Positions 1-64,000 of a DNA stretch of 64,000 bases are shown here, one piece after another. Under the pieces are notes generated by a model. It did no database searches. It had not been told where the DNA came from and saw only the letters and a list, made by a program, of their open reading frames with translations. The translations under genes and the position numbers were made by a program. The stretch comes from Streptomyces sp. B21-083 (lineage in GTDB: Bacteria > Actinomycetota > Actinomycetes > Streptomycetales > Streptomycetaceae), in assembly GCF_036898825.1 (NCBI RefSeq), contig NZ_JARUND010000002.1, forward strand, positions 1,798,001 to 1,862,000, in the 5' to 3' direction. Numbering within the stretch: position 1 is the stretch's first letter; each line of letters begins with the position of its first letter.

Positions 1-402
1 CAGCGCGCGCAGCGCCAGCAGCCAGCCGGGAAGCAGGTACTCGGCGATCGTCATGCTGGCCGCGACCCGCAGCCGGGAGTCGCGTCGCGCCCGCAGGGCC
101 TGCGCCCCGGCGTCGAACGCCTCCGCCGCCTCCACGACCCGCCGAGCCCAGTCGGTGACGAGCACACCGGCGTCCGTGAGCCGGGATCCACGCGGTGAGC
201 GGTCCACGAGGGCCACGCCCAGCTGGCGTTCCATCGACCGGATGCGGCTGCTGGCTGCAGGCTGTGTGACGCCCAGTTCCTGCGCGGCCCGCCCGAGGCT
301 CCCCAGCCGCGCCACGGCGAGCAGCAACTCCATCGCGCCGAGGTCCGGGACCCGCCGCGCGACTCCCGCCGACTGCGCGGCCCTGCCCTCCACATCACCC
401 AT
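1..402 (-). CDS. LysR-family transcriptional regulator (3' end outside window)
   Basis: DNA-binding regulator, 134 codons visible from the ATG at 402; the effector-binding domain continues past the left edge. The N-terminus carries a LysR winged helix-turn-helix, readable as ELGVTQPAASSRIRSMERQL at roughly residues 41-60, followed by the usual linker helix. It is divergent from the TDT transporter at 473, so it probably controls that gene and itself from the 70-bp gap. The substrate signal cannot be told from this fragment. Family call is firm, target is inference. Confidence 0.85.
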   Translation of the reverse strand, partial: MGDVEGRAAQSAGVARRVPDLGAMELLLAVARLGSLGRAAQELGVTQPAASSRIRSMERQLGVALVDRSPRGSRLTDAGVLVTDWARRVVEAAEAFDAGAQALRARRDSRLRVAASMTIAEYLLPGWLLALRAL

Positions 403-416
403 AGATCCAGCTTATG
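400..416. promoter_or_regulatory. Inverted repeat at the LysR start, possible LysR box
   Basis: CATA and TATG arms flank a 9-bp centre and overlap the ATG of the LysR gene. LysR proteins often bind interrupted dyads with an ATA/TAT outline in divergent intergenic regions. The arms are only 4 bp, so this is weak evidence. Confidence 0.3.
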
Positions 417-472
417 TCCTCATTCACTCGAACCCCCTGGCGACCACCCACACCCCGCGCGACGGTAAGAAC

Positions 473-1657
473 ATGGCCATCGCAGCGCCCGCCCACCGCC
501 GCCCGCTCCCCCAGTCCCAGCAACAACCCCAGCCCCAGCCCCAGCACCTGTCACCTCCCCTCGGCCGCCTCCGCCGGCTCGGACCCAACTGGTACGCCCC
601 GGTCATGGGCACCGCCATCGTGGGCACCGCGGGCGCCGGCCTCCCCGGCGCGGACGGCGTCCCGGGGCTGCGTACCCTCTGCACGGTCGTCTGGGCCCTC
701 TCCCTCGCCCTCCTGGCCACGCTTCTCTGCGCCCGCGCCCTGCACTGGGCCCACCACCGCGACCAGGCCCGCGCCCACCTCCTCGACCCGGCGACGGCCC
801 CCTTCTACGGCTGCCTGGCCATGGCCCTGACGGCTGTCGGCGGAGGCGCCCTCGTCGTCGGCCGGGACTGGCTCGGTCTCCCGGCCGCCGTCGCCCTGGA
901 CGCGGTCCTGTTCACCGCCGGGACGGTCGTCGGACTCGTCGCCGCCGTCGCCGTCCCGTACCTCCTGGTCGTACGCGGCGGCACCCCCAGCCCCGTCTGG
1001 CTGCTCCCCGTCGTCGCGCCCATGGTGTCCGCGGCGCTCGGACCGCTCCTGGTCGCCCATCTCCCGCCCGGGCAGGGGCAGCGGACCCTCCTGTTCGCCT
1101 GCTTCGGCATGTTCGGGCTGAGCCTGCTCGCGACCCTGGTGATGCTGCTGGTCGTCTTCGGCCGACTCGTGACGACCGGTCCGCTCCCCCTCGTCCTCAC
1201 CCCGACCCTGTTCCTGGTCCTGGGCCCGCTCGGGCAGTCCACCACCGCCGCCGGGAACTTCGCCGATCTCGCCCCCCATGTCCTGGGCGTTCCCCATGTC
1301 GCCGCCACGGCCGTCACCGTCCTCTACGGCGTTCCCGTCATGGGCTTCGCCCTGCTGTGGCTCGCCCTCGCCGGTGCGCTGGTGCTGCGCGCACGGCGCC
1401 GTGGCATGGGCTTCACGATGACGTGGTGGGCGTTCACCTTCCCGGTGGGCACCTGTGTGACCGGCGCGGAGAGTCTCGGTAGGCACACCGGGCTCGCCGC
1501 CTTCGGCGTCCTCGCCGTCGCCCTGTATGTCCTGCTCGTCGCCGCCTGGGCCGGCGCCGCCACCCGTACCGTCCGGGGGCTGGTCAGCGGTGAGCTGCTC
1601 GCAGGGCCTCGCCCAGCGCCCGTGGCGCCTCGGCCAGTGACGGCCCGTACCAGGTGA
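473..1657 (+). CDS. TDT-family (TehA/SLAC1-like) anion or C4-dicarboxylate transporter
   Basis: Integral membrane protein of 394 aa. After a Pro/Gln-rich cytoplasmic start comes a TDT signature stretch (WYAPVMGTAIVG, about residue 45), then about ten hydrophobic segments alternating with short loops to residue 370. Known members export tellurite or sulfite, carry malate or act as anion channels, so the substrate is open. The reading frame stays open upstream to position 53, but ATG 473 was chosen because the hydrophobic core and family similarity begin just after it and the LysR gene occupies the DNA before 402. Its last 74 bp overlap the 3' end of the convergent BtuF-like gene. Confidence 0.8.
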   Translation: MAIAAPAHRRPLPQSQQQPQPQPQHLSPPLGRLRRLGPNWYAPVMGTAIVGTAGAGLPGADGVPGLRTLCTVVWALSLALLATLLCARALHWAHHRDQARAHLLDPATAPFYGCLAMALTAVGGGALVVGRDWLGLPAAVALDAVLFTAGTVVGLVAAVAVPYLLVVRGGTPSPVWLLPVVAPMVSAALGPLLVAHLPPGQGQRTLLFACFGMFGLSLLATLVMLLVVFGRLVTTGPLPLVLTPTLFLVLGPLGQSTTAAGNFADLAPHVLGVPHVAATAVTVLYGVPVMGFALLWLALAGALVLRARRRGMGFTMTWWAFTFPVGTCVTGAESLGRHTGLAAFGVLAVALYVLLVAAWAGAATRTVRGLVSGELLAGPRPAPVAPRPVTARTR

Positions 1658-2327
1658 GGTGGCGACCGCTGACGAGCGCGCAGGGCAGCCCCTCGAACGC
1701 CTCGGGACCGTCCTCGGCCGTGAAGCGGTACGGCTCGTCCGGCAGCACGACCATCCCCGGCCGCGCGGTGGTCCGCAGTTCCTCGATCGGTACCCGCGGA
1801 TAGCGTTCGGTGTGGGCCGCGTACGCGTTGTCGACCCCCAGCCGCGCCAGTACGTCACCCGCGAAGGTGTCCCGCCCGAGCACCATCCAGGGGCGCCGCC
1901 AGATCGGCACGACAGCAGTCGTACGGCTGTCCGCGGCGGTTCGCCACCATCGCTCCGGCGCCGACCACGCAATCTCGGCCTCGTCGAGCCACCGGGGTCG
2001 CGATCCGGCGCCGCACGCCCTCACCACCCGCTCCAGCTCCGCGAACGCCTGCGGCACGGTCCGCACCTCGGTGAGCAGCACCTCGATGCCCGCCGTGCGC
2101 AGGGCGGCGAGGTCCGGTTCGCGGTTCTCCTCCTCGTTGGCGACGACGAGGTCGGGCGCCAGCTCGACGATCCGCTGAACCTTCGGGTTCTTGGTACCGC
2201 CGATCCGGACGACGCCGGCGCCGAGATCGGCCGGATGGCTGCACCAGTCCGTGGCCCCGACCAGAACGCCGGGCACGGTGACCGCCACCGCCTCCGTCAG
2301 GGACGGCACCAGCGAGATCACCCTCAT
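1584..2327 (-). CDS. Periplasmic-binding-like protein, BtuF/cobalamin type
   Basis: About 247 aa. It begins with MRVISLVPSLTE, the N-terminus typical of helical-backbone metal/corrinoid receptors (BtuF fold), followed by GATDWCSHP and a DLVVANEEENREPDL stretch typical of the group. There is no signal peptide or lipobox, so it is probably not a classic exported ligand receptor; Streptomyces commonly encode such cytoplasmic-looking stand-alone versions. ATG 2327 was preferred over the GTG two codons upstream because GGGTGA lies at a normal distance before it. It follows the XRE-cupin gene on the same strand (87-bp gap), and its end overlaps the TDT gene tail to tail. No permease or ATPase of a B12 importer is adjacent. 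Confidence 0.7.
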   Translation of the reverse strand: MRVISLVPSLTEAVAVTVPGVLVGATDWCSHPADLGAGVVRIGGTKNPKVQRIVELAPDLVVANEEENREPDLAALRTAGIEVLLTEVRTVPQAFAELERVVRACGAGSRPRWLDEAEIAWSAPERWWRTAADSRTTAVVPIWRRPWMVLGRDTFAGDVLARLGVDNAYAAHTERYPRVPIEELRTTARPGMVVLPDEPYRFTAEDGPEAFEGLPCALVSGRHLTWYGPSLAEAPRALGEALRAAHR

Positions 2328-2414
2328 GATCACGTCACCCCAACTGCTGATCTCGCGTTACGAGTTGACGGCGAACGCCGGGCCGTGGAGCAGCCGGAAG
2401 GAACGGCCCACAGC

Positions 2415-2984
2415 TCAGCGCCGCCCGTCCTGCACCGCCTCGATGTGTTCGGCCACCGCCACCACGATCACCCGGGTGTCCGGCACGGTCGCCCGCCAGC
2501 GGTGCCGCACCCCGCCCGTCAGGTACAGCGTGTCGCCGCGGCCGAGCCGGTGGGCACGGCCCTCCGCCTCGACCTCGACGGCGCCGTCCGCGACGTACAT
2601 CAACTCGTCGTTGCGGTGCTGGAACTCACGGCCGGCGTCGTGGTCGCCGGTGAACTCCATCGCGTGCAGTTGCTGGTGGCCACGGACCAGGGAGCGCAGG
2701 CGGGGCTCGTCGGGGGCGGGTTCGAGGGCGTCCGCGCGGACCACGTCGACGCTGCACGCCGGGTCGGCCGCCGCGAGGAGCTCGACCGCGGTGGTGCGCA
2801 GGGCGTCGGCGACCTTCTCCAGGGAGCTGCGGCTGGGCCGCGCCCGCTCGTTCTCGATCTGGCTCAGAAAGGGCACCGACAGACCGCTGCGTTCGGCCAC
2901 GACGGCGAGGGTGAGCTCCAGCGCCCGGCGCCGCCGCCGGACGGCCGCGCCCACCCGCAGGGGCTGTTCTTTGTGGTCGCCCAT
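2415..2984 (-). CDS. XRE-family regulator with C-terminal cupin domain
   Basis: A 189-aa two-domain regulator. Residues about 10-65 form an HTH_XRE domain (VAERSGLSVPFLSQIENER); residues about 110-180 form a small cupin with a histidine-bearing barrel (GREFQHRNDELMYV, then GGVRHRW), the usual effector or metal pocket in this class. The frame is open to 3143, but ATG 2984 follows GGAGGGAGCCGGAGCT and starts just before the HTH. Members control polyamine, amino-acid or antibiotic-precursor genes; neighbours here are a BtuF-like protein downstream and a betaine importer upstream, all on the same strand, so the target is uncertain. Confidence 0.85.
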   Translation of the reverse strand: MGDHKEQPLRVGAAVRRRRRALELTLAVVAERSGLSVPFLSQIENERARPSRSSLEKVADALRTTAVELLAAADPACSVDVVRADALEPAPDEPRLRSLVRGHQQLHAMEFTGDHDAGREFQHRNDELMYVADGAVEVEAEGRAHRLGRGDTLYLTGGVRHRWRATVPDTRVIVVAVAEHIEAVQDGRR

Positions 2985-3451
2985 AGCTCCGGCTCCCTCC
3001 TCGGCTCGTCGTCGCGCCCTGGTTGCGTACGTCCCATCACAGCGCATCGCGCCGTGTGTTCGGTGGCTGTTCGCCAGATCGTCCCCGAACCACGCACGAC
3101 GCGTTCCCTGATGACTTCCTTGCACCCTACGCATGTTCGTCAAACCGTTTCATGCGCCGGTCACATCGGTGTCACCCCTCGTCGGGTACGACCCTCACTG
3201 TTCGCGCCAGGAGACGGGCCGCCGGGCCCGTCCTCACGCCCCTCCCCGCGCGCGGGGAGCGATGCTGACCAGCGGCGGCGGCAGGCGGAGCGACCGCGCC
3301 ATGGTGAGGGCGTGGCGCTCCGTGGTTGGCCGGATGCTTCTCGTACGTGGAACGTGTCCGTCCGGGAACGCCGAGAGGGGTGGGCCTCACCGGAAGACAC
3401 CCGCACGCACGCGTGCCCCGGTTCGACCCACCCCTCCTGAGAGCGGCTCCC
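2985..3451. other. Gene-free stretch between the XRE regulator and the betaine operon
   Basis: 467 bp with no convincing gene. It holds the presumed promoter of the XRE gene at the low end and two strong dyads near 3213-3259. Short frames here lack ribosome sites or family features. Confidence 0.6.
3213..3259 (-). terminator. Paired hairpins downstream of the betaine importer operon
   Basis: GACGGGCC-GCCG-GGCCCGTC at 3213-3232 is followed by an 18-bp perfect palindrome at 3242-3259 (CTCCCCGCG/CGCGGGGAG). They sit about 200 bp past the stop of the fused permease gene on the transcript strand. No U-run follows, as is usual in Streptomyces. Confidence 0.45.
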
Positions 3452-5290
3452 TCAGTTGGTTGATACCCCTTTCGCACCGCTCTTGCCCCCGGAACCCGCG
3501 ACTGGCGCCCATTTCCCGGCGAGCTGGGGGTTCGCCTTCAGCCAGGCCCGGACGGCGTCCTGTTCCCCGCCCTTGCCCGCCTGCTGGATGCGGGCCTCCA
3601 GACCGGTGAGCTGCGCCTCGGTCATGGAGAAGTTCTTCAGCCAGGCGCCAACCTCGGGATTGTCGTCGGCGAAGCCCTTGCGGGCGAGCGTGTGTACGCC
3701 GTCGCCCTTGCCCCAGGCGCCCTTCGGATCCTTGAGCTTCTTCAGGTCGTAGTCGCTGTACGCCCAGTGCGGCGACCAGAGGGTGACGGCGATCGGTTCC
3801 TTCTTGGCGTACGCGCGCTTGAGTTCGGCGAGCATGGCCGGGGTGGAGCCGTCGACGACCTCGTACTCACCGTCGAGGCCGTACGCCTTGAGGACCTTGT
3901 CCTTCAGAAGGCCCATCATTCCGGCGCTCGGCTCGATGCCGACGATCCGGCCCTTGAACGTGGACGACTTCCCCTTGAGGTCGGCGAGCGAGTCGACGCC
4001 CTTCACGTACGAGGGGACGGTCAGCTCCAGGGAGGTGGGGCCGTACCACTTGCCCAGGTCCTCCAGCTGGTCGCCGTACTTCTTCCAGTACTCGGCGTGG
4101 GTGACGGGCAGCCACGAGTCCGTCTGGAAGTCGATCTGGCCGGTGGCCAGGCCCGTGTACAGCGGGCCGGCCGCGTACTGGGTGGTCGTGACGTCGAAGC
4201 CGCGTTCCTCCAGGAGCTCCTTCCACAGGAACGTCGTGGCGATGCCCTCGTCCCAGGGGATGTAACCAATGGTGACCTTCTTGCCCTGGCCCACGTCCGT
4301 CGCGGTGGTCCGGGTGCTCTGCGAGGAGGAGCCGAAGATCCCGAGACCGCCGGCGACGAGCGCCAGGACGACCACACCGGCGAGCGCGACGACCGGGCTG
4401 GGGCGGTGGTTCCACAGCTTCGGGGTGCCCGCGGTACGCGCTTTGGCGGCTGCGCGGCGGCCCAGCGGGGAGATCTGGGCGCCGAGCGCGCCGGTCATGC
4501 GGTCGAGGTAGATGGCGAGGACGACGATGCCGAGACCCGCCTCGAAGCCGAGGCCGATGTCGAGCTGGCCGATGGCCTCGTTGACGGCACCGCCGAGCCC
4601 GCCGGTGCCGACCATGCCGGCGATGACGACCATGGACAGGCCGAGCATGATGACCTGGTTGACGCCCGCCATGATCGTCGGGAGCGCGAGCGGCAGCTGC
4701 ACGCGCAGTAGGGTGTCGCGGGGCGGGGTGCCGAACGCCTCGGCGGCCTCGACGAGTTCGGCGTCGACCTGACGGATGCCGAGCTCGGTCATGCGTACGC
4801 CGGGAGCCAGGGCGAAGATCAGGGTGGCGACGACGCCCGCCGGGACGCCCATGCCGAAGAACAGGATCGCCGGGATCAGCAGCACCATCGACGGCATCGT
4901 CTGGAGCAGGTCCAGGACGGGCCGTACGACGGCGCTCACCGTCCTGGAGCGGGCCGCCCAGATGCCCAGCGGGATCGAGATCACCAGGGCGATCAGGGTG
5001 GCGACGAGCACCAGGGAGAGCGTCGACATGGCGCGGTCCCACAGGGCCATGGAGTCGACGAGTGCGAATCCGGCGAAGGCGAGGACGCCCGCGACCAGGC
5101 CGCGCAGCCACCAGGCGGCCACCGCGAGGATGCCGGCCAGGAGGAGGGGCTCCGGGGCGGTGAGGACGGCGTAGATGCCGTCGTAGAGGCCTTCCACGAC
5201 CGCCTTGATCGCGTCGAAGAGCCAGGACATGTGGTCGACGAGCCAGGTGACGCCGTCGTCGACCCAGTCGCCGAGCTGGAGCCTAGGCAC
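3452..5290 (-). CDS. Glycine betaine-type ABC permease fused to its binding protein
   Basis: A 612-aa fusion. Residues about 45-290 are a proline/glycine betaine permease (ProW/OpuAB type) with the EAA-loop region (DAELVEAAEAFGTPPRDTLL) and about six membrane spans. A further span near 325 anchors an OpuAC-like substrate-binding domain (about 340-600) that begins KVTIGYIPWDEGIATTFLWK. Such fusions put the receptor on the outer face of the same polypeptide. The gene starts at GTG 5290, overlapping the stop of the ATPase gene by 8 bp, so translation is coupled. With the ATPase it makes a complete importer for an osmoprotectant (betaine, proline or a similar quaternary amine); the exact ligand is not shown by the sequence. 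Confidence 0.9.
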   Translation of the reverse strand: MPRLQLGDWVDDGVTWLVDHMSWLFDAIKAVVEGLYDGIYAVLTAPEPLLLAGILAVAAWWLRGLVAGVLAFAGFALVDSMALWDRAMSTLSLVLVATLIALVISIPLGIWAARSRTVSAVVRPVLDLLQTMPSMVLLIPAILFFGMGVPAGVVATLIFALAPGVRMTELGIRQVDAELVEAAEAFGTPPRDTLLRVQLPLALPTIMAGVNQVIMLGLSMVVIAGMVGTGGLGGAVNEAIGQLDIGLGFEAGLGIVVLAIYLDRMTGALGAQISPLGRRAAAKARTAGTPKLWNHRPSPVVALAGVVVLALVAGGLGIFGSSSQSTRTTATDVGQGKKVTIGYIPWDEGIATTFLWKELLEERGFDVTTTQYAAGPLYTGLATGQIDFQTDSWLPVTHAEYWKKYGDQLEDLGKWYGPTSLELTVPSYVKGVDSLADLKGKSSTFKGRIVGIEPSAGMMGLLKDKVLKAYGLDGEYEVVDGSTPAMLAELKRAYAKKEPIAVTLWSPHWAYSDYDLKKLKDPKGAWGKGDGVHTLARKGFADDNPEVGAWLKNFSMTEAQLTGLEARIQQAGKGGEQDAVRAWLKANPQLAGKWAPVAGSGGKSGAKGVSTN

Positions 5291-6377
5291 GGGCGGTCAC
5301 CTTGCCCTCCGCGTGGGCGGGGACACTTGGGCTGTCGCAGGGCTCGGGGTCGCCCTGCTGGTCGCCCAGGAACGCGAGGAGGCGCTGTCTCGGTACGACG
5401 CCGACCAGCTCGCGGTCCGCGGTGAGCACCGCGACGGGGTGGGTCAGCCGGGCGCTCAGCGCGCAGAGCTCCGTGAACGGCGTGTCGGGCGTCGCCGTCG
5501 GACAGTCGCAGTCGGCCTCGTCGCCGCGGGTCTCCGGGTCCATGACGGCGCCCGCGGTGAGGACGCGGGAGCGGTCGACGTCCTTGGTGAAGGAGGCGAC
5601 GTAGTCGTCGGCCGGGCGGACGAGGATGTCCTCCGCGGTGCCGGTCTGGACGATGCGGCCGTCGCGCATCACGGCGATGCGGTCGCCCAGGCGCATGGCC
5701 TCGTTGAGGTCGTGGGTGATGAACACGATGGTCTTCTTGAGGGTCTTCTGGAGTTCCAGGAGCTGGTCCTGCATGTCCCGGCGGATCAGCGGGTCGAGCG
5801 CGCTGAACGACTCGTCCATGAGCAGCAGGTCGGCGTCGGTGGCGAGCGCCCGGGCCAGGCCCACGCGCTGCTGCATGCCGCCGGACAGCTCGTCGGGCCA
5901 CGAGTCCTCCCAGCCGGCCAGACCGCACAGGGCGAGCGCCTCGCCGGCGCGACGCTCGCGCTCGGCGCGGGGCACGCCCTGCACGGACAGGCCGTACGCG
6001 GCGTTCTCGCGGACGCTGCGGTGCGGGAAGAGCGCGAAGTGCTGGAAGACCATGCTGATCTTGTTCGCCCGAAGCGCCCGCAGTTCACGGTCGCCGAGCG
6101 CGGTCAGGTCCTCCCCGTCGAAGCGGACATGTCCGGCCGTCGGTTCCAGCAGGCCGTTGAGCATGCGCAGCAGCGTCGACTTGCCTGAGCCGGACAGGCC
6201 CATGACGACGAAGATCTCGCCGGGTTCCACGCTGAAGGACGCGTCGACGACGGCCGCGGTGGTGCCGTCGTCGCGCAGTTCCTCGCGGTCGGCTCCTTGT
6301 TCGAGCCGGGTGACCGCGTCGCCGGGTCGTCTGCCGAACACCTTGTACAGATGCTCGGCCTCAAGCCTGGATGACAA
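5283..6377 (-). CDS. Glycine betaine/proline ABC transporter ATPase (ProV/OpuAA type)
   Basis: A 364-aa ATPase with Walker A GLSGSGKST, Q-loop, signature LSGGMQQRVGLARALA, Walker B LLLMDESFSALD and switch H (FITHD). A C-terminal extension after residue 270 resembles the CBS-like regulatory region of OpuAA/ProV, which senses ionic strength in that family. The frame is open to 6539, but the Arg/Asn-rich lead-in is not protein-like; TTG 6377, preceded by CGAGGAGCACCC, starts directly before the conserved LEAEHLYKVFG. It is the first gene of the two-gene importer. Confidence 0.88.
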   Translation of the reverse strand: MSSRLEAEHLYKVFGRRPGDAVTRLEQGADREELRDDGTTAAVVDASFSVEPGEIFVVMGLSGSGKSTLLRMLNGLLEPTAGHVRFDGEDLTALGDRELRALRANKISMVFQHFALFPHRSVRENAAYGLSVQGVPRAERERRAGEALALCGLAGWEDSWPDELSGGMQQRVGLARALATDADLLLMDESFSALDPLIRRDMQDQLLELQKTLKKTIVFITHDLNEAMRLGDRIAVMRDGRIVQTGTAEDILVRPADDYVASFTKDVDRSRVLTAGAVMDPETRGDEADCDCPTATPDTPFTELCALSARLTHPVAVLTADRELVGVVPRQRLLAFLGDQQGDPEPCDSPSVPAHAEGKVTARA

Positions 6378-6397
6378 GGGTGCTCCTCGGTCGTGCG

Positions 6398-6435
6398 CTT
6401 CGGTTGCGCTCTTCGTTCGCGCTCTTCGGTTGCGC
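6398..6435. repeat. Direct 12-bp repeat in the betaine operon leader
   Basis: CTTCGGTTGCGC occurs exactly at 6398-6409 and 6424-6435, with related GGTTGCG/ATTGCGA copies following to about 6455. It lies just upstream of the TTG start of the ATPase gene, where a promoter or activator site is expected. Confidence 0.45.
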
Positions 6436-6599
6436 CGATTGCGACGGTTGCGCGAACAGCGGGGTTCGCTCGGGAGCGCCCCTGCCCCCTTCCGACATGG
6501 ACAAACGGGCGAGTGCGCCACCTCACAGGGTCTTCGCAAATGAAACGTGGGGGGCCTGGTGGGAGCCGCCGGTGCGCCGGAGAGCGGCGCGCGGGGTGA

Positions 6600-6622
6600 C
6601 TGTCAGTGGCGTACGGCATGAT
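6600..6622 (+). promoter_or_regulatory. RecA-NDp-like DNA-damage promoter before the exonuclease gene
   Basis: TGTCAGTGG (6601-6609), 7 bp, CATGAT (6617-6622). It resembles the LexA-independent damage promoter TTGTCRGTG-N-TANNNT read by PafBC in mycobacteria. Seven bases after the -10 falls a GTG at 6630 in the exonuclease frame, which would make the mRNA leaderless. The -10 is imperfect (CA instead of TA). Confidence 0.5.
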
Positions 6623-6629
6623 GCGAGGC

Positions 6630-7550
6630 GTGACCGGACGACTGATGCTTCTCGACACCGCCTCGCTCTATTTCCGCGCCTACTTCGGCGTCCCGGAGTC
6701 CGTGAAGGCTCCGGACGGCACGCCGGTGAACGCCGTGCGCGGGCTGCTCGAATTCATCGACCGGCTGGTCAAGGACCATGAGCCGGACCACTTGGTGGCG
6801 TGCATGGACGCGGACTGGCGTCCACAGTGGCGGGTCGACCTGATCCCCTCGTACAAGGCCCACCGCGTCGCCGAGGAGCGCGAGGCGGGGCCGGACGAGG
6901 AGGAGGTGCCGGACACCCTGTCGCCACAGGTACCGGTCATCGAAGCGGTGCTGGACGCGGTCGGCATCGCGCGCGTGGGCGTCGCGGGCTACGAGGCGGA
7001 CGATGTGATCGGCACCTTCACCGCGCGCGCGGTGGGCCCCGTCGACATCGTCACCGGCGACCGGGACCTGTACCAGCTGGTCGACGACGCGCGCGGGGTG
7101 CGCGTCCTGTACCCGCTCAAGGGCGTGGGCACCCTGCAACTGACCGACGAGGCCTGGCTGCGCGAGAGGTATGGGGTGGACGGGAAGGGGTACGCGGATC
7201 TGGCGCTGCTGCGCGGCGACCCGAGCGACGGCCTGCCGGGCGTGCCGGGCATCGGCGAGAAGACGGCCGCGAAGCTGCTGGCCGAGTTCGGCGACGTGGC
7301 CGGGATCATGGCCGCGGTCGACGACCCGAAGGCGAAGCTGACACCGTCGCAGCGCAAGCGGCTCGACGAGTCGCGGCCGTACGTGGCGGTCGCGCCCAAG
7401 GTCGTCCTGGTGGCCGGCGACGTGCCGCTGCCGGATGTCAACACGGCGGTGCCGCGTGCCCCTCGCGACCCCGCGACGCTCGACGCGCTCGCTGCCCGCT
7501 GGGGACTTGGGGGTTCGCTGGAGAGATTGCTCACGACACTCGGAAGGTGA
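6630..7550 (+). CDS. 5'-3' exonuclease (PolI N-domain/FEN-like)
   Basis: About 306 aa of the family formed by the 5' nuclease domain of DNA polymerase I standing alone. Visible are the PIN-like acidic core (LMLLDTASLYFRAYFG, YEADDVIGTFTARA, VTGDRDLYQLVDD) and the helix-hairpin-helix GLPGVPGIGEKTAAKLLAEFG, which binds duplex DNA. It would trim 5' flaps or RNA primers during repair. In-frame starts exist at 6606, 6618, 6621 and 6630; GTG 6630 was chosen because it coincides with the predicted transcription start of the damage-type promoter. A start at ATG 6618 is the main alternative and adds four residues. Confidence 0.88.
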   Translation: MTGRLMLLDTASLYFRAYFGVPESVKAPDGTPVNAVRGLLEFIDRLVKDHEPDHLVACMDADWRPQWRVDLIPSYKAHRVAEEREAGPDEEEVPDTLSPQVPVIEAVLDAVGIARVGVAGYEADDVIGTFTARAVGPVDIVTGDRDLYQLVDDARGVRVLYPLKGVGTLQLTDEAWLRERYGVDGKGYADLALLRGDPSDGLPGVPGIGEKTAAKLLAEFGDVAGIMAAVDDPKAKLTPSQRKRLDESRPYVAVAPKVVLVAGDVPLPDVNTAVPRAPRDPATLDALAARWGLGGSLERLLTTLGR

Positions 7551-7720
7551 GGCACCACCGATCCCGGGAGATGCACGATGTAGGAGACCCCACCACCTGG
7601 CACAACACTTCCGCCCGGGGAAATAGCGTCCCCCCTGCAGAGAATGCCGCTCTTGCTTTAAGGCATCGTTACGAAACAAAGCGCCTCGGGCAACAGGGTT
7701 ACATCAGGGAGTGATGCTAA

Positions 7721-7736
7721 CTTAGGTAACCCTAAG
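7721..7736. promoter_or_regulatory. Iron-box-like operator (DmdR/IdeR type)
   Basis: CTTAGG-TAAC-CCTAAG, a perfect 6-bp inverted repeat inside a TTAGGTAACCCTAAG stretch, lies 22 bp before the siderophore-interacting protein gene. Streptomyces DmdR1 recognises 19-bp boxes of the form TTAGGTTAGGCTAACCTAA. The match is partial but sits before an iron gene. Confidence 0.65.
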
Positions 7737-7757
7737 CAAGGGAACAGGGAGGCCGTC

Positions 7758-8606
7758 ATGGCAGAGCGCCCGGAACGCAGGGCTCCGAAGGCCCACTCCG
7801 CGCAGGTCGTCCGCACCGAGCGACTGACGCCGCACATGCAGCGCGTGGTTCTGGGCGGCGACGGCCTCGCCGAGTTCACCGCCGGCACACGCACCGACCA
7901 CTACGTGAAGCTGCAGTTCCCGGCCGAGGGCGTCACCTACCCGGAGCCCTTCGACATGCAGCGCGTCCGCGAAGAGTTCCCGCGCGACCAGTGGCCCGTG
8001 ACCCGCACCTACACGGTGCGCGCCTGGGACCCCGAACTGCGCGAGCTGACCCTCGACTTCGTCCTGCACGGCGACGAGGGTCTCGCCGGCCCCTGGGCGA
8101 TGCGCGTACAGCCGGGCGAGACGGTCCTCTTCGGCGGCCCCGGCGGGGCGTACGCCCCCGACCCCGACGCCGACTGGCATCTGCTCGTCGGCGACGAGAG
8201 CGCGCTGCCGGCGATCGCCTGCGCCCTGGAGGCGCTGCCCGACGGCGCGAAGGCCTACGCCTTCGTGGAGGTCGCCGGCCCCGAGGAGGAGCAGAAGATC
8301 GACTCCGACGTGGAGGTCCGCTGGCTGCACCGCGGCGAACGCCCCCTCGGCCAGGCCCTCGTCGAAGCCGTGAGCGGCCTGGAGTTCCCCGCGGGCCGGG
8401 TGCAGGCGTTCGTGCACGGCGAGGCGTCCTTCGTGAAGGACCTGCGCCGACTGCTGCGGGTGGAGCACGAGATCCCGCGCGAGGATCTCTCGATCTCCGG
8501 CTACTGGCGCCTCGGCCACAACGAGGACGGCTGGCAGGCGACCAAGCGGGACTGGAACGCACGGGTGGAGGCGGAGCAGGAGGCCGCCGCCCCGACGGCC
8601 TCCTGA
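7758..8606 (+). CDS. Siderophore-interacting protein (SIP, FAD-dependent ferric reductase)
   Basis: A 282-aa flavoreductase of the ViuB/YqjH group, which reduces Fe(III)-siderophore in the cytoplasm to free iron. The FAD-binding barrel comes first (about 10-135, with TRTYTVRAWDPELRELTLDFVLHG, where RxYTVR is the flavin motif), then an NAD(P)H-like domain (HLLVGDESALPAIACALEALP) and the C-terminal signature GYWRLGHNED. ATG 7758 follows AGGGAGG. No siderophore operon is adjacent; the gene stands alone behind an iron-box-like site, so it probably serves siderophores made elsewhere. Confidence 0.92.
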   Translation: MAERPERRAPKAHSAQVVRTERLTPHMQRVVLGGDGLAEFTAGTRTDHYVKLQFPAEGVTYPEPFDMQRVREEFPRDQWPVTRTYTVRAWDPELRELTLDFVLHGDEGLAGPWAMRVQPGETVLFGGPGGAYAPDPDADWHLLVGDESALPAIACALEALPDGAKAYAFVEVAGPEEEQKIDSDVEVRWLHRGERPLGQALVEAVSGLEFPAGRVQAFVHGEASFVKDLRRLLRVEHEIPREDLSISGYWRLGHNEDGWQATKRDWNARVEAEQEAAAPTAS

Positions 8607-8635
8607 CTCTCGGCGCCCCGACTCAGCGCTTTTCC

Positions 8636-8693
8636 CCGGCCCGGAGCTGTTCGACCATCCCCGGCCCCGGATGGTCGAACAGCTCCGGGCCGG
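8636..8693. terminator. Perfect 25-bp inverted repeat downstream of the SIP gene
   Basis: Arms at 8636-8660 and 8669-8693 are perfectly complementary over 25 bp with an 8-nt loop. It lies 29 bp after the SIP stop and could terminate transcription. The right arm also begins a tandem repeat continuing to about 8725, unusual for a plain terminator. Confidence 0.6.
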
Positions 8694-8734
8694 ATGTCCG
8701 AAGAGCTCCGGGCCAGATGAGCGAACACCCGGCG
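8671..8734. repeat. Imperfect 23-bp tandem repeat
   Basis: Units begin at 8671 (ATGGTCGAACAGCTCCGGG), 8694 (ATGTCCGAAGAGCTCCGGG) and 8717 (ATGAGCGAACACCCGGCG), each about 23 bp. The core AGCTCCGGGCC is exact in the first two, and the first unit is also the right arm of the hairpin. Confidence 0.6.
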
Positions 8735-8958
8735 CAAGCTGTCGGCCACCCCCGAACTCCCCTCCCCCACTCCCCAGTTGGCGGCGTGGAAATCCACCAC
8801 GCCTCCCCGCCCCGCACCTCGAAGCCACCGGCGGGAAGGACCGCCGAGCCGGCGTCGGTCCGCCGAGCCGCCTCACGTCGTCCGGCTGCCGCCGGTACGT
8901 GAGGACTTGGGTCCCGCCCCGACACGGCCACGACATCCCTGCGAAACAGCGCCTCCCT

Positions 8959-8982
8959 AATTTCTGTCACCCGACAGGAATT
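8959..8982. promoter_or_regulatory. TetR-type operator before the APC permease (copy 1)
   Basis: AATTTCTGTC-ACCC-GACAGGAATT, one mismatch between arms, ending 23 bp before the permease GTG. The same site, with the preceding CCT also shared, occurs at 18936-18959 between tetR and the DUF1989/carboxylase operon. Identity of arms, spacer length and left flank supports a common repressor. Confidence 0.75.
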
Positions 8983-9005
8983 ACGCGCCGAAGGCAGGTC
9001 CCGCC

Positions 9006-10538
9006 GTGACCACGACCGCTTCCCCCGACGTACGCCCCGATCCGCCGGATCAGTCCGTCGACCGCTCCCTGGCCGAGTTCGGCTACCCCCAGGAACTGCA
9101 CCGCAGCCTCGGCCGGTACGCCTCGTTCGCCGCCGGGTTCTCCTTCATCTCCGTCCTGACGACGGTCTTCCAGTTCTTCGCCTTCGGATACGCGTTCGGC
9201 GGCCCCGTCTTCTTCTGGGCCTGGCCCGCCGTACTGATCGGCCAGTTGCTGGTCGCCGCGTGCTTCGCGGAACTGGCCGCGCGGTATCCGATCTCGGGTG
9301 CGATCTACCAGTGGTCGTCGCGGCTCTCGAACCTCACCTTCGGCTGGTTCGCCGGCTGGATCATGGTGATCGGGCAGATCGTGGTGGTCGCGGCGGCGGC
9401 GCTCGCGCTCCAGGTCGTCATGCCGGCCATCTGGTCAGGCTTCCAGCTGGTCGGCGACGACCCGGCCCCGACCTCGGCGAGCGGCGCGGCCAACGCGGCG
9501 ATTCTCGGCGTGCTCCTGCTGGCCCTCACCACCTTGGTGAACGTCCTGGACAACCGTGTGATGTCCCTGATCAACCGGGTCGGTGTGACCGCCGAGATCA
9601 TCGGCGCCTTCCTGATCATCGTGCTCCTGTTCACCCACTCCGAGCGCACCCCCGGCATCACCTTCCACACGGGTACGGCACTGCAGTCCGGCCTGACCGG
9701 GGCGCTGCTGGTGGGTTCGTTCACGGCGGCGTACGTGATGATCGGGTTCGACAGCGCGGGCGAGATGAGCGAGGAGACACACCATCCCCGGCGCACCGCA
9801 CCCCGTACGATCCTCACCGCGCTCGCCTCGGCCGGCCTGCTGGGCGGGCTGATCATCCTCGCCGGCCTGCTCGCCGCGCCGAGCCTCACCGACGGCCGGC
9901 TCGGCGTCGAGGGCCTGAGCTACGTCCTGACGAGCAGCCTCGGCGACGGGGTGGGCCGCGCCCTGCTGGTCGACGTGGTGGTGGCCATCGCGGTGGCGAC
10001 GCTCGCGATCCAGACGGCGGCCTGCCGGATGCTGTTCTCGATGGCCCGCGACGGCCAACTGCCGTTCTCGGCCCGCCTCGCGAAGGTCAACCCGCGCACG
10101 GGCATGCCGAACGCCCCCGCCCTGGTCGTCGGCGTTCTGGCGGCGACCCTGCTCCTCCTCAACTTCGCCTCCCCGGAGGCCTTCCTGGCCATCGGCACCA
10201 CCTGCATCGTGATGCTGTACCTGGCGTACGCGATGGTCACCGGCCCCCTCCTCGCCCAGCGCCTGAAGGGCACCTTCACCGCCGACGGCACCGACGAGAC
10301 CGGCAAGCCCCTCTTCTCCCTGGGCCGCTGGGGCATCCCGGTGAACGCCCTCGCCCTCCTCTACGGCCTCTTCATGACCGTCAACCTGGCCTGGCCCCGC
10401 GCGGCGGTGTACGACCCGGCGGGCGGACACTGGTACTTCCAGTGGTTCACCGTGCTGTTCCTTGTGGTCACCGTGGGGGGCGGCGGTTTGTACCGGCTTG
10501 TGCGTGCGCGGCGGGTGCGGTCTGCCGAGAGGACTTGA
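9006..10538 (+). CDS. APC-superfamily amino acid/amine permease
   Basis: A 510-aa transporter with about twelve membrane spans. The N-terminal segment reads ELHRSLGRYASFAAGFSFIS followed by an APC-type first helix; GFDSAGEMSEETHHPRRTAPR lies in the middle, where the amino acid-choline/GABA permease branch has its conserved Glu-rich loop. GTG 9006 is the first start in frame. The operator shared with the TetR/carboxylase operon implies that it imports the nitrogen compound that operon degrades (guanidine, urea or an amide). It is separated from that operon by about 8 kb of unrelated genes. Substrate assignment is inference; family is clear. Confidence 0.88.
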   Translation: MTTTASPDVRPDPPDQSVDRSLAEFGYPQELHRSLGRYASFAAGFSFISVLTTVFQFFAFGYAFGGPVFFWAWPAVLIGQLLVAACFAELAARYPISGAIYQWSSRLSNLTFGWFAGWIMVIGQIVVVAAAALALQVVMPAIWSGFQLVGDDPAPTSASGAANAAILGVLLLALTTLVNVLDNRVMSLINRVGVTAEIIGAFLIIVLLFTHSERTPGITFHTGTALQSGLTGALLVGSFTAAYVMIGFDSAGEMSEETHHPRRTAPRTILTALASAGLLGGLIILAGLLAAPSLTDGRLGVEGLSYVLTSSLGDGVGRALLVDVVVAIAVATLAIQTAACRMLFSMARDGQLPFSARLAKVNPRTGMPNAPALVVGVLAATLLLLNFASPEAFLAIGTTCIVMLYLAYAMVTGPLLAQRLKGTFTADGTDETGKPLFSLGRWGIPVNALALLYGLFMTVNLAWPRAAVYDPAGGHWYFQWFTVLFLVVTVGGGGLYRLVRARRVRSAERT

Positions 10539-10913
10539 TCCGCCGCACGACGGTCGCCGCCGCACAGACAGTGATTCGCCGCGGCCGAGTACCCGAGGGT
10601 GCGGCAGCCGGCCACGGCGACCTGGCTCGGGCCGACGTCCAGTTTCAGTCAGATAATATCTACGGGCGCATTCCAGGTGGCCGATGATGGCCCGTGCGGT
10701 GGCATGACCTCACAGTCGATCCGATATCGGGCCCGCCACATCGTCGAAACTGCAGACCCGCTCAAGACCGGCCACCCTGCCTCAATCCGGCACGGAATCC
10801 GATGCGACAGGGGCGGCCGGTGCTGCTGTGAGGGGAAAGGGCTTGGGAACCGTTGTCAGTGTGGCCAGAACCAGCCATTCCCCAAAGCGCTCGCGCGCCG
10901 CATCATAAGACGC
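10539..10913. other. Gene-free, less GC-rich stretch before the terpene cyclase
   Basis: 375 bp, visibly more AT-rich than the surroundings. It holds an AGATAATATCT palindrome at 10651-10661 and GGCCGATGATGGCC, but no frame with a ribosome site or protein signature. It presumably carries the terpene cyclase promoter. Confidence 0.5.
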
Positions 10914-12029
10914 ATGAATAGCGACACCTCCACGCGGATTTGGTCAGTGCCGAGTGTGTTGTGCCCCTTTCCGGTCACGTACAACGAGCCAGCGGCTCGC
11001 AGGGCGGACGAGGACATAGTCGCTTGGGCGCTGAGCCTTGATCTCTTCCCGGGGCAACGCGCCGAGCTGAACGGATACCGCTTCGGCACTTTCGCCGCGC
11101 TCACACACCCTGACGCGGTCGACCACGATCACCTGATGCTCGTGGCCCGCAACATGACCGCCCTGTTCGCCGCGGACGACCACTACTGCGACGAGGGCAT
11201 AGAAGGCGTCCGCCTCGCCATGAGTGCCTCACGGCTCGCGGGGGCGTTGACCGCGCTGGAGAACGGCGCCCGGCTGCCCGACTGCCCCTCGATCGAGGGC
11301 TTTGTCGGCAGTGACCCAGTGGCGCATGCCCTCCGCGAGACAGCGGAACACATCACACGCTTGGGCACGCCGACGCAAGTAGGCCGTCTGCGCCACGAGA
11401 CAACCGCTACGTTCTTGGCGATGGCGGCGGAAAACTCGTGGCGTATCGCCAGGCACGTTCCCGATCCCGCGGAATACTTGGCTCATCGCAAGTACAACGG
11501 GGCCATGGCATGCCTGGTACTGATCGATGTCGCCGGGGGCTACGAACTGCCCGCCCGCGACTGGGAAGAGCCTGGTGTCCGATCTCTGTCGCTCGCCGCC
11601 TCATTGATGATCATGCTGGTGAACGACTTGTATTCGGTCGCCAAGGAAAGTGCCGACATCGGCAGCCACAGCTTGCCCACAGTGCTCTCCGCACGCCACG
11701 GGTGGTCTCTCGAACGGAGCATGTGCGCGACGGGCGAACTGCACGACAACCTCATGCGTGCCTATCTGCGTCTGGAACCCGATGTCGCGCGCGACGCCTC
11801 GCCCGAACTCACCCGCTATCTCGCCGGACTGCGGCACTGGATGCGGGGGAATCTCGAATGGCACACCCTCACAGGACGACACAACAATCGCGCGGGACGC
11901 CCGACCCCCAAGACAGGACCTGACGGTCCCACCCACGACCGCGTCAAGGACGACAAGCACTACTCGTCCGCCGCAGGTGTCTGTCCCCACTGCGGAGACC
12001 GACACCACTCAGCCACAGCTGTTGCGTAG
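10914..12029 (+). CDS. Class I terpene cyclase
   Basis: A 371-aa bacterial terpene synthase. It has the Asp-rich metal motif DDHYCDE (residues 88-94) and the second metal motif NDLYSVAKE (237-245, ND-x2-S-x3-E), which bind Mg2+ and diphosphate. The C-terminal helix ends WMRGNLEWHTLTGRH, where most bacterial cyclases have an Arg-Tyr pair, here Arg-His. A tail of about 50 residues follows, with a CPHC pair and His residues (GVCPHCGDRHH). ATG 10914 opens the family core, although the frame is open from 10599. No prenyl synthase, methyltransferase or P450 is in its operon, so the product (mono- or sesquiterpene) cannot be told; the DDxYC(D/E) form recalls 2-methylisoborneol-type cyclases, a weak hint. 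Confidence 0.85.
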   Translation: MNSDTSTRIWSVPSVLCPFPVTYNEPAARRADEDIVAWALSLDLFPGQRAELNGYRFGTFAALTHPDAVDHDHLMLVARNMTALFAADDHYCDEGIEGVRLAMSASRLAGALTALENGARLPDCPSIEGFVGSDPVAHALRETAEHITRLGTPTQVGRLRHETTATFLAMAAENSWRIARHVPDPAEYLAHRKYNGAMACLVLIDVAGGYELPARDWEEPGVRSLSLAASLMIMLVNDLYSVAKESADIGSHSLPTVLSARHGWSLERSMCATGELHDNLMRAYLRLEPDVARDASPELTRYLAGLRHWMRGNLEWHTLTGRHNNRAGRPTPKTGPDGPTHDRVKDDKHYSSAAGVCPHCGDRHHSATAVA

Positions 12030-12134
12030 ATGCCCGGAGGAGACCAGCCAGCAGCTCTCTGACCTGCGGCGCGACACCGGCCGGGCGCCAGAGAGTGAGC
12101 CCGGCAGACCGCGCTTCTCATATGCTTGACCGTG

Positions 12135-13076
12135 ATGAGACGCCGCACCCCGCCCCCGCCCTCTCCCCTGCCGCAGCGCGACGGAGTGGATCCGGTGCGC
12201 GTTCGCCTGCCGGCCGGGGATACGTGGCCGACCGTACGAGATCATCTCGATGCTCGGCTCGCGGCAGGGGCCGGCGTCATCGACGAAATGCTCGACGCGG
12301 GCCTGATCGTGGACATCGCCGGGCGTCCGGTGCCGCGGGACATGGCGTATGTGCCGGGGATGTTCGTCTGGTTCCACCGGGAGCTGCCCGATGAGGAACA
12401 GGTGCCCTTCCCGGTCGACGTCCTGTACCGGGACGATCACGTGGTGGTGGCCGACAAGCCTCATTTTCTGGCCACCATCCCGCGCGGCAGCCATGTCGCC
12501 GAGACGGCCCTGGCCCGGCTGCGAAGGCAGCTGGGCATCCCGACTCTCGGCGCGGCACACCGACTGGACCGGCTGACGGCCGGGGTGGTGCTGTTCACCG
12601 TGCGACCCGAGGAACGCGGCGCGTATCAGTCGCTGTTCCGGGACAAGCGGGTGACGAAGGAGTACGAGTCCGTGGCGCCGTACGATCCCGCGCTGGCCCT
12701 GCCCCGCACCGTACACAGCCGGATCGTCAAGGAGCGCGGGGTCATGGCGGCCCGCGAGGTCGAGGGCGAGCCCAATGCCGTCAGCCGGATCGAGTTGCTG
12801 GAGCACGGGTACGGGCGTGCCCGGTACCGGCTGATGCCACGTACCGGGCAGACGCACCAACTAAGGGTGCACATGAGCGCGTTGGGGGTGCCGATCCTCG
12901 GCGATCCCCTCTATCCGGAAGTCACCGGCCCTGTGGCGGCAGGTGACTTCCGCCGTCCGCTCCAACTACTGGCGCGGGTCCTTGAGTTCACCGATCCGGT
13001 CACGGGCCGCGAGCACCGGTTCGTCAGCCCACGGGTGCTGCGGGCCTGGTCGTCGTACCACGAGTGGGCCGGATAG
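12135..13076 (+). CDS. RluA-family RNA pseudouridine synthase
   Basis: About 313 aa. The catalytic aspartate lies in GAAHRLDRLTAGVVL, the RluA motif (HRLDxxTSG type), followed by KRVTKEYES and the C-terminal RTGQTHQLRVHMSALGVPILGDPLY signature. It isomerises uridine to pseudouridine in rRNA or tRNA; the target base is unknown. ATG 12135 was preferred to the adjacent GTG and TTG; no clear ribosome site precedes any of them. It converges on the P450 gene, with 18 bp between stops. Confidence 0.88.
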   Translation: MRRRTPPPPSPLPQRDGVDPVRVRLPAGDTWPTVRDHLDARLAAGAGVIDEMLDAGLIVDIAGRPVPRDMAYVPGMFVWFHRELPDEEQVPFPVDVLYRDDHVVVADKPHFLATIPRGSHVAETALARLRRQLGIPTLGAAHRLDRLTAGVVLFTVRPEERGAYQSLFRDKRVTKEYESVAPYDPALALPRTVHSRIVKERGVMAAREVEGEPNAVSRIELLEHGYGRARYRLMPRTGQTHQLRVHMSALGVPILGDPLYPEVTGPVAAGDFRRPLQLLARVLEFTDPVTGREHRFVSPRVLRAWSSYHEWAG

Positions 13077-13094
13077 CCCCGGTGCCCGGTCGGC

Positions 13095-14579
13095 TCAGTC
13101 GCCGCGCCACCAACGCAGCAGACGCCGGAACACGCCCGGTCGGCGCGCCGGTTCGGGTGCCGACGTCGACTCGGGCTCGCCGGCCGGGACCCCAGGCCCC
13201 GACGCCGTGTGCTGCGGCTGCTCCGTGCCGACCTGCCAGTTGTCCGGGCGCTGTGACGGCACCGGCCTGACGCCGGGGTTCTCCATGACCTCCTGCGGGG
13301 ACCTCGGCGCGAACTTCACCGGCAGTTCCACCAGGTGGCGATTCGCGACGGACGACCGCCAGCGCAACTCATCCTCATCACAGGCGAGTTGGATGTCGGG
13401 AACGCGGGTCAGCAGCGCGTCGACGCCGACGTCGGCGATGGCGCGGCCGATGTCCTGGCCCGGGCACTCGTGCGGGCCGCCGCTGAACGCGAGGTGGGAG
13501 CGGTTGCCCTGCATGTTGGCTTCGAGATCGGGGCGGACCCGCGGGTCGACGTTGCCCGGTGCGATGCCCAGGAGCAGTCCGTCACCCTTGCGGATGCGCT
13601 GGCCGCCCAGCTCGGTCTCCTGCTTGGCGATGTAGGCGAAGACCGTGCTGAACGGCGGCTCGTCCCACAGGGACTGTTCGACCGCTTCGGGCACCGTCAT
13701 CTGGCCGCCGTTGAGCCGGGCACGGAACCCGGGGTTGGTGAGCACTTGCCGCAGTACATTGGCGAGCAGGTTGGCGGTGCTCTCGTACGCGACGATCAGG
13801 ACGACGCGCAGGTGCTGGCCGATCTCCTCGTCGTCGAGGCCCGCCGGGTGGTTGATGAGGTGGCTGGTGAAGTCGTCCTCGGGCTCGGCCCGGCGGCGGG
13901 CGGTGAGCCGCATCAGGGCGTCCATGACGTACTGGTTGCTTGCGATCGCGGTCTCGGTGCCCTTGAGCATGTCGCGGGCGGCCTGCACGATCCGGTCGCC
14001 GTACTCCTCGGGCATGCCGAGGATCTCGCACATCACTGCCATCGGCAGATGCTCGGCGAACTGGCTGACCAGGTCGGCGCTGCCCTCCGTACAGAACTTG
14101 TTGACGAGGTGCTGGGTCGCGCGGTTGATGTAGCGGCGGATGCCTCGGTTGTCGATGGTCGACATGGCGCCGGTGACCGCGCCGCGCAGCCGCAGGTGCT
14201 CGTCGCCCTCGGTGTGGCTGCAGATGGGCTGCCGTGCGAAGTGCGGCATGAGCGGGTGGTCGGGCTTGACCGTCCCGTCCCGCATGGGCGTCCACAGACG
14301 GCTGTCCTTGCAGTACTGCGACGGGCTGCGCACCATGTGCATGTTCTCGCCATGCCCCAGCACCACCCAGATCGGCACGTCGTCATGGAGCAGCGCGGGG
14401 GCCACCGCGCCGTGTTCGGCGCGGAGTTTCTCGTACACGGCTCCCAGGTCCTCGGCCTCGGGGCCGTACAGCCGGCGCAGGCCGCCGGGGCCGGTGCCCA
14501 TGCCGTGGGCGGGGCAGCCGGGGGGTGGGCTGAGGTCGGTGTCGGCCGTGCCGGTCAGGGAGTGGGGGTCAGGCGTCAC
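13095..14579 (-). CDS. cvnE: Conservon-associated cytochrome P450 lacking ExxR (CYP156/157-like)
   Basis: A 494-aa P450. The heme-ligand loop is intact (FSGGPHECPG, Cys372). The I-helix oxygen motif reads AYEST near 265-269 in place of the usual AGxxT. The K-helix, normally ExxR, reads EQSLW at 301-305, so both conserved residues are replaced. The same EQSLW was reported for CYP157C1 of S. coelicolor (recalled), so this is a family trait rather than decay. A Pro/Glu/Ser-rich C-terminal tail of about 55 residues follows the P450 fold. GTG 14579 is the start. It is last in the conservon, 73 bp after the GTPase. In S. coelicolor the matching set (rarA-rarE) affects aerial development. Confidence 0.87.
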   Translation of the reverse strand: MTPDPHSLTGTADTDLSPPPGCPAHGMGTGPGGLRRLYGPEAEDLGAVYEKLRAEHGAVAPALLHDDVPIWVVLGHGENMHMVRSPSQYCKDSRLWTPMRDGTVKPDHPLMPHFARQPICSHTEGDEHLRLRGAVTGAMSTIDNRGIRRYINRATQHLVNKFCTEGSADLVSQFAEHLPMAVMCEILGMPEEYGDRIVQAARDMLKGTETAIASNQYVMDALMRLTARRRAEPEDDFTSHLINHPAGLDDEEIGQHLRVVLIVAYESTANLLANVLRQVLTNPGFRARLNGGQMTVPEAVEQSLWDEPPFSTVFAYIAKQETELGGQRIRKGDGLLLGIAPGNVDPRVRPDLEANMQGNRSHLAFSGGPHECPGQDIGRAIADVGVDALLTRVPDIQLACDEDELRWRSSVANRHLVELPVKFAPRSPQEVMENPGVRPVPSQRPDNWQVGTEQPQHTASGPGVPAGEPESTSAPEPARRPGVFRRLLRWWRGD

Positions 14580-14652
14580 TGTGATCGCTCCGAAATGAAG
14601 TGGATCCGGTGTCAGAAGAGTTGATGGTGTGCTGGGTTGCCGGTGGCCGCGC

Positions 14653-15273
14653 TCAGACGGACGCCTTCGTCATCTCCAGCGAGTGCAGAAAGCGCATCAG
14701 CGTCATGAGCGTGTCCCGGCTGGAGGCCCGCCTGCGTGCGTCGCACTCCACGATGGGGATCTCCGGGGCCAGGTCGAGGGCCGAGCGCAGGTCCTCGACC
14801 GGGTAACGGGGCGCGTCCGGGAAGGAGTTGACGGCGATGACGAAGGGCACGCCCCGTTCCTCCAGTCGCCCTATGACGTCGAAGCTCACTTCCAGGCGCC
14901 GGGTGTCGATCAGGACGACCGCGCCGAGGGCGCCTTCGAACAGGCCGTTCCACAGGAACCAGAAGCGTTCCTGGCCCGGGGTGCCGAACAGGTAAAGGAC
15001 CAGTTGGTCGGTGATGCTGATGCGGCCGAAGTCCATGGCCACGGTGGTGGCCGTCTTGGAATCGGAGCCGTAGTTGTCGTCGACGCCGATGCCGGCCTGC
15101 GTCATGGTCTCTTCGGTGGTCAGCGGCCTGATCTCGCTCACCGAGCCGACCATGGTCGTCTTGCCGACGCCGAATCCGCCCACGATCACGATCTTCACCG
15201 CGGCCTGGGTGCTCGACGGCAGGCGGTCCTCGGTCCGTGGGCCCGGGATGGTGTCAGAGCTTTTGAAGTCCAT
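14653..15273 (-). CDS. cvnD: Conservon GTPase CvnD
   Basis: A 206-aa Ras-like GTPase of the actinobacterial conservon type. P-loop GGFGVGKTT (32-40), a switch region around ETMTQAGIGVDD and FGTPGQERFWFLW as the G3 motif. The G4 position reads VNSFPDA in place of NKxD, as in relatives. Conservons resemble eukaryotic G-protein relays: CvnB and CvnC are thought to meet CvnD at the membrane-bound CvnA. Its ATG (15273) lies inside the end of cvnC, overlapping by 20 bp, implying coupled translation. Confidence 0.9.
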   Translation of the reverse strand: MDFKSSDTIPGPRTEDRLPSSTQAAVKIVIVGGFGVGKTTMVGSVSEIRPLTTEETMTQAGIGVDDNYGSDSKTATTVAMDFGRISITDQLVLYLFGTPGQERFWFLWNGLFEGALGAVVLIDTRRLEVSFDVIGRLEERGVPFVIAVNSFPDAPRYPVEDLRSALDLAPEIPIVECDARRRASSRDTLMTLMRFLHSLEMTKASV

Positions 15274-15727
15274 GCATCACCGCTTCGAGGAGGGAACGGT
15301 CGGCGAGCGACTCGCGGATGAGCGGGTAGCGCGCCTGGACCAGTTCGGCCGTCAGCAGCTCGGTGAGCAGGACGGTCACCACGCTGAACGGCAGGTTGAG
15401 GTATGCCGAGAGCTCGGCCACGGACAGAGGGTCCTTGCAGAGGCGGAGCAGCGCCGACTGCTCCGGCGGAGCGGCGGGCGGGGGCTCGGCGCACGCCACG
15501 ATTAACGTGACGAGGTCGAGGGAGGCTCGCTCGCCGCCCTGGGCCGCGCCGGTGAGCACATAGAGCCGTTCGGGGTTCTTGCGCTCCCCTTCCTTGGGCT
15601 CCCCTTCCTTGCCCGCCGCGCCCTCTTGGCCTGCTGCGCCCTCCGCGGCGACCGTGCTCTGCTGAAGCAGCTCGGGCGGAGGTTCCTGCTTGACGGGGTA
15701 GCGCCGTCGGCGCTGCGGAGGAGTCAT
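15254..15727 (-). CDS. cvnC: Conservon DUF742 protein CvnC
   Basis: 157 aa. A Gln/Glu/Gly-rich N-terminal third leads into the DUF742 domain (ERLYVLTGAAQGGERASLDL about 55-75, then a winged-helix-like ALLRLCKDPLSVAELSAYLN). This family is the usual third member of conservons and probably bridges the roadblock protein and GTPase. ATG 15727 overlaps the cvnB stop as ATGA, so reinitiation is expected. The longer upstream frame is a shadow of cvnB. Confidence 0.88.
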   Translation of the reverse strand: MTPPQRRRRYPVKQEPPPELLQQSTVAAEGAAGQEGAAGKEGEPKEGERKNPERLYVLTGAAQGGERASLDLVTLIVACAEPPPAAPPEQSALLRLCKDPLSVAELSAYLNLPFSVVTVLLTELLTAELVQARYPLIRESLADRSLLEAVMHGLQKL

Positions 15728-16131
15728 ACGGTCTGCCCGTTCCGCCGGGGCGGACTGGTGAGGTGGGCGCCGATGCGGACGACGAGGTCGCGCATGTGGT
15801 TGCTCATGTTGCCGGGTTCGGCGACCACGTTGGCGAGGACCGCGAGATAGGCGTTGGGGCCGGCGGCCATCAGGTAGAAGTAGCCGCCGGTGACCTCGAT
15901 GATGACCATGCGCATCGTGCCGTCGCTGTCCGGGATCTCGTGCGCGACGGCGCCGGCGAGGCTCTGCAGCCCCGCACAGGCGGCGGCGACACGGTCGGCG
16001 GCGTCGGGGTCGCCGCCGTAGCGCGCGATGCGCAGGCCGTCGGCGGAGAGCACCACGATCTGCTGGATGCCGGGTACGCCGTCGGCGAGCTCCTTGAGCA
16101 TCCAGTCGAAGTTGGCTCGCTGCGAGATCAC
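15724..16131 (-). CDS. cvnB: Conservon roadblock/LC7 protein CvnB
   Basis: A 135-aa roadblock/LC7 domain covering the whole protein (FDWMLKELADGVPGIQQIVVL at the start; GYFYLMAAGPNAYLAVLA later). In MglB-like systems such proteins act as GTPase-activating or scaffolding partners, and CvnD downstream is the obvious client. GTG 16131 overlaps the stop of cvnA (GTGA). Confidence 0.9.
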   Translation of the reverse strand: MISQRANFDWMLKELADGVPGIQQIVVLSADGLRIARYGGDPDAADRVAAACAGLQSLAGAVAHEIPDSDGTMRMVIIEVTGGYFYLMAAGPNAYLAVLANVVAEPGNMSNHMRDLVVRIGAHLTSPPRRNGQTV

Positions 16132-17873
16132 TTGAGGTCCCCCTCGTCGTCGGCCTCAGCGTGGGCCGGCTGCTGGTTGGTCGCACTCGCGGCGGTCGGG
16201 TCTTCCCGGTGGCCGCCGAAGGCCGCTTGGTCGTCCGGGTGACGGCCGAGGGCCGTGGGGTCGGCGGCCGGGAACGCGGTGAAGTCGACCGCGTCGTCCG
16301 GGTGGCCGGAGAACATCTTCGGGTCGTCGGGGTTCCTGGTGAAGGCCGTGGGGTCCGGGTCGCCCTTGAGGCCCTCCATGAACGCCTCGACCCACAGGCC
16401 GGGCAGGGGTTCGTCGTCCTTTTTCTTCTTCTGCGACTTGGGCTCCCACAGTTTGCGGAGCTCGGGGTCGGCCTCCAACGCGGCCTCGGACGCCCTGGAC
16501 CGGGCGTACCGCTCGCTCAGCGGGGTCTTGACCCGGCTGCGGCGCTGCGGCAGACCGTTCTCGGTCCACTCGGTGACCTCCGGGACGTCGTCCTCCATGG
16601 AGACCGACGCCGGGATCCGCGGGCCCGTCGTGGGGCGGCGCTTCTTGGGCGGGCGCTTGGGGCCTTCCAGCGCACCGAGTTCGATCTTGGGCGCGGCGGT
16701 GGCGCCGATGCCGTGGGCGAGTCCGGGCGCGGGGTCGCCGGTGAGCATGTCGGACGGCACGACCAGTACGGCGCGGACACCGCCGTACGCGGACTGCCTG
16801 AGCGAGATCTGCATCTTGTACGACTCGCAGAGGCGCCCTACGACCGCCAGGCCGAGGCGCGGGGACTCTCCGAGGTCGTTGAGGTCGAAACCGGCCTGGG
16901 CGCGGGCGATCATGACCTCGGCGCGCTTGCGGGACTCCTCGCTGAGGCTGACGCCGGCGTCCTCGATCTCGATGGCGATGCCGGTCTGCACCTCGGTCGC
17001 GGTGACATGCACCTTGGTGTGGGGCGGCGAGTAGCGCGTGGCGTTGTCGAGGAGTTCGGCCGCGGCGTGGATGAGCGGTTCGACGGAGTTGCCGTCGACG
17101 TTGACCTTCGCGATGGAACTCAGGTCGATACGCCGGTACTCCAGGATCCGGGACATCGCGCCGCGCAGCACGCTGTACAGCGCGACGGGCTGGGGCCACT
17201 GGCGCCCGGGCCGGCCGCCGCCGAGCACGGAGATGGAGTCGGCGAGGCGGCCGATCAGCGCGGTGCCGTGGTCGATGCGCAGGAGGTCGTCGAAGACCTC
17301 GGGGTTGCGGCCGTGGTCCTCCTCCATCTCCCGGAGTTCGTTGGCCTGCTGGTGGACGATCGCCTGAACGCGCCGGGCGATGCTGACGAACGCGCGCTGC
17401 GCGCCGTCCCGCATGGACTCCTCGCGGTCGATGATCTCCAGGACCCGCTCCAGCAGTTTGCGCTGCGGAACCGGGAGTTCGCGGTACGGGGAGTCCGGTC
17501 CACGCAGTTCGCGAATCACCCCTGAGGGTGAACCGGCGACGCGCAGCAGATGGAGCCCGTACGGCAGGACTTCTGTGCCGAACCGGAGGAACTCCTCGTC
17601 GTGGGCGGCGATGCGCCGCTCCAGATACGCGGTGTGACGGGCGTGCTCGGCCCGCAGACCACGGACGGTACGGCCACGGCGGACCACTTCGGCGGCGACC
17701 GCGACGACCAGGACCGTGGCGATGGCTCCGCACCAGCCGACGGCGGCGCGGACCGGCCCGGTCACCAGGGCGGCGGCGGCTCCGGTCGCGCCGGCCATTG
17801 CTATGGCAGGCAGCAACAGCACGCGCGCGTAGGGAAGTTCACGGCCACCGGGAGGCGATTGAACACTCACCAT
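16128..17873 (-). CDS. cvnA: Conservon sensor histidine kinase-like protein CvnA
   Basis: 581 aa with two adjacent membrane segments (about 18-38 and 42-62), a dimerisation/linker region, a nitrate-sensor-like ATPase domain (ELLDNATRYSPPHTKVHV as N-box, then IEIEDAGVSLSEE and RLGLAVVGRLC as G-boxes), and a long charged, disordered tail. A phosphoacceptor His of the HisKA type is not obvious, in line with CvnA proteins acting as membrane platforms. ATG 17873 follows AGAGGG at 7 nt; the frame runs on to 17984 without signal. It heads the five-gene conservon, in which each junction up to cvnD overlaps. Position next to the helicase/tat region suggests the cvn9/rar set of S. coelicolor. Confidence 0.88.
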   Translation of the reverse strand: MVSVQSPPGGRELPYARVLLLPAIAMAGATGAAAALVTGPVRAAVGWCGAIATVLVVAVAAEVVRRGRTVRGLRAEHARHTAYLERRIAAHDEEFLRFGTEVLPYGLHLLRVAGSPSGVIRELRGPDSPYRELPVPQRKLLERVLEIIDREESMRDGAQRAFVSIARRVQAIVHQQANELREMEEDHGRNPEVFDDLLRIDHGTALIGRLADSISVLGGGRPGRQWPQPVALYSVLRGAMSRILEYRRIDLSSIAKVNVDGNSVEPLIHAAAELLDNATRYSPPHTKVHVTATEVQTGIAIEIEDAGVSLSEESRKRAEVMIARAQAGFDLNDLGESPRLGLAVVGRLCESYKMQISLRQSAYGGVRAVLVVPSDMLTGDPAPGLAHGIGATAAPKIELGALEGPKRPPKKRRPTTGPRIPASVSMEDDVPEVTEWTENGLPQRRSRVKTPLSERYARSRASEAALEADPELRKLWEPKSQKKKKDDEPLPGLWVEAFMEGLKGDPDPTAFTRNPDDPKMFSGHPDDAVDFTAFPAADPTALGRHPDDQAAFGGHREDPTAASATNQQPAHAEADDEGDLK

Positions 17874-18200
17874 GTATGCCCTCTGAGACAAATCGGCTGG
17901 GTTGGGGGAGCTTGCTGTGGGGTACGTCTGGGAACTGTCTGGATCTTCGGTATTTTTGGGAACAAGCGCACGAATACATCCCAACTCGGTGCGCTGCGGG
18001 CGAGCTTAGTCCGACCGGATCAACGCCGTGTCATATTCGGCAAGCCCCTGAAATGCCCCTTGCGAGTGGAGTACCCTCGGCCCATTTGCACGCTGCGGAT
18101 GCAATCAAACACATTGCGTAACGACGCACGGGCGTACGAAGGGCACTCACCGTGACGGGTGAACGCGGGCCTCCGGAAGGGCCCGGGCCCGCCCCTGCCC
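17874..18200. other. Gene-free stretch between conservon and tetR
   Basis: 327 bp upstream of cvnA, comparatively AT-rich (17930-18120). It presumably holds the conservon promoter. No ORF or clear dyad stands out. Confidence 0.5.
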
Positions 18201-18836
18201 TCAGATACCGGCGATGCGCAGTGCCGCGTCCGCCGCGGCTTCCGCGAAGACGGCGACCGGGCGCTCGGGGCCGGAGCGGTGCACGAGGATGACGCCCTCG
18301 ATCAGCCCGAAGAGCAGATCCGTCCGCAGTTCCAGCTCACCCTTGGCGAGCACTCCCCCGGTGGCCGTCGCGGCGAGCAACTGCCGGTAGGCGTCCTTGA
18401 GTTCGGCCCGTACGGCGTGGAAACCGGCGAAGCGTTCGGCACGCACCTCGGGGAGGAGGTAGAGACCCCCGAGGTTGTACGGGCCGCCGCAGAGCAGCTC
18501 GACGTCGGTGCGGCACAGCTTCCACAACCGGCCCTCGGCCGGGGCGGCGTCGTCGGCCAGCAGCCCGCGGGCGTACGTCAACGAGGGCGTGACGGTGGAC
18601 TCCAGGAGCTCGGCGAGCAGCTCCTCCTTGCCGGAGACGTAGTGGTACATGGACGCCTGACGCATCCCCGCCCGCTCGGCAATGGTCCGGGTGGTGGTGG
18701 CCGCGTAGCCGCGGGTGGTGAACAACTCGGCGGCCGCGGTGAGGAGTTCCGCACGCGGGGCGAGCCCGCTGTCCGGCCGCTGCGCGGCCCGCGGCCTGCC
18801 GACCCGCCGTCCGCCCGGCCCGCCCGTCGTTCCCAT
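18201..18836 (-). CDS. TetR-family repressor of the DUF1989/carboxylase regulon
   Basis: A 211-aa TetR protein. The HTH lies at about residues 30-75 (TRGYAATTTRTIAERAGMRQASMYHYVSGKEEL split over two helices), followed by an all-helical ligand domain. The frame runs upstream past 19200, but ATG 18836 begins just before the HTH. Its start is 100 bp from the dyad at 18936-18959, which also faces the divergent nitrogen operon, and the same dyad occurs before the permease at 8959. Autoregulation and control of both targets is the simplest reading; the inducer (guanidine, carboxyguanidine, urea, allophanate) is unknown. Confidence 0.87.
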   Translation of the reverse strand: MGTTGGPGGRRVGRPRAAQRPDSGLAPRAELLTAAAELFTTRGYAATTTRTIAERAGMRQASMYHYVSGKEELLAELLESTVTPSLTYARGLLADDAAPAEGRLWKLCRTDVELLCGGPYNLGGLYLLPEVRAERFAGFHAVRAELKDAYRQLLAATATGGVLAKGELELRTDLLFGLIEGVILVHRSGPERPVAVFAEAAADAALRIAGI

Positions 18837-18935
18837 GCGTTCGATCCTCGCACACAGCCCGGCCGGATGATCTCCGTGAGCGATCGGTAACCAGGCGGCA
18901 ACACACGGGCAACGCCGGCGTCTCGGCGCCCGCCT

Positions 18936-18959
18936 AATTTCTGTCGGGCGACAGAAATT
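18936..18959. promoter_or_regulatory. TetR-type operator before the DUF1989 operon (copy 2)
   Basis: AATTTCTGTC-GGGC-GACAGAAATT, perfect 10-bp arms, 75 bp before the first DUF1989 gene and 100 bp before tetR. Twin of the site at 8959-8982. Confidence 0.8.
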
Positions 18960-19034
18960 CAATGGGCAGGACAGCAGGACAGACAGCACGAGCACCAATA
19001 GAAGCAGTACGACTTCGGAGCCGGAGGACCCTCG

Positions 19035-19859
19035 ATGGGGACATCGACCACGTACGGAGCCCGCGATCACGCCCGCGCCCAGGAGGGCGCCCAGGCGGAG
19101 GCCATGCCCGTCGTCCCGGCCGCCGACTGGCCCGCACCGCCCTGCGCGGCGGGCCATCTGGTGTGGGCCGAGACAGTGGCGGGCGGCAACTACACGCACC
19201 GGGTCCTGGCCCGCGGCACCGAGCTGCGCCTGACCGACCTGCGCGGGGACGCCTGCGCCCATCTACTGCTCTTCGTCGCGGACCGGCCCTGGGAGCGGCT
19301 GAACGTCGCCGACACGGTCAAGGTCCAGTGGAACGCGTACCTCGGAGAGGGGCAGTTGCTGCTCTCCGACCAGGGCCGTGTCCTCGCCTCGCTGGTCGCC
19401 GACACCTCCGGGCGCCACGACGCGCTGTGCGGCACCTCGACCCTCGTGCGCAACACGAACCGGTACGGCGACGGCACCCCGCAGTCGCCCTCCCCCGCCG
19501 GCCGTGAGCTGTTCAAGCTGGCCGCGGCCAAGAACGGCCTCCAGCCGCGCGATCTGCCGCCCTCACTCTCGTTCTTCCAGGGCGTGGAGGTACGCGAGGA
19601 CGGCTCCCTCGACTTCACCGGCTCGGCCGGACCGGGCGGCAGTGTGACGCTGCGCGCCGAGCAGGACGTCACGGTGCTGATCGCGAACGTCCCGCACCCC
19701 GCCGACCCGCGCGACGACTACGTGAGCACCCCGCTGGAGGTGCTGGCCTGGCGCGCCGAGGCGACCCACCCCGGCGACCCCCTGTGGGAGGCCACTCCCG
19801 AGGGCCGCCGCGCGTTCCTCAACACCGCCGAATTCCTTGCCGCGAGGGGGCTCGTATGA
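19035..19859 (+). CDS. DUF1989 urea/guanidine-carboxylase-associated protein 1 (CgdB-like)
   Basis: 274 aa of the DUF1989 family (urea amidolyase-associated protein UAAP1). Conserved stretches include GNYTHRVLARGTELRLTDL and GRHDALCGTSTLVRNTNRYG. In Pseudomonas the UAAP1/UAAP2 pair was shown to be a carboxyguanidine deiminase (CgdAB), hydrolysing carboxyguanidine from guanidine carboxylase to allophanate and ammonia (recalled literature). ATG 19035 follows CCGGAGGACCC. It opens a tightly overlapping operon with the second DUF1989 gene and the carboxylase. Confidence 0.85.
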   Translation: MGTSTTYGARDHARAQEGAQAEAMPVVPAADWPAPPCAAGHLVWAETVAGGNYTHRVLARGTELRLTDLRGDACAHLLLFVADRPWERLNVADTVKVQWNAYLGEGQLLLSDQGRVLASLVADTSGRHDALCGTSTLVRNTNRYGDGTPQSPSPAGRELFKLAAAKNGLQPRDLPPSLSFFQGVEVREDGSLDFTGSAGPGGSVTLRAEQDVTVLIANVPHPADPRDDYVSTPLEVLAWRAEATHPGDPLWEATPEGRRAFLNTAEFLAARGLV

Positions 19860-20476
19860 CCACGCCGACCGTCCGCAAAGCCATCGTTCCCGCCCGCGCC
19901 GCCTGGTCGTCCGTCGTCCGCGCCGGTGGGACGCTGACCATCACCGACCTGCACGGCAACCAGGCCGTCGACTTTCTCGTGTACGACGCCCACGACACAT
20001 CCGTGCGCTACAGCGCGCCCGACACGATCCACGCCCAGGGCGGTGTCTTCCTCACCACCGGCAGTGTCCTCATGTCGAACGAGCACACGGCCCTGATGAC
20101 CGTGGCCGCCGACGACGTGGGCCGCCACGACACGGTCGGCGGTGCCTGCTCCAAGGAGTCGAACACCCTGCGGTACGGCCATCACACCTGGTCGCAGCAC
20201 GCGTGCGTGGACAACTTCCTCGCCGAGGGCGTCAAACACGGCCTGGGCAAAAGGGACTTGGTCTCCAACATCAACTGGTACATGAACGTGCCGGTGGAGA
20301 AGGACGGCACGCTGGGCATCGTCGACGGTCTCTCGGCGCCGGGGCTCTCGCTCACGCTCCGAGCCGAGCGCGATGTCCTGGTCCTCGTCTCCAACTGCCC
20401 CCAGATCAACAACCCCTGCAACGGCTTCGACCCGACCGAGGTGGAGATGACCATCACCGAGGCGGGCACGGCATGA
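19856..20476 (+). CDS. DUF1989 urea/guanidine-carboxylase-associated protein 2 (CgdA-like)
   Basis: 206 aa, paralogous to the preceding gene and of the UAAP2 group. Recognisable features are GNQAVDFLVYDAHDTSVRYS, GRHDTVGGACSKESNTLRYG (the conserved Cys/His-bearing segment) and SNINWYMNVPV. It probably forms the catalytic pair with its neighbour as carboxyguanidine deiminase. ATG 19856 overlaps the upstream stop (ATGA), and its own stop overlaps the carboxylase start the same way, so the three proteins are likely made in fixed ratio. Confidence 0.86.
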   Translation: MTTPTVRKAIVPARAAWSSVVRAGGTLTITDLHGNQAVDFLVYDAHDTSVRYSAPDTIHAQGGVFLTTGSVLMSNEHTALMTVAADDVGRHDTVGGACSKESNTLRYGHHTWSQHACVDNFLAEGVKHGLGKRDLVSNINWYMNVPVEKDGTLGIVDGLSAPGLSLTLRAERDVLVLVSNCPQINNPCNGFDPTEVEMTITEAGTA

Positions 20477-23400
20477 CCTTCGACACGCTGCTGGTCGCCA
20501 ACCGGGGCGAGATCGCCGTGCGCATCATCCGTACGGCACGGGAGCTGGGCCTGCGCACGGTCGCGGTCTACTCCGACGCCGACCGCTCCGCCCCGCACGT
20601 CCGGCTCGCCGACGAAGCGGTGCGGCTCGGTCCGGCGCCCGCGAAGGAGTCGTATCTCGACGCCGACCTGGTGCTGGCGGCGGCCAAGGTGACGGGCGCG
20701 GGAGCGATCCATCCCGGGTACGGCTTCCTCTCCGAGGACGCCGACTTCGCGCGCCGCTGCGAGGACGCCGGGATCGTGTTCGTGGGGCCGACGCCCGGCC
20801 AGTTGGAACTGTTCGGCGCGAAGCACACGGCCCGGGCGGCGGCGGAGGCGGCCGGCGTGCCCCTCGCACCCGGCACCGGACTGCTGGCCTCCCTCGACGA
20901 GGCGTACGCGCGAGCCGCGGCCATCGGCTATCCCGTGATGCTCAAGGCGACCGGCGGGGGCGGTGGCATCGGCATGTCGGCCTGTGCCTCGGCCGCCGAA
21001 CTCGCCGACGCCTGGGAGCGGGTGCAGCGCGTCGCCGCCGCCTCCTTCTCCTCGGCCGGCGTCTTCCTGGAACGGCTCGTCGAACACGCCCGCCATGTCG
21101 AGGTGCAGGTCTTCGGCGACGGCGAGGGCCGGGTCGTCACCTTCGGCGACCGCGACTGCTCGCTCCAGCGCCGCAACCAGAAGGTGGTGGAAGAGGCTCC
21201 GGCCCCCGGGATCCCCGCGCTCGTGCGCGCCCAACTGGCCTCCGCTGCACGCGACTTGTGTGCATCAGTCGGCTACCGCTCCGCCGGAACAGTGGAGTTC
21301 GTGTACGACGCGGCCCGCGAGGAGGCCTACTTCCTGGAGGTCAACACCCGCCTCCAGGTGGAACATCCGGTGACGGAGGAGATCTACGGCGTCGACCTCG
21401 TCGCCTGGATGCTGCGGCTGGCCCGGGGTGAACGGGACGTCGTACGCGACCCGGGCACCCCTCGCGGTCACGCCGTCGAGGCCCGTGTCTACGCCGAGGA
21501 CCCCTCGCGCGAACACCGGCCCAGCGCGGGCCTGTTGACCCGGGTCGAGTTCCCGGGCGGGGTGCGGATCGACGGCTGGGTGGAGACGGGCACCGAGGTG
21601 ACCACGTCGTACGACCCGATGCTCGCGAAGGTGATCGCGTTCGGCGCCGACCGGGAGCACGCGCTGCGCCGGCTCGACGAGGCGCTGGCCCGTACCCGGG
21701 TCGACGGCATCGAGACGAACCTCGGCCTGGTACGGGCGGCGCTCGCGAACCAGGACTTCCGCTCAGCGACACACTCGACGGCGACCCTCGCCGAGGTGAG
21801 CGATCCGACTCCGCGCATCGAGGTCGTCTCCGGCGGGACGCTCACCACGGTCCAGGACTGGCCGGGCCGCACCGGCTACTGGCAGGTGGGCGTGCCTCCG
21901 TGCGGCCCGATGGACGACCGCTCGTTCCGGCTCGGCAACCGCGCCCTGGGCAACGACGAGGGCGCCCCTGGCCTCGAATGCACCCTCCAGGGCCCGTCGT
22001 TGAGGTTCACCCATCCCACGACGGTGTGTGTGACTGGGGCTCCGGCGCCGGTCACCCTGGACGGCACGCCGGTCGCCCAGTGGGAGCCGGTCACGGTCCC
22101 GGCGGGTGCCGTACTGGCGATCGGCGCCCCGACGGAACAGGGCCTGCGGACCTACGTGCTCTTCGCCGGCGGCGGCCTGGACGTGCCGCCTTTCCTCGGC
22201 AGCGCGGCCACCTTCACCCTGGGCAAATTCGGCGGGCACGGGGGACGGGCGCTGCGCACGGGCGACGTACTGCACGGCGGTGCGGCGGCGGAGTCAGGAA
22301 CTCCGGTACCCCAGTCCGACCGCCCCGAGTTCGCCTCCCCCTGGCACCTCGGCGCCGTCGAAGGCCCGCACGCGGCACCGGAGTTCTTCACCGAGGAGGA
22401 CATCCACGACTTCTACGCGGCCGACTGGAAGGTCCACTTCAACTCGGCCCGCACGGGCGTACGGCTGGTCGGTCCCAAGCCCCGCTGGGCGCGTACCGAC
22501 GGGGGTGAGGCGGGCCTGCACCCGTCCAACATCCATGACACGCCGTACTCCGTGGGCGCCGTCGACTACACCGGCGACATGCCGGTCCTGCTGGGCCCGG
22601 ACGGCCCCTCGCTCGGCGGCTTTGTGTGCCCGGCGACCGTCCTCAGCACGGAACGCTGGAAACTGGGCCAGCTTCGCCCCGGCGACACGGTCCGCTTCGC
22701 ACCGGTGGACACAACAGGCGTACAGCGAGCGGCGATTGTGGACGGGGGCGTCCTGGCCCGGGACGGCGACATCACGTACCGCCGCAGCGGCGACGACAAT
22801 CTGCTCGTCGAATTCGGGCCCATGCAACTGGACCTGGCGCTCCGGATGCGTGTCCACGCCCTGATGGAGGCGGTGACGGAGCTGGACCTGGCCGGGGTGA
22901 GGGACCTGACACCGGGTATCCGCTCCCTCCAGATCCAGGCGGACCCGGCCGTACTCCCCCAGCCCGAACTCCTCGCCGCGATACGGCGGACAGCCACGTC
23001 CCTACCCCCCGCGGACCACCTCACGGTCCCCTCCCGCACGGTCCACCTCCCCCTCTCCTGGGACGACCCGGCGACCCGCGAGGCGATCGCCCGCTACATG
23101 GCGGGCGTCCGCGACGACGCCCCCTGGTGCCCGTGGAACATCGAGTTCATCCGCCGTGTGAACGGTCTGGACTCGGTCGACGACGTGTACCGCACGGTCT
23201 TCGACGCGGAGTACCTCGTACTGGGCCTGGGCGACGTCTACCTGGGCGCCCCGGTGGCAACCCCGCTCGACCCCCGCCACCGCCTGGTGACGACGAAGTA
23301 CAACCCGGCCCGGACCTGGACGGCCGAGAACTCGGTGGGCATCGGCGGCGCCTACCTCTGCGTCTACGGCATGGAGGGCCCCGGCGGCTACCAGTTCGTC

Positions 23401-23988
23401 GGCCGTACGACCCAGGTGTGGTCGGGCTGGCAGCAGCGCGGCGCGTTCGAGCCGGGCTCACCGTGGCTGCTGCGGTTCTTCGACCGCATCAAGTGGTACG
23501 CCGTCGAGCCGGACGAACTCCTCGACCTGCGCGCCGACATCACCTCGGGCCGCTTCGTCCCCCGCATCGAGGAGGGCGTCTTCTCCCTCGCGGAATACGA
23601 GGAGTTCCTGACGGAGAACGCCGAGTCGATAGCGGAGTTCCGCTCCCGCCAGGGCGCGGCCTTCTCGACGGAACGGGACGCCTGGGAGGCGGCGGGCGAG
23701 TTCACACGCGCGGAGGCGGCCACGGCACCTCCCGCCCCTGTCGCCGAGGTGACGATCCCGGCAGGCGGCCACCTGATCGAGGCCGAGTTCGCCGCGTCGG
23801 TATGGCAGTTGAACGTGTCTCCGGGCGACGAGGTGACAGCGGGCCAGCCGCTCCTGGCCCTGGAGGCGATGAAGATGGAGTCCCGGATACACGCCCCGAT
23901 CACAGGAGTGGTCCACGAGATCCTGACCAGACCGGGCGCCCAGGTGGAGGCGGGCACGGCATTGATCGTCCTGACCCCGGCCCCCTAG
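20473..23988 (+). CDS. Biotin-dependent urea or guanidine carboxylase
   Basis: A single-chain 1171-aa biotin enzyme. Order: biotin carboxylase (about 1-450; LVANRGEIAVRIIRTARELG, GGGGGIGM ATP loop, FLEVNTRLQVEHPVTE), carboxyltransferase built of AHS2/AHS1 (KipA/KipI-like) halves (about 475-1010; GLHPSNIHDTPYSVGAVDYTGD), linker, and a C-terminal biotinyl domain with EAMKMES, where Lys1134 carries biotin. It carboxylates urea to allophanate or guanidine to carboxyguanidine at ATP cost. Two DUF1989 genes in the same operon favour guanidine. The substrate-selecting residue of the carboxyltransferase must be aligned to decide. ATG 20473 overlaps the previous stop. Allophanate hydrolase follows after 184 bp. 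Confidence 0.9.
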   Translation: MTFDTLLVANRGEIAVRIIRTARELGLRTVAVYSDADRSAPHVRLADEAVRLGPAPAKESYLDADLVLAAAKVTGAGAIHPGYGFLSEDADFARRCEDAGIVFVGPTPGQLELFGAKHTARAAAEAAGVPLAPGTGLLASLDEAYARAAAIGYPVMLKATGGGGGIGMSACASAAELADAWERVQRVAAASFSSAGVFLERLVEHARHVEVQVFGDGEGRVVTFGDRDCSLQRRNQKVVEEAPAPGIPALVRAQLASAARDLCASVGYRSAGTVEFVYDAAREEAYFLEVNTRLQVEHPVTEEIYGVDLVAWMLRLARGERDVVRDPGTPRGHAVEARVYAEDPSREHRPSAGLLTRVEFPGGVRIDGWVETGTEVTTSYDPMLAKVIAFGADREHALRRLDEALARTRVDGIETNLGLVRAALANQDFRSATHSTATLAEVSDPTPRIEVVSGGTLTTVQDWPGRTGYWQVGVPPCGPMDDRSFRLGNRALGNDEGAPGLECTLQGPSLRFTHPTTVCVTGAPAPVTLDGTPVAQWEPVTVPAGAVLAIGAPTEQGLRTYVLFAGGGLDVPPFLGSAATFTLGKFGGHGGRALRTGDVLHGGAAAESGTPVPQSDRPEFASPWHLGAVEGPHAAPEFFTEEDIHDFYAADWKVHFNSARTGVRLVGPKPRWARTDGGEAGLHPSNIHDTPYSVGAVDYTGDMPVLLGPDGPSLGGFVCPATVLSTERWKLGQLRPGDTVRFAPVDTTGVQRAAIVDGGVLARDGDITYRRSGDDNLLVEFGPMQLDLALRMRVHALMEAVTELDLAGVRDLTPGIRSLQIQADPAVLPQPELLAAIRRTATSLPPADHLTVPSRTVHLPLSWDDPATREAIARYMAGVRDDAPWCPWNIEFIRRVNGLDSVDDVYRTVFDAEYLVLGLGDVYLGAPVATPLDPRHRLVTTKYNPARTWTAENSVGIGGAYLCVYGMEGPGGYQFVGRTTQVWSGWQQRGAFEPGSPWLLRFFDRIKWYAVEPDELLDLRADITSGRFVPRIEEGVFSLAEYEEFLTENAESIAEFRSRQGAAFSTERDAWEAAGEFTRAEAATAPPAPVAEVTIPAGGHLIEAEFAASVWQLNVSPGDEVTAGQPLLALEAMKMESRIHAPITGVVHEILTRPGAQVEAGTALIVLTPAP

Positions 23989-24012
23989 CAGGACTCCGCC
24001 CCCGCCGCACCA

Positions 24013-24085
24013 ATCCAGCCCGTCCGGCGTTTGAGGACGAGGCCCCTTCAGGGCCGAAAGGGGGGTCTGGGGGCTCAGCCCCCAG
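24013..24085. repeat. Streptomyces intergenic repeat with hairpins
   Basis: The sequence AGCCCGTCCGGCGTTTGAGG opening this element recurs in many Streptomyces intergenic regions (recalled). It is followed by GGCCC-CTTCA-GGGCC at 24041-24055 and CTGGGGGC-TCA-GCCCCCAG at 24067-24085. It separates the carboxylase from allophanate hydrolase and may act as an attenuator or RNA-stability element. Confidence 0.65.
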
Positions 24086-24172
24086 GGATGGGACGGGTAG
24101 GGGCGGCGGGGGCGAAACCCCTTCGCCCACCGCCCCGCACCCGACAGCACCACCCCAGCCCAAGGAGCACCG

Positions 24173-25846
24173 ATGTCGACCCTGTCCCGAGTCCGTATGG
24201 CCTACGCCCGCATCGACGCCGTGGACCGCCCCGAGGTCTGGATCGACCTGCGTCCCCAGGCCGACGTCGAGACCGAGGCCCGCGCCATCGACACCCGCCT
24301 CGCCGCAGGCGACCACCTCCCCCTCGCCGGCAGACTCTTCGCCGCCAAGGGCAACATCGACGTCCAGGGCCTCCCCACCACCGCCGGCTGCCCGGCCTAC
24401 GCCTACCACCCCGAGGCCGACGCCCCGGTCGTCGCCCGCCTGCGGAACGCCGGCGCCCTCCTCCTCGGCACCACCAACCTCGACCAGTTCGCCACCGGCC
24501 TCGTCGGCACCCGCTCCCCATACGGCGCCGTCCGCAACGCCCACGACCCCGCCCGTATCAGCGGCGGCTCCAGCTCAGGCTCCGCGACAGCCGTGGCACT
24601 GGGCCTCGTCGACTTCGCCCTCGGCACCGACACCGCCGGCTCCGGCCGCGTCCCCGCCGCCTTCAACGGCATCGTCGGCCTCAAGCCCACCCGAGGCCTG
24701 GTCCCCACCATCGGCGTCGTCCCGGCCTGCGCCTCCCTCGACTGTGTGACCGTCTTCGCCCGTACGCTCCCCGAGGCCGAGCAGGCACTCGCGCACATGG
24801 CGTCCCCGTCCGCCCGGGAACTCCCGCCCCTCCCGCAACGCGCCCCCGGCCCCTGGCGCGTGGCCGTCCCGCCGCTCGCCCAGCTCGGCGAGCTCGACCC
24901 GGGCTGGGCGGAGGCGTACGAGGCCACGGTGACGCAGCTTCGCGCCGCAGGTGTGTCCGTCCGCACGCTCGACCTCACGCCGTTCACCGAGGCCGCCGCG
25001 ATGCTGTACCAGGGCGCGTTCGTCGCGGAGCGCTACACGGCCGTAGGCGCCTTTGTCGACAAGTTGCTCGCCGAGGGAGGTGAGGCGAGCGCGACCCTGG
25101 ACCCCACCGTCGCCGGCATCGTCACCCGTGCCCGCGACATCCCCGCCCACCAGCTCTACGCCGACCAGGAGCGGCTGGCCGCCCTGCGCGCCGGCGCGCT
25201 CGCCGAACTGGGCGACGCAGACGCCCTGTTGTTGCCGACGGCCCCCGGTCACCCCACCCTCGCCGAGGTCGCCGCCGACCCGCTGGGCGCAAACGCCCGC
25301 CTGGGCCGTTTCACCAACTCCACCAACCTCTTCGACCTGGCCTCGGTCGCCGTGCCCGCGGGCCAGGTCGACGGTCTTCCCTTCGGCGTGATGCTGATCG
25401 GCCCGGCGTTCACCGACGAACGGCTCGCCACGATCGCCCGTCTGGTGCAGCCCGAGGTCCGCCTCGCGGTGGTCGGCGCACATCTCGCGGGCCAGCCGCT
25501 GAACCGTCAACTCCTCGCCCTGGGTGCCCGGTTGGAGCGGACGACCACAACGGCCCCCGTCTACCGCCTGCACGCCCTCTCCACGACCCCACCGAAGCCG
25601 GGGCTCGTCCACGTCGGCGAGGGGGAAACCGACGGAGCCGCCATCGAGACCGAGGTGTGGCGACTTCCCGCCGAAGGTCTCGGCCACTTCCTGGCCGCCC
25701 TCCCCCGCCCCATGGCCCTGGGCCGCGTCCAACTCGCCGACGGCACTCACGTATCCGGCTTCCTGTGCGAACCGGCCGCCCTCGCGGGCGCCGAGGACAT
25801 CACCACGTACGGCGGCTGGCGCGCGTACCTGGGCAGTCGCCTCTGA
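24173..25846 (+). CDS. atzF: Allophanate hydrolase
   Basis: A 557-aa amidase-signature hydrolase that splits allophanate to two ammonia and two CO2. The Ser-cisSer-Lys triad is visible: Lys59 in FAAKGNIDV, cis-Ser in GGSSSGSA (about 133), nucleophile Ser157 in GTDTAGSGRVPA. A C-terminal AtzF-type domain (about 440-557) follows, as in full-length allophanate hydrolases. ATG 24173 follows AAGGAG. It completes the pathway of the upstream carboxylase/DUF1989 genes and lies in the same direction, though 184 bp and a repeat element intervene, so it may be expressed at a different level. Confidence 0.92.
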   Translation: MSTLSRVRMAYARIDAVDRPEVWIDLRPQADVETEARAIDTRLAAGDHLPLAGRLFAAKGNIDVQGLPTTAGCPAYAYHPEADAPVVARLRNAGALLLGTTNLDQFATGLVGTRSPYGAVRNAHDPARISGGSSSGSATAVALGLVDFALGTDTAGSGRVPAAFNGIVGLKPTRGLVPTIGVVPACASLDCVTVFARTLPEAEQALAHMASPSARELPPLPQRAPGPWRVAVPPLAQLGELDPGWAEAYEATVTQLRAAGVSVRTLDLTPFTEAAAMLYQGAFVAERYTAVGAFVDKLLAEGGEASATLDPTVAGIVTRARDIPAHQLYADQERLAALRAGALAELGDADALLLPTAPGHPTLAEVAADPLGANARLGRFTNSTNLFDLASVAVPAGQVDGLPFGVMLIGPAFTDERLATIARLVQPEVRLAVVGAHLAGQPLNRQLLALGARLERTTTTAPVYRLHALSTTPPKPGLVHVGEGETDGAAIETEVWRLPAEGLGHFLAALPRPMALGRVQLADGTHVSGFLCEPAALAGAEDITTYGGWRAYLGSRL

Positions 25847-26184
25847 CGGCCACGGCCCCGCGCCGGCCCGCGCGCGCCGCGCTGTGCTGTGCCTCGTCCG
25901 GAGGGGCGCAGACCGACCTCACGCGCTCCACGTGCGGGCCGCAGCCGGGCGGGACGCCGAGTGTGGGCCGCCGCCGGGCAACCACCGTGGGGCCACAGCC
26001 GATATCGGCCCGCACTCCACGACCGCATCCAGCGAGCCTCACCCCGACCCGCCGGACCACCACGGGCCACACCACCGCCGGGCGCTGCAAAACCACGGAC
26101 CATCCGCGCATACCCCGCACGCAGGGCTCGACCCACCCAGCCGGCTCACCCCCCGGGGACCACCACACGGCCGACCGCCGGTGG
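25847..26184. other. Gene-free convergent stretch after allophanate hydrolase
   Basis: 338 bp between two converging stops. A 12-bp palindrome GCCGATATCGGC lies at 25998-26009. No gene and no strong terminator hairpin were seen. Confidence 0.5.
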
Positions 26185-29001
26185 CTATCCCACCGACGAG
26201 TACGCCACAACCCCCCGCAGCAGCCCCTCCACGGCCTTGCGCGCGTTCTTCGCGACCGTCGACCCCTCGCTGCCGGAGACCGGCGCCGCGGCCGAGATCT
26301 GGCCGAGGACGTCGATGACCTGCTTGCACCACCGGACGAAGTCGCCGGCCGGCATCTCCGCCTCACGCAGGACCTCGTCGAGGCCCCTGCCGGAGGCCCA
26401 CTCGTAGGCCGCCCAGGCGAAGCCGAGGTCGGGCTCGCGCTGGCCGACGCCCTCGCTCTGGGTGATCCGGAACTCCTCCTCCAGCGCGTCGAGCCGGCCC
26501 CAGATGCGGACCATCTCGCCGAGCGCGGCCTTGGCCTTGCCGGACGGCACCTTCGGTGCCATGGCGTCGTCGGCGACCCGCGACTCGTAGACCAACGCCG
26601 AGACGCAAGCGGCGAGTTCGGCGGGTGAGAGCCCCTCCCACACGCCCGCGCGCAGGCATTCGCTGGCGAGCAGGTCCAGTTCGCCGTAGAGCCGGGCGAG
26701 CCGCTTCCCGTGCTCGGTCACCTCGTCGGAGCGCAGATAGTCCAGCTCGGTGAGCAGGGCGACGATACGGTCGAACGTCCGGGCGATGGTGTTGGTGCGG
26801 CCCTCGATACGCCGTTCCAGTTGCGAGGTGTCACGCAGCAGCCGGTGGTAGCGCTCGGCCCAACGGGCGTGGTCCTCGCGGTCGTTGCAGCCATGGCAGG
26901 CGTGGGCGCGGATGGCGGTGCGCAGCCGGGCGATCTCGCGGTCGTCGGCCGCCTGGGACCGCTGCTTGCGGGCCCGCTCGGGCGGGATGTGCCCGGCCTT
27001 GCTGCGCAGCGCGGACGCGAGGTCACGGCGGGACTGCGGGGAACGCGGGTTGAAGGTCTTGGGGACCCTCATCCGCTCCAACGGCTCGACGGGCACGGGG
27101 AAGTCCATGGACGCCAGCCGCTTCACCTGCCGTTCGGCCGTCAGCACCAGCGGGCGCGGGCCGTCGTGCTGCTCGAAGCCACGGTGGCCGTTGGACCGGC
27201 CGGCGGGCAGCCCCGGGTCCAGGACGAGCGCGAGGCCCGCGTACTTGCCGGTGGGGACGTGGATGATGTCACCGGGCTTGAGCTTCTCCAGCGCGACGGC
27301 GGCCTCGGCGCGCCGCTGGGCGGCACCCTGGCGGGCCAGGTCGGTCTCGCGGTCCTTGAGTTCGCGGCGCAGTGCCGCATACTCCTCGAAGTCGCCCAGG
27401 TGGCAGGTCATGGACTCCTTGTAGCCGTCCAGGCCCTCCTCGTTGCGCTGCACCTGCCGGGAGATCCCGACGACCGACTTGTCGGCCTGGAACTGTGCGA
27501 ACGAGGTCTCCAGCAGCTCGCGCGAGCGGTGCCGCCCGAACTGTTCCACGAGGTTGACCGCCATGTTGTACGACGGCTTGAAGCTGGAGCGCAGCGGGTA
27601 CGTGCGGGTGCCGGCCAGTCCCGCCAGGTGGTCGGGGCTCATACCGCGCTGCCACAGCACGACGGCGTGGCCCTCGACGTCGATGCCGCGACGGCCGGCG
27701 CGGCCGGTCAACTGGGTGTACTCGCCGGGGGTGATGTCGGCGTGCTGTTCGCCGTTCCACTTGACGAGCTTCTCCAGCACGACCGAGCGGGCGGGCATGT
27801 TGATGCCGAGCGCGAGGGTCTCGGTGGCGAACACGGCCTTCACGAGGCCGCGTACGAACAACTCCTCGACGACCTCCTTGAACGTGGGCAGCATGCCCGC
27901 GTGGTGGGCGGCGATGCCGCGCTCCAGACCTTCCAGCCACTCGTAGTACCCGAGGACGTGGAGGTCCTCGTCGGGGATGGAGGCGGTGCGCTCCTCGACG
28001 AGGGCGCGCACCCGCTCCCGCGCCTCGTCGTCGTTCAGCCGCAGGCCCGCGTACAGGCACTGCTGTACGGCGGCCTCGCAGGCCGCGCGGCTGAAGATGA
28101 ACGTGATGGCGGGCAACAGGCCTTCGGAATCGAGCCGTTCGATGACTTCGGGGCGCCCGGGCGTCCACACGCGCGAGCGGGATCTGCGTTCGCGCTCACG
28201 GTCGGCCTCGCGCATGGCGCGCCCGCGTTTGCGGTCCTGGAAGGAGGGCCGCTGGGCCTCCATGCGCGCGAGCCGCGTGAGGTCGGGGTTGACGGCCTTC
28301 CTGCTGCCCTCGCCCTCCTCGAAGAGGTCGTACATCCGGCGTCCGGCGAGCACGTGCTGGAAGAGGGGCACGGGCCGGTGCTCGGAGACGATCACCTGGG
28401 TGTCGCCTCGCACGGTGTCGAGCCAGTCGCCGAACTCCTCGGCGTTGGACACGGTCGCCGACAGCGAGACGAGGGTGACCGACTCGGGGAGGTGGATGAT
28501 CACTTCCTCCCACACGGCGCCCCGGAAGCGGTCGGAGAGGTAGTGCACCTCGTCCATGACCACGTAGCCGAGGCCCAGGAGGGTCTGCGAGCCCGCGTAC
28601 AGCATGTTCCGCAGCACCTCGGTGGTCATCACGACCACCGGGGCATCGGAGTTGACGCTGTTGTCGCCGGTGAGCAGGCCGACCTTGTCCGCGCCGTAAC
28701 GGCGGCACAGGTCGGAGTACTTCTGGTTCGACAGGGCCTTGATGGGGGTCGTGTAGAAGCACTTCTTGCCCTGCAGAAGGGCGAGATGGACGGCGAACTC
28801 GCCGACGATCGTCTTGCCCGAACCGGTGGGGGCGGCCACCAGCACGCCCTTCCCCGCTTCGAGCGCCTGGCAGGCCTCGATCTGGAAGGGGTCGAGACCG
28901 AATTCGTACATCTCGCGGAAGGCCGCGAGCGCGGTGGCCTGCTCGACAGCGCGCTTGCGTGCTGCCGCATACCGCTCGGCCGGTGAGAGATCCTCTGTCA
29001 T
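26185..29001 (-). CDS. helY: Ski2-like DExH RNA helicase (HelY-type)
   Basis: A 938-aa superfamily 2 helicase. Motif I APTGSGKT, motif Ia TPIKALSNQKY, DEVH box (VVMDEVHYLSDR), SAT motif, motif IV-VI region with INMPARSVV and QLTGRAGRRGID, then a long C-terminal region of the Mtr4/Ski2 type (DSHCT-like, LAACVSALVYESR). Bacterial members probably remodel structured RNA for decay or recombination intermediates. The frame is open to 29094, but ATG 29001 lies 3 nt downstream of the transcription start predicted from the damage-type promoter. A strong hairpin separates it from tatC upstream, so it is a stand-alone unit. Confidence 0.88.
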   Translation of the reverse strand: MTEDLSPAERYAAARKRAVEQATALAAFREMYEFGLDPFQIEACQALEAGKGVLVAAPTGSGKTIVGEFAVHLALLQGKKCFYTTPIKALSNQKYSDLCRRYGADKVGLLTGDNSVNSDAPVVVMTTEVLRNMLYAGSQTLLGLGYVVMDEVHYLSDRFRGAVWEEVIIHLPESVTLVSLSATVSNAEEFGDWLDTVRGDTQVIVSEHRPVPLFQHVLAGRRMYDLFEEGEGSRKAVNPDLTRLARMEAQRPSFQDRKRGRAMREADRERERRSRSRVWTPGRPEVIERLDSEGLLPAITFIFSRAACEAAVQQCLYAGLRLNDDEARERVRALVEERTASIPDEDLHVLGYYEWLEGLERGIAAHHAGMLPTFKEVVEELFVRGLVKAVFATETLALGINMPARSVVLEKLVKWNGEQHADITPGEYTQLTGRAGRRGIDVEGHAVVLWQRGMSPDHLAGLAGTRTYPLRSSFKPSYNMAVNLVEQFGRHRSRELLETSFAQFQADKSVVGISRQVQRNEEGLDGYKESMTCHLGDFEEYAALRRELKDRETDLARQGAAQRRAEAAVALEKLKPGDIIHVPTGKYAGLALVLDPGLPAGRSNGHRGFEQHDGPRPLVLTAERQVKRLASMDFPVPVEPLERMRVPKTFNPRSPQSRRDLASALRSKAGHIPPERARKQRSQAADDREIARLRTAIRAHACHGCNDREDHARWAERYHRLLRDTSQLERRIEGRTNTIARTFDRIVALLTELDYLRSDEVTEHGKRLARLYGELDLLASECLRAGVWEGLSPAELAACVSALVYESRVADDAMAPKVPSGKAKAALGEMVRIWGRLDALEEEFRITQSEGVGQREPDLGFAWAAYEWASGRGLDEVLREAEMPAGDFVRWCKQVIDVLGQISAAAPVSGSEGSTVAKNARKAVEGLLRGVVAYSSVG

Positions 29002-29011
29002 CGTGCTTTCG

Positions 29012-29034
29012 AGACTACCGGCCCCCACTGACAA
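29012..29034 (-). promoter_or_regulatory. RecA-NDp-like DNA-damage promoter before the helicase
   Basis: Read on the minus strand: TTGTCAGTGG (29034-29025), 7 bp, TAGTCT (29017-29012). This is the closest match in the window to the actinobacterial LexA-independent damage promoter. Seven bases after the -10 the predicted start is at 29004, 3 nt before the helicase ATG. Confidence 0.72.
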
Positions 29035-29097
29035 CAGGACGATCATTATCCGGATCGATGCCTGGGAAGCCCACAATCCGCGCAGCTCAGGCAATAC

Positions 29098-29139
29098 GGA
29101 AGCGGCCGGGGCGCCCGGGTGGGCGCCCCGGCCGCTTCC
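29098..29139 (-). terminator. Terminator after tatC
   Basis: Perfect 19-bp stem (29098-29116 with 29121-29139) and a 4-nt loop GGGT, 24 bp past the tatC stop. It should separate tatC from the helicase. Confidence 0.75.
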
Positions 29140-29163
29140 GCGTCGGGACGGTGAGAGGGTGCG

Positions 29164-30123
29164 TCAGGTCACGTCGTCGTAGCCGTTGACCCGTTCCGTG
29201 CCCGTCTGTTCGGGCAGGGCACGGCTGGCGGAGACGGTCTCGATCTCGCCGATGTCCTCGGGGGTGAGGTCCAGGTCGGAGGCCTCGTCGTCATCGGGGC
29301 CCGCCTCGTCGCGCCGGCGTTTGCGCCGGTCGTTCGTCAGCGAGAAGGCCACGGCGCCGAAGTACAGGAGCCAGATCGGTCCGGCGAGCGCCAGCATCGT
29401 CAGCGGGTCCGTACTGGGTGTCGCGAGCGCCGCGAACACCGTGATACCCATGATCATGCCGCGCCACCAGCCGGCCATCTTCTTGCCGGAGAGGATCCCG
29501 GTGAGGTTGAGCATGATCAGCAGCAGCGGCAGTTCGAACGAGAGACCGAAGACCAGCACCATGCGCGTGACGAGGTCGAGCAGGTCGTCCAGCGGCAGCA
29601 GGTTGTCGACACCGAACGGCGTGAACTCGATCAGTACCTTCGCGGTGGTGGGAAGCACCCGGTAGGCGAAGTAGGCGCCGCCGAGGAACAGCGGAACGCC
29701 GGATGCGACGAACGCGTACGCGTACTTCTTCTCGCCCTTGTGCAGGCCCGGGGCGACGAATGCCCAGAGCTGGTAGAGCCAGACCGGGGAGGCGAGCACG
29801 ACACCGGCCATGAGCGACACCTTCAGCGCGAGCGTGAAGGGCGCGAGCAGGCCGTTGATCGTGATCTTCGCGCAGGGGTTGGCGTTCTGGGTCTGCTGCT
29901 TCGCCAGCTCCGAGAAGGAGGACGGACAGCCGACCGAGTCGAGCACCGGCTTCGTGAAGAAGTTGATGATGTCGTTGTAGAAGAAGGCGGCCACGATCGT
30001 GACGATCACGATGGCCAGCATGGCCTTCGCGACCCGGTTGCGGAGCTCGCGGAGGTGCTCCACGAGGGGCATCCGCCCCTCGGGATCCCTCTCCTTCTCC
30101 TTGTTGCGGGCAGACTTGAGCAA
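29164..30123 (-). CDS. tatC: Twin-arginine translocase subunit TatC
   Basis: 319 aa. Cytoplasmic N-terminus with MPLVEHLRELRNRVAKAM (the TatC signature with the essential LREL region), six membrane segments between about 35 and 265, and a long acidic C-terminal tail. TatC binds the twin-arginine signal peptide and assembles TatA for export of folded proteins. TTG 30123 is the only in-frame start before the signature, with GAGG upstream. It follows tatA by 53 bp in the same operon; tatB is not in the window. Confidence 0.94.
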   Translation of the reverse strand: MLKSARNKEKERDPEGRMPLVEHLRELRNRVAKAMLAIVIVTIVAAFFYNDIINFFTKPVLDSVGCPSSFSELAKQQTQNANPCAKITINGLLAPFTLALKVSLMAGVVLASPVWLYQLWAFVAPGLHKGEKKYAYAFVASGVPLFLGGAYFAYRVLPTTAKVLIEFTPFGVDNLLPLDDLLDLVTRMVLVFGLSFELPLLLIMLNLTGILSGKKMAGWWRGMIMGITVFAALATPSTDPLTMLALAGPIWLLYFGAVAFSLTNDRRKRRRDEAGPDDDEASDLDLTPEDIGEIETVSASRALPEQTGTERVNGYDDVT

Positions 30124-30176
30124 CCCACGTCCTCATCTCGTGCGGCAGGCCGGAGGCATCCGGCCCTGCGTCAGCG

Positions 30177-30461
30177 TCAGCGCTTGGTCGTGTCCGTGGG
30201 CTCGGTGACCGGGCGCGAGCTCGTCACGTCCCCAGGGGAGGCCTGGATGGTGCGCTGCACCGGGGGCTGCTCGTCGGTGTGCGGCGGGCCGGCGGGGGCG
30301 GTTTCCTGACCCTCCGACTTCATCGCCTTGGCCTCGCTCTTCAGGATGCGCGCGGACTTGCCGAGCGAGCGCGCCATGTCCGGAAGCTTCTTCGCGCCGA
30401 ACAGCAGGATGATGACGACGAGGATGAGAATGATCTCGGGAGCTCCGAGCCTTCCGAACAT
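30177..30461 (-). CDS. tatA: Twin-arginine translocase subunit TatA
   Basis: 94 aa. One membrane helix (about 8-22) with the [19 protein letters not shown] amphipathic helix typical of TatA, then a polar Pro/Thr-rich tail. It forms the pore-like oligomer used by TatC. First gene of the tatA-tatC unit. A damage-promoter-like site about 170 bp upstream is noted separately. Confidence 0.93.
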
Positions 30462-30630
30462 TTCTTTACCTTCTCACCGAGGCGGCTGGGTGGGGGTGCT
30501 GTCCGATCGTTCGGACAGGTGTCCGACCGTCGTGTTCACAGCGATCGTAACTCTCGGGGGTAAACCTGAGGCAATCCCTGTGCGTACTCCCGGTATGCGG
30601 TCCGGGCCTCGTTTTCCGGTCCGCGCCAGC

Positions 30631-30652
30631 AGCGTACCTTCCGCCACCGACA
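30631..30652 (-). promoter_or_regulatory. Possible RecA-NDp-like site upstream of tatA
   Basis: Minus strand TGTCGGTGG (30652-30644), 7 bp, TACGCT (30636-30631). Same spacing as the other three sites, with the permitted G at the A/G position. The predicted start would leave a leader of about 160 nt before tatA, unlike the others, so this one may be chance. Confidence 0.35.
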
Positions 30653-30717
30653 GGGTGACAGGGCGAAGTCGCCCAAAACACATCAACCCACGGAGTCACA
30701 GGAGAGCCGCCAGGCAC

Positions 30718-30912
30718 TCACAGCGCGTCCACGGAGCGTGCTGTGTGCACGGCGGCCCGTTCCAGATCCTCCGCGGCCCGGTTGATGCGCCGGGCGGAGT
30801 CCGTGACCTGCCTTCCCAGGCGCTGCGCCTCCAGGAAGACCCGGACGGCGAGCACCCCGAGAACGGCGAGACCCAGGAACCCCACGGCGATCGCGAACAT
30901 CGGCCAGAACAT
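30718..30912 (-). CDS. Small membrane protein, function unknown
   Basis: 64 aa: one N-terminal membrane helix (about 3-25) followed by a charged amphipathic helix (EAQRLGRQVTDSARRINRAAEDLERA) that could form a coiled coil. I do not recognise a named family. It lies between the zinc-ribbon gene and tatA on the same strand, and its ATG directly precedes the helix. Confidence 0.6.
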   Translation of the reverse strand: MFWPMFAIAVGFLGLAVLGVLAVRVFLEAQRLGRQVTDSARRINRAAEDLERAAVHTARSVDAL

Positions 30913-30961
30913 GGCCCGAGCCTAGCCCCTCACCGGGTCCTGGCCGCGGGCCCCCGGGGCC

Positions 30962-31255
30962 TCAGGACGGCGTGGCCAGCCGCAGTGTCCTGACCCCGCC
31001 CCCGGTGAGCAGCTCGACGACCCGTTCACCGGCCGGTTTGCGCACGGTCACGTCGCAGTCGGGGCAGGTGAAGGAGTAGAAGGTGGTGCGGCTGGTGGCG
31101 CCGATGGCCAGACGCAGCGAGCCCGCGGTGAGCTCGAAGTTGCCTCGGCAGTCCGGGCAGGCGGCGCGGAACACGACGGGGGCCACTCTCGTCATTCCCG
31201 CGAAGGCCGAAGCCACGGTCATGTCCCGCACACCTGACATCGGAGACTCGCTCAA
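30962..31255 (-). CDS. Zinc-ribbon-like small protein coupled to pafC
   Basis: 97 aa or slightly less. Two CPDC knuckles (AACPDCRGNFEL and FTCPDCDVTVRK) about 30 residues apart form a four-cysteine zinc ribbon; the ends are featureless. The TTG at 31255 overlaps the pafC stop (TTGA); an ATG at 31240 is an alternative. Coupling to pafBC suggests a role near that regulator, but no function is known to me. Confidence 0.65.
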   Translation of the reverse strand: MSESPMSGVRDMTVASAFAGMTRVAPVVFRAACPDCRGNFELTAGSLRLAIGATSRTTFYSFTCPDCDVTVRKPAGERVVELLTGGGVRTLRLATPS

Positions 31256-32319
31256 CGCTCCTGCTCCCGTCTGTCGTACAGCCCGTCCTGAACCCCCTGC
31301 GCCCCGGTAGCGGGCGACGCCGTCCCGAGGGCTGCCTGCGGGGCGTCGTACGCCCCCAGCGCCTCCTGGGCCGCCTGCCGGGCACTGTCCGCGAGGTCCT
31401 GCGGCGAGACGATGCGCCCGTCGCGGCCGAGCCGCAGTGCCAGGCGCCGCAGTGACGCCGGATCGGGGGTACGCAGAGTGATACGCAGCCCGCCGTCGGG
31501 AAGCTCATCGGCGCTGTCGTGCGGGTAGTACTCGGCGACCCAGCGCCCGCCGGGCCCGACGTCGACGACCACCTCGGGATCCTCGGCGGCGGGCTGCACC
31601 AGGCCCTCCGACAGGTCCCGAAGCTCTATCTCGGGCGGGGCGGCCGGCTCGTCCAGGATCCGGATCTCGGCGACCCGGTCGAGGCGGAAGGTGCGGCGCG
31701 CCTCGGAGCGCCGGCACCAGGCCTCCACATACGTGTGCCCGACGCTGACCAGCCGGATCGGGTCGATCTCCCGCTCGGTCAGCTCGTCGCGCGCGGGCGA
31801 GTAGTAGCGGATCCACAGGCGGCGGCGCTCGGAGATCGCCCGGTCGACGTCCGCGAAGACCCCGCCCTCCGACTCGAAGGTCACCGACAGTCGTGCGCTG
31901 GCCCCGGCGGCCTCACCGGCCGCCGTCTCCACCTTGGCGGTGGCCCGCAGCAGCGCCTGCCGGTCGCCCTCGCGCAGCCCGGGCAGGGTGGACACCGCGC
32001 GGGCGGCGACCAGCAGCGCGGTCGCCTCGTCGGCGGCCAGCCTGAGCGGTTCGGCGGCCTCCTCCCCGAGGGCCGCGGGGTTGTGCCACCAGATCCGCTC
32101 GCCGTCGGTGTCGATGTCGAGCAGGTCTCCACCGCGGAAGCTGGTGCCGCACATGGGCAGCACGTCCAGGTCCGAGACCAGCTCGTCCTCGGTGATCCCG
32201 AACGCGCGTGCCACGTCGCCGACGCGCGCGCCGGGCCGCTCGCGCAGATACGTCACCAGGGACAGCATCCGCCGTGTCTGGTCGATGGCGTTCACTGGCC
32301 TGGCCGGTTTGCCTGCCAC
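31252..32319 (-). CDS. pafC: WYL-domain transcriptional activator PafC
   Basis: 355 aa: N-terminal helix-turn-helix (TRRMLSLVTYLRERPGARVG, about 15-35), a WYL domain in the middle (VGHTYVEAWCRRSEARRTFR, about 200-225) and a WCX C-terminal extension. In mycobacteria PafB and PafC form a heterodimer that activates the LexA-independent DNA-damage response from RecA-NDp promoters. The start is GTG 32319, with GGGGGAG upstream and just after the pafB stop; the longer frame to 32379 is shadow. Here, unlike in Mycobacterium, pafBC is not next to pafA: two FKBP genes intervene. Confidence 0.9.
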   Translation of the reverse strand: MAGKPARPVNAIDQTRRMLSLVTYLRERPGARVGDVARAFGITEDELVSDLDVLPMCGTSFRGGDLLDIDTDGERIWWHNPAALGEEAAEPLRLAADEATALLVAARAVSTLPGLREGDRQALLRATAKVETAAGEAAGASARLSVTFESEGGVFADVDRAISERRRLWIRYYSPARDELTEREIDPIRLVSVGHTYVEAWCRRSEARRTFRLDRVAEIRILDEPAAPPEIELRDLSEGLVQPAAEDPEVVVDVGPGGRWVAEYYPHDSADELPDGGLRITLRTPDPASLRRLALRLGRDGRIVSPQDLADSARQAAQEALGAYDAPQAALGTASPATGAQGVQDGLYDRREQER

Positions 32320-32335
32320 TTGCTTGTGCTCCCCC

Positions 32336-33289
32336 TCAGCCCTTGGCCACGGCGCGCAGCCGGTCCACCACTTCGGCACGCAGCTCGGCCGGATCGAGGA
32401 CCACCACGTCCGGCCCGAACTCCACCAGCCAGGCGTCCAGCCCGTGCCCGTACGGAATCTCCAACTCGTCCCAGCCGTCGCCGAGTTCCCGTACCCGGGA
32501 CGCTTTCGCCCGAAGGGGGTAGCCGGCGCCCGTCCGCAGCCGGATCAGGGCGGAACGGTCGGCACTCTCCCCCGCCCAGCTGGCGACGGTCTCGCGGACC
32601 GTGACGACGTCGGGCACCTCGGCGGTGAACTTCGCACTCCGGCTGCGGACCTTGCCGGTGATCCGAGACAGCCTGAACACGCGTTCGGCACCCCGGTCGC
32701 GGTCCCAGCCCGCCAGGTACCAGTGACCACGCCAGCACTCCAGTGCCCACGGCTCCACCTGACGGGGCTCCGGGCGGGCGGCGGTGGCCTTGCGGTAGTC
32801 GAAGGCCACCGGGCGACGGTCCCGGCAGGCCAGCATCAGCGGCTCGAAGGCCGCCTCATGCACCGGAATACGCGGTTCCAGGGCGCCATGGGTCTCGTAG
32901 GGGTCGACGTCCTCGGGCAGACCGGCCGCACGCAGCTTCTGCAGCGCGCCACTGGCCGCACCGGCGAGACGGGCCTGCTGCCAGACCTTCGCGGCCAGAC
33001 CCAGGGCGGCGGCCTCCTCGGCGTCGAGGGTGATGGGCGGCAGCCGGTTGCTGTCACGGCCGGCGCGGTAGCCGACCTCGCCGTCGAGGTTCTCCACCGT
33101 CTCGATGACCAGCCCGAGTTCGCGCAGATCGTCCTTGTCCCGTTCGAACATCCGGTTGAAGGAGTCATCGCTGCCCGCTTCGAGATAGGCCTCGATGGAG
33201 TCACGCAGCTCGCGCTTGCTGAGCGGCCGGCGCGTCCCGAGCAGACACAGCGCCAGGTTCATCAGCCGCTCCGCCTTGGCAATGGCCAT
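32336..33289 (-). CDS. pafB: WYL-domain transcriptional activator PafB
   Basis: 317 aa. N-terminal winged helix (ERLMNLALCLLGTRRPLSKRE), WYL domain with GHWYLAGWDRDRGAERVFRL (about 200-220), then a WCX domain. It is the partner of the pafC gene 17 bp downstream. The pair is expected to bind above promoters such as those noted at 6600, 29034 and 53167 when a damage signal is present. ATG 33289 is well placed. Confidence 0.9.
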   Translation of the reverse strand: MAIAKAERLMNLALCLLGTRRPLSKRELRDSIEAYLEAGSDDSFNRMFERDKDDLRELGLVIETVENLDGEVGYRAGRDSNRLPPITLDAEEAAALGLAAKVWQQARLAGAASGALQKLRAAGLPEDVDPYETHGALEPRIPVHEAAFEPLMLACRDRRPVAFDYRKATAARPEPRQVEPWALECWRGHWYLAGWDRDRGAERVFRLSRITGKVRSRSAKFTAEVPDVVTVRETVASWAGESADRSALIRLRTGAGYPLRAKASRVRELGDGWDELEIPYGHGLDAWLVEFGPDVVVLDPAELRAEVVDRLRAVAKG

Positions 33290-33363
33290 CGACGCCCTTC
33301 GTCTTCCCTATGGTGCTTACGACGGATGACCGTACCGCTCCGAAGTGGCGCGGCAAAAGCCGA

Positions 33364-33391
33364 GGGCCCATGCCCGGACAGGCATGGACCC
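33364..33391 (-). terminator. Hairpin after the cytosolic FKBP gene
   Basis: CCATGCC-CGGACA-GGCATGG (33368-33387), extended by GGG/CCC outside one mismatch. It lies about 100 bp past the FKBP stop and before pafB. Confidence 0.5.
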
Positions 33392-33490
33392 TGGATGATC
33401 GACTTCGGTCAGACCCCGTACCTGCTTCATACGACGATCCGACCTGATTCCGATCCCGTTCGACCGTCGTACCACGATCGGACCGGACGG

Positions 33491-33862
33491 TCAGACCGCG
33501 ATCAGGTCCACCACGAAGATCAGTGTCTCGCCGGGCTTGATCGCCGGCGTGGGGCTCTGGTTGCCGTAGGCGAGGTGGGCCGGGATGGTCAGCTCACGAC
33601 GGCCACCGACCTTCATGCCCTGCACACCGAGGTCCCAGCCCTTGATGACCCGGCCCCCGCCCAGCGGGAACTTGAACGCACTGCCACGGTTCCAGCTGGC
33701 GTCGAACTCCTCGCCCGTGCTGAAGGAAACTCCCACGTAGTGGACGGTGACGTTCTGACCCGCCACCGCTTCGGCGCCGTCGCCCTCCCAGATGTCCTTG
33801 ATCTGAAGGTCCGCCGGCGGCTCACCCTCGGGGAAGTCGATCTCGGGCTTCTCGATGCTCAC
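33491..33862 (-). CDS. FKBP-type peptidyl-prolyl isomerase
   Basis: 123 aa, a complete single FKBP domain without export signal: VTVHYVGVSFSTGEEFDASW, GGGRVIKGWDLGVQGMKVGG and PAHLAYG make up the conserved pocket. It speeds proline isomerisation in the cytoplasm. GTG 33862 is the start. It follows the FKBP lipoprotein gene on the same strand (56-bp gap) and probably shares its transcript. Confidence 0.92.
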   Translation of the reverse strand: MSIEKPEIDFPEGEPPADLQIKDIWEGDGAEAVAGQNVTVHYVGVSFSTGEEFDASWNRGSAFKFPLGGGRVIKGWDLGVQGMKVGGRRELTIPAHLAYGNQSPTPAIKPGETLIFVVDLIAV

Positions 33863-33918
33863 TTCATCTCTCCTTGTTGCGTGACCTGCGTCGGGAACAG
33901 TCTCACAGACGAACGCGG

Positions 33919-34902
33919 TCAGACGGCGCCAAGGATGTCCACAACGAAGACCAGCGTGTTCTTGGCCAGCTCACTGTCGGGGCTCGCGCCGTAACCGAGG
34001 GAGGGCGGAATCACCAGGAGCACCCGGTCGCCCACGTTCTTGCCGACGAGTCCCTTGTCCCAGCCTGCCACCACCGAGCCGGTGCCGATCTGGAAGGCGG
34101 TGGCGCCACCGTGGTCCCAGGAGGAGTCGAATTTCTTCCCGTCCTCCCACTTGACCCCGGTGTACTGGGCGACGAGCCCCTGCCCGGCCTCGACCTTCTT
34201 GCCGCTGCCCTTGATCAGCACCTGCTGCTCAAGGGCTTTGGGAGCCTTGGCTCCCTTGGGGATGGTGATGACCGCCGCCTTCTGCGACGGGGCCTCGACC
34301 TTGGGCAGGCCCGCCTCGGAGGCCGCCTGCTCGCCCTTGGCCTCGGCCTTGGCGTCGATGGTGCCGGCACCGACCGCGTCGACCACCCAGATCAGCACGT
34401 CCGTCGCGGCGAGCCCGGCGGAAGTGTTCAGGTTCTGGCCGATCAGGTCACCCGCGGTGCCCTGCACCAGGATCCGGCTGCCGGGCTTCTCGCCCTTCAC
34501 CGCGTTGAGGACCTTCTCGGGCAACTGCTGGCTCTGCTTGCCGATCTGCTCGACGGACTGCCGTCGGGCCGTCGCGCCGTCTGCCGCAGCGGCCCAGGTG
34601 CCACCGAGTTCCTCAGTGCCACCCCACTTCTCGACGGTCCAGTCCAGCCGGACGAAGTCGGAGGCCTTGATCGGACTTCCACTGCCCTCCGAAACCGTCT
34701 TGACCACGGTCTTCCCAGCCGGCTTGTCGCCCTTTGGCACCGAGATCTCGGGCTTCTCCCCGACCTTCCCCTTGACCTCAGCGACGCCGCCCACCACCGC
34801 CTCGTCCTTCTTCTTATCGTCCGATCCGCACGCGGCGGCGGTGAACAAAAGGGCGGGAACGGCCAGCAGCGCGACCATGCGTCGTTTCGTGTTGTAGTTC
34901 AT
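33919..34902 (-). CDS. FKBP-type peptidyl-prolyl isomerase lipoprotein
   Basis: 327 aa. A lipoprotein signal peptide ends at FTAAAC, with the lipidated Cys at 25, followed by a Lys/Asp linker. Two FKBP modules follow: a degenerate one (about 60-190, lacking several pocket residues) and a complete one (about 215-327, VAQYTGVKWEDGKKFDSSWD ... PSLGYG). It would act on proteins outside the membrane, consistent with the tat genes nearby though no link is shown. ATG 34902 was chosen over 34932 because the signal peptide starts there. Confidence 0.88.
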   Translation of the reverse strand: MNYNTKRRMVALLAVPALLFTAAACGSDDKKKDEAVVGGVAEVKGKVGEKPEISVPKGDKPAGKTVVKTVSEGSGSPIKASDFVRLDWTVEKWGGTEELGGTWAAAADGATARRQSVEQIGKQSQQLPEKVLNAVKGEKPGSRILVQGTAGDLIGQNLNTSAGLAATDVLIWVVDAVGAGTIDAKAEAKGEQAASEAGLPKVEAPSQKAAVITIPKGAKAPKALEQQVLIKGSGKKVEAGQGLVAQYTGVKWEDGKKFDSSWDHGGATAFQIGTGSVVAGWDKGLVGKNVGDRVLLVIPPSLGYGASPDSELAKNTLVFVVDILGAV

Positions 34903-35029
34903 CAGTCCAACTGGGATCGGGGGCGGGGACAATGGCCGCCACTCTACGACCTACGCACCCCCGGCACGGAGCGGCACAGGACACGCCGTCGAACTGCACA
35001 CGGTCAAGGCAGCGCGAGGAAACGCCGGC

Positions 35030-35055
35030 GCCCGGAGGCACGAACGCCTCCGGGC
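35030..35055 (-). terminator. Terminator after pafA
   Basis: GCCCGGAGGC-ACGAAC-GCCTCCGGGC, perfect 10-bp stem, 45 bp past the pafA stop. Confidence 0.65.
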
Positions 35056-35099
35056 ACCGGGATCCCACACTGTTTGCGCACCGGCCGACCGACACCCGG

Positions 35100-36461
35100 T
35101 CACATTCCGGCGATCAGCTTCTCCACCCGCTCGTCCACCGAACGGAACGGGTCCTTGCACAACACCGTGCGCTGCGCCTGGTCGTTGAGCTTCAGATGCA
35201 CCCAGTCGACCGTGAAATCACGGCGCTGTTCCTGCGCACGCCGGATGAAGTCACCGCGCAGCCGCGCCCGAGTGGTCTGCGGCGGAACCGACTTGCCCTC
35301 GAAGATCTTCAGGTCGTTGCAGATCCGGGCGGCCTGGTTCTTCCTCTCCAGCAGGTAGTAAAGACCCCGCCTGCGATGGATGTCGTGATAGGCGAGGTCT
35401 ATCTGAGCGACGCGCGGATGCGACATCGTCATGTTGTGCTTGGCCCGGTACCGCTCGATGAGCTGGTACTTCATCACCCAGTCGATCTCGGTACCGATCC
35501 GGTCCAGATCCTCGGCCTCGATCGAGTCGAGCACCCGGCCCCACAGCTCCAGCACCTGCGCGACCGTGCCCGTGCGGATACCCCGCCGGTCGACGAAGTC
35601 CACGGCCTTGTCGTAGTACTCGCGCTGCACATCCAGCGCCGAGGCCTCCCGGCCGCTGGCCAGCCGCACCTTGCGACGGCCCGTGATGTCGTGACTGACC
35701 TCGCGGATCGCCCGGATCGGGTTCTCCAGAGTCAGGTCCCGCATCACCGTGCCCGCCTCGATCATGCGCAGCACGAGGTCGGTGGCACCGACCTTCAGAA
35801 GCATCGTCGTCTCGGACATGTTCGAGTCCCCGACGATGACATGCAGCCGACGGTAACGCTCGGCGTCCGCGTGCGGTTCGTCACGCGTGTTGATGATCGG
35901 CCGGGACCTGGTCGTCGCCGAGGAAACGCCCTCCCAGATGTGCTCCGCCCGCTGACTCACGCAGTACACGGCACCGCGCGGCGTCTGCAGCACCTTGCCC
36001 GCACCGCACAGAAGCTGGCGGGTGACGAGGAACGGAATGAGGATGTCCGCGAGCCGGGAGAACTCCCCGTGCCGGGCCACCAGATAGTTCTCGTGGCAAC
36101 CGTACGAGTTGCCCGCCGAGTCCGTGTTGTTCTTGAAGAGGTAGACGTCGCCCGCGATTCCTTCCTCGTGCAGGCGTCGTTCGGCGTCCACCAGGAGTCC
36201 TTCGAGAATGCGCTCGCCGGCCTTGTCGTGCGTGACGAGTTCCGTCAAGTCGTCACATTCCGGTGTCGCGTATTCCGGATGTGATCCCACGTCAAGATAG
36301 AGGCGTGCGCCGTTTCGCAGAAAGACATTGCTGCTACGGCCCCATGACACGACACGGCGGAAGAGGTACCGAGCCACCTCGTCGGGAGACAGACGCCGCT
36401 GTCCCCTGAACGTACACGTGACGCCGTACTCGTTCTCCAGCCCGAAAATGCGGCGGTCCAT
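35100..36461 (-). CDS. pafA: Pup-protein ligase PafA
   Basis: 453 aa of the carboxylate-amine ligase (glutamine-synthetase-like) fold. It starts [18 protein letters not shown], the PafA form of the ATP-binding ExE motif, and carries [17 protein letters not shown] and [20 protein letters not shown]. It phosphorylates the C-terminal Glu of Pup and joins it to target lysines. The MFS gene lies just upstream (9-bp gap), so pafA may be cotranscribed with it. The rest of the proteasome locus is 2.5 kb away. Confidence 0.95.
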
Positions 36462-36470
36462 GACTGAACA

Positions 36471-37730
36471 TTACGCCCGATCACCCGAGCTGAAACGGGT
36501 TCCGGCAGCACGGTTCGGATCATTTTCCGATGAGACCGCAACAACCGCGCCCTCCAAAGGAGCCGCCAGCACCCGCCCGGTGACCAGCAGAACCAGCAAC
36601 GACACGGCCCCGGCGCCCCCCGGCACGACGAACCCCCACAGCGTTCCGCCCCACTCGACGACCGGCCCCGCAAGGCCCGTTCCCAGGGACGCGCCCACGG
36701 TGAACGTCGTCACAAGCCAGGAGAAAGCCTCGGTGACCGTCCCCCGCGGAGCGTGCCGGTCCACCAGCACGAACACACACGCGAGAGCCGGCGCCAGGAA
36801 CACCCCCGCGAGCACCATCAGCGCCGTCATCGCGACCGCTCCCGGCATCAGCGTCAACGGCAGATAACACACCGCCAGCAACCCCACCAGCACCGTCAAC
36901 CGCCGCTCCGCCGGCCCACTCCACTGCCGCGCCCCGTACACCGTCCCGCCCAGCAGCGCACCCAGACCGACGGCCGCCATCAGCCAGCCGTACACCGTGT
37001 CCCCGCCGTGGTCGTCCGCGTACGACACCGACGCGACCGTGATCGACCCCAGTGCGACCCCCACGAACAGGAACGCCCCCAGCATCACCAGCAGCCCCGG
37101 CGACCGCAGCGCTCCCAGCCAGTGGGCCGCACGCGGCGCCGAACGCCAGTCCCGTGAAGGCGGCGACAGCACCACGGACAGCGCCCCCAGGACCCCGATC
37201 ACGTTCAGCACCAGCAGCGCGGCCTGCGCCGACCACAGCGACGCGCACAGCGTCACCAGCAACGGCCCCACCGTGAACATGACTTCCTGCGCCACCGCGT
37301 CCATCGCGTACGCCGTGTGCACCTGGTCCTCCTTACGGAGGACAGAGGGCCACAGCGCCCGCAGACCGCCCTCCAACGGAGGCGTGAAAAGCCCGGCGAC
37401 CACCACGGTGACATACGCGAGCGGCAGCGGATCGGTGCCCGCGAACGCGAACGCCCCCATACCGAACGCCGATACGAGCGCGGCCGACAACTGGATCCGC
37501 GGCTGCCCGTACAGGTCGACCAGCCGGCCCAGCAGCGGCTGCCCCACCGCGTTCGCCACGCCGTACGCCGCCGCGAGCCCGCCGGCGAGGCTGTAGGTGC
37601 CGCCCCCGGCCCGGACGAACAGCACGATCGCGATCGCCGCCGTGGCGTTCGGCAACCGCCCCACCAGGGTGCCCACGAGCAGCCGCACCGCATGCCGCGC
37701 CCTGAGGATCTCCAGGTATCCCGCCGCCAT
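36471..37730 (-). CDS. MFS transporter
   Basis: A 419-aa major facilitator with about twelve hydrophobic helices in two halves, the loop 2-3 motif reading GQPLLGRLVDLYGQPR. It belongs to the drug/sugar-efflux-like MFS in Streptomyces; the substrate cannot be read. It is divergent from a LacI regulator across a 108-bp gap with a clear dyad, so it is probably that regulator's target. Its stop is 9 bp from the pafA start. Confidence 0.85.
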   Translation of the reverse strand: MAAGYLEILRARHAVRLLVGTLVGRLPNATAAIAIVLFVRAGGGTYSLAGGLAAAYGVANAVGQPLLGRLVDLYGQPRIQLSAALVSAFGMGAFAFAGTDPLPLAYVTVVVAGLFTPPLEGGLRALWPSVLRKEDQVHTAYAMDAVAQEVMFTVGPLLVTLCASLWSAQAALLVLNVIGVLGALSVVLSPPSRDWRSAPRAAHWLGALRSPGLLVMLGAFLFVGVALGSITVASVSYADDHGGDTVYGWLMAAVGLGALLGGTVYGARQWSGPAERRLTVLVGLLAVCYLPLTLMPGAVAMTALMVLAGVFLAPALACVFVLVDRHAPRGTVTEAFSWLVTTFTVGASLGTGLAGPVVEWGGTLWGFVVPGGAGAVSLLVLLVTGRVLAAPLEGAVVAVSSENDPNRAAGTRFSSGDRA

Positions 37731-37766
37731 GACCAGCCCTTCCCGTCACCCGCGACGCCGGAAGTT

Positions 37767-37795
37767 GTACGTATAACGTCGCCCGTCATACGTAC
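37767..37795. promoter_or_regulatory. Inverted repeat between MFS and LacI genes
   Basis: GTACGTAT (37767-37774) and ATACGTAC (37788-37795) are perfectly complementary with a 13-bp spacer, centred in the divergent promoter region. Candidate operator for the LacI protein, or overlapping promoter elements. Confidence 0.5.
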
Positions 37796-37838
37796 CATGT
37801 GCCCAGTCCGCACGTCCACACGAAGGAGCAGGCCCCCG

Positions 37839-38858
37839 GTGGCACGAGGCAGCACCCGACCCACCAGCCGCGACGTCGCCCGGGCCGCCGGCGTCTCCCA
37901 GGCCGCCGTCTCCCTCGTCCTCGGCGACAAATGGCGAGGCCGCGTCTCCGAGACCACCGCCGAACGCGTCCGCACCGCCGCCCGCGACCTCGGCTACCGC
38001 CCCAACCTCGCCGCCCGCAACCTACGCCTCGGCCACACCCGCACCGTCCTCCTCGTCGTCCCCGTCCTCACCACCGAGTTCTTCGCCGGCGTCTACACCG
38101 GAGCCGCCCGCGTCGCCGCCGAACACGGCTTCGGCGTCGTCCTCTACCCCTCCCCCGAAGGCATCGGCCCGGCCAGAGACCCCTTCCACTCCGCCCAGGC
38201 CGCCCTCGACGGCGTCATCGCCTCCTCCATGGCCGCCGACGCCCTCACCGCCATCCGCGGCGACCAACTCCCCCTCGTCATGCTCGACAGCGACCCCCAC
38301 GGCAGCCTCGGCGCCGCCACCGTCAACCTCGACATCGCCGACGGCGTCCGCCAGGTAGCCGACCACCTCCTCACCCTCGGCCACCGCCACTTCCTCCACC
38401 TCGCGGCCGACATCCCCTCCTGGACCTTCGCCGTACGCGCCCACGAACTCGCCACACGCCTCGCCGACGTCCCCGGCACCGGCCTGCGCACCATCCACGC
38501 CCCCATCACCATCGAAGGCGCCCAACAGGCCACCACGGCCGCCCTCACCGGCCCCGGCCCCCACCCCACCGCCCTCGTCTGCGACGACGACAAACTCGCC
38601 ACCGGCGCCTACAAAGCCATCCGCCGCCTCGGCCTGCGCATTCCCGACGACCTCTCCGTCACCGGCCTCGACGACCTCGCCCTCGCCACCGCCATCGACC
38701 CCGAACTCACCACCGTCCGACTCGACGCCGAACTCTTCGGCGAACGCGGCATGCAAGCCCTCCTCGCCGTCCTCGACGGCCGCACCCCCACCCAGGGCGA
38801 CATCCCCGTCCAACTCGTCGTACGAGGCTCCACAGCGCCGCCCCGCAGCCACCCCTGA
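37839..38858 (+). CDS. LacI-family transcriptional regulator
   Basis: 339 aa. N-terminal LacI HTH (TSRDVARAAGVSQAAVSLVL) with hinge helix (NLAARNLRLG), then a periplasmic-binding-like effector domain to the end (DDLSVTGLDDLALATAIDPELTTVR is a typical LacI/GalR stretch). GTG 37839 follows GAAGGAG. Divergent from the MFS gene, which it probably represses. The effector is likely a sugar or nucleoside but not shown. Confidence 0.9.
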   Translation: MARGSTRPTSRDVARAAGVSQAAVSLVLGDKWRGRVSETTAERVRTAARDLGYRPNLAARNLRLGHTRTVLLVVPVLTTEFFAGVYTGAARVAAEHGFGVVLYPSPEGIGPARDPFHSAQAALDGVIASSMAADALTAIRGDQLPLVMLDSDPHGSLGAATVNLDIADGVRQVADHLLTLGHRHFLHLAADIPSWTFAVRAHELATRLADVPGTGLRTIHAPITIEGAQQATTAALTGPGPHPTALVCDDDKLATGAYKAIRRLGLRIPDDLSVTGLDDLALATAIDPELTTVRLDAELFGERGMQALLAVLDGRTPTQGDIPVQLVVRGSTAPPRSHP

Positions 38859-38873
38859 ACCCCCGCCAACGCC

Positions 38874-38905
38874 CGCACCCCGGCGCCAGAGGCAACCGGG
38901 GTGCG
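38874..38905. terminator. Bidirectional terminator between lacI-type gene and prcA
   Basis: CGCACCCCGG (38874-38883) pairs with CCGGGGTGCG (38896-38905) around a 12-nt loop, between two convergent stops. Confidence 0.6.
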
Positions 38906-38933
38906 CGTGCAGGACAAGAAAAACAAACAGCGG

Positions 38934-39677
38934 CTACTCGTCCTCCTCCGCGGCGCTCTCCGCCTCCGTAGCCGCCCCGCCCGCCTCCAGCAGACGCCCC
39001 AGCTGACGACCGACGATCCGCTTGAACTTCCGCTTCTGAGGCCGCGTACGGTCCAGCACCGCCACCTCCAGCCGCTCCGCCGGAATCTCCCGCTCGGTAC
39101 CGTTCGTATCGCGCGACAGCGCCTGAACCGCCAGCTTCAGCGCCTCGGCCAAGGACATACCGTCCTGATGACGCTGATCCAGATACGTGCTGATCTGCTC
39201 GGCATTACCACCGACCGCCACCGAACCGTGCTCATCGACGATCGACCCGTCATGAGGAAGCCGGTAGATCTGGTCACCGTCCGGAGTCTCACCGACCTCC
39301 GCGACAACCAGCTCCACCTCGTACGGCTTCTCCGCCGCCGAAGAGAAGATCGTGCCCAACGTCTGCGCGTACACGTTCGCCAGACCACGAGCCGTCACAT
39401 CGGCACGGTCGTACGTGTACCCACGCATATCGGCATACCGCACACCGCCGATCCGCAGGTTCTCGTACTCGTTGTACTTACCGGCAGCCGCGAAGCCGAT
39501 CCGGTCATAGATCTCGCTGAACTTGTGCAGCGCACGGGACGGGTTCTCGCCGACGAACACGATGCCATCGGCATACTGCAGCACAACCAGGCTGCGACCA
39601 CGCGCGATGCCCTTCCGGGCGTACTCCGCCCGGTCGGCCATCGCCTGCTGGGGTGAGACATAGAACGGCGTCGACAC
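38934..39677 (-). CDS. prcA: Proteasome subunit alpha
   Basis: A 247-aa 20S alpha subunit. N-terminal gate segment [27 protein letters not shown], then [19 protein letters not shown] typical of actinobacterial PrcA. No catalytic Thr. It forms the outer rings that dock the Arc/Mpa ATPase. GTG 39677 is the start, 90 bp after prcB in the pup-HNH-prcB-prcA series. The Glu/Ala-rich end (ESAAEEDE) is normal for the family. Confidence 0.95.
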
Positions 39678-39767
39678 CGGATTGACCGTCCCTTCCTGTC
39701 GAATCTGTCGAAGTCACTGGACCACCTGAACAACGAGAGGCACTACAAGCCTCCGCACTCCAACAGC

Positions 39768-40613
39768 TCAGAGCAGCGCGGCACGCGGACCGTCGGGCTG
39801 CTCCAGACGCCGCTCCAGAATCGAACGGGCGATCTCGGCGGACTCCTCGTCCGTCAGCCTGCGGAAACCGTCCTCGGTGATCACCGTGACAATCGGGTAG
39901 ATCCGCCGCGCGACATCCGGACCACCGGTCGCCGAATCGTCGTCCGCCGCGTCGTACAACGCCTGAATCACCAGCGTCGTCGCATCCGACTCGCTCAACT
40001 CACGGCTGTACAGCTTCTTCATCGCAGAACGCGCGAAGATCGACCCCGACCCCGTCGCCGCGTAACCGTGCTCCTCGGAACGCCCACCCGTCACGTCGTA
40101 CGAGAAGATGCGCCCCTTACCGCGGTCCACGTCGAACCCGGCGAACAGCGGCACGACAGCAAGCCCCTGCATCGCCATACCGAGATTCGAACGAATCATG
40201 GTCGACAGCCGGTTCGCCTTGCCTTCGAGCGAGAGCTGCGCACCTTCCACCTTCTCGAAGTGCTCCAGCTCCAGCTGGAACAGCTTCACCATCTCGACGG
40301 CGAGACCCGCGGTGCCGGCGATCCCGACCGCCGAGTACTCGTCCGCCGGGAACACCTTCTCGATGTCCCGCTGCGCGATGACGTTCCCCATGGTCGCTCG
40401 CCGGTCACCGGCGAGCACGACACCACCCGGGAAGGTGGCAGCCACGATGGTCGTGCCGTGCGGGGCCTCGATCGCGCCCTGAGTGGGCGGCAGTTGCCGC
40501 TTGCCCGGGAGCATCTCCGGCTGATGGTCCGACAGAAAGTCCATGAAGGACGACGACCCAGGCGTCAGGAAGGCAGCTGGTAGACGCCCGGTGCTACGAG
40601 TGTTGGCTTCCAT
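39768..40613 (-). CDS. prcB: Proteasome subunit beta, Thr protease
   Basis: A 281-aa precursor. The 53-residue propeptide ends at Gly53, and self-cleavage exposes the nucleophile Thr54 in [21 protein letters not shown]. The remainder is a full 20S beta fold. ATG 40613 is preceded by GGAAGGAA, which lies inside the last codons of the HNH gene, so translation starts within that gene (49-bp overlap). The frame's extension upstream of 40613 is antisense-free shadow of the HNH gene. Confidence 0.95.
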
Positions 40614-41158
40614 GGAGTTCCTTCCAGGTAAGCGGCAGCCCGACGAACAGCGTCGGGATCGTCTCCCAACTTGCCGATGGCCGAATTGCAGTTGAAGCAC
40701 AGTACGCCCCGGACCCTACCCGTCTCGTGGCAGTGATCCACATGAACGGCAGGAGCTTTCAGGCAGATCACGCAGAGCCCCATCTGAGAGGCGACCATCG
40801 CGTCACGCTCGGCTTCGGTGAGGTTGTAGTTGCGCTTCAGCTGCCCAGCGCGCCCTTTAACCGCTCGACAAGCCCTGCAACTGGTCGAGAGTCCGTCGGA
40901 AGCTGTTGCGTTGCGATGCCACTCGCCGTGCGGCTTGATCTGCTCGCAACTGCGGCAGAACTTGTACCCCTCCGGCGTGTCCACACGGGGTCTGACATTC
41001 TTCCCTTTGGCCAGTTGGCGCGCCTGGTGATACTCCGCCCAGCATCCCCGGCAATACGCCTGCAGCCCGTCACGGGCGCTCTTGTTGCTGGCGAACGTTG
41101 CTCGCGGCTTGGTTTCCCGGCACCGCGAGCAACGCTTAACGCCATTTTCGGTATCCAC
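40565..41158 (-). CDS. HNH / endonuclease VII-like zinc-finger protein
   Basis: 197 aa. Two N-terminal CxxC pairs with the pattern [11 protein letters not shown]...YCRGCW and a repeat [11 protein letters not shown]...CRACRAVKG, then the endonuclease VII core [23 protein letters not shown] followed by [12 protein letters not shown]. The two halves of the N-terminus look like a duplicated zinc motif. Codon choice is less G/C-biased than in its neighbours, suggesting later arrival. It sits between pup and prcB, starting at GTG 41158, 33 bp after pup. The same arrangement is recalled for S. coelicolor (SCO1645). Role in the proteasome operon unknown. Confidence 0.85.
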
Positions 41159-41191
41159 GCCCCGAAGCCCCCGACTCCTTCGATTCGAAGG

Positions 41192-41407
41192 CTACTCGCC
41201 ACCCTTCTGAACGAAACTACGAACGAAGTCCTCGGCATTCTCCTCGAGGACATCGTCAATCTCGTCAAGAACCGAGTCGACGTCGTCGCTCAGCTTCTCC
41301 TGGCGTTCCTTGAGGTCTTCGGATACCTGTGCCTCAGGTGCCTCCTCGACCTCCTCGGTGCTGCGCGTCGCCTTCTGCTGTCCGCCGCCGGTGTCCTTGG
41401 TCGCCAT
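41192..41407 (-). CDS. pup: Prokaryotic ubiquitin-like protein Pup
   Basis: 71 aa, Gln/Glu/Asp-rich and mostly disordered, ending FVRSFVQKGGE. The C-terminal residue is encoded as Glu (GAG), so the ligase-ready form is made directly and Dop's deamidation step is not needed for it. MATKDTGGGQQK marks the start at 41407, with a possible alternative three codons upstream. First gene of the pup-HNH-prcB-prcA run. Confidence 0.95.
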   Translation of the reverse strand: MATKDTGGGQQKATRSTEEVEEAPEAQVSEDLKERQEKLSDDVDSVLDEIDDVLEENAEDFVRSFVQKGGE

Positions 41408-41486
41408 AACCCTCACCCCGCTCGGTTCGACGTTCTTGATCAGACCCTACAAGCAGGGTCCGACATTGGCCCCGCAGTTGCTACAA

Positions 41487-41518
41487 CGTCCGGGAACCAC
41501 CTCGATGATTCCCGGACG
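41487..41518 (-). terminator. Hairpin between dop and pup
   Basis: CGTCCGGGAA (41487-41496) pairs with TTCCCGGACG (41509-41518), perfect 10-bp stem and 12-nt loop. A smaller stem GACCCT-ACAAGC-AGGGTC lies at 41443-41460. It could terminate the dop message or act as a processing site. Confidence 0.55.
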
Positions 41519-41562
41519 CCACACTTTCCACCCTGCCCGGCCGCTCCGGCCCCGAAGCCCGC

Positions 41563-43074
41563 TCAGTGGCCCGACAGGACCCTGACCAGGTCTTCTGCCG
41601 TGCGGCAGCGGTCAAGGAGCTCTTTCACGTGATTACGCGTTCCGCGAAGCGGCTCCAGGGTTGGGACCCGTTGGAGCGAGTCCCGGCCCGGCAGATCGAA
41701 GATCACCGAGTCCCAGGAGGCCGCGGCGACGTCGTCCGCGTACTGCTCAAGGCAGCGTCCGCGGAAGTAGGCGCGCGTGTCCTCCGGGGGCTTCGTGCGG
41801 GCCCTCTCGACCTCGTTCTCGTCCAGCAGGCGCTTGATGCGCCCACGGGCCACGAGGCGGTTGTAGAGGCCCTTCTCGGCCCGTACGTCGGCGTACTGGA
41901 GGTCGACCAGGTGCAGCCGGGCGGCGTCCCAGTCGAGGTCGTCGCGGCGCCGGTAGCCCTCCATGAGTTCTCGTTTGGCGACCCAGTCGAGCTCGCCGGC
42001 GAGGCTCATGGGGTTGTTCTCCAGACGGTTCAGGGTGTCTTCCCAGCGGGCCAGGACGTCCTTCGTCTGGTCGTCGGCGTCGGCCCCGAACCGCTCCTCG
42101 ACGTACTTGCGCGAGAGCTCGAAGTACTCCATCTGGAGTTGTACGGCGGTCAGCTTGCGCCCGCTGCGGAGCGTGACCAGTCGCTTGAGTGTCGGGTCGT
42201 GCGAGACCTGGTGGAGGGTGCGTACGGGCTGGTCGACGGCCAGGTCGACAGCGATGAAGCCGTCCTCGATCATGGAGAGGACCAGGGCCGTCGTACCCAG
42301 TTTCAGGTACGTCGAGATCTCCGACAGGTTCGCGTCGCCGATGATCACGTGGAGGCGGCGGTACTTCTCCGCGTCCGCGTGCGGCTCGTCCCGGGTGTTG
42401 ATGATCGGGCGCTTGAGAGTGGTCTCCAGGCCTACCTCGACCTCGAAGTAGTCCGCTCGCTGGCTGAGCTGGAAACCGTGTTCGTGGCCGTCCTGGCCGA
42501 TGCCCACGCGGCCGGCGCCGGTGACGACCTGGCGGGAGACGAAGAAGGGCGTGAGGTGGCGCACGATGTCCGAGAAGGGGGTTTCCCGCTTCATCAGGTA
42601 GTTCTCGTGCGTGCCGTAGGACGCGCCCTTGTTGTCGGTGTTGTTCTTGTAGAGGTGGATCGGCTGGGCGCCGGGGAGCTGGGCGGCGCGTTCGGCCGCT
42701 TCGGCCATGATGCGTTCGCCGGCCTTGTCCCAGAGGACGGCGTCGCGGGGGTTGGTGACTTCGGGGGAGCTGTATTCGGGGTGTGCGTGGTCGACGTACA
42801 GCCGCGCGCCGTTGGTGAGGATGACGTTGGCCAGGCCGATGTCCTCGTCGGTGAGCTGGCTGGAGTCGGCGACCTCTCGGGCGAGGTCGAAGCCTCGCGC
42901 GTCGCGGAGCGGGTTCTCCTCCTCGAAGTCCCAGCGGGCCCGGCGGGCCCGGTGCATCGCCGCCGCGTAGGCGTTGACGATCTGGGACGAGGTGAGCATG
43001 GCATTGGCGTTCGGGTGGCCGGGGACGGAGATCCCGTACTCCGTCTCGATGCCCATTACTCGCCGTACGGTCAT
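41563..43074 (-). CDS. dop: Pup deamidase/depupylase Dop
   Basis: 503 aa, homologous to PafA ([21 protein letters not shown] at the start; [40 protein letters not shown]). The Dop-type ATP-binding motif is IETEYG where PafA has LENEYG. It removes Pup from substrates and can deamidate Pup ending in Gln. ATG 43074. Lies between arc and pup on the same strand. Confidence 0.95.
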
Positions 43075-43264
43075 GCGGCCCTCCTTGCCCGGCGGTGTCC
43101 TCGGTCGGGGACGCCGCTCAAGTACCGGTGGTGCTCCGGTGCGTGTGCGGTGCCCGTCCCCGCACTGCGCGACCCGGCGGTACGAAAGAGCCTAGAACGC
43201 CTTTGCGCTGGTGGGGAGATCATTTGCGTCATTGCCTCGCTCCGGCTGTGGCCTGAAAAACAGT

Positions 43265-43299
43265 TGGCTGCGGGTACCCGGTGAGGGCACCCGCAGCCA
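43265..43299 (-). terminator. Intrinsic terminator after arc
   Basis: TGGCTGCGGGT/ACCCGCAGCCA, 11-bp stem with a 13-nt loop, followed on the transcript strand by a run of T (AACTGTTTTT). It lies 10 bp past the arc stop and is one of the few U-tailed terminators here. A T-run on the other side suggests it may work both ways. Confidence 0.75.
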
Positions 43300-43308
43300 C
43301 CCCGTTTT

Positions 43309-45075
43309 TTACAGGTACTGACCGGTGTTGGCCACCGTGTCGATGGAGCGTCCGGTGTCCGCGCCCTGCTTGCCGGTGATAAGCGTACGGATGTACACGA
43401 TCCGTTCGCCCTTCTTTCCGGAGATCCGGGCCCAGTCGTCGGGGTTGGTGGTGTTGGGGAGGTCCTCGTTCTCCTTGAACTCGTCCACGCATGCCTGGAG
43501 GAGGTGGGAGACGCGGATGCCCTTCTGCTTGTGGTCGAGGAAGTCCTTGATCGCCATCTTCTTGGCCCGGCCCACGATGTTCTCGATCATGGCGCCGGAG
43601 TTGAAGTCCTTGAAGTAGAGGACTTCCTTGTCACCGTTGGCGTAGGTGACCTCCAGGAAGCGGTTCTCCTCGGATTCCGTGTACATGTGTTCCACGGCTG
43701 TCTGGATCATGCTCTGGACCGTGGCCACCTTGTCGCCGCCGTGCTCCCCCACGTCCTCGGGGTGCAGTGGGAGGCGGTCGGTGAGGTACTTCTGGAAGAT
43801 GTCCTTGGCCGATTCGGCGTCCGGACGTTCGATCTTGATCTTCACGTCGAGTCGGCCGGGGCGCAGGATGGCGGGGTCGATCATGTCCTCGCGGTTGGAG
43901 GCGCCGATCACGACCACGTTCTGCAGGCCTTCCACGCCGTCGATCTCGGCGAGGAGCTGGGGGACGATGGTGTTCTCCACGTCCGAGCTGACGCCGGATC
44001 CGCGGGTGCGGAAGAGGGATTCCATCTCGTCGAAGAAGACGATGACGGGGGTGCCCTCGCTGGCCTTCTCCCTGGCACGCTGGAAGACGAGGCGGATCTG
44101 CCGCTCGGTCTCGCCGACGTACTTGTTGAGGAGTTCGGGGCCCTTGATGTTGAGGAAGAAGCTCTTGCCCTGGGCCTGGCCGGTGACTTCGGCGACCTTT
44201 TTGGCCAGCGAGTTGGCGACGGCCTTGGCGATGAGCGTCTTTCCGCATCCGGGGGGCCCGTAGAGCAGGACGCCCTTGGGCGGCCTGAGTTCGTGCTCCT
44301 TGAAGAGGTCGGGGTGGAGGTACGGGAGTTCGACCGCGTCGCGGATCATTTCGATCTGGTTGCCCAGGCCGCCGATCTGCTCGTAGCCGATGTCGGGTAC
44401 TTCTTCGAGGACGAGTTCCTCGACCTCGCTCTTCGGTACGACTTCGTAGACGTAGCCGGAGCGGGGTTCGAGCAGGAGAGCGTCGCCGGGGCGGATGACG
44501 ACGTCCAGGAGGGGTTCGGCGAGCCGTACCACCCGTTCCTCGTCGGTGTGCCCCTGTACCAGGGCGCGCTCGCCGTCCTCAAGGATCTCCTTGAGGGTGA
44601 CGATGTCGCCGACGCTCTCGTATTCCATGGCCTCGACCACGTTGAGAGCTTCGTTGAGCATCACTTCCTGGCCGCGTCGGAGCTCTTCGAGCTCGACGCT
44701 GGGGCTGACGTTCACGCGGAGTTTGCGGCCTCCGGTGAAGATGTCGGCCGTGCCGTCCTCGTTGGCCTCCAGGAAGACACCGAAGCCGGCCGGGGGCTGT
44801 GCGAGCCGGTCGACCTCCTCCTTGAGGGCCACGATCTGGTCGCGGGCCTCGCGGAGTGTGTTGGCGAGCCGCTCGTTCTGTGCGGACACGCCGGCCAGGT
44901 TGGTCTGCAGCTCGACGATCCGCTCTTCGAGAATCCTCGTGTGTCGCGGAGAGTCGGCGAGCTTGCGCCGCAGGACGGCGATCTCCTGCTCAAGGTAGGC
45001 AACCTGCCCGGACGGGTCTTCGGACCCTCGTCCCGGGCGGATGCCGCGGTTCATGTCGTCGTCGTGGGCTGCCAC
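43309..45075 (-). CDS. arc: Proteasome-associated AAA ATPase ARC/Mpa
   Basis: 588 aa. N-terminal coiled coil (about 20-90, binds Pup), double OB fold, AAA module with GPPGCGKT and [13 protein letters not shown], and a C-terminal ...NTGQYL, the tail that docks into the 20S core. It unfolds pupylated proteins for PrcAB. GTG 45075 was chosen because GGAGG lies 10 nt upstream; earlier TTG/GTG codons are part of that ribosome site. Confidence 0.94.
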
Positions 45076-45328
45076 GGTCCTCACCTCCTCCAAGGGGAGC
45101 TGGACGCTTCCAGACCCTACCTGGGTGGGTGTCGATTGAAACCCCTAGATCACAAAGACTGTCGAGGTGTGTCCGATCTTCACCCTTGCGCTCTCCCTCA
45201 CGCCAGGGGAATACCCACAGAACATGATTGGGAAGCGGCCGGAGGTAGGGTCGAAGTGTTCAACACCCGTCAGAGCTGGGCCGACTTGCCGTCGGATTGT
45301 CCCGCTCGGGACAGAAACGGCAGGAGAC

Positions 45329-45634
45329 ATGACCGTGCAGGAAGAGGCCGTCATCGGCGGTGAGGCGTTGGAGGTCTGGATCGATCAGGACCTGTGCACC
45401 GGGGACGGGATCTGTGTCCAGTACGCCCCCGAGGTCTTCGAGCTGGACATCGACGGGCTTGCGTATGTGAAGAGTCCCGGGGACGAGTTGCTGCAGGCCC
45501 CGGGGGCGACGACGCCGGTTCCGCTGCCGTTGCTGACGGATGTGGTGGACTCCGCGAAGGAGTGTCCGGGCGACTGTATTCACGTACGTCGAGTTTCGGA
45601 CAGGGTCGAGGTTTTCGGCCCGGACGCGGAGTAA
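45329..45634 (+). CDS. Ferredoxin
   Basis: 101 aa, acidic, small iron-sulfur protein. Cysteine ligands lie in VWIDQDLCTGDGICVQYAPEVF (Cys-x5-Cys) and AKECPGDCIHV near the end, the pattern of the P450-type [3Fe-4S]/[4Fe-4S] ferredoxins of Streptomyces. ATG 45329 follows CAGGAGA. It is divergent from arc and not beside a P450 here, so its partner is unknown. Confidence 0.88.
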   Translation: MTVQEEAVIGGEALEVWIDQDLCTGDGICVQYAPEVFELDIDGLAYVKSPGDELLQAPGATTPVPLPLLTDVVDSAKECPGDCIHVRRVSDRVEVFGPDAE

Positions 45635-45710
45635 TCGTCCAATCACTCCGTGCCACCGCTGGCTGAGATCCGTACGCTCGCCGCTGTCTGGTTTCTCACC
45701 TGTCGCGTGT

Positions 45711-46286
45711 TCACGCGCTCTGTGCGCCGGCGGGTGTCGAGCGGAGGAACGCGCCGTTCTTCCACTGCCACTTGGCGCGCTCGTCGACGTCGGGGCAGCA
45801 GCGGGGGACGTCGAGGGACGAGTAGCCGAGGAGCGTGGCGGTGACCGCGCCGTCGTGGACGGTGAGGTCGGTGACGGTGAGGCGGCTCTTGGGGTCGACG
45901 AGCGTCGCGACGAGGCGCGGCTGCTTCGCGTCGGCGGCCTGGGTGAGGACGTACACGCCGTTGGGCGGGGTCCCGGAGCCGGCGTCGCAGCGGACGGAGG
46001 CGACCGTTTCGGGCCTGCCGTCGCCGTCGAGGTCTCCGGTGGCCTTGTTCTGTACGAGGGTCGACAGCGGGCCGCACTGGAGGGGGAAGTCGACTCCGGT
46101 GGGGTCGGGCGGTGCCGCGCCCACGGCGGAACGTCCTGCGGGGCCGGCTGCCTGGGCCGCTGTGGCCGAGCCGGGTTGAAAGGCCGAGGAGAGGGCGACG
46201 ACGCCGGCGAGGGCGGTGGCCGTCGCGAGCCAGTGGATGGGGCGGGTGTGCGTGTGTGCCAGTTCCGGGACGGCGGATTGCTGCAC
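45711..46286 (-). CDS. Secreted protein with a Ca-binding-like DxDxDG loop
   Basis: About 191 aa. A signal peptide (hydrophobic WLATATALAGVVALSSAF, cleavage near ATAAQA) leads to a domain with GDLDGDGRPETVASVRC, an FG-GAP/EF-hand-like loop, and two Cys-rich points. GTG 46286 follows GGGAGA; the longer frame to 46340 is less likely. No family name is recognised. Convergent with the ferredoxin gene. Confidence 0.65.
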   Translation of the reverse strand: MQQSAVPELAHTHTRPIHWLATATALAGVVALSSAFQPGSATAAQAAGPAGRSAVGAAPPDPTGVDFPLQCGPLSTLVQNKATGDLDGDGRPETVASVRCDAGSGTPPNGVYVLTQAADAKQPRLVATLVDPKSRLTVTDLTVHDGAVTATLLGYSSLDVPRCCPDVDERAKWQWKNGAFLRSTPAGAQSA

Positions 46287-46422
46287 TCGGAGTGTCTCCC
46301 GTGGAGGGCTGTGCCGGTGGGGTGTCCCGCATAGTGCCACACGTCACAGTGCGGGGGAACGGCGGGGCGTGGGGTGTTCGGTGTCAGTGGTGGCGCCGTT
46401 GTCGCGTCAACGGGAAAGCGCT

Positions 46423-46460
46423 GTGGCCGAGTTCCCGGTGTGCTGCGGGAACTCGGCCAC
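46423..46460 (-). terminator. Terminator after trmI
   Basis: GTGGCCGAGTTCCCG (46423-46437) pairs perfectly with 46446-46460 over 15 bp, 8-nt loop, 22 bp past the trmI stop. Confidence 0.75.
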
Positions 46461-46481
46461 GGTGGCGTTGCGTTGTCGCGG

Positions 46482-47384
46482 TCAGCGGCCGTTGCCGCCG
46501 TCGGCGTTGGGACCGGAGTAGTCCTCGCCGTAGGAGCCCTTGGAGGGGCGGCGGCGGCGCACGGGGGGCTCGACGCCGTCGGCGAGGCGGCGGGCGGTGA
46601 GCAGGAAGCCGGTGTGGCCGATCATGCGGTGGTCGGGGCGGACGGCGAGGCCCTCGATGTGCCAGTTGCGGACCATCGACTCCCAGGCGCTCGGCTCGTT
46701 GAAGCAGCCGATCTCGCGGATGGACTCGACGGTCCGGGCGAGCTGGGTGGTGGTCGCCACGTAGCAGCAGACGATGCCGCCGGGGACGAGCGCCTTGGAG
46801 ACGGCCTCCAGGCACTCCCAGGGGGCGAGCATGTCGAGGACGACGCGGTCGACCTCGGTGTCGCTGAGGTTGTCCTGGAGGTCGCCCACGGTGAGCTGCC
46901 AGGCGGGGTGGGGGCCGCCGAAGTAGCGCTCGACGTTCTGCTGGGCGATCTCGGCGAAGTCCTCGCGGCGCTCGTAGGAGTGCAGCATGCCCTGGTCGCC
47001 TACGGCGCGCAGCAGGAAGGTGCTGAGCGAGCCGGAGCCGACGCCCGCTTCGACGACGCGTGCGCCGGGGAAGATGTCGGCGAAGGCGAGGATCTGCCCC
47101 GCGTCCTTGGGGTAGACCACGGCGGCGCCGCGGGGCATGGACAGGACGTAGTCGGGGAGCAGGGGGCGCAGCGCGAGGTAGGCGACGTTTCCGGTGGTAC
47201 GGACAACGCTGCCCTCGGGTGCGCCGATCAGCTCGTCGTGCGGGAAAGAACCCTTGTGGGTATGAAAGTTCTTTCCGGCTTCGAGCGTGAACGTGTAGTG
47301 GCGGCCCTTGGGGTCGGTCAGCTGAACCTGGTCCCCGACCTTGAAGGGCCCGCGCCTGCGGGCGGCACCGGTCGGTTCGGACAT
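46482..47384 (-). CDS. trmI: tRNA (adenine-58-N1)-methyltransferase TrmI
   Basis: A 300-aa class I methyltransferase. N-terminal small domain, then SAM motif ARVVEAGVGSGSLSTFLLRAVG (split as VEAGVGSG) and motif IV DRVVLDMLAPWE; the family-typical MPRGAAVVYPKDAGQIL segment precedes the SAM fold. It methylates A58 in the T-loop of tRNA. In actinobacteria it is regularly found close to the proteasome ATPase gene, as here. ATG 47384. Confidence 0.92.
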   Translation of the reverse strand: MSEPTGAARRRGPFKVGDQVQLTDPKGRHYTFTLEAGKNFHTHKGSFPHDELIGAPEGSVVRTTGNVAYLALRPLLPDYVLSMPRGAAVVYPKDAGQILAFADIFPGARVVEAGVGSGSLSTFLLRAVGDQGMLHSYERREDFAEIAQQNVERYFGGPHPAWQLTVGDLQDNLSDTEVDRVVLDMLAPWECLEAVSKALVPGGIVCCYVATTTQLARTVESIREIGCFNEPSAWESMVRNWHIEGLAVRPDHRMIGHTGFLLTARRLADGVEPPVRRRRPSKGSYGEDYSGPNADGGNGR

Positions 47385-47579
47385 GTGAAGAGCCTACCGG
47401 TGTTGTCGGAGGCCGCCGACCATCGGGTCCGCGGTGCGGACCGGCTCCGGGGGTCCCGCTCTGTGACGGGAATCATCTTCACAAAATCTACAATCGGCGT
47501 GCATGGTTCCACTTAGTGCTTCCAGGGCTTTACGGTCCTTGGTGGTGAGTCAGGTCTTTACGTACACAAGTGGGTGATC

Positions 47580-49028
47580 ATGACCGCCTCCGCTGACGGC
47601 GTCGACGTCTTTCCGTCCCGCCGCACCGCGCGGATGGTGAGGCGTCAGGCGGTCTGGCGGCCGGGCTTTCTGTCGTTCGTGGTCACCGCGGGCCTCGCCT
47701 ACGCCTTCTCCTCCGCGCTGTACTCCTCCGCGCAGACGTTGATGGGCTGGGTGGTGACCGTCCTGTGGACACTGCCCGTGGTCAGTTCGCTCGTCGGCGT
47801 CGCCGGTGCCGTGCTGACCCGCCGCCGTATCGCCCGCCAGCGCGGCTGGGCCGAGGCCGAGCCGGCGCTGCGCGACCGGCTCGTCGTGCTGGTCCCGACC
47901 ATCGGCCGCGACGACACCTACCCGGCGCTGGAGCGGTCGGTGCTGTCGTACTGCGCGTTCCTGCCGCGCTGGTTCCCCGCTCTGCGTGTCGACGTCCTGA
48001 CGGAGGAGGGCTGCGAGGCCGCCGGCCGCATCGACGCGCTGGCCGCCCGTAGCCCCCTGATTCGCGTGGTGACTGTGCCGAAGGCCTATCGCACCGCCAA
48101 TGGCACCCGTTTCAAGGCCCGTGCCAATCACTACGCCCACGAATTGCGTATCGCCGAGGGTGAGGCGCTGGACGATGTGTGGGTGCTGCACATGGACGAC
48201 GACACGGGCGTCGGTCCGGACACCGCCGAGCAGGTCGCGCGTTTCATCAACGCCCAGCGCCGCGCCGGTCCGGAGGGCAAGCACCTGGCGCAGGGCATGC
48301 TGACGTATCCGCGGGAGAACGCGGTCAACCGTCTTACGTGGCTGGCCGACGCGATCCGTCCCGCCGACGACATCGCGCGCTTCGCCGTTCTCACCGGCGG
48401 TGGTACTCCGCTGGCCGGGCTGCACGGCGAGCTGCTGCTGCTCCGCGCGTCCGTCGAGGCGACGATCGGCTGGGACTTCGGTCCGGACTCCATCTGCGAG
48501 GACGCTCATCTTGCTCTGGTCTTCGCGAGCCGTTACAAGGGGCGCAGCGACTGGTTCTCCGGCCGTAGTTACGGCGCGTCCCCGGCGACCATGCGGGACT
48601 TCCTCAAGCAGCGGGAGCGCTGGTCCTGGGGGCTGGTGGGTCTGGCCTTCAACCGTAGTCTGCCGCGCCGTTCCAGGGCGTTGCTGATGTACAGCGTGAC
48701 GACGTGGGTCATGGGGCCCTTCCAGCATGTCGGTGTCGTCCTGGCGGTCGGCGCGCTGCTCGGCGACCTCAACACCTCGCCTGTCACGCCGTGGATCCTG
48801 CCTCTGTGGGCGGTGACCATGGGTTACGCGGTGTGGATGTACTGGGAGGGTCTCAAGATCAACGCGTCGGTGTCGGCCAACGGCCGGCGGCTGTGGTGGG
48901 AGCCGGTCGCGGTGGTCGCCCTGATGCCGTTCTTCGCGCTGTGGGAGGCGGTCGGTTCCTTCCGGGGGTTGCTGCGGTGTCTGCGCGGTGTGGAGAACCA
49001 GTTCGTCGTGATAGCGAAGCCGGCCTGA
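47580..49028 (+). CDS. Membrane glycosyltransferase, family 2 (processive type)
   Basis: About 482 aa. Two membrane helices at the start (about 30-80), a GT-A domain with RLVVLVPTIGRDD, HMDDDTGVGPDTA (DxD metal site), EDAHLALVF (catalytic ED) and QRERWSWG (Q-x2-RW, typical of polysaccharide synthases), then four more helices. It would build and export a beta-linked polysaccharide. GTG 47574 is two codons upstream; no strong ribosome site decides. First of three linked genes (3-bp gap to the next). Confidence 0.85.
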   Translation: MTASADGVDVFPSRRTARMVRRQAVWRPGFLSFVVTAGLAYAFSSALYSSAQTLMGWVVTVLWTLPVVSSLVGVAGAVLTRRRIARQRGWAEAEPALRDRLVVLVPTIGRDDTYPALERSVLSYCAFLPRWFPALRVDVLTEEGCEAAGRIDALAARSPLIRVVTVPKAYRTANGTRFKARANHYAHELRIAEGEALDDVWVLHMDDDTGVGPDTAEQVARFINAQRRAGPEGKHLAQGMLTYPRENAVNRLTWLADAIRPADDIARFAVLTGGGTPLAGLHGELLLLRASVEATIGWDFGPDSICEDAHLALVFASRYKGRSDWFSGRSYGASPATMRDFLKQRERWSWGLVGLAFNRSLPRRSRALLMYSVTTWVMGPFQHVGVVLAVGALLGDLNTSPVTPWILPLWAVTMGYAVWMYWEGLKINASVSANGRRLWWEPVAVVALMPFFALWEAVGSFRGLLRCLRGVENQFVVIAKPA

Positions 49029-49031
49029 GGG

Positions 49032-50174
49032 ATGCGTACACGTCTTCGAGGCTCTCGTGGCCTCGCCCTCCCGGCCCTTCTGTCTCTCGTACCCCTTCTG
49101 TTGGCGGCCGGGTGTGTCTCTCCCGGCGGCGGTGCCCCCGTGCCGCGCGCGGAGTCCGCATCGGCGTCCGCTGTCGGTGACCCGGCGCCGGCGCGGGCCG
49201 CCCGGCCCTGGCGGCGCGGGGACCCGCAGCTCGGCGCGCAGGTGCTCTGGTACACCTACCCGGGCGAAACGGACCGGTCCGTGCGCGGCAACGCGCTGCG
49301 CCTCGTGAACTACATGGTCGGCAAGCACATGAACGCGGTCTCGGTGACGTTTCCCTTCGCGACGTCCGGCCCGACGTCGAGCGGGGTCGGCGCTTCGGCC
49401 AGGACCCCGTCCGTACGGCATCTGGGGATGCTCATGGACACGGCGGCGGCGGCCGGGCTGCGCATCACGCTGCGTCCGCTGCTCGACGAGCAGAGCCTGG
49501 TGGCCCGGGATCCGCTGGCCTGGCGCGGCTCGCTCGCCCCTGCCGACAGGGCCGCCTGGTTCCGTTCGTACGGGGCGTTCCTCGCGCCGTATCTCGGCCT
49601 CGCGGCCCGCCATCACGCCAGTACCTTCGTCGTCGGGACGGAGCTGACGTCGTTGGAGGACGACCCGCGCTGGCGTTCGCTGATCGCCACGGCACGCGGG
49701 TCGTTCCCCGGTGAACTGTCCTACGACGCCAACTGGGACGACTACGTCTCCCGGCATGTCCCCGTCCCCGTCGACCACCTGGGGGTCGACGCGTACTTCC
49801 CGCTCCCCCGGCTCGGCGACGACGCGTCCGTGGCGGAGATCGCCGACGGCTGGCAGCGCTGGCTGGACCGCAAGAGCACCGGGAAACTGCCCCGGGTCGT
49901 CCTGAGCGAGGTCGGGATCATCGCGGAGGACGGCGCCTATCGTCACCCGGCGGTCTGGAAGGGCGGGGGGAAGCTCAACCCCACGGTGCAGCGACGCTGG
50001 TTCGAGGCGGCCTGCCGGGTCGCCCGGGACCGGGACATGGCCGGCCTGTACTGGTGGAACCTCGACTTCCACGCCGACCCCGCGGCCGGCGCTCCCGCCG
50101 CCTCCCACACGTCGTTCCTCGGCCGTCCCGCCGAGGCCGTCATCGCCTCCTGCTTCCGGACCTGGCCACGATGA
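49032..50174 (+). CDS. GH113-like secreted lipoprotein, putative glycoside hydrolase
   Basis: 380 aa. Lipoprotein signal ending LLLAAGC (Cys28). The rest fits a TIM-barrel hydrolase of the GH113/endo-mannanase-like type: FVVGTELTSLED gives the acid/base Glu, DHLGVDAYFPL a substrate strand, and VVLSEVGI the nucleophile Glu. Ends near FRTWPR. It lies between a polysaccharide-type glycosyltransferase and an acyltransferase, with an ATGA overlap to the latter, so it may trim or release the polymer. Catalytic activity is inferred from motifs. Confidence 0.72.
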   Translation: MRTRLRGSRGLALPALLSLVPLLLAAGCVSPGGGAPVPRAESASASAVGDPAPARAARPWRRGDPQLGAQVLWYTYPGETDRSVRGNALRLVNYMVGKHMNAVSVTFPFATSGPTSSGVGASARTPSVRHLGMLMDTAAAAGLRITLRPLLDEQSLVARDPLAWRGSLAPADRAAWFRSYGAFLAPYLGLAARHHASTFVVGTELTSLEDDPRWRSLIATARGSFPGELSYDANWDDYVSRHVPVPVDHLGVDAYFPLPRLGDDASVAEIADGWQRWLDRKSTGKLPRVVLSEVGIIAEDGAYRHPAVWKGGGKLNPTVQRRWFEAACRVARDRDMAGLYWWNLDFHADPAAGAPAASHTSFLGRPAEAVIASCFRTWPR

Positions 50175-51547
50175 ACGAAGAGCTCTACGACCCTCAGCCG
50201 CCCCACCCTGCCGCGTCGTCGCGGTACGAGACCGGTGCCCGGCCGGGTGACCCCGGAGGTTTCCCGTTCGCCGATCGGACCCAGTACGCGACGGCGGGAG
50301 GGTTCGCTGATCGGCGTCCGGTCACATGGCCGGCGTTCGGCGTCGAGGGAGGACCGGTCGCGTTCGGGGGGCCGGTCGGCGGTGGTCACGCCGCTGACGT
50401 CGCCCGGTTCCCTGTGCTGCTCGCCGACACCGGGCCCGGAGCCGCCCCGGGCCCGGTGTCGGGGCGGGGCCTGGAGGGAGAGGCGAGTGGGCGGCGGTTC
50501 TTGGCCGTGGACGGTCTGCGGGGAGCGGCTGTGCTGGCGGTGCTGGCGCATGACACCGGCGTGGGCGGGCCGTACTTCACCTGGACCGGTGCGGGCGTCG
50601 ACGTCCTGCTGGTGCTGACGGGGTTTCTCGCCACCCTGCCCCTGCTCCGCGGGGCGACGGCTACCGGTGGGACAGGTGTCGCCGGTTTCCTGGTCCGTCG
50701 GGCGAAACGGTTGGTCCCCGCTCTGCTGGTGGTGGCCGCCCTGATCCTCACGGTGTGGTGGACGCTGGGTTCCGCGCGCGCGGTCCTCGATCCGGCTGGA
50801 CCGCTGGGTCACGGCAGCTGGGCGCGGTGGCTGCGCGGGCGGCCCCTGGGTGTCGTCCCCACGGTGGACTCGCCGCTCGCTCCGCTGCGGGGGTGGGACC
50901 TCGTCGTGGGTTCCGCGACGGCGTGGGCGCTTCTGCTGGCGTGCCTGGGTCTCCTGGCCCGGCGCAGGCTCGCACCGGTGGCGCTGGTCGCCGCACTGCT
51001 CGCCGGGGTGTGGGCCACCGCTTCGGTGAGCGGGGCGCTGCCCGGGGCCGGCGGGCTCACCGGGGTGCGGTCACTGGCTCTGGCTGCCGGTGCCGTTGCC
51101 GCCTGCCTCGTACACCTGGCCGAGCGCGGTGGCCGTGCGGTGTCCCGACCGGTCGGCGTGCTGCTGACGGTGACCGGCCTCGCCGCGGCGACGGCCCTGG
51201 CGGTGTCGGCCGTCCTGCGCGGCGGAGGGCAGAGCGAGACGCGGTACGTGGTCGCGGTCGTGCTGAGCGCCGCTGTGCTGACGGCGGTGCTCTGCGGTGG
51301 CCGGGGCCTTCTGGTGCGGCTGCTGTCGGGGGAGTTGGTCACGGAGGTCGGGCGGATGTCGTACAGCCTCTTCCTGCTGCACCTCCCCGTGTACTGGCTG
51401 CTGGAGCGCGGCCAGCCCGGTCTCGGTCCTCTCGGGCTGTTCCTGGTCGGGGGCGGGGTGACCTGGTTCCTGTCGCTGCTCGTCCACTACCTGCTCGTCG
51501 AGCGTCTGGCCGCCCGTTCGTGGCGTCGCGGGCGGTCGGCCCGCTGA
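50171..51547 (+). CDS. Acyltransferase family 3 membrane protein (OafA-like)
   Basis: 458 aa. A disordered Pro/Gly N-terminus of about 110 residues is followed by the acyltransferase 3 signature FLAVDGLRGAAVLAVLAHD (R and H of the active site) and about ten membrane helices; RRAKRLVPALLVV is also family-typical. It transfers acetyl or other acyl groups to sugars at the membrane. ATG 50171 overlaps the upstream stop. Third gene of the polysaccharide-type operon; it converges on the M50 protease (11-bp gap). Confidence 0.85.
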   Translation: MNEELYDPQPPHPAASSRYETGARPGDPGGFPFADRTQYATAGGFADRRPVTWPAFGVEGGPVAFGGPVGGGHAADVARFPVLLADTGPGAAPGPVSGRGLEGEASGRRFLAVDGLRGAAVLAVLAHDTGVGGPYFTWTGAGVDVLLVLTGFLATLPLLRGATATGGTGVAGFLVRRAKRLVPALLVVAALILTVWWTLGSARAVLDPAGPLGHGSWARWLRGRPLGVVPTVDSPLAPLRGWDLVVGSATAWALLLACLGLLARRRLAPVALVAALLAGVWATASVSGALPGAGGLTGVRSLALAAGAVAACLVHLAERGGRAVSRPVGVLLTVTGLAAATALAVSAVLRGGGQSETRYVVAVVLSAAVLTAVLCGGRGLLVRLLSGELVTEVGRMSYSLFLLHLPVYWLLERGQPGLGPLGLFLVGGGVTWFLSLLVHYLLVERLAARSWRRGRSAR

Positions 51548-51558
51548 GCCTGCGGGCT

Positions 51559-53016
51559 CTAGTTCGGGCGGGCCATCGCCTTGACGAAGGCGCGTTCCAC
51601 GTCGGCCGCGGAGAGGACTCCGTAGATCTCGCCGGACTCCTCGACCACCAGGTACTCGGAGGCGGGGGAGGCGCGCAGGGCGTCGAGGAGTTCCTCGCCG
51701 GAGAGTTCCGCGGAGACCCGCATGCCGTCGGTGAGGTCCTGGGCGAGGCCGCTGACGGAGACCCAGGGGCGACGGTGTTCGGGTACGCCGACGATGGCGG
51801 CCTCGCGGACGAGGGAGAGGGGTTCTCCGTCGGGGTCGACGACGACGAGGGCGCGGGCGCCGGCGTCGTTGGCGCGGCGCAGGGCCTCCGACAGAGGGGT
51901 ATTGGTCTCGACGGGGACGGCGCGGCGGGTGAGGTTGCGGGCGCGCAGCTCCGGGAGGTGTTCGCGCAGGCGGGCCATACGGAGACTGTTGCCGGCGCCG
52001 GTCCAGATGATCGCGGCGAGGATGGCGGCGAGCAGGGCGTCGGTGACGGTGTCCATGCCGACGCTGTCCTCGGCGGTGGAGCCGAGGGCGCCGGACTGGG
52101 TGAGCAGCGGGAGTCCGATGAGGACGGAGACGGCGAGGGCGCGGCCGACCCAGGCGGCGGCGATCGTACCGGTCATGGGCCGGCCGGTGATCTTCCAGAC
52201 GACGGCGCGGAGCATACGGCCGCCGTCGAGGGGCAGGCCGGGCAGGAGGTTGAAGGCGGCCACGATGAGGTTGGAGATCATCAGGCCGGCCAGCAGGACG
52301 CCGGGGACGGTGCCGGGTTCGACGGTCTGGAGGGCGAGGTAGAAGACGCCCGCGAGGATCAGGGAGAGAAGTGGGCCGACGAAGGCGAGGACGAATTCAC
52401 GGCCGGGGGTCTCCGACTCCTTCTCGATCTCGGAGACGCCGCCGAAGAACTGGAGCTGGATGCGCCGTACGGGGAGTTTGAAACGGAGGGCGGCGACGGT
52501 GTGGGCGAGTTCGTGGACGAGGACGGAGGCGTAGAAGGCGACCGCGAAGAAGAGGGAGACGAGGTAGCGCAGGGCGCCGAGTTCGGGCAGTACGCGGTCG
52601 AGCTGGCCGCCGAAGACCCAGGTGATGAGGGCGGCGACGAGGAACCAGCTGGGGGCGACGTAGACGGGTACGCCGAAGGGGCGTCCCATGAGGAGTCCGC
52701 CGCCGGGTTCCTTGGGTTTGCGGGGGGCGCGGGACTTGCCGAGGCGGGGAGTGGGGCCGGTTCGGCCCGGAGTGTCGGCGGGCGCGTCCGGTTCCGGGGC
52801 TTCCGGGGCGGCCGGTTCGCCGTTGTCGGTGGGCTCGTCGGGTCGCGTGGGCTCCGCGTCGGGTTTGTCGGGTTCGGCGGTCTCCGCGACTCTGGTGTCG
52901 GCCGTCCTGGGTTCGGGGTGTGTGGGGTCGGTGGTCGGCGCCGTGCCACCGGTGTGGCGGTCGGTCGACTGGTCGTTGCCGGAGCGCGGCTGTCCGCTCC
53001 CGCCGCTCTCGTCCAC
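51559..53016 (-). CDS. M50-family site-2 protease with CBS domains
   Basis: 485 aa. A disordered Pro/Glu/Thr-rich lead of about 110 residues, then a membrane zinc protease: HELAH (metal site) and NLLPGLPLDGGRML (third ligand), with several membrane helices. Two CBS domains end the protein (about 350-480), which may sense nucleotides. GTG 53016 follows AAGGGGA; the upstream frame is shadow. Divergent from the RecB-like gene. Natural substrate (anti-sigma factor or signal peptide) unknown. Confidence 0.86.
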   Translation of the reverse strand: MDESGGSGQPRSGNDQSTDRHTGGTAPTTDPTHPEPRTADTRVAETAEPDKPDAEPTRPDEPTDNGEPAAPEAPEPDAPADTPGRTGPTPRLGKSRAPRKPKEPGGGLLMGRPFGVPVYVAPSWFLVAALITWVFGGQLDRVLPELGALRYLVSLFFAVAFYASVLVHELAHTVAALRFKLPVRRIQLQFFGGVSEIEKESETPGREFVLAFVGPLLSLILAGVFYLALQTVEPGTVPGVLLAGLMISNLIVAAFNLLPGLPLDGGRMLRAVVWKITGRPMTGTIAAAWVGRALAVSVLIGLPLLTQSGALGSTAEDSVGMDTVTDALLAAILAAIIWTGAGNSLRMARLREHLPELRARNLTRRAVPVETNTPLSEALRRANDAGARALVVVDPDGEPLSLVREAAIVGVPEHRRPWVSVSGLAQDLTDGMRVSAELSGEELLDALRASPASEYLVVEESGEIYGVLSAADVERAFVKAMARPN

Positions 53017-53165
53017 GGTGTCCCCTTGTCGAATGCGTCTCCCTTTTCCGCTCCGGGGCGGAAGGGCCTCGGGTCGATGGTATGCGGCCTTCGCGGCGGG
53101 TTCCGCCCCGGCACCCCCCGTGTTCGCCGGGCTGTCACGGTGGGGGGGCGGCGGCGGGTGGGTCA

Positions 53166-53188
53166 CTGTCAGTGGCGGGCCGTATGGT
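53166..53188 (+). promoter_or_regulatory. RecA-NDp-like DNA-damage promoter before the RecB-like gene
   Basis: TGTCAGTGG (53167-53175), 7 bp, TATGGT (53183-53188). Seven bases after the -10 falls exactly on ATG 53196. Strong match; same layout as at 6600 and 29034. Confidence 0.72.
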
Positions 53189-53195
53189 CGTCGTC

Positions 53196-54074
53196 ATGGA
53201 AATGAGCACCGAGGGCGCCGCCGAGTCCGTCTCGTCGGTCGTGCTGCCCTCCGCGCCGGCGTCGTTGTCGCCCTCGCGGGCCAGCGACTTCATGCAGTGT
53301 CCGTTGCTGTACCGGTTCCGGGTGATCGACCGGTTGCCGGAGAAGCCGAGCGAGGCCGCGACGAGAGGCACGCTGGTGCACGCGGTGCTTGAGCGGCTGT
53401 TCGACGCGCCGGCGGCGGAGCGGACGGCGCCGCAGGCGAAGTCGTTGATCCCGGGTCAGTGGGACCGGCTGCGGGAGTCGCGGCCGGAAGTGGTGGAGCT
53501 GTTCGCGGACGATCCGGACGGTGAGCGGCTGGCGCGGTGGCTGGGTGAGGCGGAGAGCCTGGTGGAGCGCTGGTTCGGGCTGGAGGATCCGACCCGGCTG
53601 GAGCCGGCCGAGCGTGAGCTGTTCGTCGAGACGGAGCTGGATTCCGGGCTGAAGCTGCGCGGGATCATCGACCGGGTCGATGTGACGCCCACGGGCGAGG
53701 TACGGATCGTCGACTACAAGACGGGAAAGGCGCCGCGTCCGGAGTACGCGGAGGGTGCGCTGTTCCAGATGAAGTTCTACGCGCTGGTCGTGTGGCGGTT
53801 GAAGAACGTGGTGCCGCGGCGGCTGCAGCTGGTGTATCTCGGCAGTGGTGATGTGCTGACGTACGACCCGGTGCCGGCCGATCTGGAGCGGGTGGAGCGG
53901 AAGCTGCTGGCGTTGTGGGAGGCGATCCGGGAGGCGACGGCGACGGGGGTGTGGCGGCCCCGGCCGACGAAGCTGTGCGGTTGGTGTGATCACCAGTCCG
54001 TGTGTCCGGAGTTCGGGGGGACTCCCCCGCCTTATCCGTTGCCGGTGCGGGTGGCTCCGCCGGATGCGCCGTAG
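53196..54074 (+). CDS. RecB-family (PD-(D/E)XK) exonuclease
   Basis: About 292 aa, a stand-alone nuclease domain of the AddB/RecB/Cas4-like type. LSPSRASDFMQCPLLYRFR at the start, GTLVHAVLERLF, then the core GIIDRVDVTPTGEVRIVDYKTGK (D-x(n)-DYK) and C-terminal cysteines CGWCDHQSVCPEF, which with the first Cys could hold an Fe-S cluster. It processes DNA ends. ATG 53196 coincides with the transcription start predicted from the promoter; M codons at 53184 and 53202 are alternatives. Confidence 0.87.
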   Translation: MEMSTEGAAESVSSVVLPSAPASLSPSRASDFMQCPLLYRFRVIDRLPEKPSEAATRGTLVHAVLERLFDAPAAERTAPQAKSLIPGQWDRLRESRPEVVELFADDPDGERLARWLGEAESLVERWFGLEDPTRLEPAERELFVETELDSGLKLRGIIDRVDVTPTGEVRIVDYKTGKAPRPEYAEGALFQMKFYALVVWRLKNVVPRRLQLVYLGSGDVLTYDPVPADLERVERKLLALWEAIREATATGVWRPRPTKLCGWCDHQSVCPEFGGTPPPYPLPVRVAPPDAP

Positions 54075-54092
54075 TCGCCTGCGGGGCCGGTG

Positions 54093-54140
54093 GGGGTTGC
54101 TCACGCAGTTCCCCGCGCCCCTTTCGGGGCGCGTTGCCGC
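54093..54140. repeat. Streptomyces intergenic repeat with GC hairpin
   Basis: CGCAGTTCCCCGCGCCCC recurs widely in Streptomyces intergenic DNA (recalled). Here it forms CGCGCCCC-TTTC-GGGGCGCG (54114-54133) between the RecB-like gene and the response regulator and may terminate the former. Confidence 0.6.
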
Positions 54141-54179
54141 ACAGGGCAGAATGGGGGCGGACTAGCGAAGGAGACTTAC

Positions 54180-54851
54180 GTGGCCATCCGCGTCCTACTT
54201 GTCGACGACCAGCCGCTGCTGCGTACCGGGTTCCGGATGATTCTGGAGGCCGAGCAGGACATCGCGGTCGTCGGTGAGGCCGGAGACGGTCTTCAGGCGA
54301 TCGACCAGGTGCGGGCCCTGCAGCCCGATGTGGTGCTGATGGACATCCGTATGCCGCGGATGGACGGTGTGGAGGCGACCCGGCAGATCACCGGGCCTGG
54401 GCGGGACGGGCCGGCGAAGGTGCTGGTGCTGACGACCTTCGATCTCGACGAGTACGTGGTGGAGGCGTTGCGGGCCGGTGCCAGCGGCTTCCTCTTGAAG
54501 GACGCGCCGGCGAACGAGCTGGTGCAGGCGATCCGGGTGGTGGCCTCGGGTGAGGCGATGCTCGCGCCCAGCATCACCCGTCGGCTCCTGGACAAGTACG
54601 CGGGGCATCTGCCGTCGGGTGACGAGCCGGTGCCGGACGCGCTGCACACGCTGACCGAGCGTGAGGTCGAGGTGCTGAAGCTGGTGGCGCGGGGCTTGTC
54701 GAACGCGGAGGTCGCCGCTGATCTCTTCGTCAGTGAGACGACGGTCAAGACGCATGTCGGGCATGTCCTGACCAAGCTGGGGCTGCGCGACCGGGTACAG
54801 GCCGCGGTGTACGCGTACGAGAGCGGGCTGGTGCGTCCCGGCGCGCAGTAG
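54180..54851 (+). CDS. NarL-family response regulator
   Basis: 223 aa. Receiver domain with phosphoacceptor Asp55 (VVLMDIRMPR), conserved Asp9/Asp10 and Lys in GFLLKDAPA, then a LuxR-type HTH (LTEREVEVLKLVARGLSNAE ... SETTVKTHVGHVLTKLGL). GTG 54180 follows AAGGAGA. No histidine kinase lies next to it, so it is an orphan regulator. Confidence 0.9.
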   Translation: MAIRVLLVDDQPLLRTGFRMILEAEQDIAVVGEAGDGLQAIDQVRALQPDVVLMDIRMPRMDGVEATRQITGPGRDGPAKVLVLTTFDLDEYVVEALRAGASGFLLKDAPANELVQAIRVVASGEAMLAPSITRRLLDKYAGHLPSGDEPVPDALHTLTEREVEVLKLVARGLSNAEVAADLFVSETTVKTHVGHVLTKLGLRDRVQAAVYAYESGLVRPGAQ

Positions 54852-54870
54852 CGGGACGGTGTGTACGACG

Positions 54871-54910
54871 ACGAGGGCGCCCCTTCCGGGATCGGAAGGG
54901 GCGCCCTCGT
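54871..54910. terminator. Bidirectional terminator between response regulator and binding protein
   Basis: Perfect 17-bp stem (54871-54887 with 54894-54910), loop GGGATC, between two convergent stops. Confidence 0.75.
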
Positions 54911-54923
54911 GTGTGCGGCCGGC

Positions 54924-56504
54924 TCAGCCCTTGTTGATCTCCCAGAAGCGGAAGACGGTCGAGGCGTCGAGGCAGTACTCCAGGCCGTAGACGTTGTCGC
55001 GGGCGACGGCGTACTGCTTGGCCTGCCAGATGGGGAGGACGGGGAGCTCCTTGGCGACGATGTTCTGGAGCTCGGCGAAGTCCGTGTCGGTCGCTGCCCG
55101 GTCGCTCTGGGCGGCGGTGCCGGGGATGAGGGTGTCGGTGATGGTGCCGTTGGTGTAGTTGTTGCCGAGGACGTTGCCCTGGCCGAAGAACGGGGCGGTG
55201 AAGTTGTCGGCGTCGGGGTAGTCCGGCACCCAGCCCTTCACGTACACACCGTACTTGCCGGCCTCGATGTCCTTCTCGTACTGCGCGAAGGGCACGGACT
55301 TGACGGTCGCCTCGAACAGGCCGCTGGCGTTGAGCTGCTTGGCGATGGCCTTGAACTCGTCGTCGGTGGCGGGTCCGTAGCGGGACGGGGTCGACCAGAG
55401 GGTCAGCTTGACCTTGCCGGTGACGCCGTCGGCCTGGAGGGCCTCCTTGGCCTTGGCCGTGGAGGGGCGGGCACCGTAGGTGTCGAAGAAGGCGGTGTTG
55501 TGACCCGCGATGCCGGCCGGGATGATCGAGTAGAGGGGGGTCGCGGTGTCCTCGTAGACCTGGTCGACGAGGGCCTCACGGTCGAGGAGGTAGGCGATGG
55601 CCTTGCGTACCCCGAGTTTTCCGGCGACCGGGTCGTTCATGTTGAAGACGAGGTGCTGGACCTCGGCGCTGGTGCCCTCGACGATGTCGATGCCCCCGTC
55701 GCCGCTGTCCTTCTCGATGTCGGCTATGTCGCCGGCCTTGAGGCCTCGGTAGGCGATGTCGATGTCCTTGTCGACGAGGGCGCTCTTCAGCTTGGTCTGG
55801 TCGCCGTGGAAGAACTTGAGGGTGACGCCGGAGTTGCGGACCTTGGCGGTGCCCTTGTAGTTCGGGTTGACGGAGAAGACCGCGCTGTCCTCGCCGAACG
55901 AGTCGAGCTTGTAGGGGCCGGAGCCGACGGCTTCGCCGTCCTCGCGCAGGCCGTCCTTGTCGTACTGGCTGTGGTCGACGATCGAGCCGGCGCCGGAGGC
56001 GATCTTGCTGGGGAAGGTGGCGTCGGGCACCTTGAGGTGGAAGACGACGGTCTTCTCGTCCGGGGTGTCCACCGAGCCGAGCATCGGGAACATGATCGCG
56101 GGGCCCGCGTCGTCGTTGATCTTCAGCATGCGGTCGAAGGAGAACTTGACGTCCTCCGAGGTGAGCGCGTCACCGTTGCTGAACTTCAGGCCGTCGCGCA
56201 GGGTGCACTCGAACACCTTGGTCTGCGCGTCGCTGAAGGCGCACTCCTTGGCCGCCTCGGGCTGCGGTTCGGTGCCCCCGTTGGGGAAGCTCAGCAACGA
56301 CTGGAAGACGTTGTTGAACAGCAGCCAGGAACCCGGGTCGTAGCCGGAGGCCGGGTCGGTGGCCAGGACGTCGTCGGACATCCCCATGACCACGGTGGAG
56401 CCGTCGGCCCCCGAGTCACCGTTCTCCGAGCCGCATCCGGTCAACAGGCCGGAGGCCAGCCCCGCCACGATGGGCAGGACCGGCCACTGGTTGCGCAGAT
56501 TCAC
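54924..56504 (-). CDS. Family 5 extracellular solute-binding lipoprotein
   Basis: 526 aa. Signal peptide with lipobox GLLTGC (Cys24); the body is SBP_bac_5 (oligopeptide/dipeptide-binding, DppA/OppA type), seen in FECTLRDGLKFSNGDALTSED and NWKGT-like NPNYKGTA. It captures peptides or nickel-like ligands outside the cell. GTG 56504. A close paralogue lies just upstream (85-bp gap), but no permease or ATPase follows either, so they may serve a transporter elsewhere. Confidence 0.87.
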   Translation of the reverse strand: MNLRNQWPVLPIVAGLASGLLTGCGSENGDSGADGSTVVMGMSDDVLATDPASGYDPGSWLLFNNVFQSLLSFPNGGTEPQPEAAKECAFSDAQTKVFECTLRDGLKFSNGDALTSEDVKFSFDRMLKINDDAGPAIMFPMLGSVDTPDEKTVVFHLKVPDATFPSKIASGAGSIVDHSQYDKDGLREDGEAVGSGPYKLDSFGEDSAVFSVNPNYKGTAKVRNSGVTLKFFHGDQTKLKSALVDKDIDIAYRGLKAGDIADIEKDSGDGGIDIVEGTSAEVQHLVFNMNDPVAGKLGVRKAIAYLLDREALVDQVYEDTATPLYSIIPAGIAGHNTAFFDTYGARPSTAKAKEALQADGVTGKVKLTLWSTPSRYGPATDDEFKAIAKQLNASGLFEATVKSVPFAQYEKDIEAGKYGVYVKGWVPDYPDADNFTAPFFGQGNVLGNNYTNGTITDTLIPGTAAQSDRAATDTDFAELQNIVAKELPVLPIWQAKQYAVARDNVYGLEYCLDASTVFRFWEINKG

Positions 56505-56589
56505 GTGGAAGTGCCTTGTCGTCGGGTCTTGGTTACCCGGAGCCGTCCCAGCCCCGGGTCGGGAAGTGTGCCTCGGACGGGTGTGCGGG

Positions 56590-58194
56590 TCAGTTGCTCA
56601 CACCGCGGCCGAGTTCCCAAAGCTGGAGCGTCGAGGCGGAGTTGAGCGCCCACTCGGCGCCGGTGATGCCGTCGCGTGCAGCGATGTACTGGTTGCCCTG
56701 CCACAGCGGCAGTACGGGTACGTCGTCAGCCACGATGTCCTGGATGTCCGTGAGGCTCGCGGTGGCGGTGAGGCGGTCGGCCTCACGGCGGGACTCGGGT
56801 ATCAGGCTGTTACGGATCCTGGTGTTGGCGTACGGCAGGTTGAGGAAGTTGTCCTTGTCGAGGAAGGGCGCGAGGTAGTTGTCGGCGTCGGGGAAGTCGG
56901 GGAACCAGCCCATGCCGTAGACGTCGTACTCGCCTTCCTTCTCGGCCGGGCGGAAGGTGTCCCAGGGGGCGCCCTTGATGGTCACCTTGAACAGTCCGCT
57001 GGCGTTGAGCTGCCGCTGCAGTTCCTCGAACTCCGGCTTGGTGGCCGAGCCGTAGTGGTCGGTCGTGTAGTGCAGGGTCAGCTTCACCGGGGTGGTGATG
57101 CCGGCGCCCTCCATCAGGGTTTTGGCCTTGACGTCGTCGGGCTCGCCGTACTTGTTGAAGAAGGAGTTCGAGTGGCCAGTGATGGTGGCCGGGACCAGCG
57201 AGTAGAGCGGCTGGGCCTCGTCGCCGTACACCTTCGCGACGAGTTGGGCGCGGTTGATGATCTGGGCCATCGCCTGGCGGACCGCTTTCGTCTTCACCGT
57301 CGGGGCGTTGGTGTTGAAGGCGAGGTAGCGGATTTCGAGGCCGGGCATCTGGACGAGGTCGATGTCGCCGGTCGAGTCGTCGCCGAGCTTTTTGATCTGC
57401 TCGGGCGACATCGAGCGGGTCATCAGGTCGATGTCACCCTTGGAGAGCGCGGTGCCCATCTCGGCGGCGTCCGCGAAGGAACGCAGTTCGACCTTGTCGT
57501 TCTTCGGTGTCAACTGCCCCTGGTAATGGGAGTTCTTGGTGAAGACGGCCTTGACGAGTTCGTCGTTCTTGACCTCGGCGTGGAGCGTGTACGGGCCGGA
57601 GCCGTCGACGTCGAAACCGTCGCGCAGCTTGTCCTTGTCGTAGTCGGCGGGGTTGATGATGCCCGCGACCGGGGTGGACAGCTTGAACGGGAACGTGGCG
57701 TCGGCGCTCTTGAGGTGGAAGATGACCTCGCGGTCGCCCTGGGTCTCGACGGTGTCGATCGTGGACAGCAGGGCGAACACACCGCTGTCGGCCTGGATCC
57801 GCAGGGCCCGGTCGATGGAGAACTTCACGTCGGAGGCCTTGACGGCGTCGCCGTTGGAGAACTTGAGGTCCTTGCGCAGGGTGCAGGCGTAGCGCTCGTT
57901 GCCGCTGTCCGTGAACGCGCACTTCTCGGCGGCCTCGGGGACCGGCTCGCCGTCGCCGCGCGGCTGGACCATGAGGGTCTGCACGGTCTGGCGCAGGATG
58001 TTCCAGGTGCCGACGTCGTAGGCGTAGGCCGGGTCGATCGGCGCGGGCGCGTCTTTCGTGGCGGTGAACCGGTCCGTGGTGCCGACGACGATCGCGCCGC
58101 TGCTGCTGCCCGTGCCGTCGACTCCGCCACAGGCGGCGAGTACCGGAGCGAGCAGGCCGACCACGGTCGGCAGCACCAAAGTCTTGCGGTTCAT
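56590..58194 (-). CDS. Family 5 extracellular solute-binding lipoprotein (paralogue)
   Basis: 534 aa, same architecture as the next gene: lipobox VLAAC (Cys22), SBP_bac_5 body with YACTLRKDLKFSNGDAVKAS and IFHLKSADATFPFKL. The two proteins align along their whole length and likely arose by tandem duplication. ATG 58194 precedes the signal peptide; the frame to 58458 is shadow. Together they form an orphan binding-protein pair. Confidence 0.87.
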   Translation of the reverse strand: MNRKTLVLPTVVGLLAPVLAACGGVDGTGSSSGAIVVGTTDRFTATKDAPAPIDPAYAYDVGTWNILRQTVQTLMVQPRGDGEPVPEAAEKCAFTDSGNERYACTLRKDLKFSNGDAVKASDVKFSIDRALRIQADSGVFALLSTIDTVETQGDREVIFHLKSADATFPFKLSTPVAGIINPADYDKDKLRDGFDVDGSGPYTLHAEVKNDELVKAVFTKNSHYQGQLTPKNDKVELRSFADAAEMGTALSKGDIDLMTRSMSPEQIKKLGDDSTGDIDLVQMPGLEIRYLAFNTNAPTVKTKAVRQAMAQIINRAQLVAKVYGDEAQPLYSLVPATITGHSNSFFNKYGEPDDVKAKTLMEGAGITTPVKLTLHYTTDHYGSATKPEFEELQRQLNASGLFKVTIKGAPWDTFRPAEKEGEYDVYGMGWFPDFPDADNYLAPFLDKDNFLNLPYANTRIRNSLIPESRREADRLTATASLTDIQDIVADDVPVLPLWQGNQYIAARDGITGAEWALNSASTLQLWELGRGVSN

Positions 58195-58665
58195 GCTCGG
58201 GTTCTCCAGGCTGTCGATCCCAGGGGGCCCGGCGGGCGTGGGGTGGTGCGCGCGGGTGAGGGATTGTGTCGATGTTCTCCGAACGAGATTAGTCCGGACC
58301 GCGGAGCCGCCCGCATGCGGCCGGAGTTGGTGGCTCATCACGCTGCGAAACCGGGTGTGGACGCACCGAAAAACCGACAGTGGAAGGATTCCGCGCAGGC
58401 TGTCCCCAATCAGGACACAAGGGTGTGCCGGGAGTCCCCGAACGAGGTGCGTGTACACGGCACTTGCCCGCTGTCGAGCCCCTGTCGCGTGGCGAAACTC
58501 ACACGTCGGAAGCGCGCGGGCGCGTTCGTGAATTCAGTCGCGGACGGAGATCAACAGAGGGTCGCAATTCTCAATTGATGGGCTGCCCGTTCATCCGCGC
58601 GTTATCCCGCATTCGATCGGGCACACTCGGTAAACGGGTCGACCCATTTCCGTCATCGGCCGTCC
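58195..58665. other. Gene-free stretch between binding protein and HAD gene
   Basis: 471 bp with no supported gene. Presumed promoter of the binding-protein pair near 58280 (AT-richer GAGATTAGTCC). No strong dyad or RNA structure was noticed. Confidence 0.5.
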
Positions 58666-59367
58666 TCATCGATCGCTCTTCATCAGTCCGCGCAGAAAGG
58701 GCAGGTCGACTTCTTCCAGCGAGGTCACGATCGTGCGGCGCGCGCCCGGGGCGATGGGGGCTACCGACGGTACGGCCACGACCTGGCAGCCGGCGGCCTC
58801 CGCTGCCGCCACCCCGGTCGCCGTGTCCTCGACGACGGCGCATCTCACCGGGTCGACGCCGAGTCCGGCGGCCGCGACGAGATAGGGGTCGGGGTACGGC
58901 TTCGTACGCTCCACCTCGTCGCCGGCGATGCTCAGGGCGAAGTGCTGCGGGCCCAGCGAGGCCAGGACACGGTCGATGATCCGGCGGTGCGAGGCGGAGA
59001 CGAGGGCGGTCGGGATCTCGTGCGCGGAGAGTTCGGCGAGGAGCCGGGCGGCGCCAGGCATCAGGGGCAGGGAGCGGCCGATGCGGTCCTCGAACCCGTC
59101 GTTGAGCAGTACCGAGAGTTCGGCGAAGCTGATGTCGGCACCGGTGGCCTCGATGAGGAATCCGGCGCTGCGGGTCATCGGGCCGCCGACCACGACGTGC
59201 CGCCAGGACTCGTCGAGGATATGGCCGAGGCCGGCGAAGATCTCCACCTCGACGTCCCACCAGAAGCCCTCGGTGTCCACCAGGGTGCCGTCCATGTCGA
59301 GGAGTACGGCCTGCAGTGCTGAGCCTTCGGCCGTACGGGTTCCGAGCGCGGGGACCGTGCTGGTCAT
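58666..59367 (-). CDS. HAD-superfamily phosphatase
   Basis: 233 aa. Nucleophile motif LLDMDGTLVDTEGFWWD, motif II TALVSASH, motif III/IV KPYPDPYLVAA and VVEDTATGVAAAEAAG. Subfamily IA, like beta-phosphoglucomutase or phosphoglycolate phosphatase; the substrate is open. ATG 59367. It follows metH on the same strand after a terminator-like hairpin. Confidence 0.9.
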   Translation of the reverse strand: MTSTVPALGTRTAEGSALQAVLLDMDGTLVDTEGFWWDVEVEIFAGLGHILDESWRHVVVGGPMTRSAGFLIEATGADISFAELSVLLNDGFEDRIGRSLPLMPGAARLLAELSAHEIPTALVSASHRRIIDRVLASLGPQHFALSIAGDEVERTKPYPDPYLVAAAGLGVDPVRCAVVEDTATGVAAAEAAGCQVVAVPSVAPIAPGARRTIVTSLEEVDLPFLRGLMKSDR

Positions 59368-59393
59368 CCTGGCGCACCTCCTTGAGGGACGAT

Positions 59394-59434
59394 CAGGCCG
59401 GTTGCCCCTGAGTGCACAGAGGGCAACCGGCCTG
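59394..59434 (-). terminator. Terminator after metH
   Basis: CAGGCCGGTTGCCC (59394-59407) pairs perfectly with 59421-59434, 14-bp stem, 13-nt loop, between metH and the HAD gene. Confidence 0.7.
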
Positions 59435-59482
59435 CGGTGGACCGTCAAGTGTACGTCGTGTCCGATCAGCGCGCGCTGGAAC

Positions 59483-62400
59483 TCAGCGTGCGTTGAAGTA
59501 CTTCGCCTCGGGGTGGTGGATGACGATGGCGTCGGTGGACTGCTCGGGGTGGAGCTGGAACTCCTCGGAGAGGTGGACGCCGATGCGCTCGGGCTGGAGG
59601 AGGTCGGCGATCTTGGCGCGGTCCTCCAGGTCGGGGCAGGCGCCGTAGCCGAGGGAGAAGCGGGCGCCCCGGTACTTGAGGGCGAACATGTCCTCGACTT
59701 CGGCCGGGTCCTCGCCGGCGAAGCCCAGTTCGGAGCGGACCCGTGCGTGCCAGTACTCGGCGAGGGCTTCTGCCAACTGGACGGACAGGCCGTGCAGTTC
59801 GAGGTAGTCGCGGTAGGAGTTCGCCTCGAACAGCTTGGCGGTCTCCGCACCGATCCGGTTGCCCATGGTGACGACCTGGAGGCCTACGACGTCTGTCTCG
59901 CCGGACTCCTCCGGGCGGAAGAAGTCGGCCAGGCACAGCCGGCGGCCACGGCGCTGGCGCGGGAACGTGAACCGCGTCCGCTCGTTGCCCTGGTCGTCGA
60001 GGATGATCAGGTCGTCGTCCTTGGAGACGCACGGGAAGTAGCCGTAGACGACGGCCGCCTCCAGCAGGCTCTCCGTCTGGAGCTTGTCCAGCAGGCCGCG
60101 CAGGCGGGGCCTGCCCTCGGTCTCGGCCAGCTCCTCGTAGGTGGGGCCGTCGCCGGTGCGGGCCTGCTTGAGGCCCCACTGGCCCTTGAAGAGGGCGCCC
60201 TCGTCGAGCCAGCTCGCGTACTCCTTGAGCTGGATGCCCTTGATGACACGCGTGCCCTGGAAGGGCGGGGTGGGGATCGGGTTGTCGGTGGCGACGTCGG
60301 AGCGGACGTGACCCTCCTCGGGCCGCTCCTCGACCACCGTGTCGGCGGCGCTCGCACGGACGCGGCGCTGCTTGAGCTCGGGCAGCTTGGCGCCGGCGAC
60401 GCCACGCTTGACGCCGATCAGGGCGTCCATCAGGCGCAGGCCCTCGAAGGCGTCGCGGGCGTAGCGGACCTCGCCCTCGTAGATCTCGTGCAGGTCCTGC
60501 TCGACGTAGGCACGGGTGAGGGCGGCGCCGCCCAGGATGACCGGGTAGTCGGCGGCCAGCTTGCGCTGGTTGAGCTCCTGGAGGTTCTCCTTCATGATCA
60601 CCGTGGACTTGACCAGGAGGCCCGACATGCCGATGACGTCGGCGCGGTGCTCCTGCGCGGCTTCGAGGATCGCGGAGACCGGCTGCTTGATGCCGATGTT
60701 GACCACGTTGTAGCCGTTGTTGGTGAGGATGATGTCGACGAGGTTCTTGCCGATGTCGTGGACGTCGCCGCGCACGGTGGCCAGCACGATCGTGCCCTTG
60801 CCCTCGGCGTCGGACTTCTCCATGTGCGGTTCGAGGTGGGCGACGGCCGTCTTCATGACCTCGGCGGACTGCAGCACGAACGGCAGCTGCATCTGGCCGG
60901 AGCCGAAGAGCTCGCCGACGACCTTCATGCCCTCCAGGAGGGTGTCGTTGACGATGTCGAGGGCGGGGCGGGTCGTCAGGGCCTCGTCGAGGTCGGCCTC
61001 CAGGCCGTTCTTCTCACCGTCGATGATCCGGCGCTGCAGCCGCTCGTCCAGCGGCAGCGCGGCGAGTTCCTCGGCGCGGCCGTCCTTCATCGACTTGGTG
61101 TTGACGCCCTCGAAGAGAGCCATCAGCTTCTGCAGCGGGTCGTAGTCCTCGGCCCGCCGGTCGTGGATCAGGTCGAGGGCTGTGGTCACCTCCTCCTCGC
61201 TGAAGCGGGCGATGGGGAGGATCTTCGACGCGTGCACGATCGCCGAGTCGAGACCGGCCTTGACGCACTCGTCGAGGAAGACCGAGTTCAGCAGGATGCG
61301 GGCGGCCGGGTTCAGACCGAAGGAGATGTTGGACAGCCCGAGGGTGGTCTGGACGTCCGGGTGGCGGCGCTTGAGTTCGCGGATCGCCTCGATCGTGGCG
61401 ACGCCGTCCTTGCGGGACTCCTCCTGGCCCGTACAGATCGTGAACGTGAGGGTGTCGATGAGGATGTCCGACTCGCGGATTCCCCAGTTCGTCGTCAGGT
61501 CCTCGATCAGGCGTTCGGCGATGGCGACCTTGTGTTCGACGGTGCGGGCCTGGCCCTCCTCGTCGATGGTCAACGCGATCAGCGCGGCACCGTGCTCCTG
61601 GGCCAGCCGGGTGACTTTCGCGAAGCGGGACTCCGGTCCGTCGCCGTCCTCGTAGTTCACCGAGTTGATGACGGCGCGCCCGCCGAGCTTCTCCAGGCCC
61701 GCCCGGAGCACGGGAACCTCGGTGGAGTCCAGGACGATCGGCAGGGTGGAGGCGGTGGCGAAGAGGCCGGCCAGCTTCTCCATGTCGGCGACGCCGTCGC
61801 GGCCCACGTAGTCGACGCAGAGGTCGAGCATGTGCGCGCCCTCGCGGATCTGGTCGCGTGCCATCTCGACGCAGTCGTCCCAGCGAGCCTCCAGCATGGC
61901 CTCGCGGAACTTCTTGGAACCGTTGGCGTTGGTGCGCTCACCGATCGCCATGTAGGCGGTGTCCTGGCGGAACGGCACGGTCTGGTAGAGCGAGGCGGCG
62001 CCGGGCTCGGGCTCGGGGCGGCGCTCGACGGGGGTGGCACCCTGCACGCGCTCCACGAGCTTTCGCAGGTGCTCCGGGGTGGTACCGCAGCAGCCGCCGA
62101 CCAGGTTCAGGCCGTAGTCGTGCACGAAGGTGTCCTGGGCGTCGGCCAGGCCCTCGGGATCGAGCGGGAAGTGGGCGCCGTCCTTGGTGAGGATCGGCAG
62201 GCCTGCGTTGGGCATGCAGAGCAGCGGAGTGCGCGAGTGGCGGGACAGATAACGCAGGTGCTCGCTCATCTCGGCGGGGCCGGTCGAGCAGTTCAGCCCG
62301 ATCATGTCGATGCCGAGCGGTTCGAGCGCGGTCAGCGCGGCACCGATCTCCGAGCCGAGCAGCATCGTGCCGGTGGTCTCGAAGGCCATCGAGACCAGCA

Positions 62401-63001
62401 GCGGCACGTCGAGGCCGGTGGCCTCCATGGCGCGGCGGGCGCCCACGATCGACGACTTCGTCTGGAGGAGGTCCTGCGTGGTCTCCACGATCAGGGCGTC
62501 GGCGCCACCGGCCAGGAGTCCCTCCGCGTTCGCCTGGAAACCGTCGCGGAGAGTGAGGTAGTCGATGTGGCCGAGGGACGGCAGCTTGGTGCCGGGGCCG
62601 ATCGAGCCGAGGACCCAGCGCTGACGGCCGTCGCGGGCGCCGAACTCGTCGGCGGTCTCGCGGGCGATGCGGGCGCCGGACTCGGACAGCTCGTACACAC
62701 GCTCTGCGATGCCGTATTCGGCTGCCGCCGTGTGGTTCGCACCGAACGTGTTCGTCTCGACGCAGTCCACGCCCACCGAGAAGTACGCCTCGTGCACGCT
62801 GCGCACGATGTCCGGGCGGGTGATGTTGAGGACCTCGTTGCAGCCCTCCAGTTGCTGGAAGTCCTCCAGCGTCGGGTCCTGCGCCTGCAGCATGGTGCCC
62901 ATCGCACCGTCGGCCACCACCACTCGGGTGGCGAGCGCGTCCCGTAGGGCGGACACGCGGGTCCTGCTGTCGGTGGAAGGGGCGGACGACGAGGCGGCCA
63001 T
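59483..63001 (-). CDS. metH: Cobalamin-dependent methionine synthase
   Basis: 1172 aa. Domains in order: homocysteine-binding barrel (about 20-330; zinc ligands in [13 protein letters not shown] and [11 protein letters not shown]), pterin (methyl-THF) barrel (about 360-620, [14 protein letters not shown]), B12 cap and Rossmann domain (about 660-890, [21 protein letters not shown] supplies the His that ligates cobalt) and activation domain (about 930-1172). It makes methionine from homocysteine. ATG 63001 was chosen as the first codon before a short Ser/Thr lead-in; the upstream open frame to 63325 is shadow. No B12 riboswitch is seen upstream. Confidence 0.95.
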   Translation of the reverse strand: [1172 protein letters not shown]

Positions 63002-63318
63002 GTAAGGGCTCCCTGGAGTGCGACGGCTGTCGGCTTTGCGCCTTCCCGGGGAAGACGCACGCGGCCAGGGTAGCCCGGTGCGGGGCCGTATGGTCAGGGC
63101 GTCCACGGGACGGACGTACGTGGCGCGTGTGCCGTGGCCGAAAAGCCCCCCGGGGACGGGCGTGGCGTCAAGCCCGATGTACATGAGATGTACGAGGGAT
63201 GTAACAGGTGTCGACGAGCCATTGGCGGGTGGTCGACATGGACCGGTAGTGTTCGACATTGCCGAACGGTGGCAGTGAACGCCGCGCGAGCGGTCGAGGG
63301 GACGGAGGCAGGACGGCG
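63002..63318. other. Gene-free divergent promoter region of metH and gylR
   Basis: 317 bp holding both promoters. GATGTAC occurs twice near 63175-63200, and the GTTCG/CGAAC dyad is noted separately. No gene seen. Confidence 0.55.
63251..63267. promoter_or_regulatory. Possible GylR operator
   Basis: GTTCG-ACATTGC-CGAAC, 52 bp before the gylR ATG. IclR-family proteins, including GylR, bind short dyads of this type before their own genes. Confidence 0.4.
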
Positions 63319-64000
63319 ATGGCACGGAACATCCAGTCGCTCGAACGGGCGGCGGCGATGCTGCGGCTCCTCGCGGGCGGCGAGCGTCGGCTCGGTCTCT
63401 CGGACATCGCCTCGTCCCTCGGCCTCGCCAAGGGCACCGCCCACGGCATCCTGCGCACCCTCCAGCACGAGGGCTTCGTCGAGCAGGAGGCCGCGTCCGG
63501 GCGCTATCAGCTGGGCGCCGAACTGCTGCGCCTGGGCACCACCTACCTGGACGTCCACGAACTACGCGCGCGTGCCCTCGTATGGACCGACGACCTGGCC
63601 CGCTCCAGCGGCGAGAGCGTCCACCTCGGGGTGCTGCACCAGCAGGGCGTGCTCATCGTGCACCACGTCTTCCGCCCCGACGACAGCCGGCAGGTACTGG
63701 AGGTCGGGGCCATGCAGCCCCTGCACTCCACGGCCCTGGGCAAGGTCCTGTCGGCCTACGACCCGGTCGCGCACAGCGAGGTCCTGGAAGCCGAGCGCAA
63801 GTCGTTCACAGACCGGACGATCAGCGACCTGGAGGGCTTCGAGGGCGTCCTGGACCTCACCCGCGCGCGCGGGTACGCGGCCGACGTCGAGGAGACCTGG
63901 GAGGGCGTCGCGTCCATCGCCGCCCCCATCCACGACAGGCGGCGGATGCCGGTCGGCGCGGTGGCCGTCACCGGCGCCGTGGAACGGCTCCGCAGGGAGG
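63319..64000 (+). CDS. gylR: Glycerol operon regulator GylR, IclR family (3' end outside window)
   Basis: 227 codons visible. N-terminal winged HTH (LGLSDIASSLGLAKGTAHGI, about 29-48), then the IclR effector domain (ALVWTDDLARSSGESVHLG; MQPLHSTALGKVLSAYDP; SIAAPIHDRR). The sequence and the metH neighbour match, from memory, GylR of S. coelicolor, which represses the glycerol uptake and kinase operon; those genes would lie just beyond the right edge. ATG 63319 follows GGAGG-type sequence. Confidence 0.9.
   Translation, partial: MARNIQSLERAAAMLRLLAGGERRLGLSDIASSLGLAKGTAHGILRTLQHEGFVEQEAASGRYQLGAELLRLGTTYLDVHELRARALVWTDDLARSSGESVHLGVLHQQGVLIVHHVFRPDDSRQVLEVGAMQPLHSTALGKVLSAYDPVAHSEVLEAERKSFTDRTISDLEGFEGVLDLTRARGYAADVEETWEGVASIAAPIHDRRRMPVGAVAVTGAVERLRRE

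Follow-up and report, generated by a model that had tools for sequence, protein, structure and literature searches.

A predicted AmtR regulon of Streptomyces sp. B21-083 that probably serves the use of guanidine as a nitrogen source

Introduction

Within the 64,000-nucleotide stretch of the Streptomyces sp. B21-083 genome analysed here (the window), an APC permease gene and a carboxylase operon lie some 10 kb apart and are preceded by what appears to be one and the same inverted repeat. The locus raises the question of which regulator, if any, joins the two units, and which substrate they would share. A preliminary description had assigned both to a small regulon of the adjacent TetR-family protein and had left the substrate open.

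Results

The dyad proposed in that description, AATTTCTGTC-N4-GACAGRAATT, is present at both places with 0 mismatches each, and the flank CCT precedes it in either case (Table 1). The permease copy reads ...CACCCGACAGGAATT and the operon copy reads ...CGGGCGACAGAAATT. The dyad did not occur in 100 dinucleotide shuffles of the window, and the genome-wide search that the description had suggested returned only these two places at up to 3 mismatches (10,497,244 bases, 5 contigs), with 0 places for the reversed pattern in the same 10.5-Mb genome at the same threshold. A shorter 22-mer retrieved the same two places as exact matches, plus one further place with 2 mismatches and 6 with 3 (control, 5 places); none of these others is convincing as a further operator, the nearest being C2:1508481 with 2 mismatches. 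The genes between the two sites also correspond to the earlier account, with a terpene synthase, a pseudouridine synthase and minus-strand conservon-type genes (HATPase, Roadblock, DUF742 and ATP-binding, along with a P450-like gene).

Table 1 Features of the predicted regulon in window coordinates. The starts of the four operon genes were refined from the sequence.
Feature	Position	Strand	Basis
GlnR-like box, four half-sites every 11 bp: GGTCC, GACAC, GACAT, GAAAC (putative activator site)	8910..8947	+	
TAATTT, -10-like hexamer (putative promoter element)	8958..8963	+	overlaps left arm of permease operator
AmtR operator of permease (predicted; permease type, G after GACAG)	8959..8982	.	dyad match, relatives
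APC permease (TIGR03428-like), predicted guanidine importer	9006..10538	+	family profile, homologous riboswitch-linked permeases
amtR ortholog, TetR-family repressor	18201..18836	-	similarity to solved AmtR, family profile
GlnR-like box, four half-sites every 11 bp: GTAAC, GCAAC, GCAAC, GTCTC (putative activator site)	18887..18924	+	
TAATTT, -10-like hexamer (putative promoter element)	18935..18940	+	overlaps left arm of operon operator
AmtR operator of operon (predicted; operon type, A after GACAG)	18936..18959	.	divergent gap between amtR and operon; dyad match, relatives
UAAP1 / DUF1989, carboxyguanidine deiminase subunit type	19035..19859	+	TIGR03425, 313 bits vs cut-off 206; DUF1989
UAAP2, carboxyguanidine deiminase subunit type	19856..20476	+	TIGR03424, 325 bits vs cut-off 285
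Biotin-dependent carboxylase of the guanidine type (Asp698; annotation: urea carboxylase)	20473..23988	+	TIGR02712, 1838 bits vs cut-off 1304
Allophanate hydrolase	24173..25846	+	TIGR02713, 708 bits vs cut-off 511; 184 bp past carboxylase

Judged by its similarity to solved structures, the TetR protein is an AmtR ortholog. The best match among the structures named AmtR is 5e57 (E 2.2e-37), followed by 5mqq (2.4e-29) and 6gy3 (9.5e-29), while 5dy1, 5dy0 and 5dxz, labelled only as TetR family, match at about 1e-31 and the next structure, 2iai, at 1.4e-12. We take 5dxz, 5dy0 and 5dy1 to be the AmtR of Corynebacterium glutamicum. The core CTGTC-N4-GACAG, which is also the published AmtR consensus core, stands before both presumed targets, and the window holds the characteristic gene set of a permease, urf1/urf2, a carboxylase and an amidase. 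Across 32 AmtR sequences, residues 59-62 and 64 of the presumed recognition helix are identical in 30-32, and D111, N121, Y126, E130, F139, R143, Y150 and E180 in 31 or 32.

The two sites are maintained in relatives. Among 80 named loci, found by means of the TetR protein itself, all 136 perfect core dyads precede either the operon or the permease, and 58 loci keep both operators. The base following GACAG is G in 60 of the 61 loci with a permease operator and A in all 74 with an operon operator; to the known regulon we add that the permease operator keeps a one-base difference from the operon type. In every one of the 78 loci that hold UAAP1, the tetR gene is no more than 1.5 kb away from it, a count to be read with the selection of loci by TetR in mind. 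All 10 Streptomyces genomes that have the carboxylase and a close AmtR also have both operators at 0-1 mismatch.

The promoter context is also shared. The -10-like hexamer TAATTT overlapping each operator recurs in 60 of 61 unique permease upstream sequences of relatives and in 73 of 73 for the operon; no common -35-like hexamer was found at spacers of 16-19 in the permease upstream sequences. GlnR-like half-sites occur in one common register upstream of both operators, which we put forward as a second addition to the known regulon. In relatives, the underlying a-n6-b pair occurs in 65 of the 73 sequences upstream of the operon and in 35 of the 61 upstream of the permease (shuffle maximum, 1). 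GlnR-activated promoters carry gTnAc-n6-GaAAc repeats upstream. A scan of the genome with a GlnR consensus gave 5 places at up to 3 mismatches (control, 0), of which one is upstream of a glutamine synthetase frame and another coincides in part with the upstream end of a frame for an ammonium transporter, and because its matches fall at such frames the consensus evidently works in this genome. Neither window promoter is among the five; by our own reading, their boxes each have 5 mismatches to the 18-position consensus.

The operon enzymes point to the substrate. Asp698 of the carboxylase aligns with residue 1330 (Asn) of the solved urea amidolyase 5i8i, which we take to be the position meant by the rule that tells guanidine from urea carboxylases. 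That rule, Asp for guanidine versus Asn for urea in the substrate site, is from PMC12186494, where no residue number is given. By alignment, the window carboxylase has the Asp. The guanidine carboxylase pathway, as described in excerpts of the literature, includes a heteromeric deiminase, and the families of both deiminase subunits and of allophanate hydrolase are found in the operon above their cut-offs (Table 1). UAAP1 and UAAP2 are presumably the two subunits. The permease scores 651 bits against TIGR03428, the urea carboxylase system permease, which is under the curated cut-off of 740; permeases linked to guanidine riboswitches score 651 and 687 on the same profile.

The Asp type is found in 74 of 75 named loci, the sole exception being a Kitasatospora locus with Asn despite its deiminase genes, AmtR and both operators. 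Among 394 Actinomycetes genomes the carboxylase is found in 45, of which 36 have AmtR and 9 do not. All 36 carry the Asp type together with deiminase genes; in the 9 only the Asn type was found, although a second carboxylase could be missed since only the best 2 candidates per genome were scored. In those 9 genomes UAAP1 is absent throughout at E 1e-10 and no TetR protein is better than 8.6e-13, and nowhere in the 394-genome set do UAAP1 or UAAP2 adjoin an Asn-type carboxylase. An AmtR-like protein is found in 7 of the 349 genomes in which no carboxylase reaches E 1e-150. The operators are absent at 0-1 mismatch from all 15 Streptomyces genomes without AmtR, two of which have one place at 2 mismatches. 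Another genome keeps both operators although its amtR is about 1.15 Mb distant.

The window gave no match to a guanidine riboswitch, a frequent but not a defining trait of the guanidine carboxylase pathway, and none was found beside the AmtR-type operons examined. Guanidine-I riboswitches do occur upstream of permeases 54-59% identical to that of the window in two genomes, and upstream of deiminase genes in another. The riboswitch-linked carboxylases have Met at the aligned position, and the Asp/Asn rule therefore does not cover that clade. A per-genome rule of either AmtR or a riboswitch, never both, was dropped, as five genomes have AmtR and a guanidine-I match; three of them have the carboxylase, with the match elsewhere in the genome.

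Discussion

The small regulon suggested in the preliminary description is supported by the genome-wide uniqueness of the dyad, the conservation of both sites, their co-occurrence with the regulator and the published orthologs. It is also already known, since an AmtR gene set of the same arrangement has been tabulated for S. avermitilis. What is useful here is the re-reading of its substrate. We consider it highly probable that the window contains the AmtR regulon of a Streptomyces for guanidine as a nitrogen source; guanidine is probably the substrate, because the Asp type and the deiminase go with AmtR, genomes of the 394-genome set with the Asn type alone have neither AmtR nor UAAP1, and riboswitches precede homologous permeases.

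The same regulon could instead serve urea, in which case the permease would carry either urea or some amino acid into the cell and the operon would encode a urea carboxylase/allophanate hydrolase route. The family names (TIGR02712, TIGR03424/5, TIGR03428), the urea context of published AmtR work and the Asn of the Kitasatospora locus speak for it, but the near-uniform Asp, the absence of UAAP1/UAAP2 beside Asn-type carboxylases in the 394-genome set, the lack of AmtR and UAAP1 in its genomes with that type alone, the riboswitch-linked permeases and the failure of urea to release AmtR in M. smegmatis make it unlikely. Streptomyces have many TetR proteins, and another of them might bind the dyad, the adjacent amtR being incidental; four genomes that encode an AmtR-like protein but lack the dyad at 0-1 mismatch would fit. 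The identity of the published AmtR core, the proximity of tetR to UAAP1, the missing dyad pair in AmtR-lacking Streptomyces and the near-uniform residues of the presumed recognition helix nevertheless render such a regulator very improbable. Had a promoter segment simply been duplicated not long ago, in place of a maintained regulon, the left flank CCTAATTT common to both sites would be explained. This reading is disfavoured and scarcely credible, given that both sites are kept in relatives, that each operator type is marked by a conserved base of its own following GACAG and by a distinct spacer consensus, and that the upstream consensus sequences differ except around the 11-bp half-sites.

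For the guanidine regulon, an AmtR dimer would bind the two near-identical operators, which overlie the putative -10 region of both promoters and their presumed start, and would repress the permease and the deiminase/carboxylase/allophanate hydrolase operon alike, by analogy with AmtR repression in M. smegmatis. Upon nitrogen shortage GlnR may bind the box of four half-sites shortly before each operator and activate transcription, in line with the GlnR dependence in that species, and an inducer, for which guanidine or a product of the pathway is the simplest candidate, may bind AmtR and open both units. The permease would then import guanidine, the carboxylase would convert it to carboxyguanidine, UAAP1/UAAP2 would deiminate this to allophanate, and the hydrolase would release ammonia, the enzyme steps being those of the published pathway. 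If so, the obvious ligand is not among the tested AmtR effectors named in the M. smegmatis paper, and it would fit that none of the AmtR-type operons examined has a guanidine riboswitch next to it; an excerpt of PMC8864220 states that no small-molecule effector of AmtR has been identified. We give even chances to a broader proposal, in which actinobacteria have in AmtR a protein equivalent of the guanidine riboswitch, one that outside Corynebacterium originally served to repress guanidine uptake and degradation and has guanidine or a pathway intermediate as inducer. On this proposal, GlnR activation and AmtR repression would be combined at both promoters as composite switches, and a slight imperfection of the permease operator would be retained to let the importer open first.

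Chen and colleagues reportedly observed AmtR gel shifts at both intergenic regions of S. avermitilis in 2013. In that organism, as cited for Chen et al. (2013, Microbiology 159:2571), amtR (sav6701) is opposed to the urf, carboxylase (sav6698) and amidase (sav6697) genes, with the amino acid permease (sav6709) elsewhere; the operator core and gene arrangement are as in the window, whereas the strain is another and the outer operator bases are AATTT in the window versus TAT in the cited consensus. M. smegmatis AmtR also represses permease, carboxylase and amidase genes as a small regulon nested under GlnR: its loss raises their transcripts, loss of GlnR abolishes their nitrogen control, and urea and amino acids were tried as effectors without success (PMC4222082). 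There, however, amtR is unlinked and the regulon is described as urea metabolism (PMC4222082; Petridis 2016 via PMC10704036). The AmtR of C. glutamicum is likewise a TetR-family regulator of nitrogen genes, but regulates 35 genes, is released by GlnK and has the cited site CTAT-N6-ATAG. In a salinomycin-producing Streptomyces, an excerpt of PMC10345050 has the sigma factor SigW repressing a urea carboxylase/allophanate hydrolase pair (SLNWT_1828/1829) and nitrogen genes. Finally, guanidine-I riboswitch operons with an APC permease, as far as the excerpt of PMC11410670 describes them, differ from the riboswitch-free window in being controlled by RNA, and resemble it in placing a permease and a guanidine-degrading enzyme under one control.

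Two operators of one regulon

The preliminary description had used a 24-bp dyad, found twice about 10 kb apart and each time with CCT as its left flank, to unite a distant permease and the DUF1989/carboxylase operon. Both dyads are exact matches at the positions tabulated below, flank and distance hold, and, as described, the DNA between them codes for a terpene synthase (the proposed cyclase) and a pseudouridine synthase and includes a conservon-like set. The pair is not a product of chance, since none of 100 shuffled versions of the window contained the dyad and the genome-wide search suggested earlier, which tolerated up to three mismatches across 10.5 Mb, returned no place besides these two (control 0). 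A relaxed 22-mer gave one extra place at two mismatches and six at three (control 5); the third-best dyad-like place, C2:1508481-1508502 on contig C2 (two mismatches), is a possible weak extra target.

Features of the window
Feature	Position	Strand	Assignment
Siderophore-interacting protein gene	7758-8606		directly upstream of permease
Permease operator	8959-8982		
Permease	9006-10538		amino-acid-permease family; nearest TIGR03428, score under its cut-off
TetR	18201-18836	minus	divergent from operon; best solved relative AmtR 5e57
Operon operator	18936-18959		
Operon			UAAP1 (DUF1989 in Pfam), UAAP2, carboxylase, allophanate hydrolase; each over its family cut-off
Streptomyces-metH RNA	62999-63118	minus	112.8 bits

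Further solved relatives of the TetR protein include the AmtR-named 5mqq and 6gy3 and three named only as TetR family, the next solved match being about 16 orders of magnitude weaker than this AmtR-like group. The closest named relative among the matches listed is S. turgidiscabies Car8 (TetR 97%, UAAP1 99% identical).

Conservation of the operators

The best 80 of 89 named loci, mostly Streptomyces, from a scan with the TetR protein contain 136 perfect CTGTC-N4-GACAG dyads (two in 59 loci, one in 18, none in three), and every dyad stands in front of a single gene, either UAAP1 or the permease. The distance between the two sites, measured in 58 loci, ranges from 2.6 to 10.7 kb with a median of 8.5 kb, and the permease site is within about 150 bp of the estimated start except in L062 (468 bp) and L059 (826 bp). 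As for the incomplete loci, the operon site has one change in L028 and L080, L067 retains an operon remnant without a site, a perfect site is missing where tetR is near the contig end (L010, L044) or the locus ends at the permease start (L027, L063), and in six others, such as L015, L017, L020 and L022, the permease is absent or represented only by its 3′ part.

Thirty Streptomyces genomes, picked by handle, were also scanned. Both sites occur at 0-1 mismatch in all ten that combine a close AmtR with the carboxylase, and they persist in G182, where amtR is about 1.15 Mb away. The genome with a distant AmtR (G348, 46%) has two-mismatch places only. No dyad at 0-1 mismatch was found in four genomes with AmtR and no carboxylase match (G143, G332, G363, G378) or in 15 without AmtR, a single two-mismatch place occurring in two of each group.

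Promoter architecture

Both site types read CCTAATTTCTGTC-N4-GACAG. In the footprint of 74 operon and 61 permease sites, from which the L082 operon site was left out as its UAAP1 match begins late, the base after GACAG is A in 74/74 operon sites versus G in 60/61 permease sites, which suggests a maintained difference in affinity. The left arm includes a -10-like TAATTT (73/73 operon and 60/61 permease unique sequences); no common -35-like hexamer was found at spacers of 16-19. Four half-sites resembling the GlnR consensus (as quoted in PMC10704036) recur every 11 bp upstream of TAATTT, at equal distance in both promoters, and their register is the best of 17 compared at both. GTNAC-N6-GNAAC is present in 65/73 operon and 35/61 permease upstreams (shuffles ≤1), the window's own boxes being weaker, with 5 of 18 positions mismatched in each. 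GlnR would thus activate both promoters from a putative upstream box and AmtR would repress them by sterically blocking the -10 element, and the imperfect arm of the permease operator may let the permease open first.

Guanidine or urea as the substrate

Guanidine carboxylases carry Asp where urea carboxylases carry Asn, according to PMC12186494. By alignment, Asp698 of the window carboxylase is opposite Asn 1330 in the urea amidolyase structure 5i8i, and 74 of the 75 named loci with a carboxylase (among the best 80 of 89) have Asp. The one Asn, urea-type, is in Kitasatospora sp. DSM 101779 (L082), which yet keeps the deiminase genes, AmtR and both operators.

Among 394 Actinomycetes genomes (carboxylase limit E 1e-150, two candidates scored per genome; AmtR limit E 1e-25), the carboxylase is found in 45, AmtR in 43 and both in 36 (Fisher 1.7e-35). 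Each of the 36 carries a carboxylase of the Asp type accompanied by UAAP1/UAAP2. In the nine carboxylase genomes that lack AmtR, the Asn type alone was found; a separate search of these nine gave no UAAP1 match at E 1e-10, and their nearest TetR reached 8.6e-13 (34% identity). The simple probability of this split, 1.1e-9, overstates the contrast because seven of the nine come from one genus; the contrast also appears inside genera g31 and g65, and in G031 and G361, which hold both types, AmtR is beside the Asp-type one.

No guanidine riboswitch was found in the window or, at the gathering score, in the relatives' stretches searched with Rfam (38-39 of 40; L232, amtR only, left out) except L209 and L210, and L211 matches guanidine-I at the cut-off in some searches but not in another. 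Guanidine-I matches occur in 35/394 genomes (14 over cut-off; stricter filters, weak ones lost), including just three of the 45 carboxylase genomes (G200, G337, G383), below cut-off and elsewhere in the genome. The riboswitch directly precedes homologous permeases (54-59% identical) in G085 and G022 and deiminase genes in G015. The carboxylases linked to them are too distant to reach the 1e-150 limit and have Met at the aligned place. Such Met-type carboxylases are seen in L209, L210, L211 and L213, three of them riboswitch-linked; L212 and L214 (G113, G192) have a UAAP1-UAAP2-allophanate hydrolase run with no carboxylase match in 13 kb. APC permeases under guanidine-I control are predicted guanidine importers according to PMC11410670. 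Taken together, the Asp residue, the co-occurrence of AmtR and deiminase genes and the riboswitch-linked permeases favour guanidine over urea, as judged from sequence comparison.

Relation to known AmtR regulons

Gel shifts at both intergenic regions were reportedly shown by Chen et al. 2013. The literature search, with subscription papers outside its scope, found no link between AmtR and guanidine. The regulon as such is ordinary; what deserves attention is the probable guanidine substrate, the composite architecture proposed for the promoters and the inducer of AmtR. According to PMC4222082, loss of AmtR in M. smegmatis raises permease, carboxylase and amidase transcripts, loss of GlnR abolishes nitrogen control, urea or several amino acids do not release AmtR, and AmtR is autoregulated, with no further targets in microarrays. 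Family f4 copies of AmtR that do not adjoin the operon (L144, L146, L151) are themselves preceded, at about 60-80 bp, by a perfect TTTCTGTC-N4-GACAGAAA, as would suit autoregulation. PMC8864220 credits to Chen et al. 2013 a 22-bp AmtR consensus whose core is CTGTC-N4-GACAG, and states that glnR and amtR coexist in five species, among them S. avermitilis and M. smegmatis. The S. avermitilis table in PMC4222082 has permease sav6709, carboxylase sav6698, amidase sav6697 and amtR sav6701, and its layout, in which amtR is oppositely oriented and the permease sits apart from the rest, is that of the window. The small TetR regulon proposed in the preliminary description is therefore real and conserved but already described, given this published plan, the AmtR consensus and the M. 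smegmatis data.
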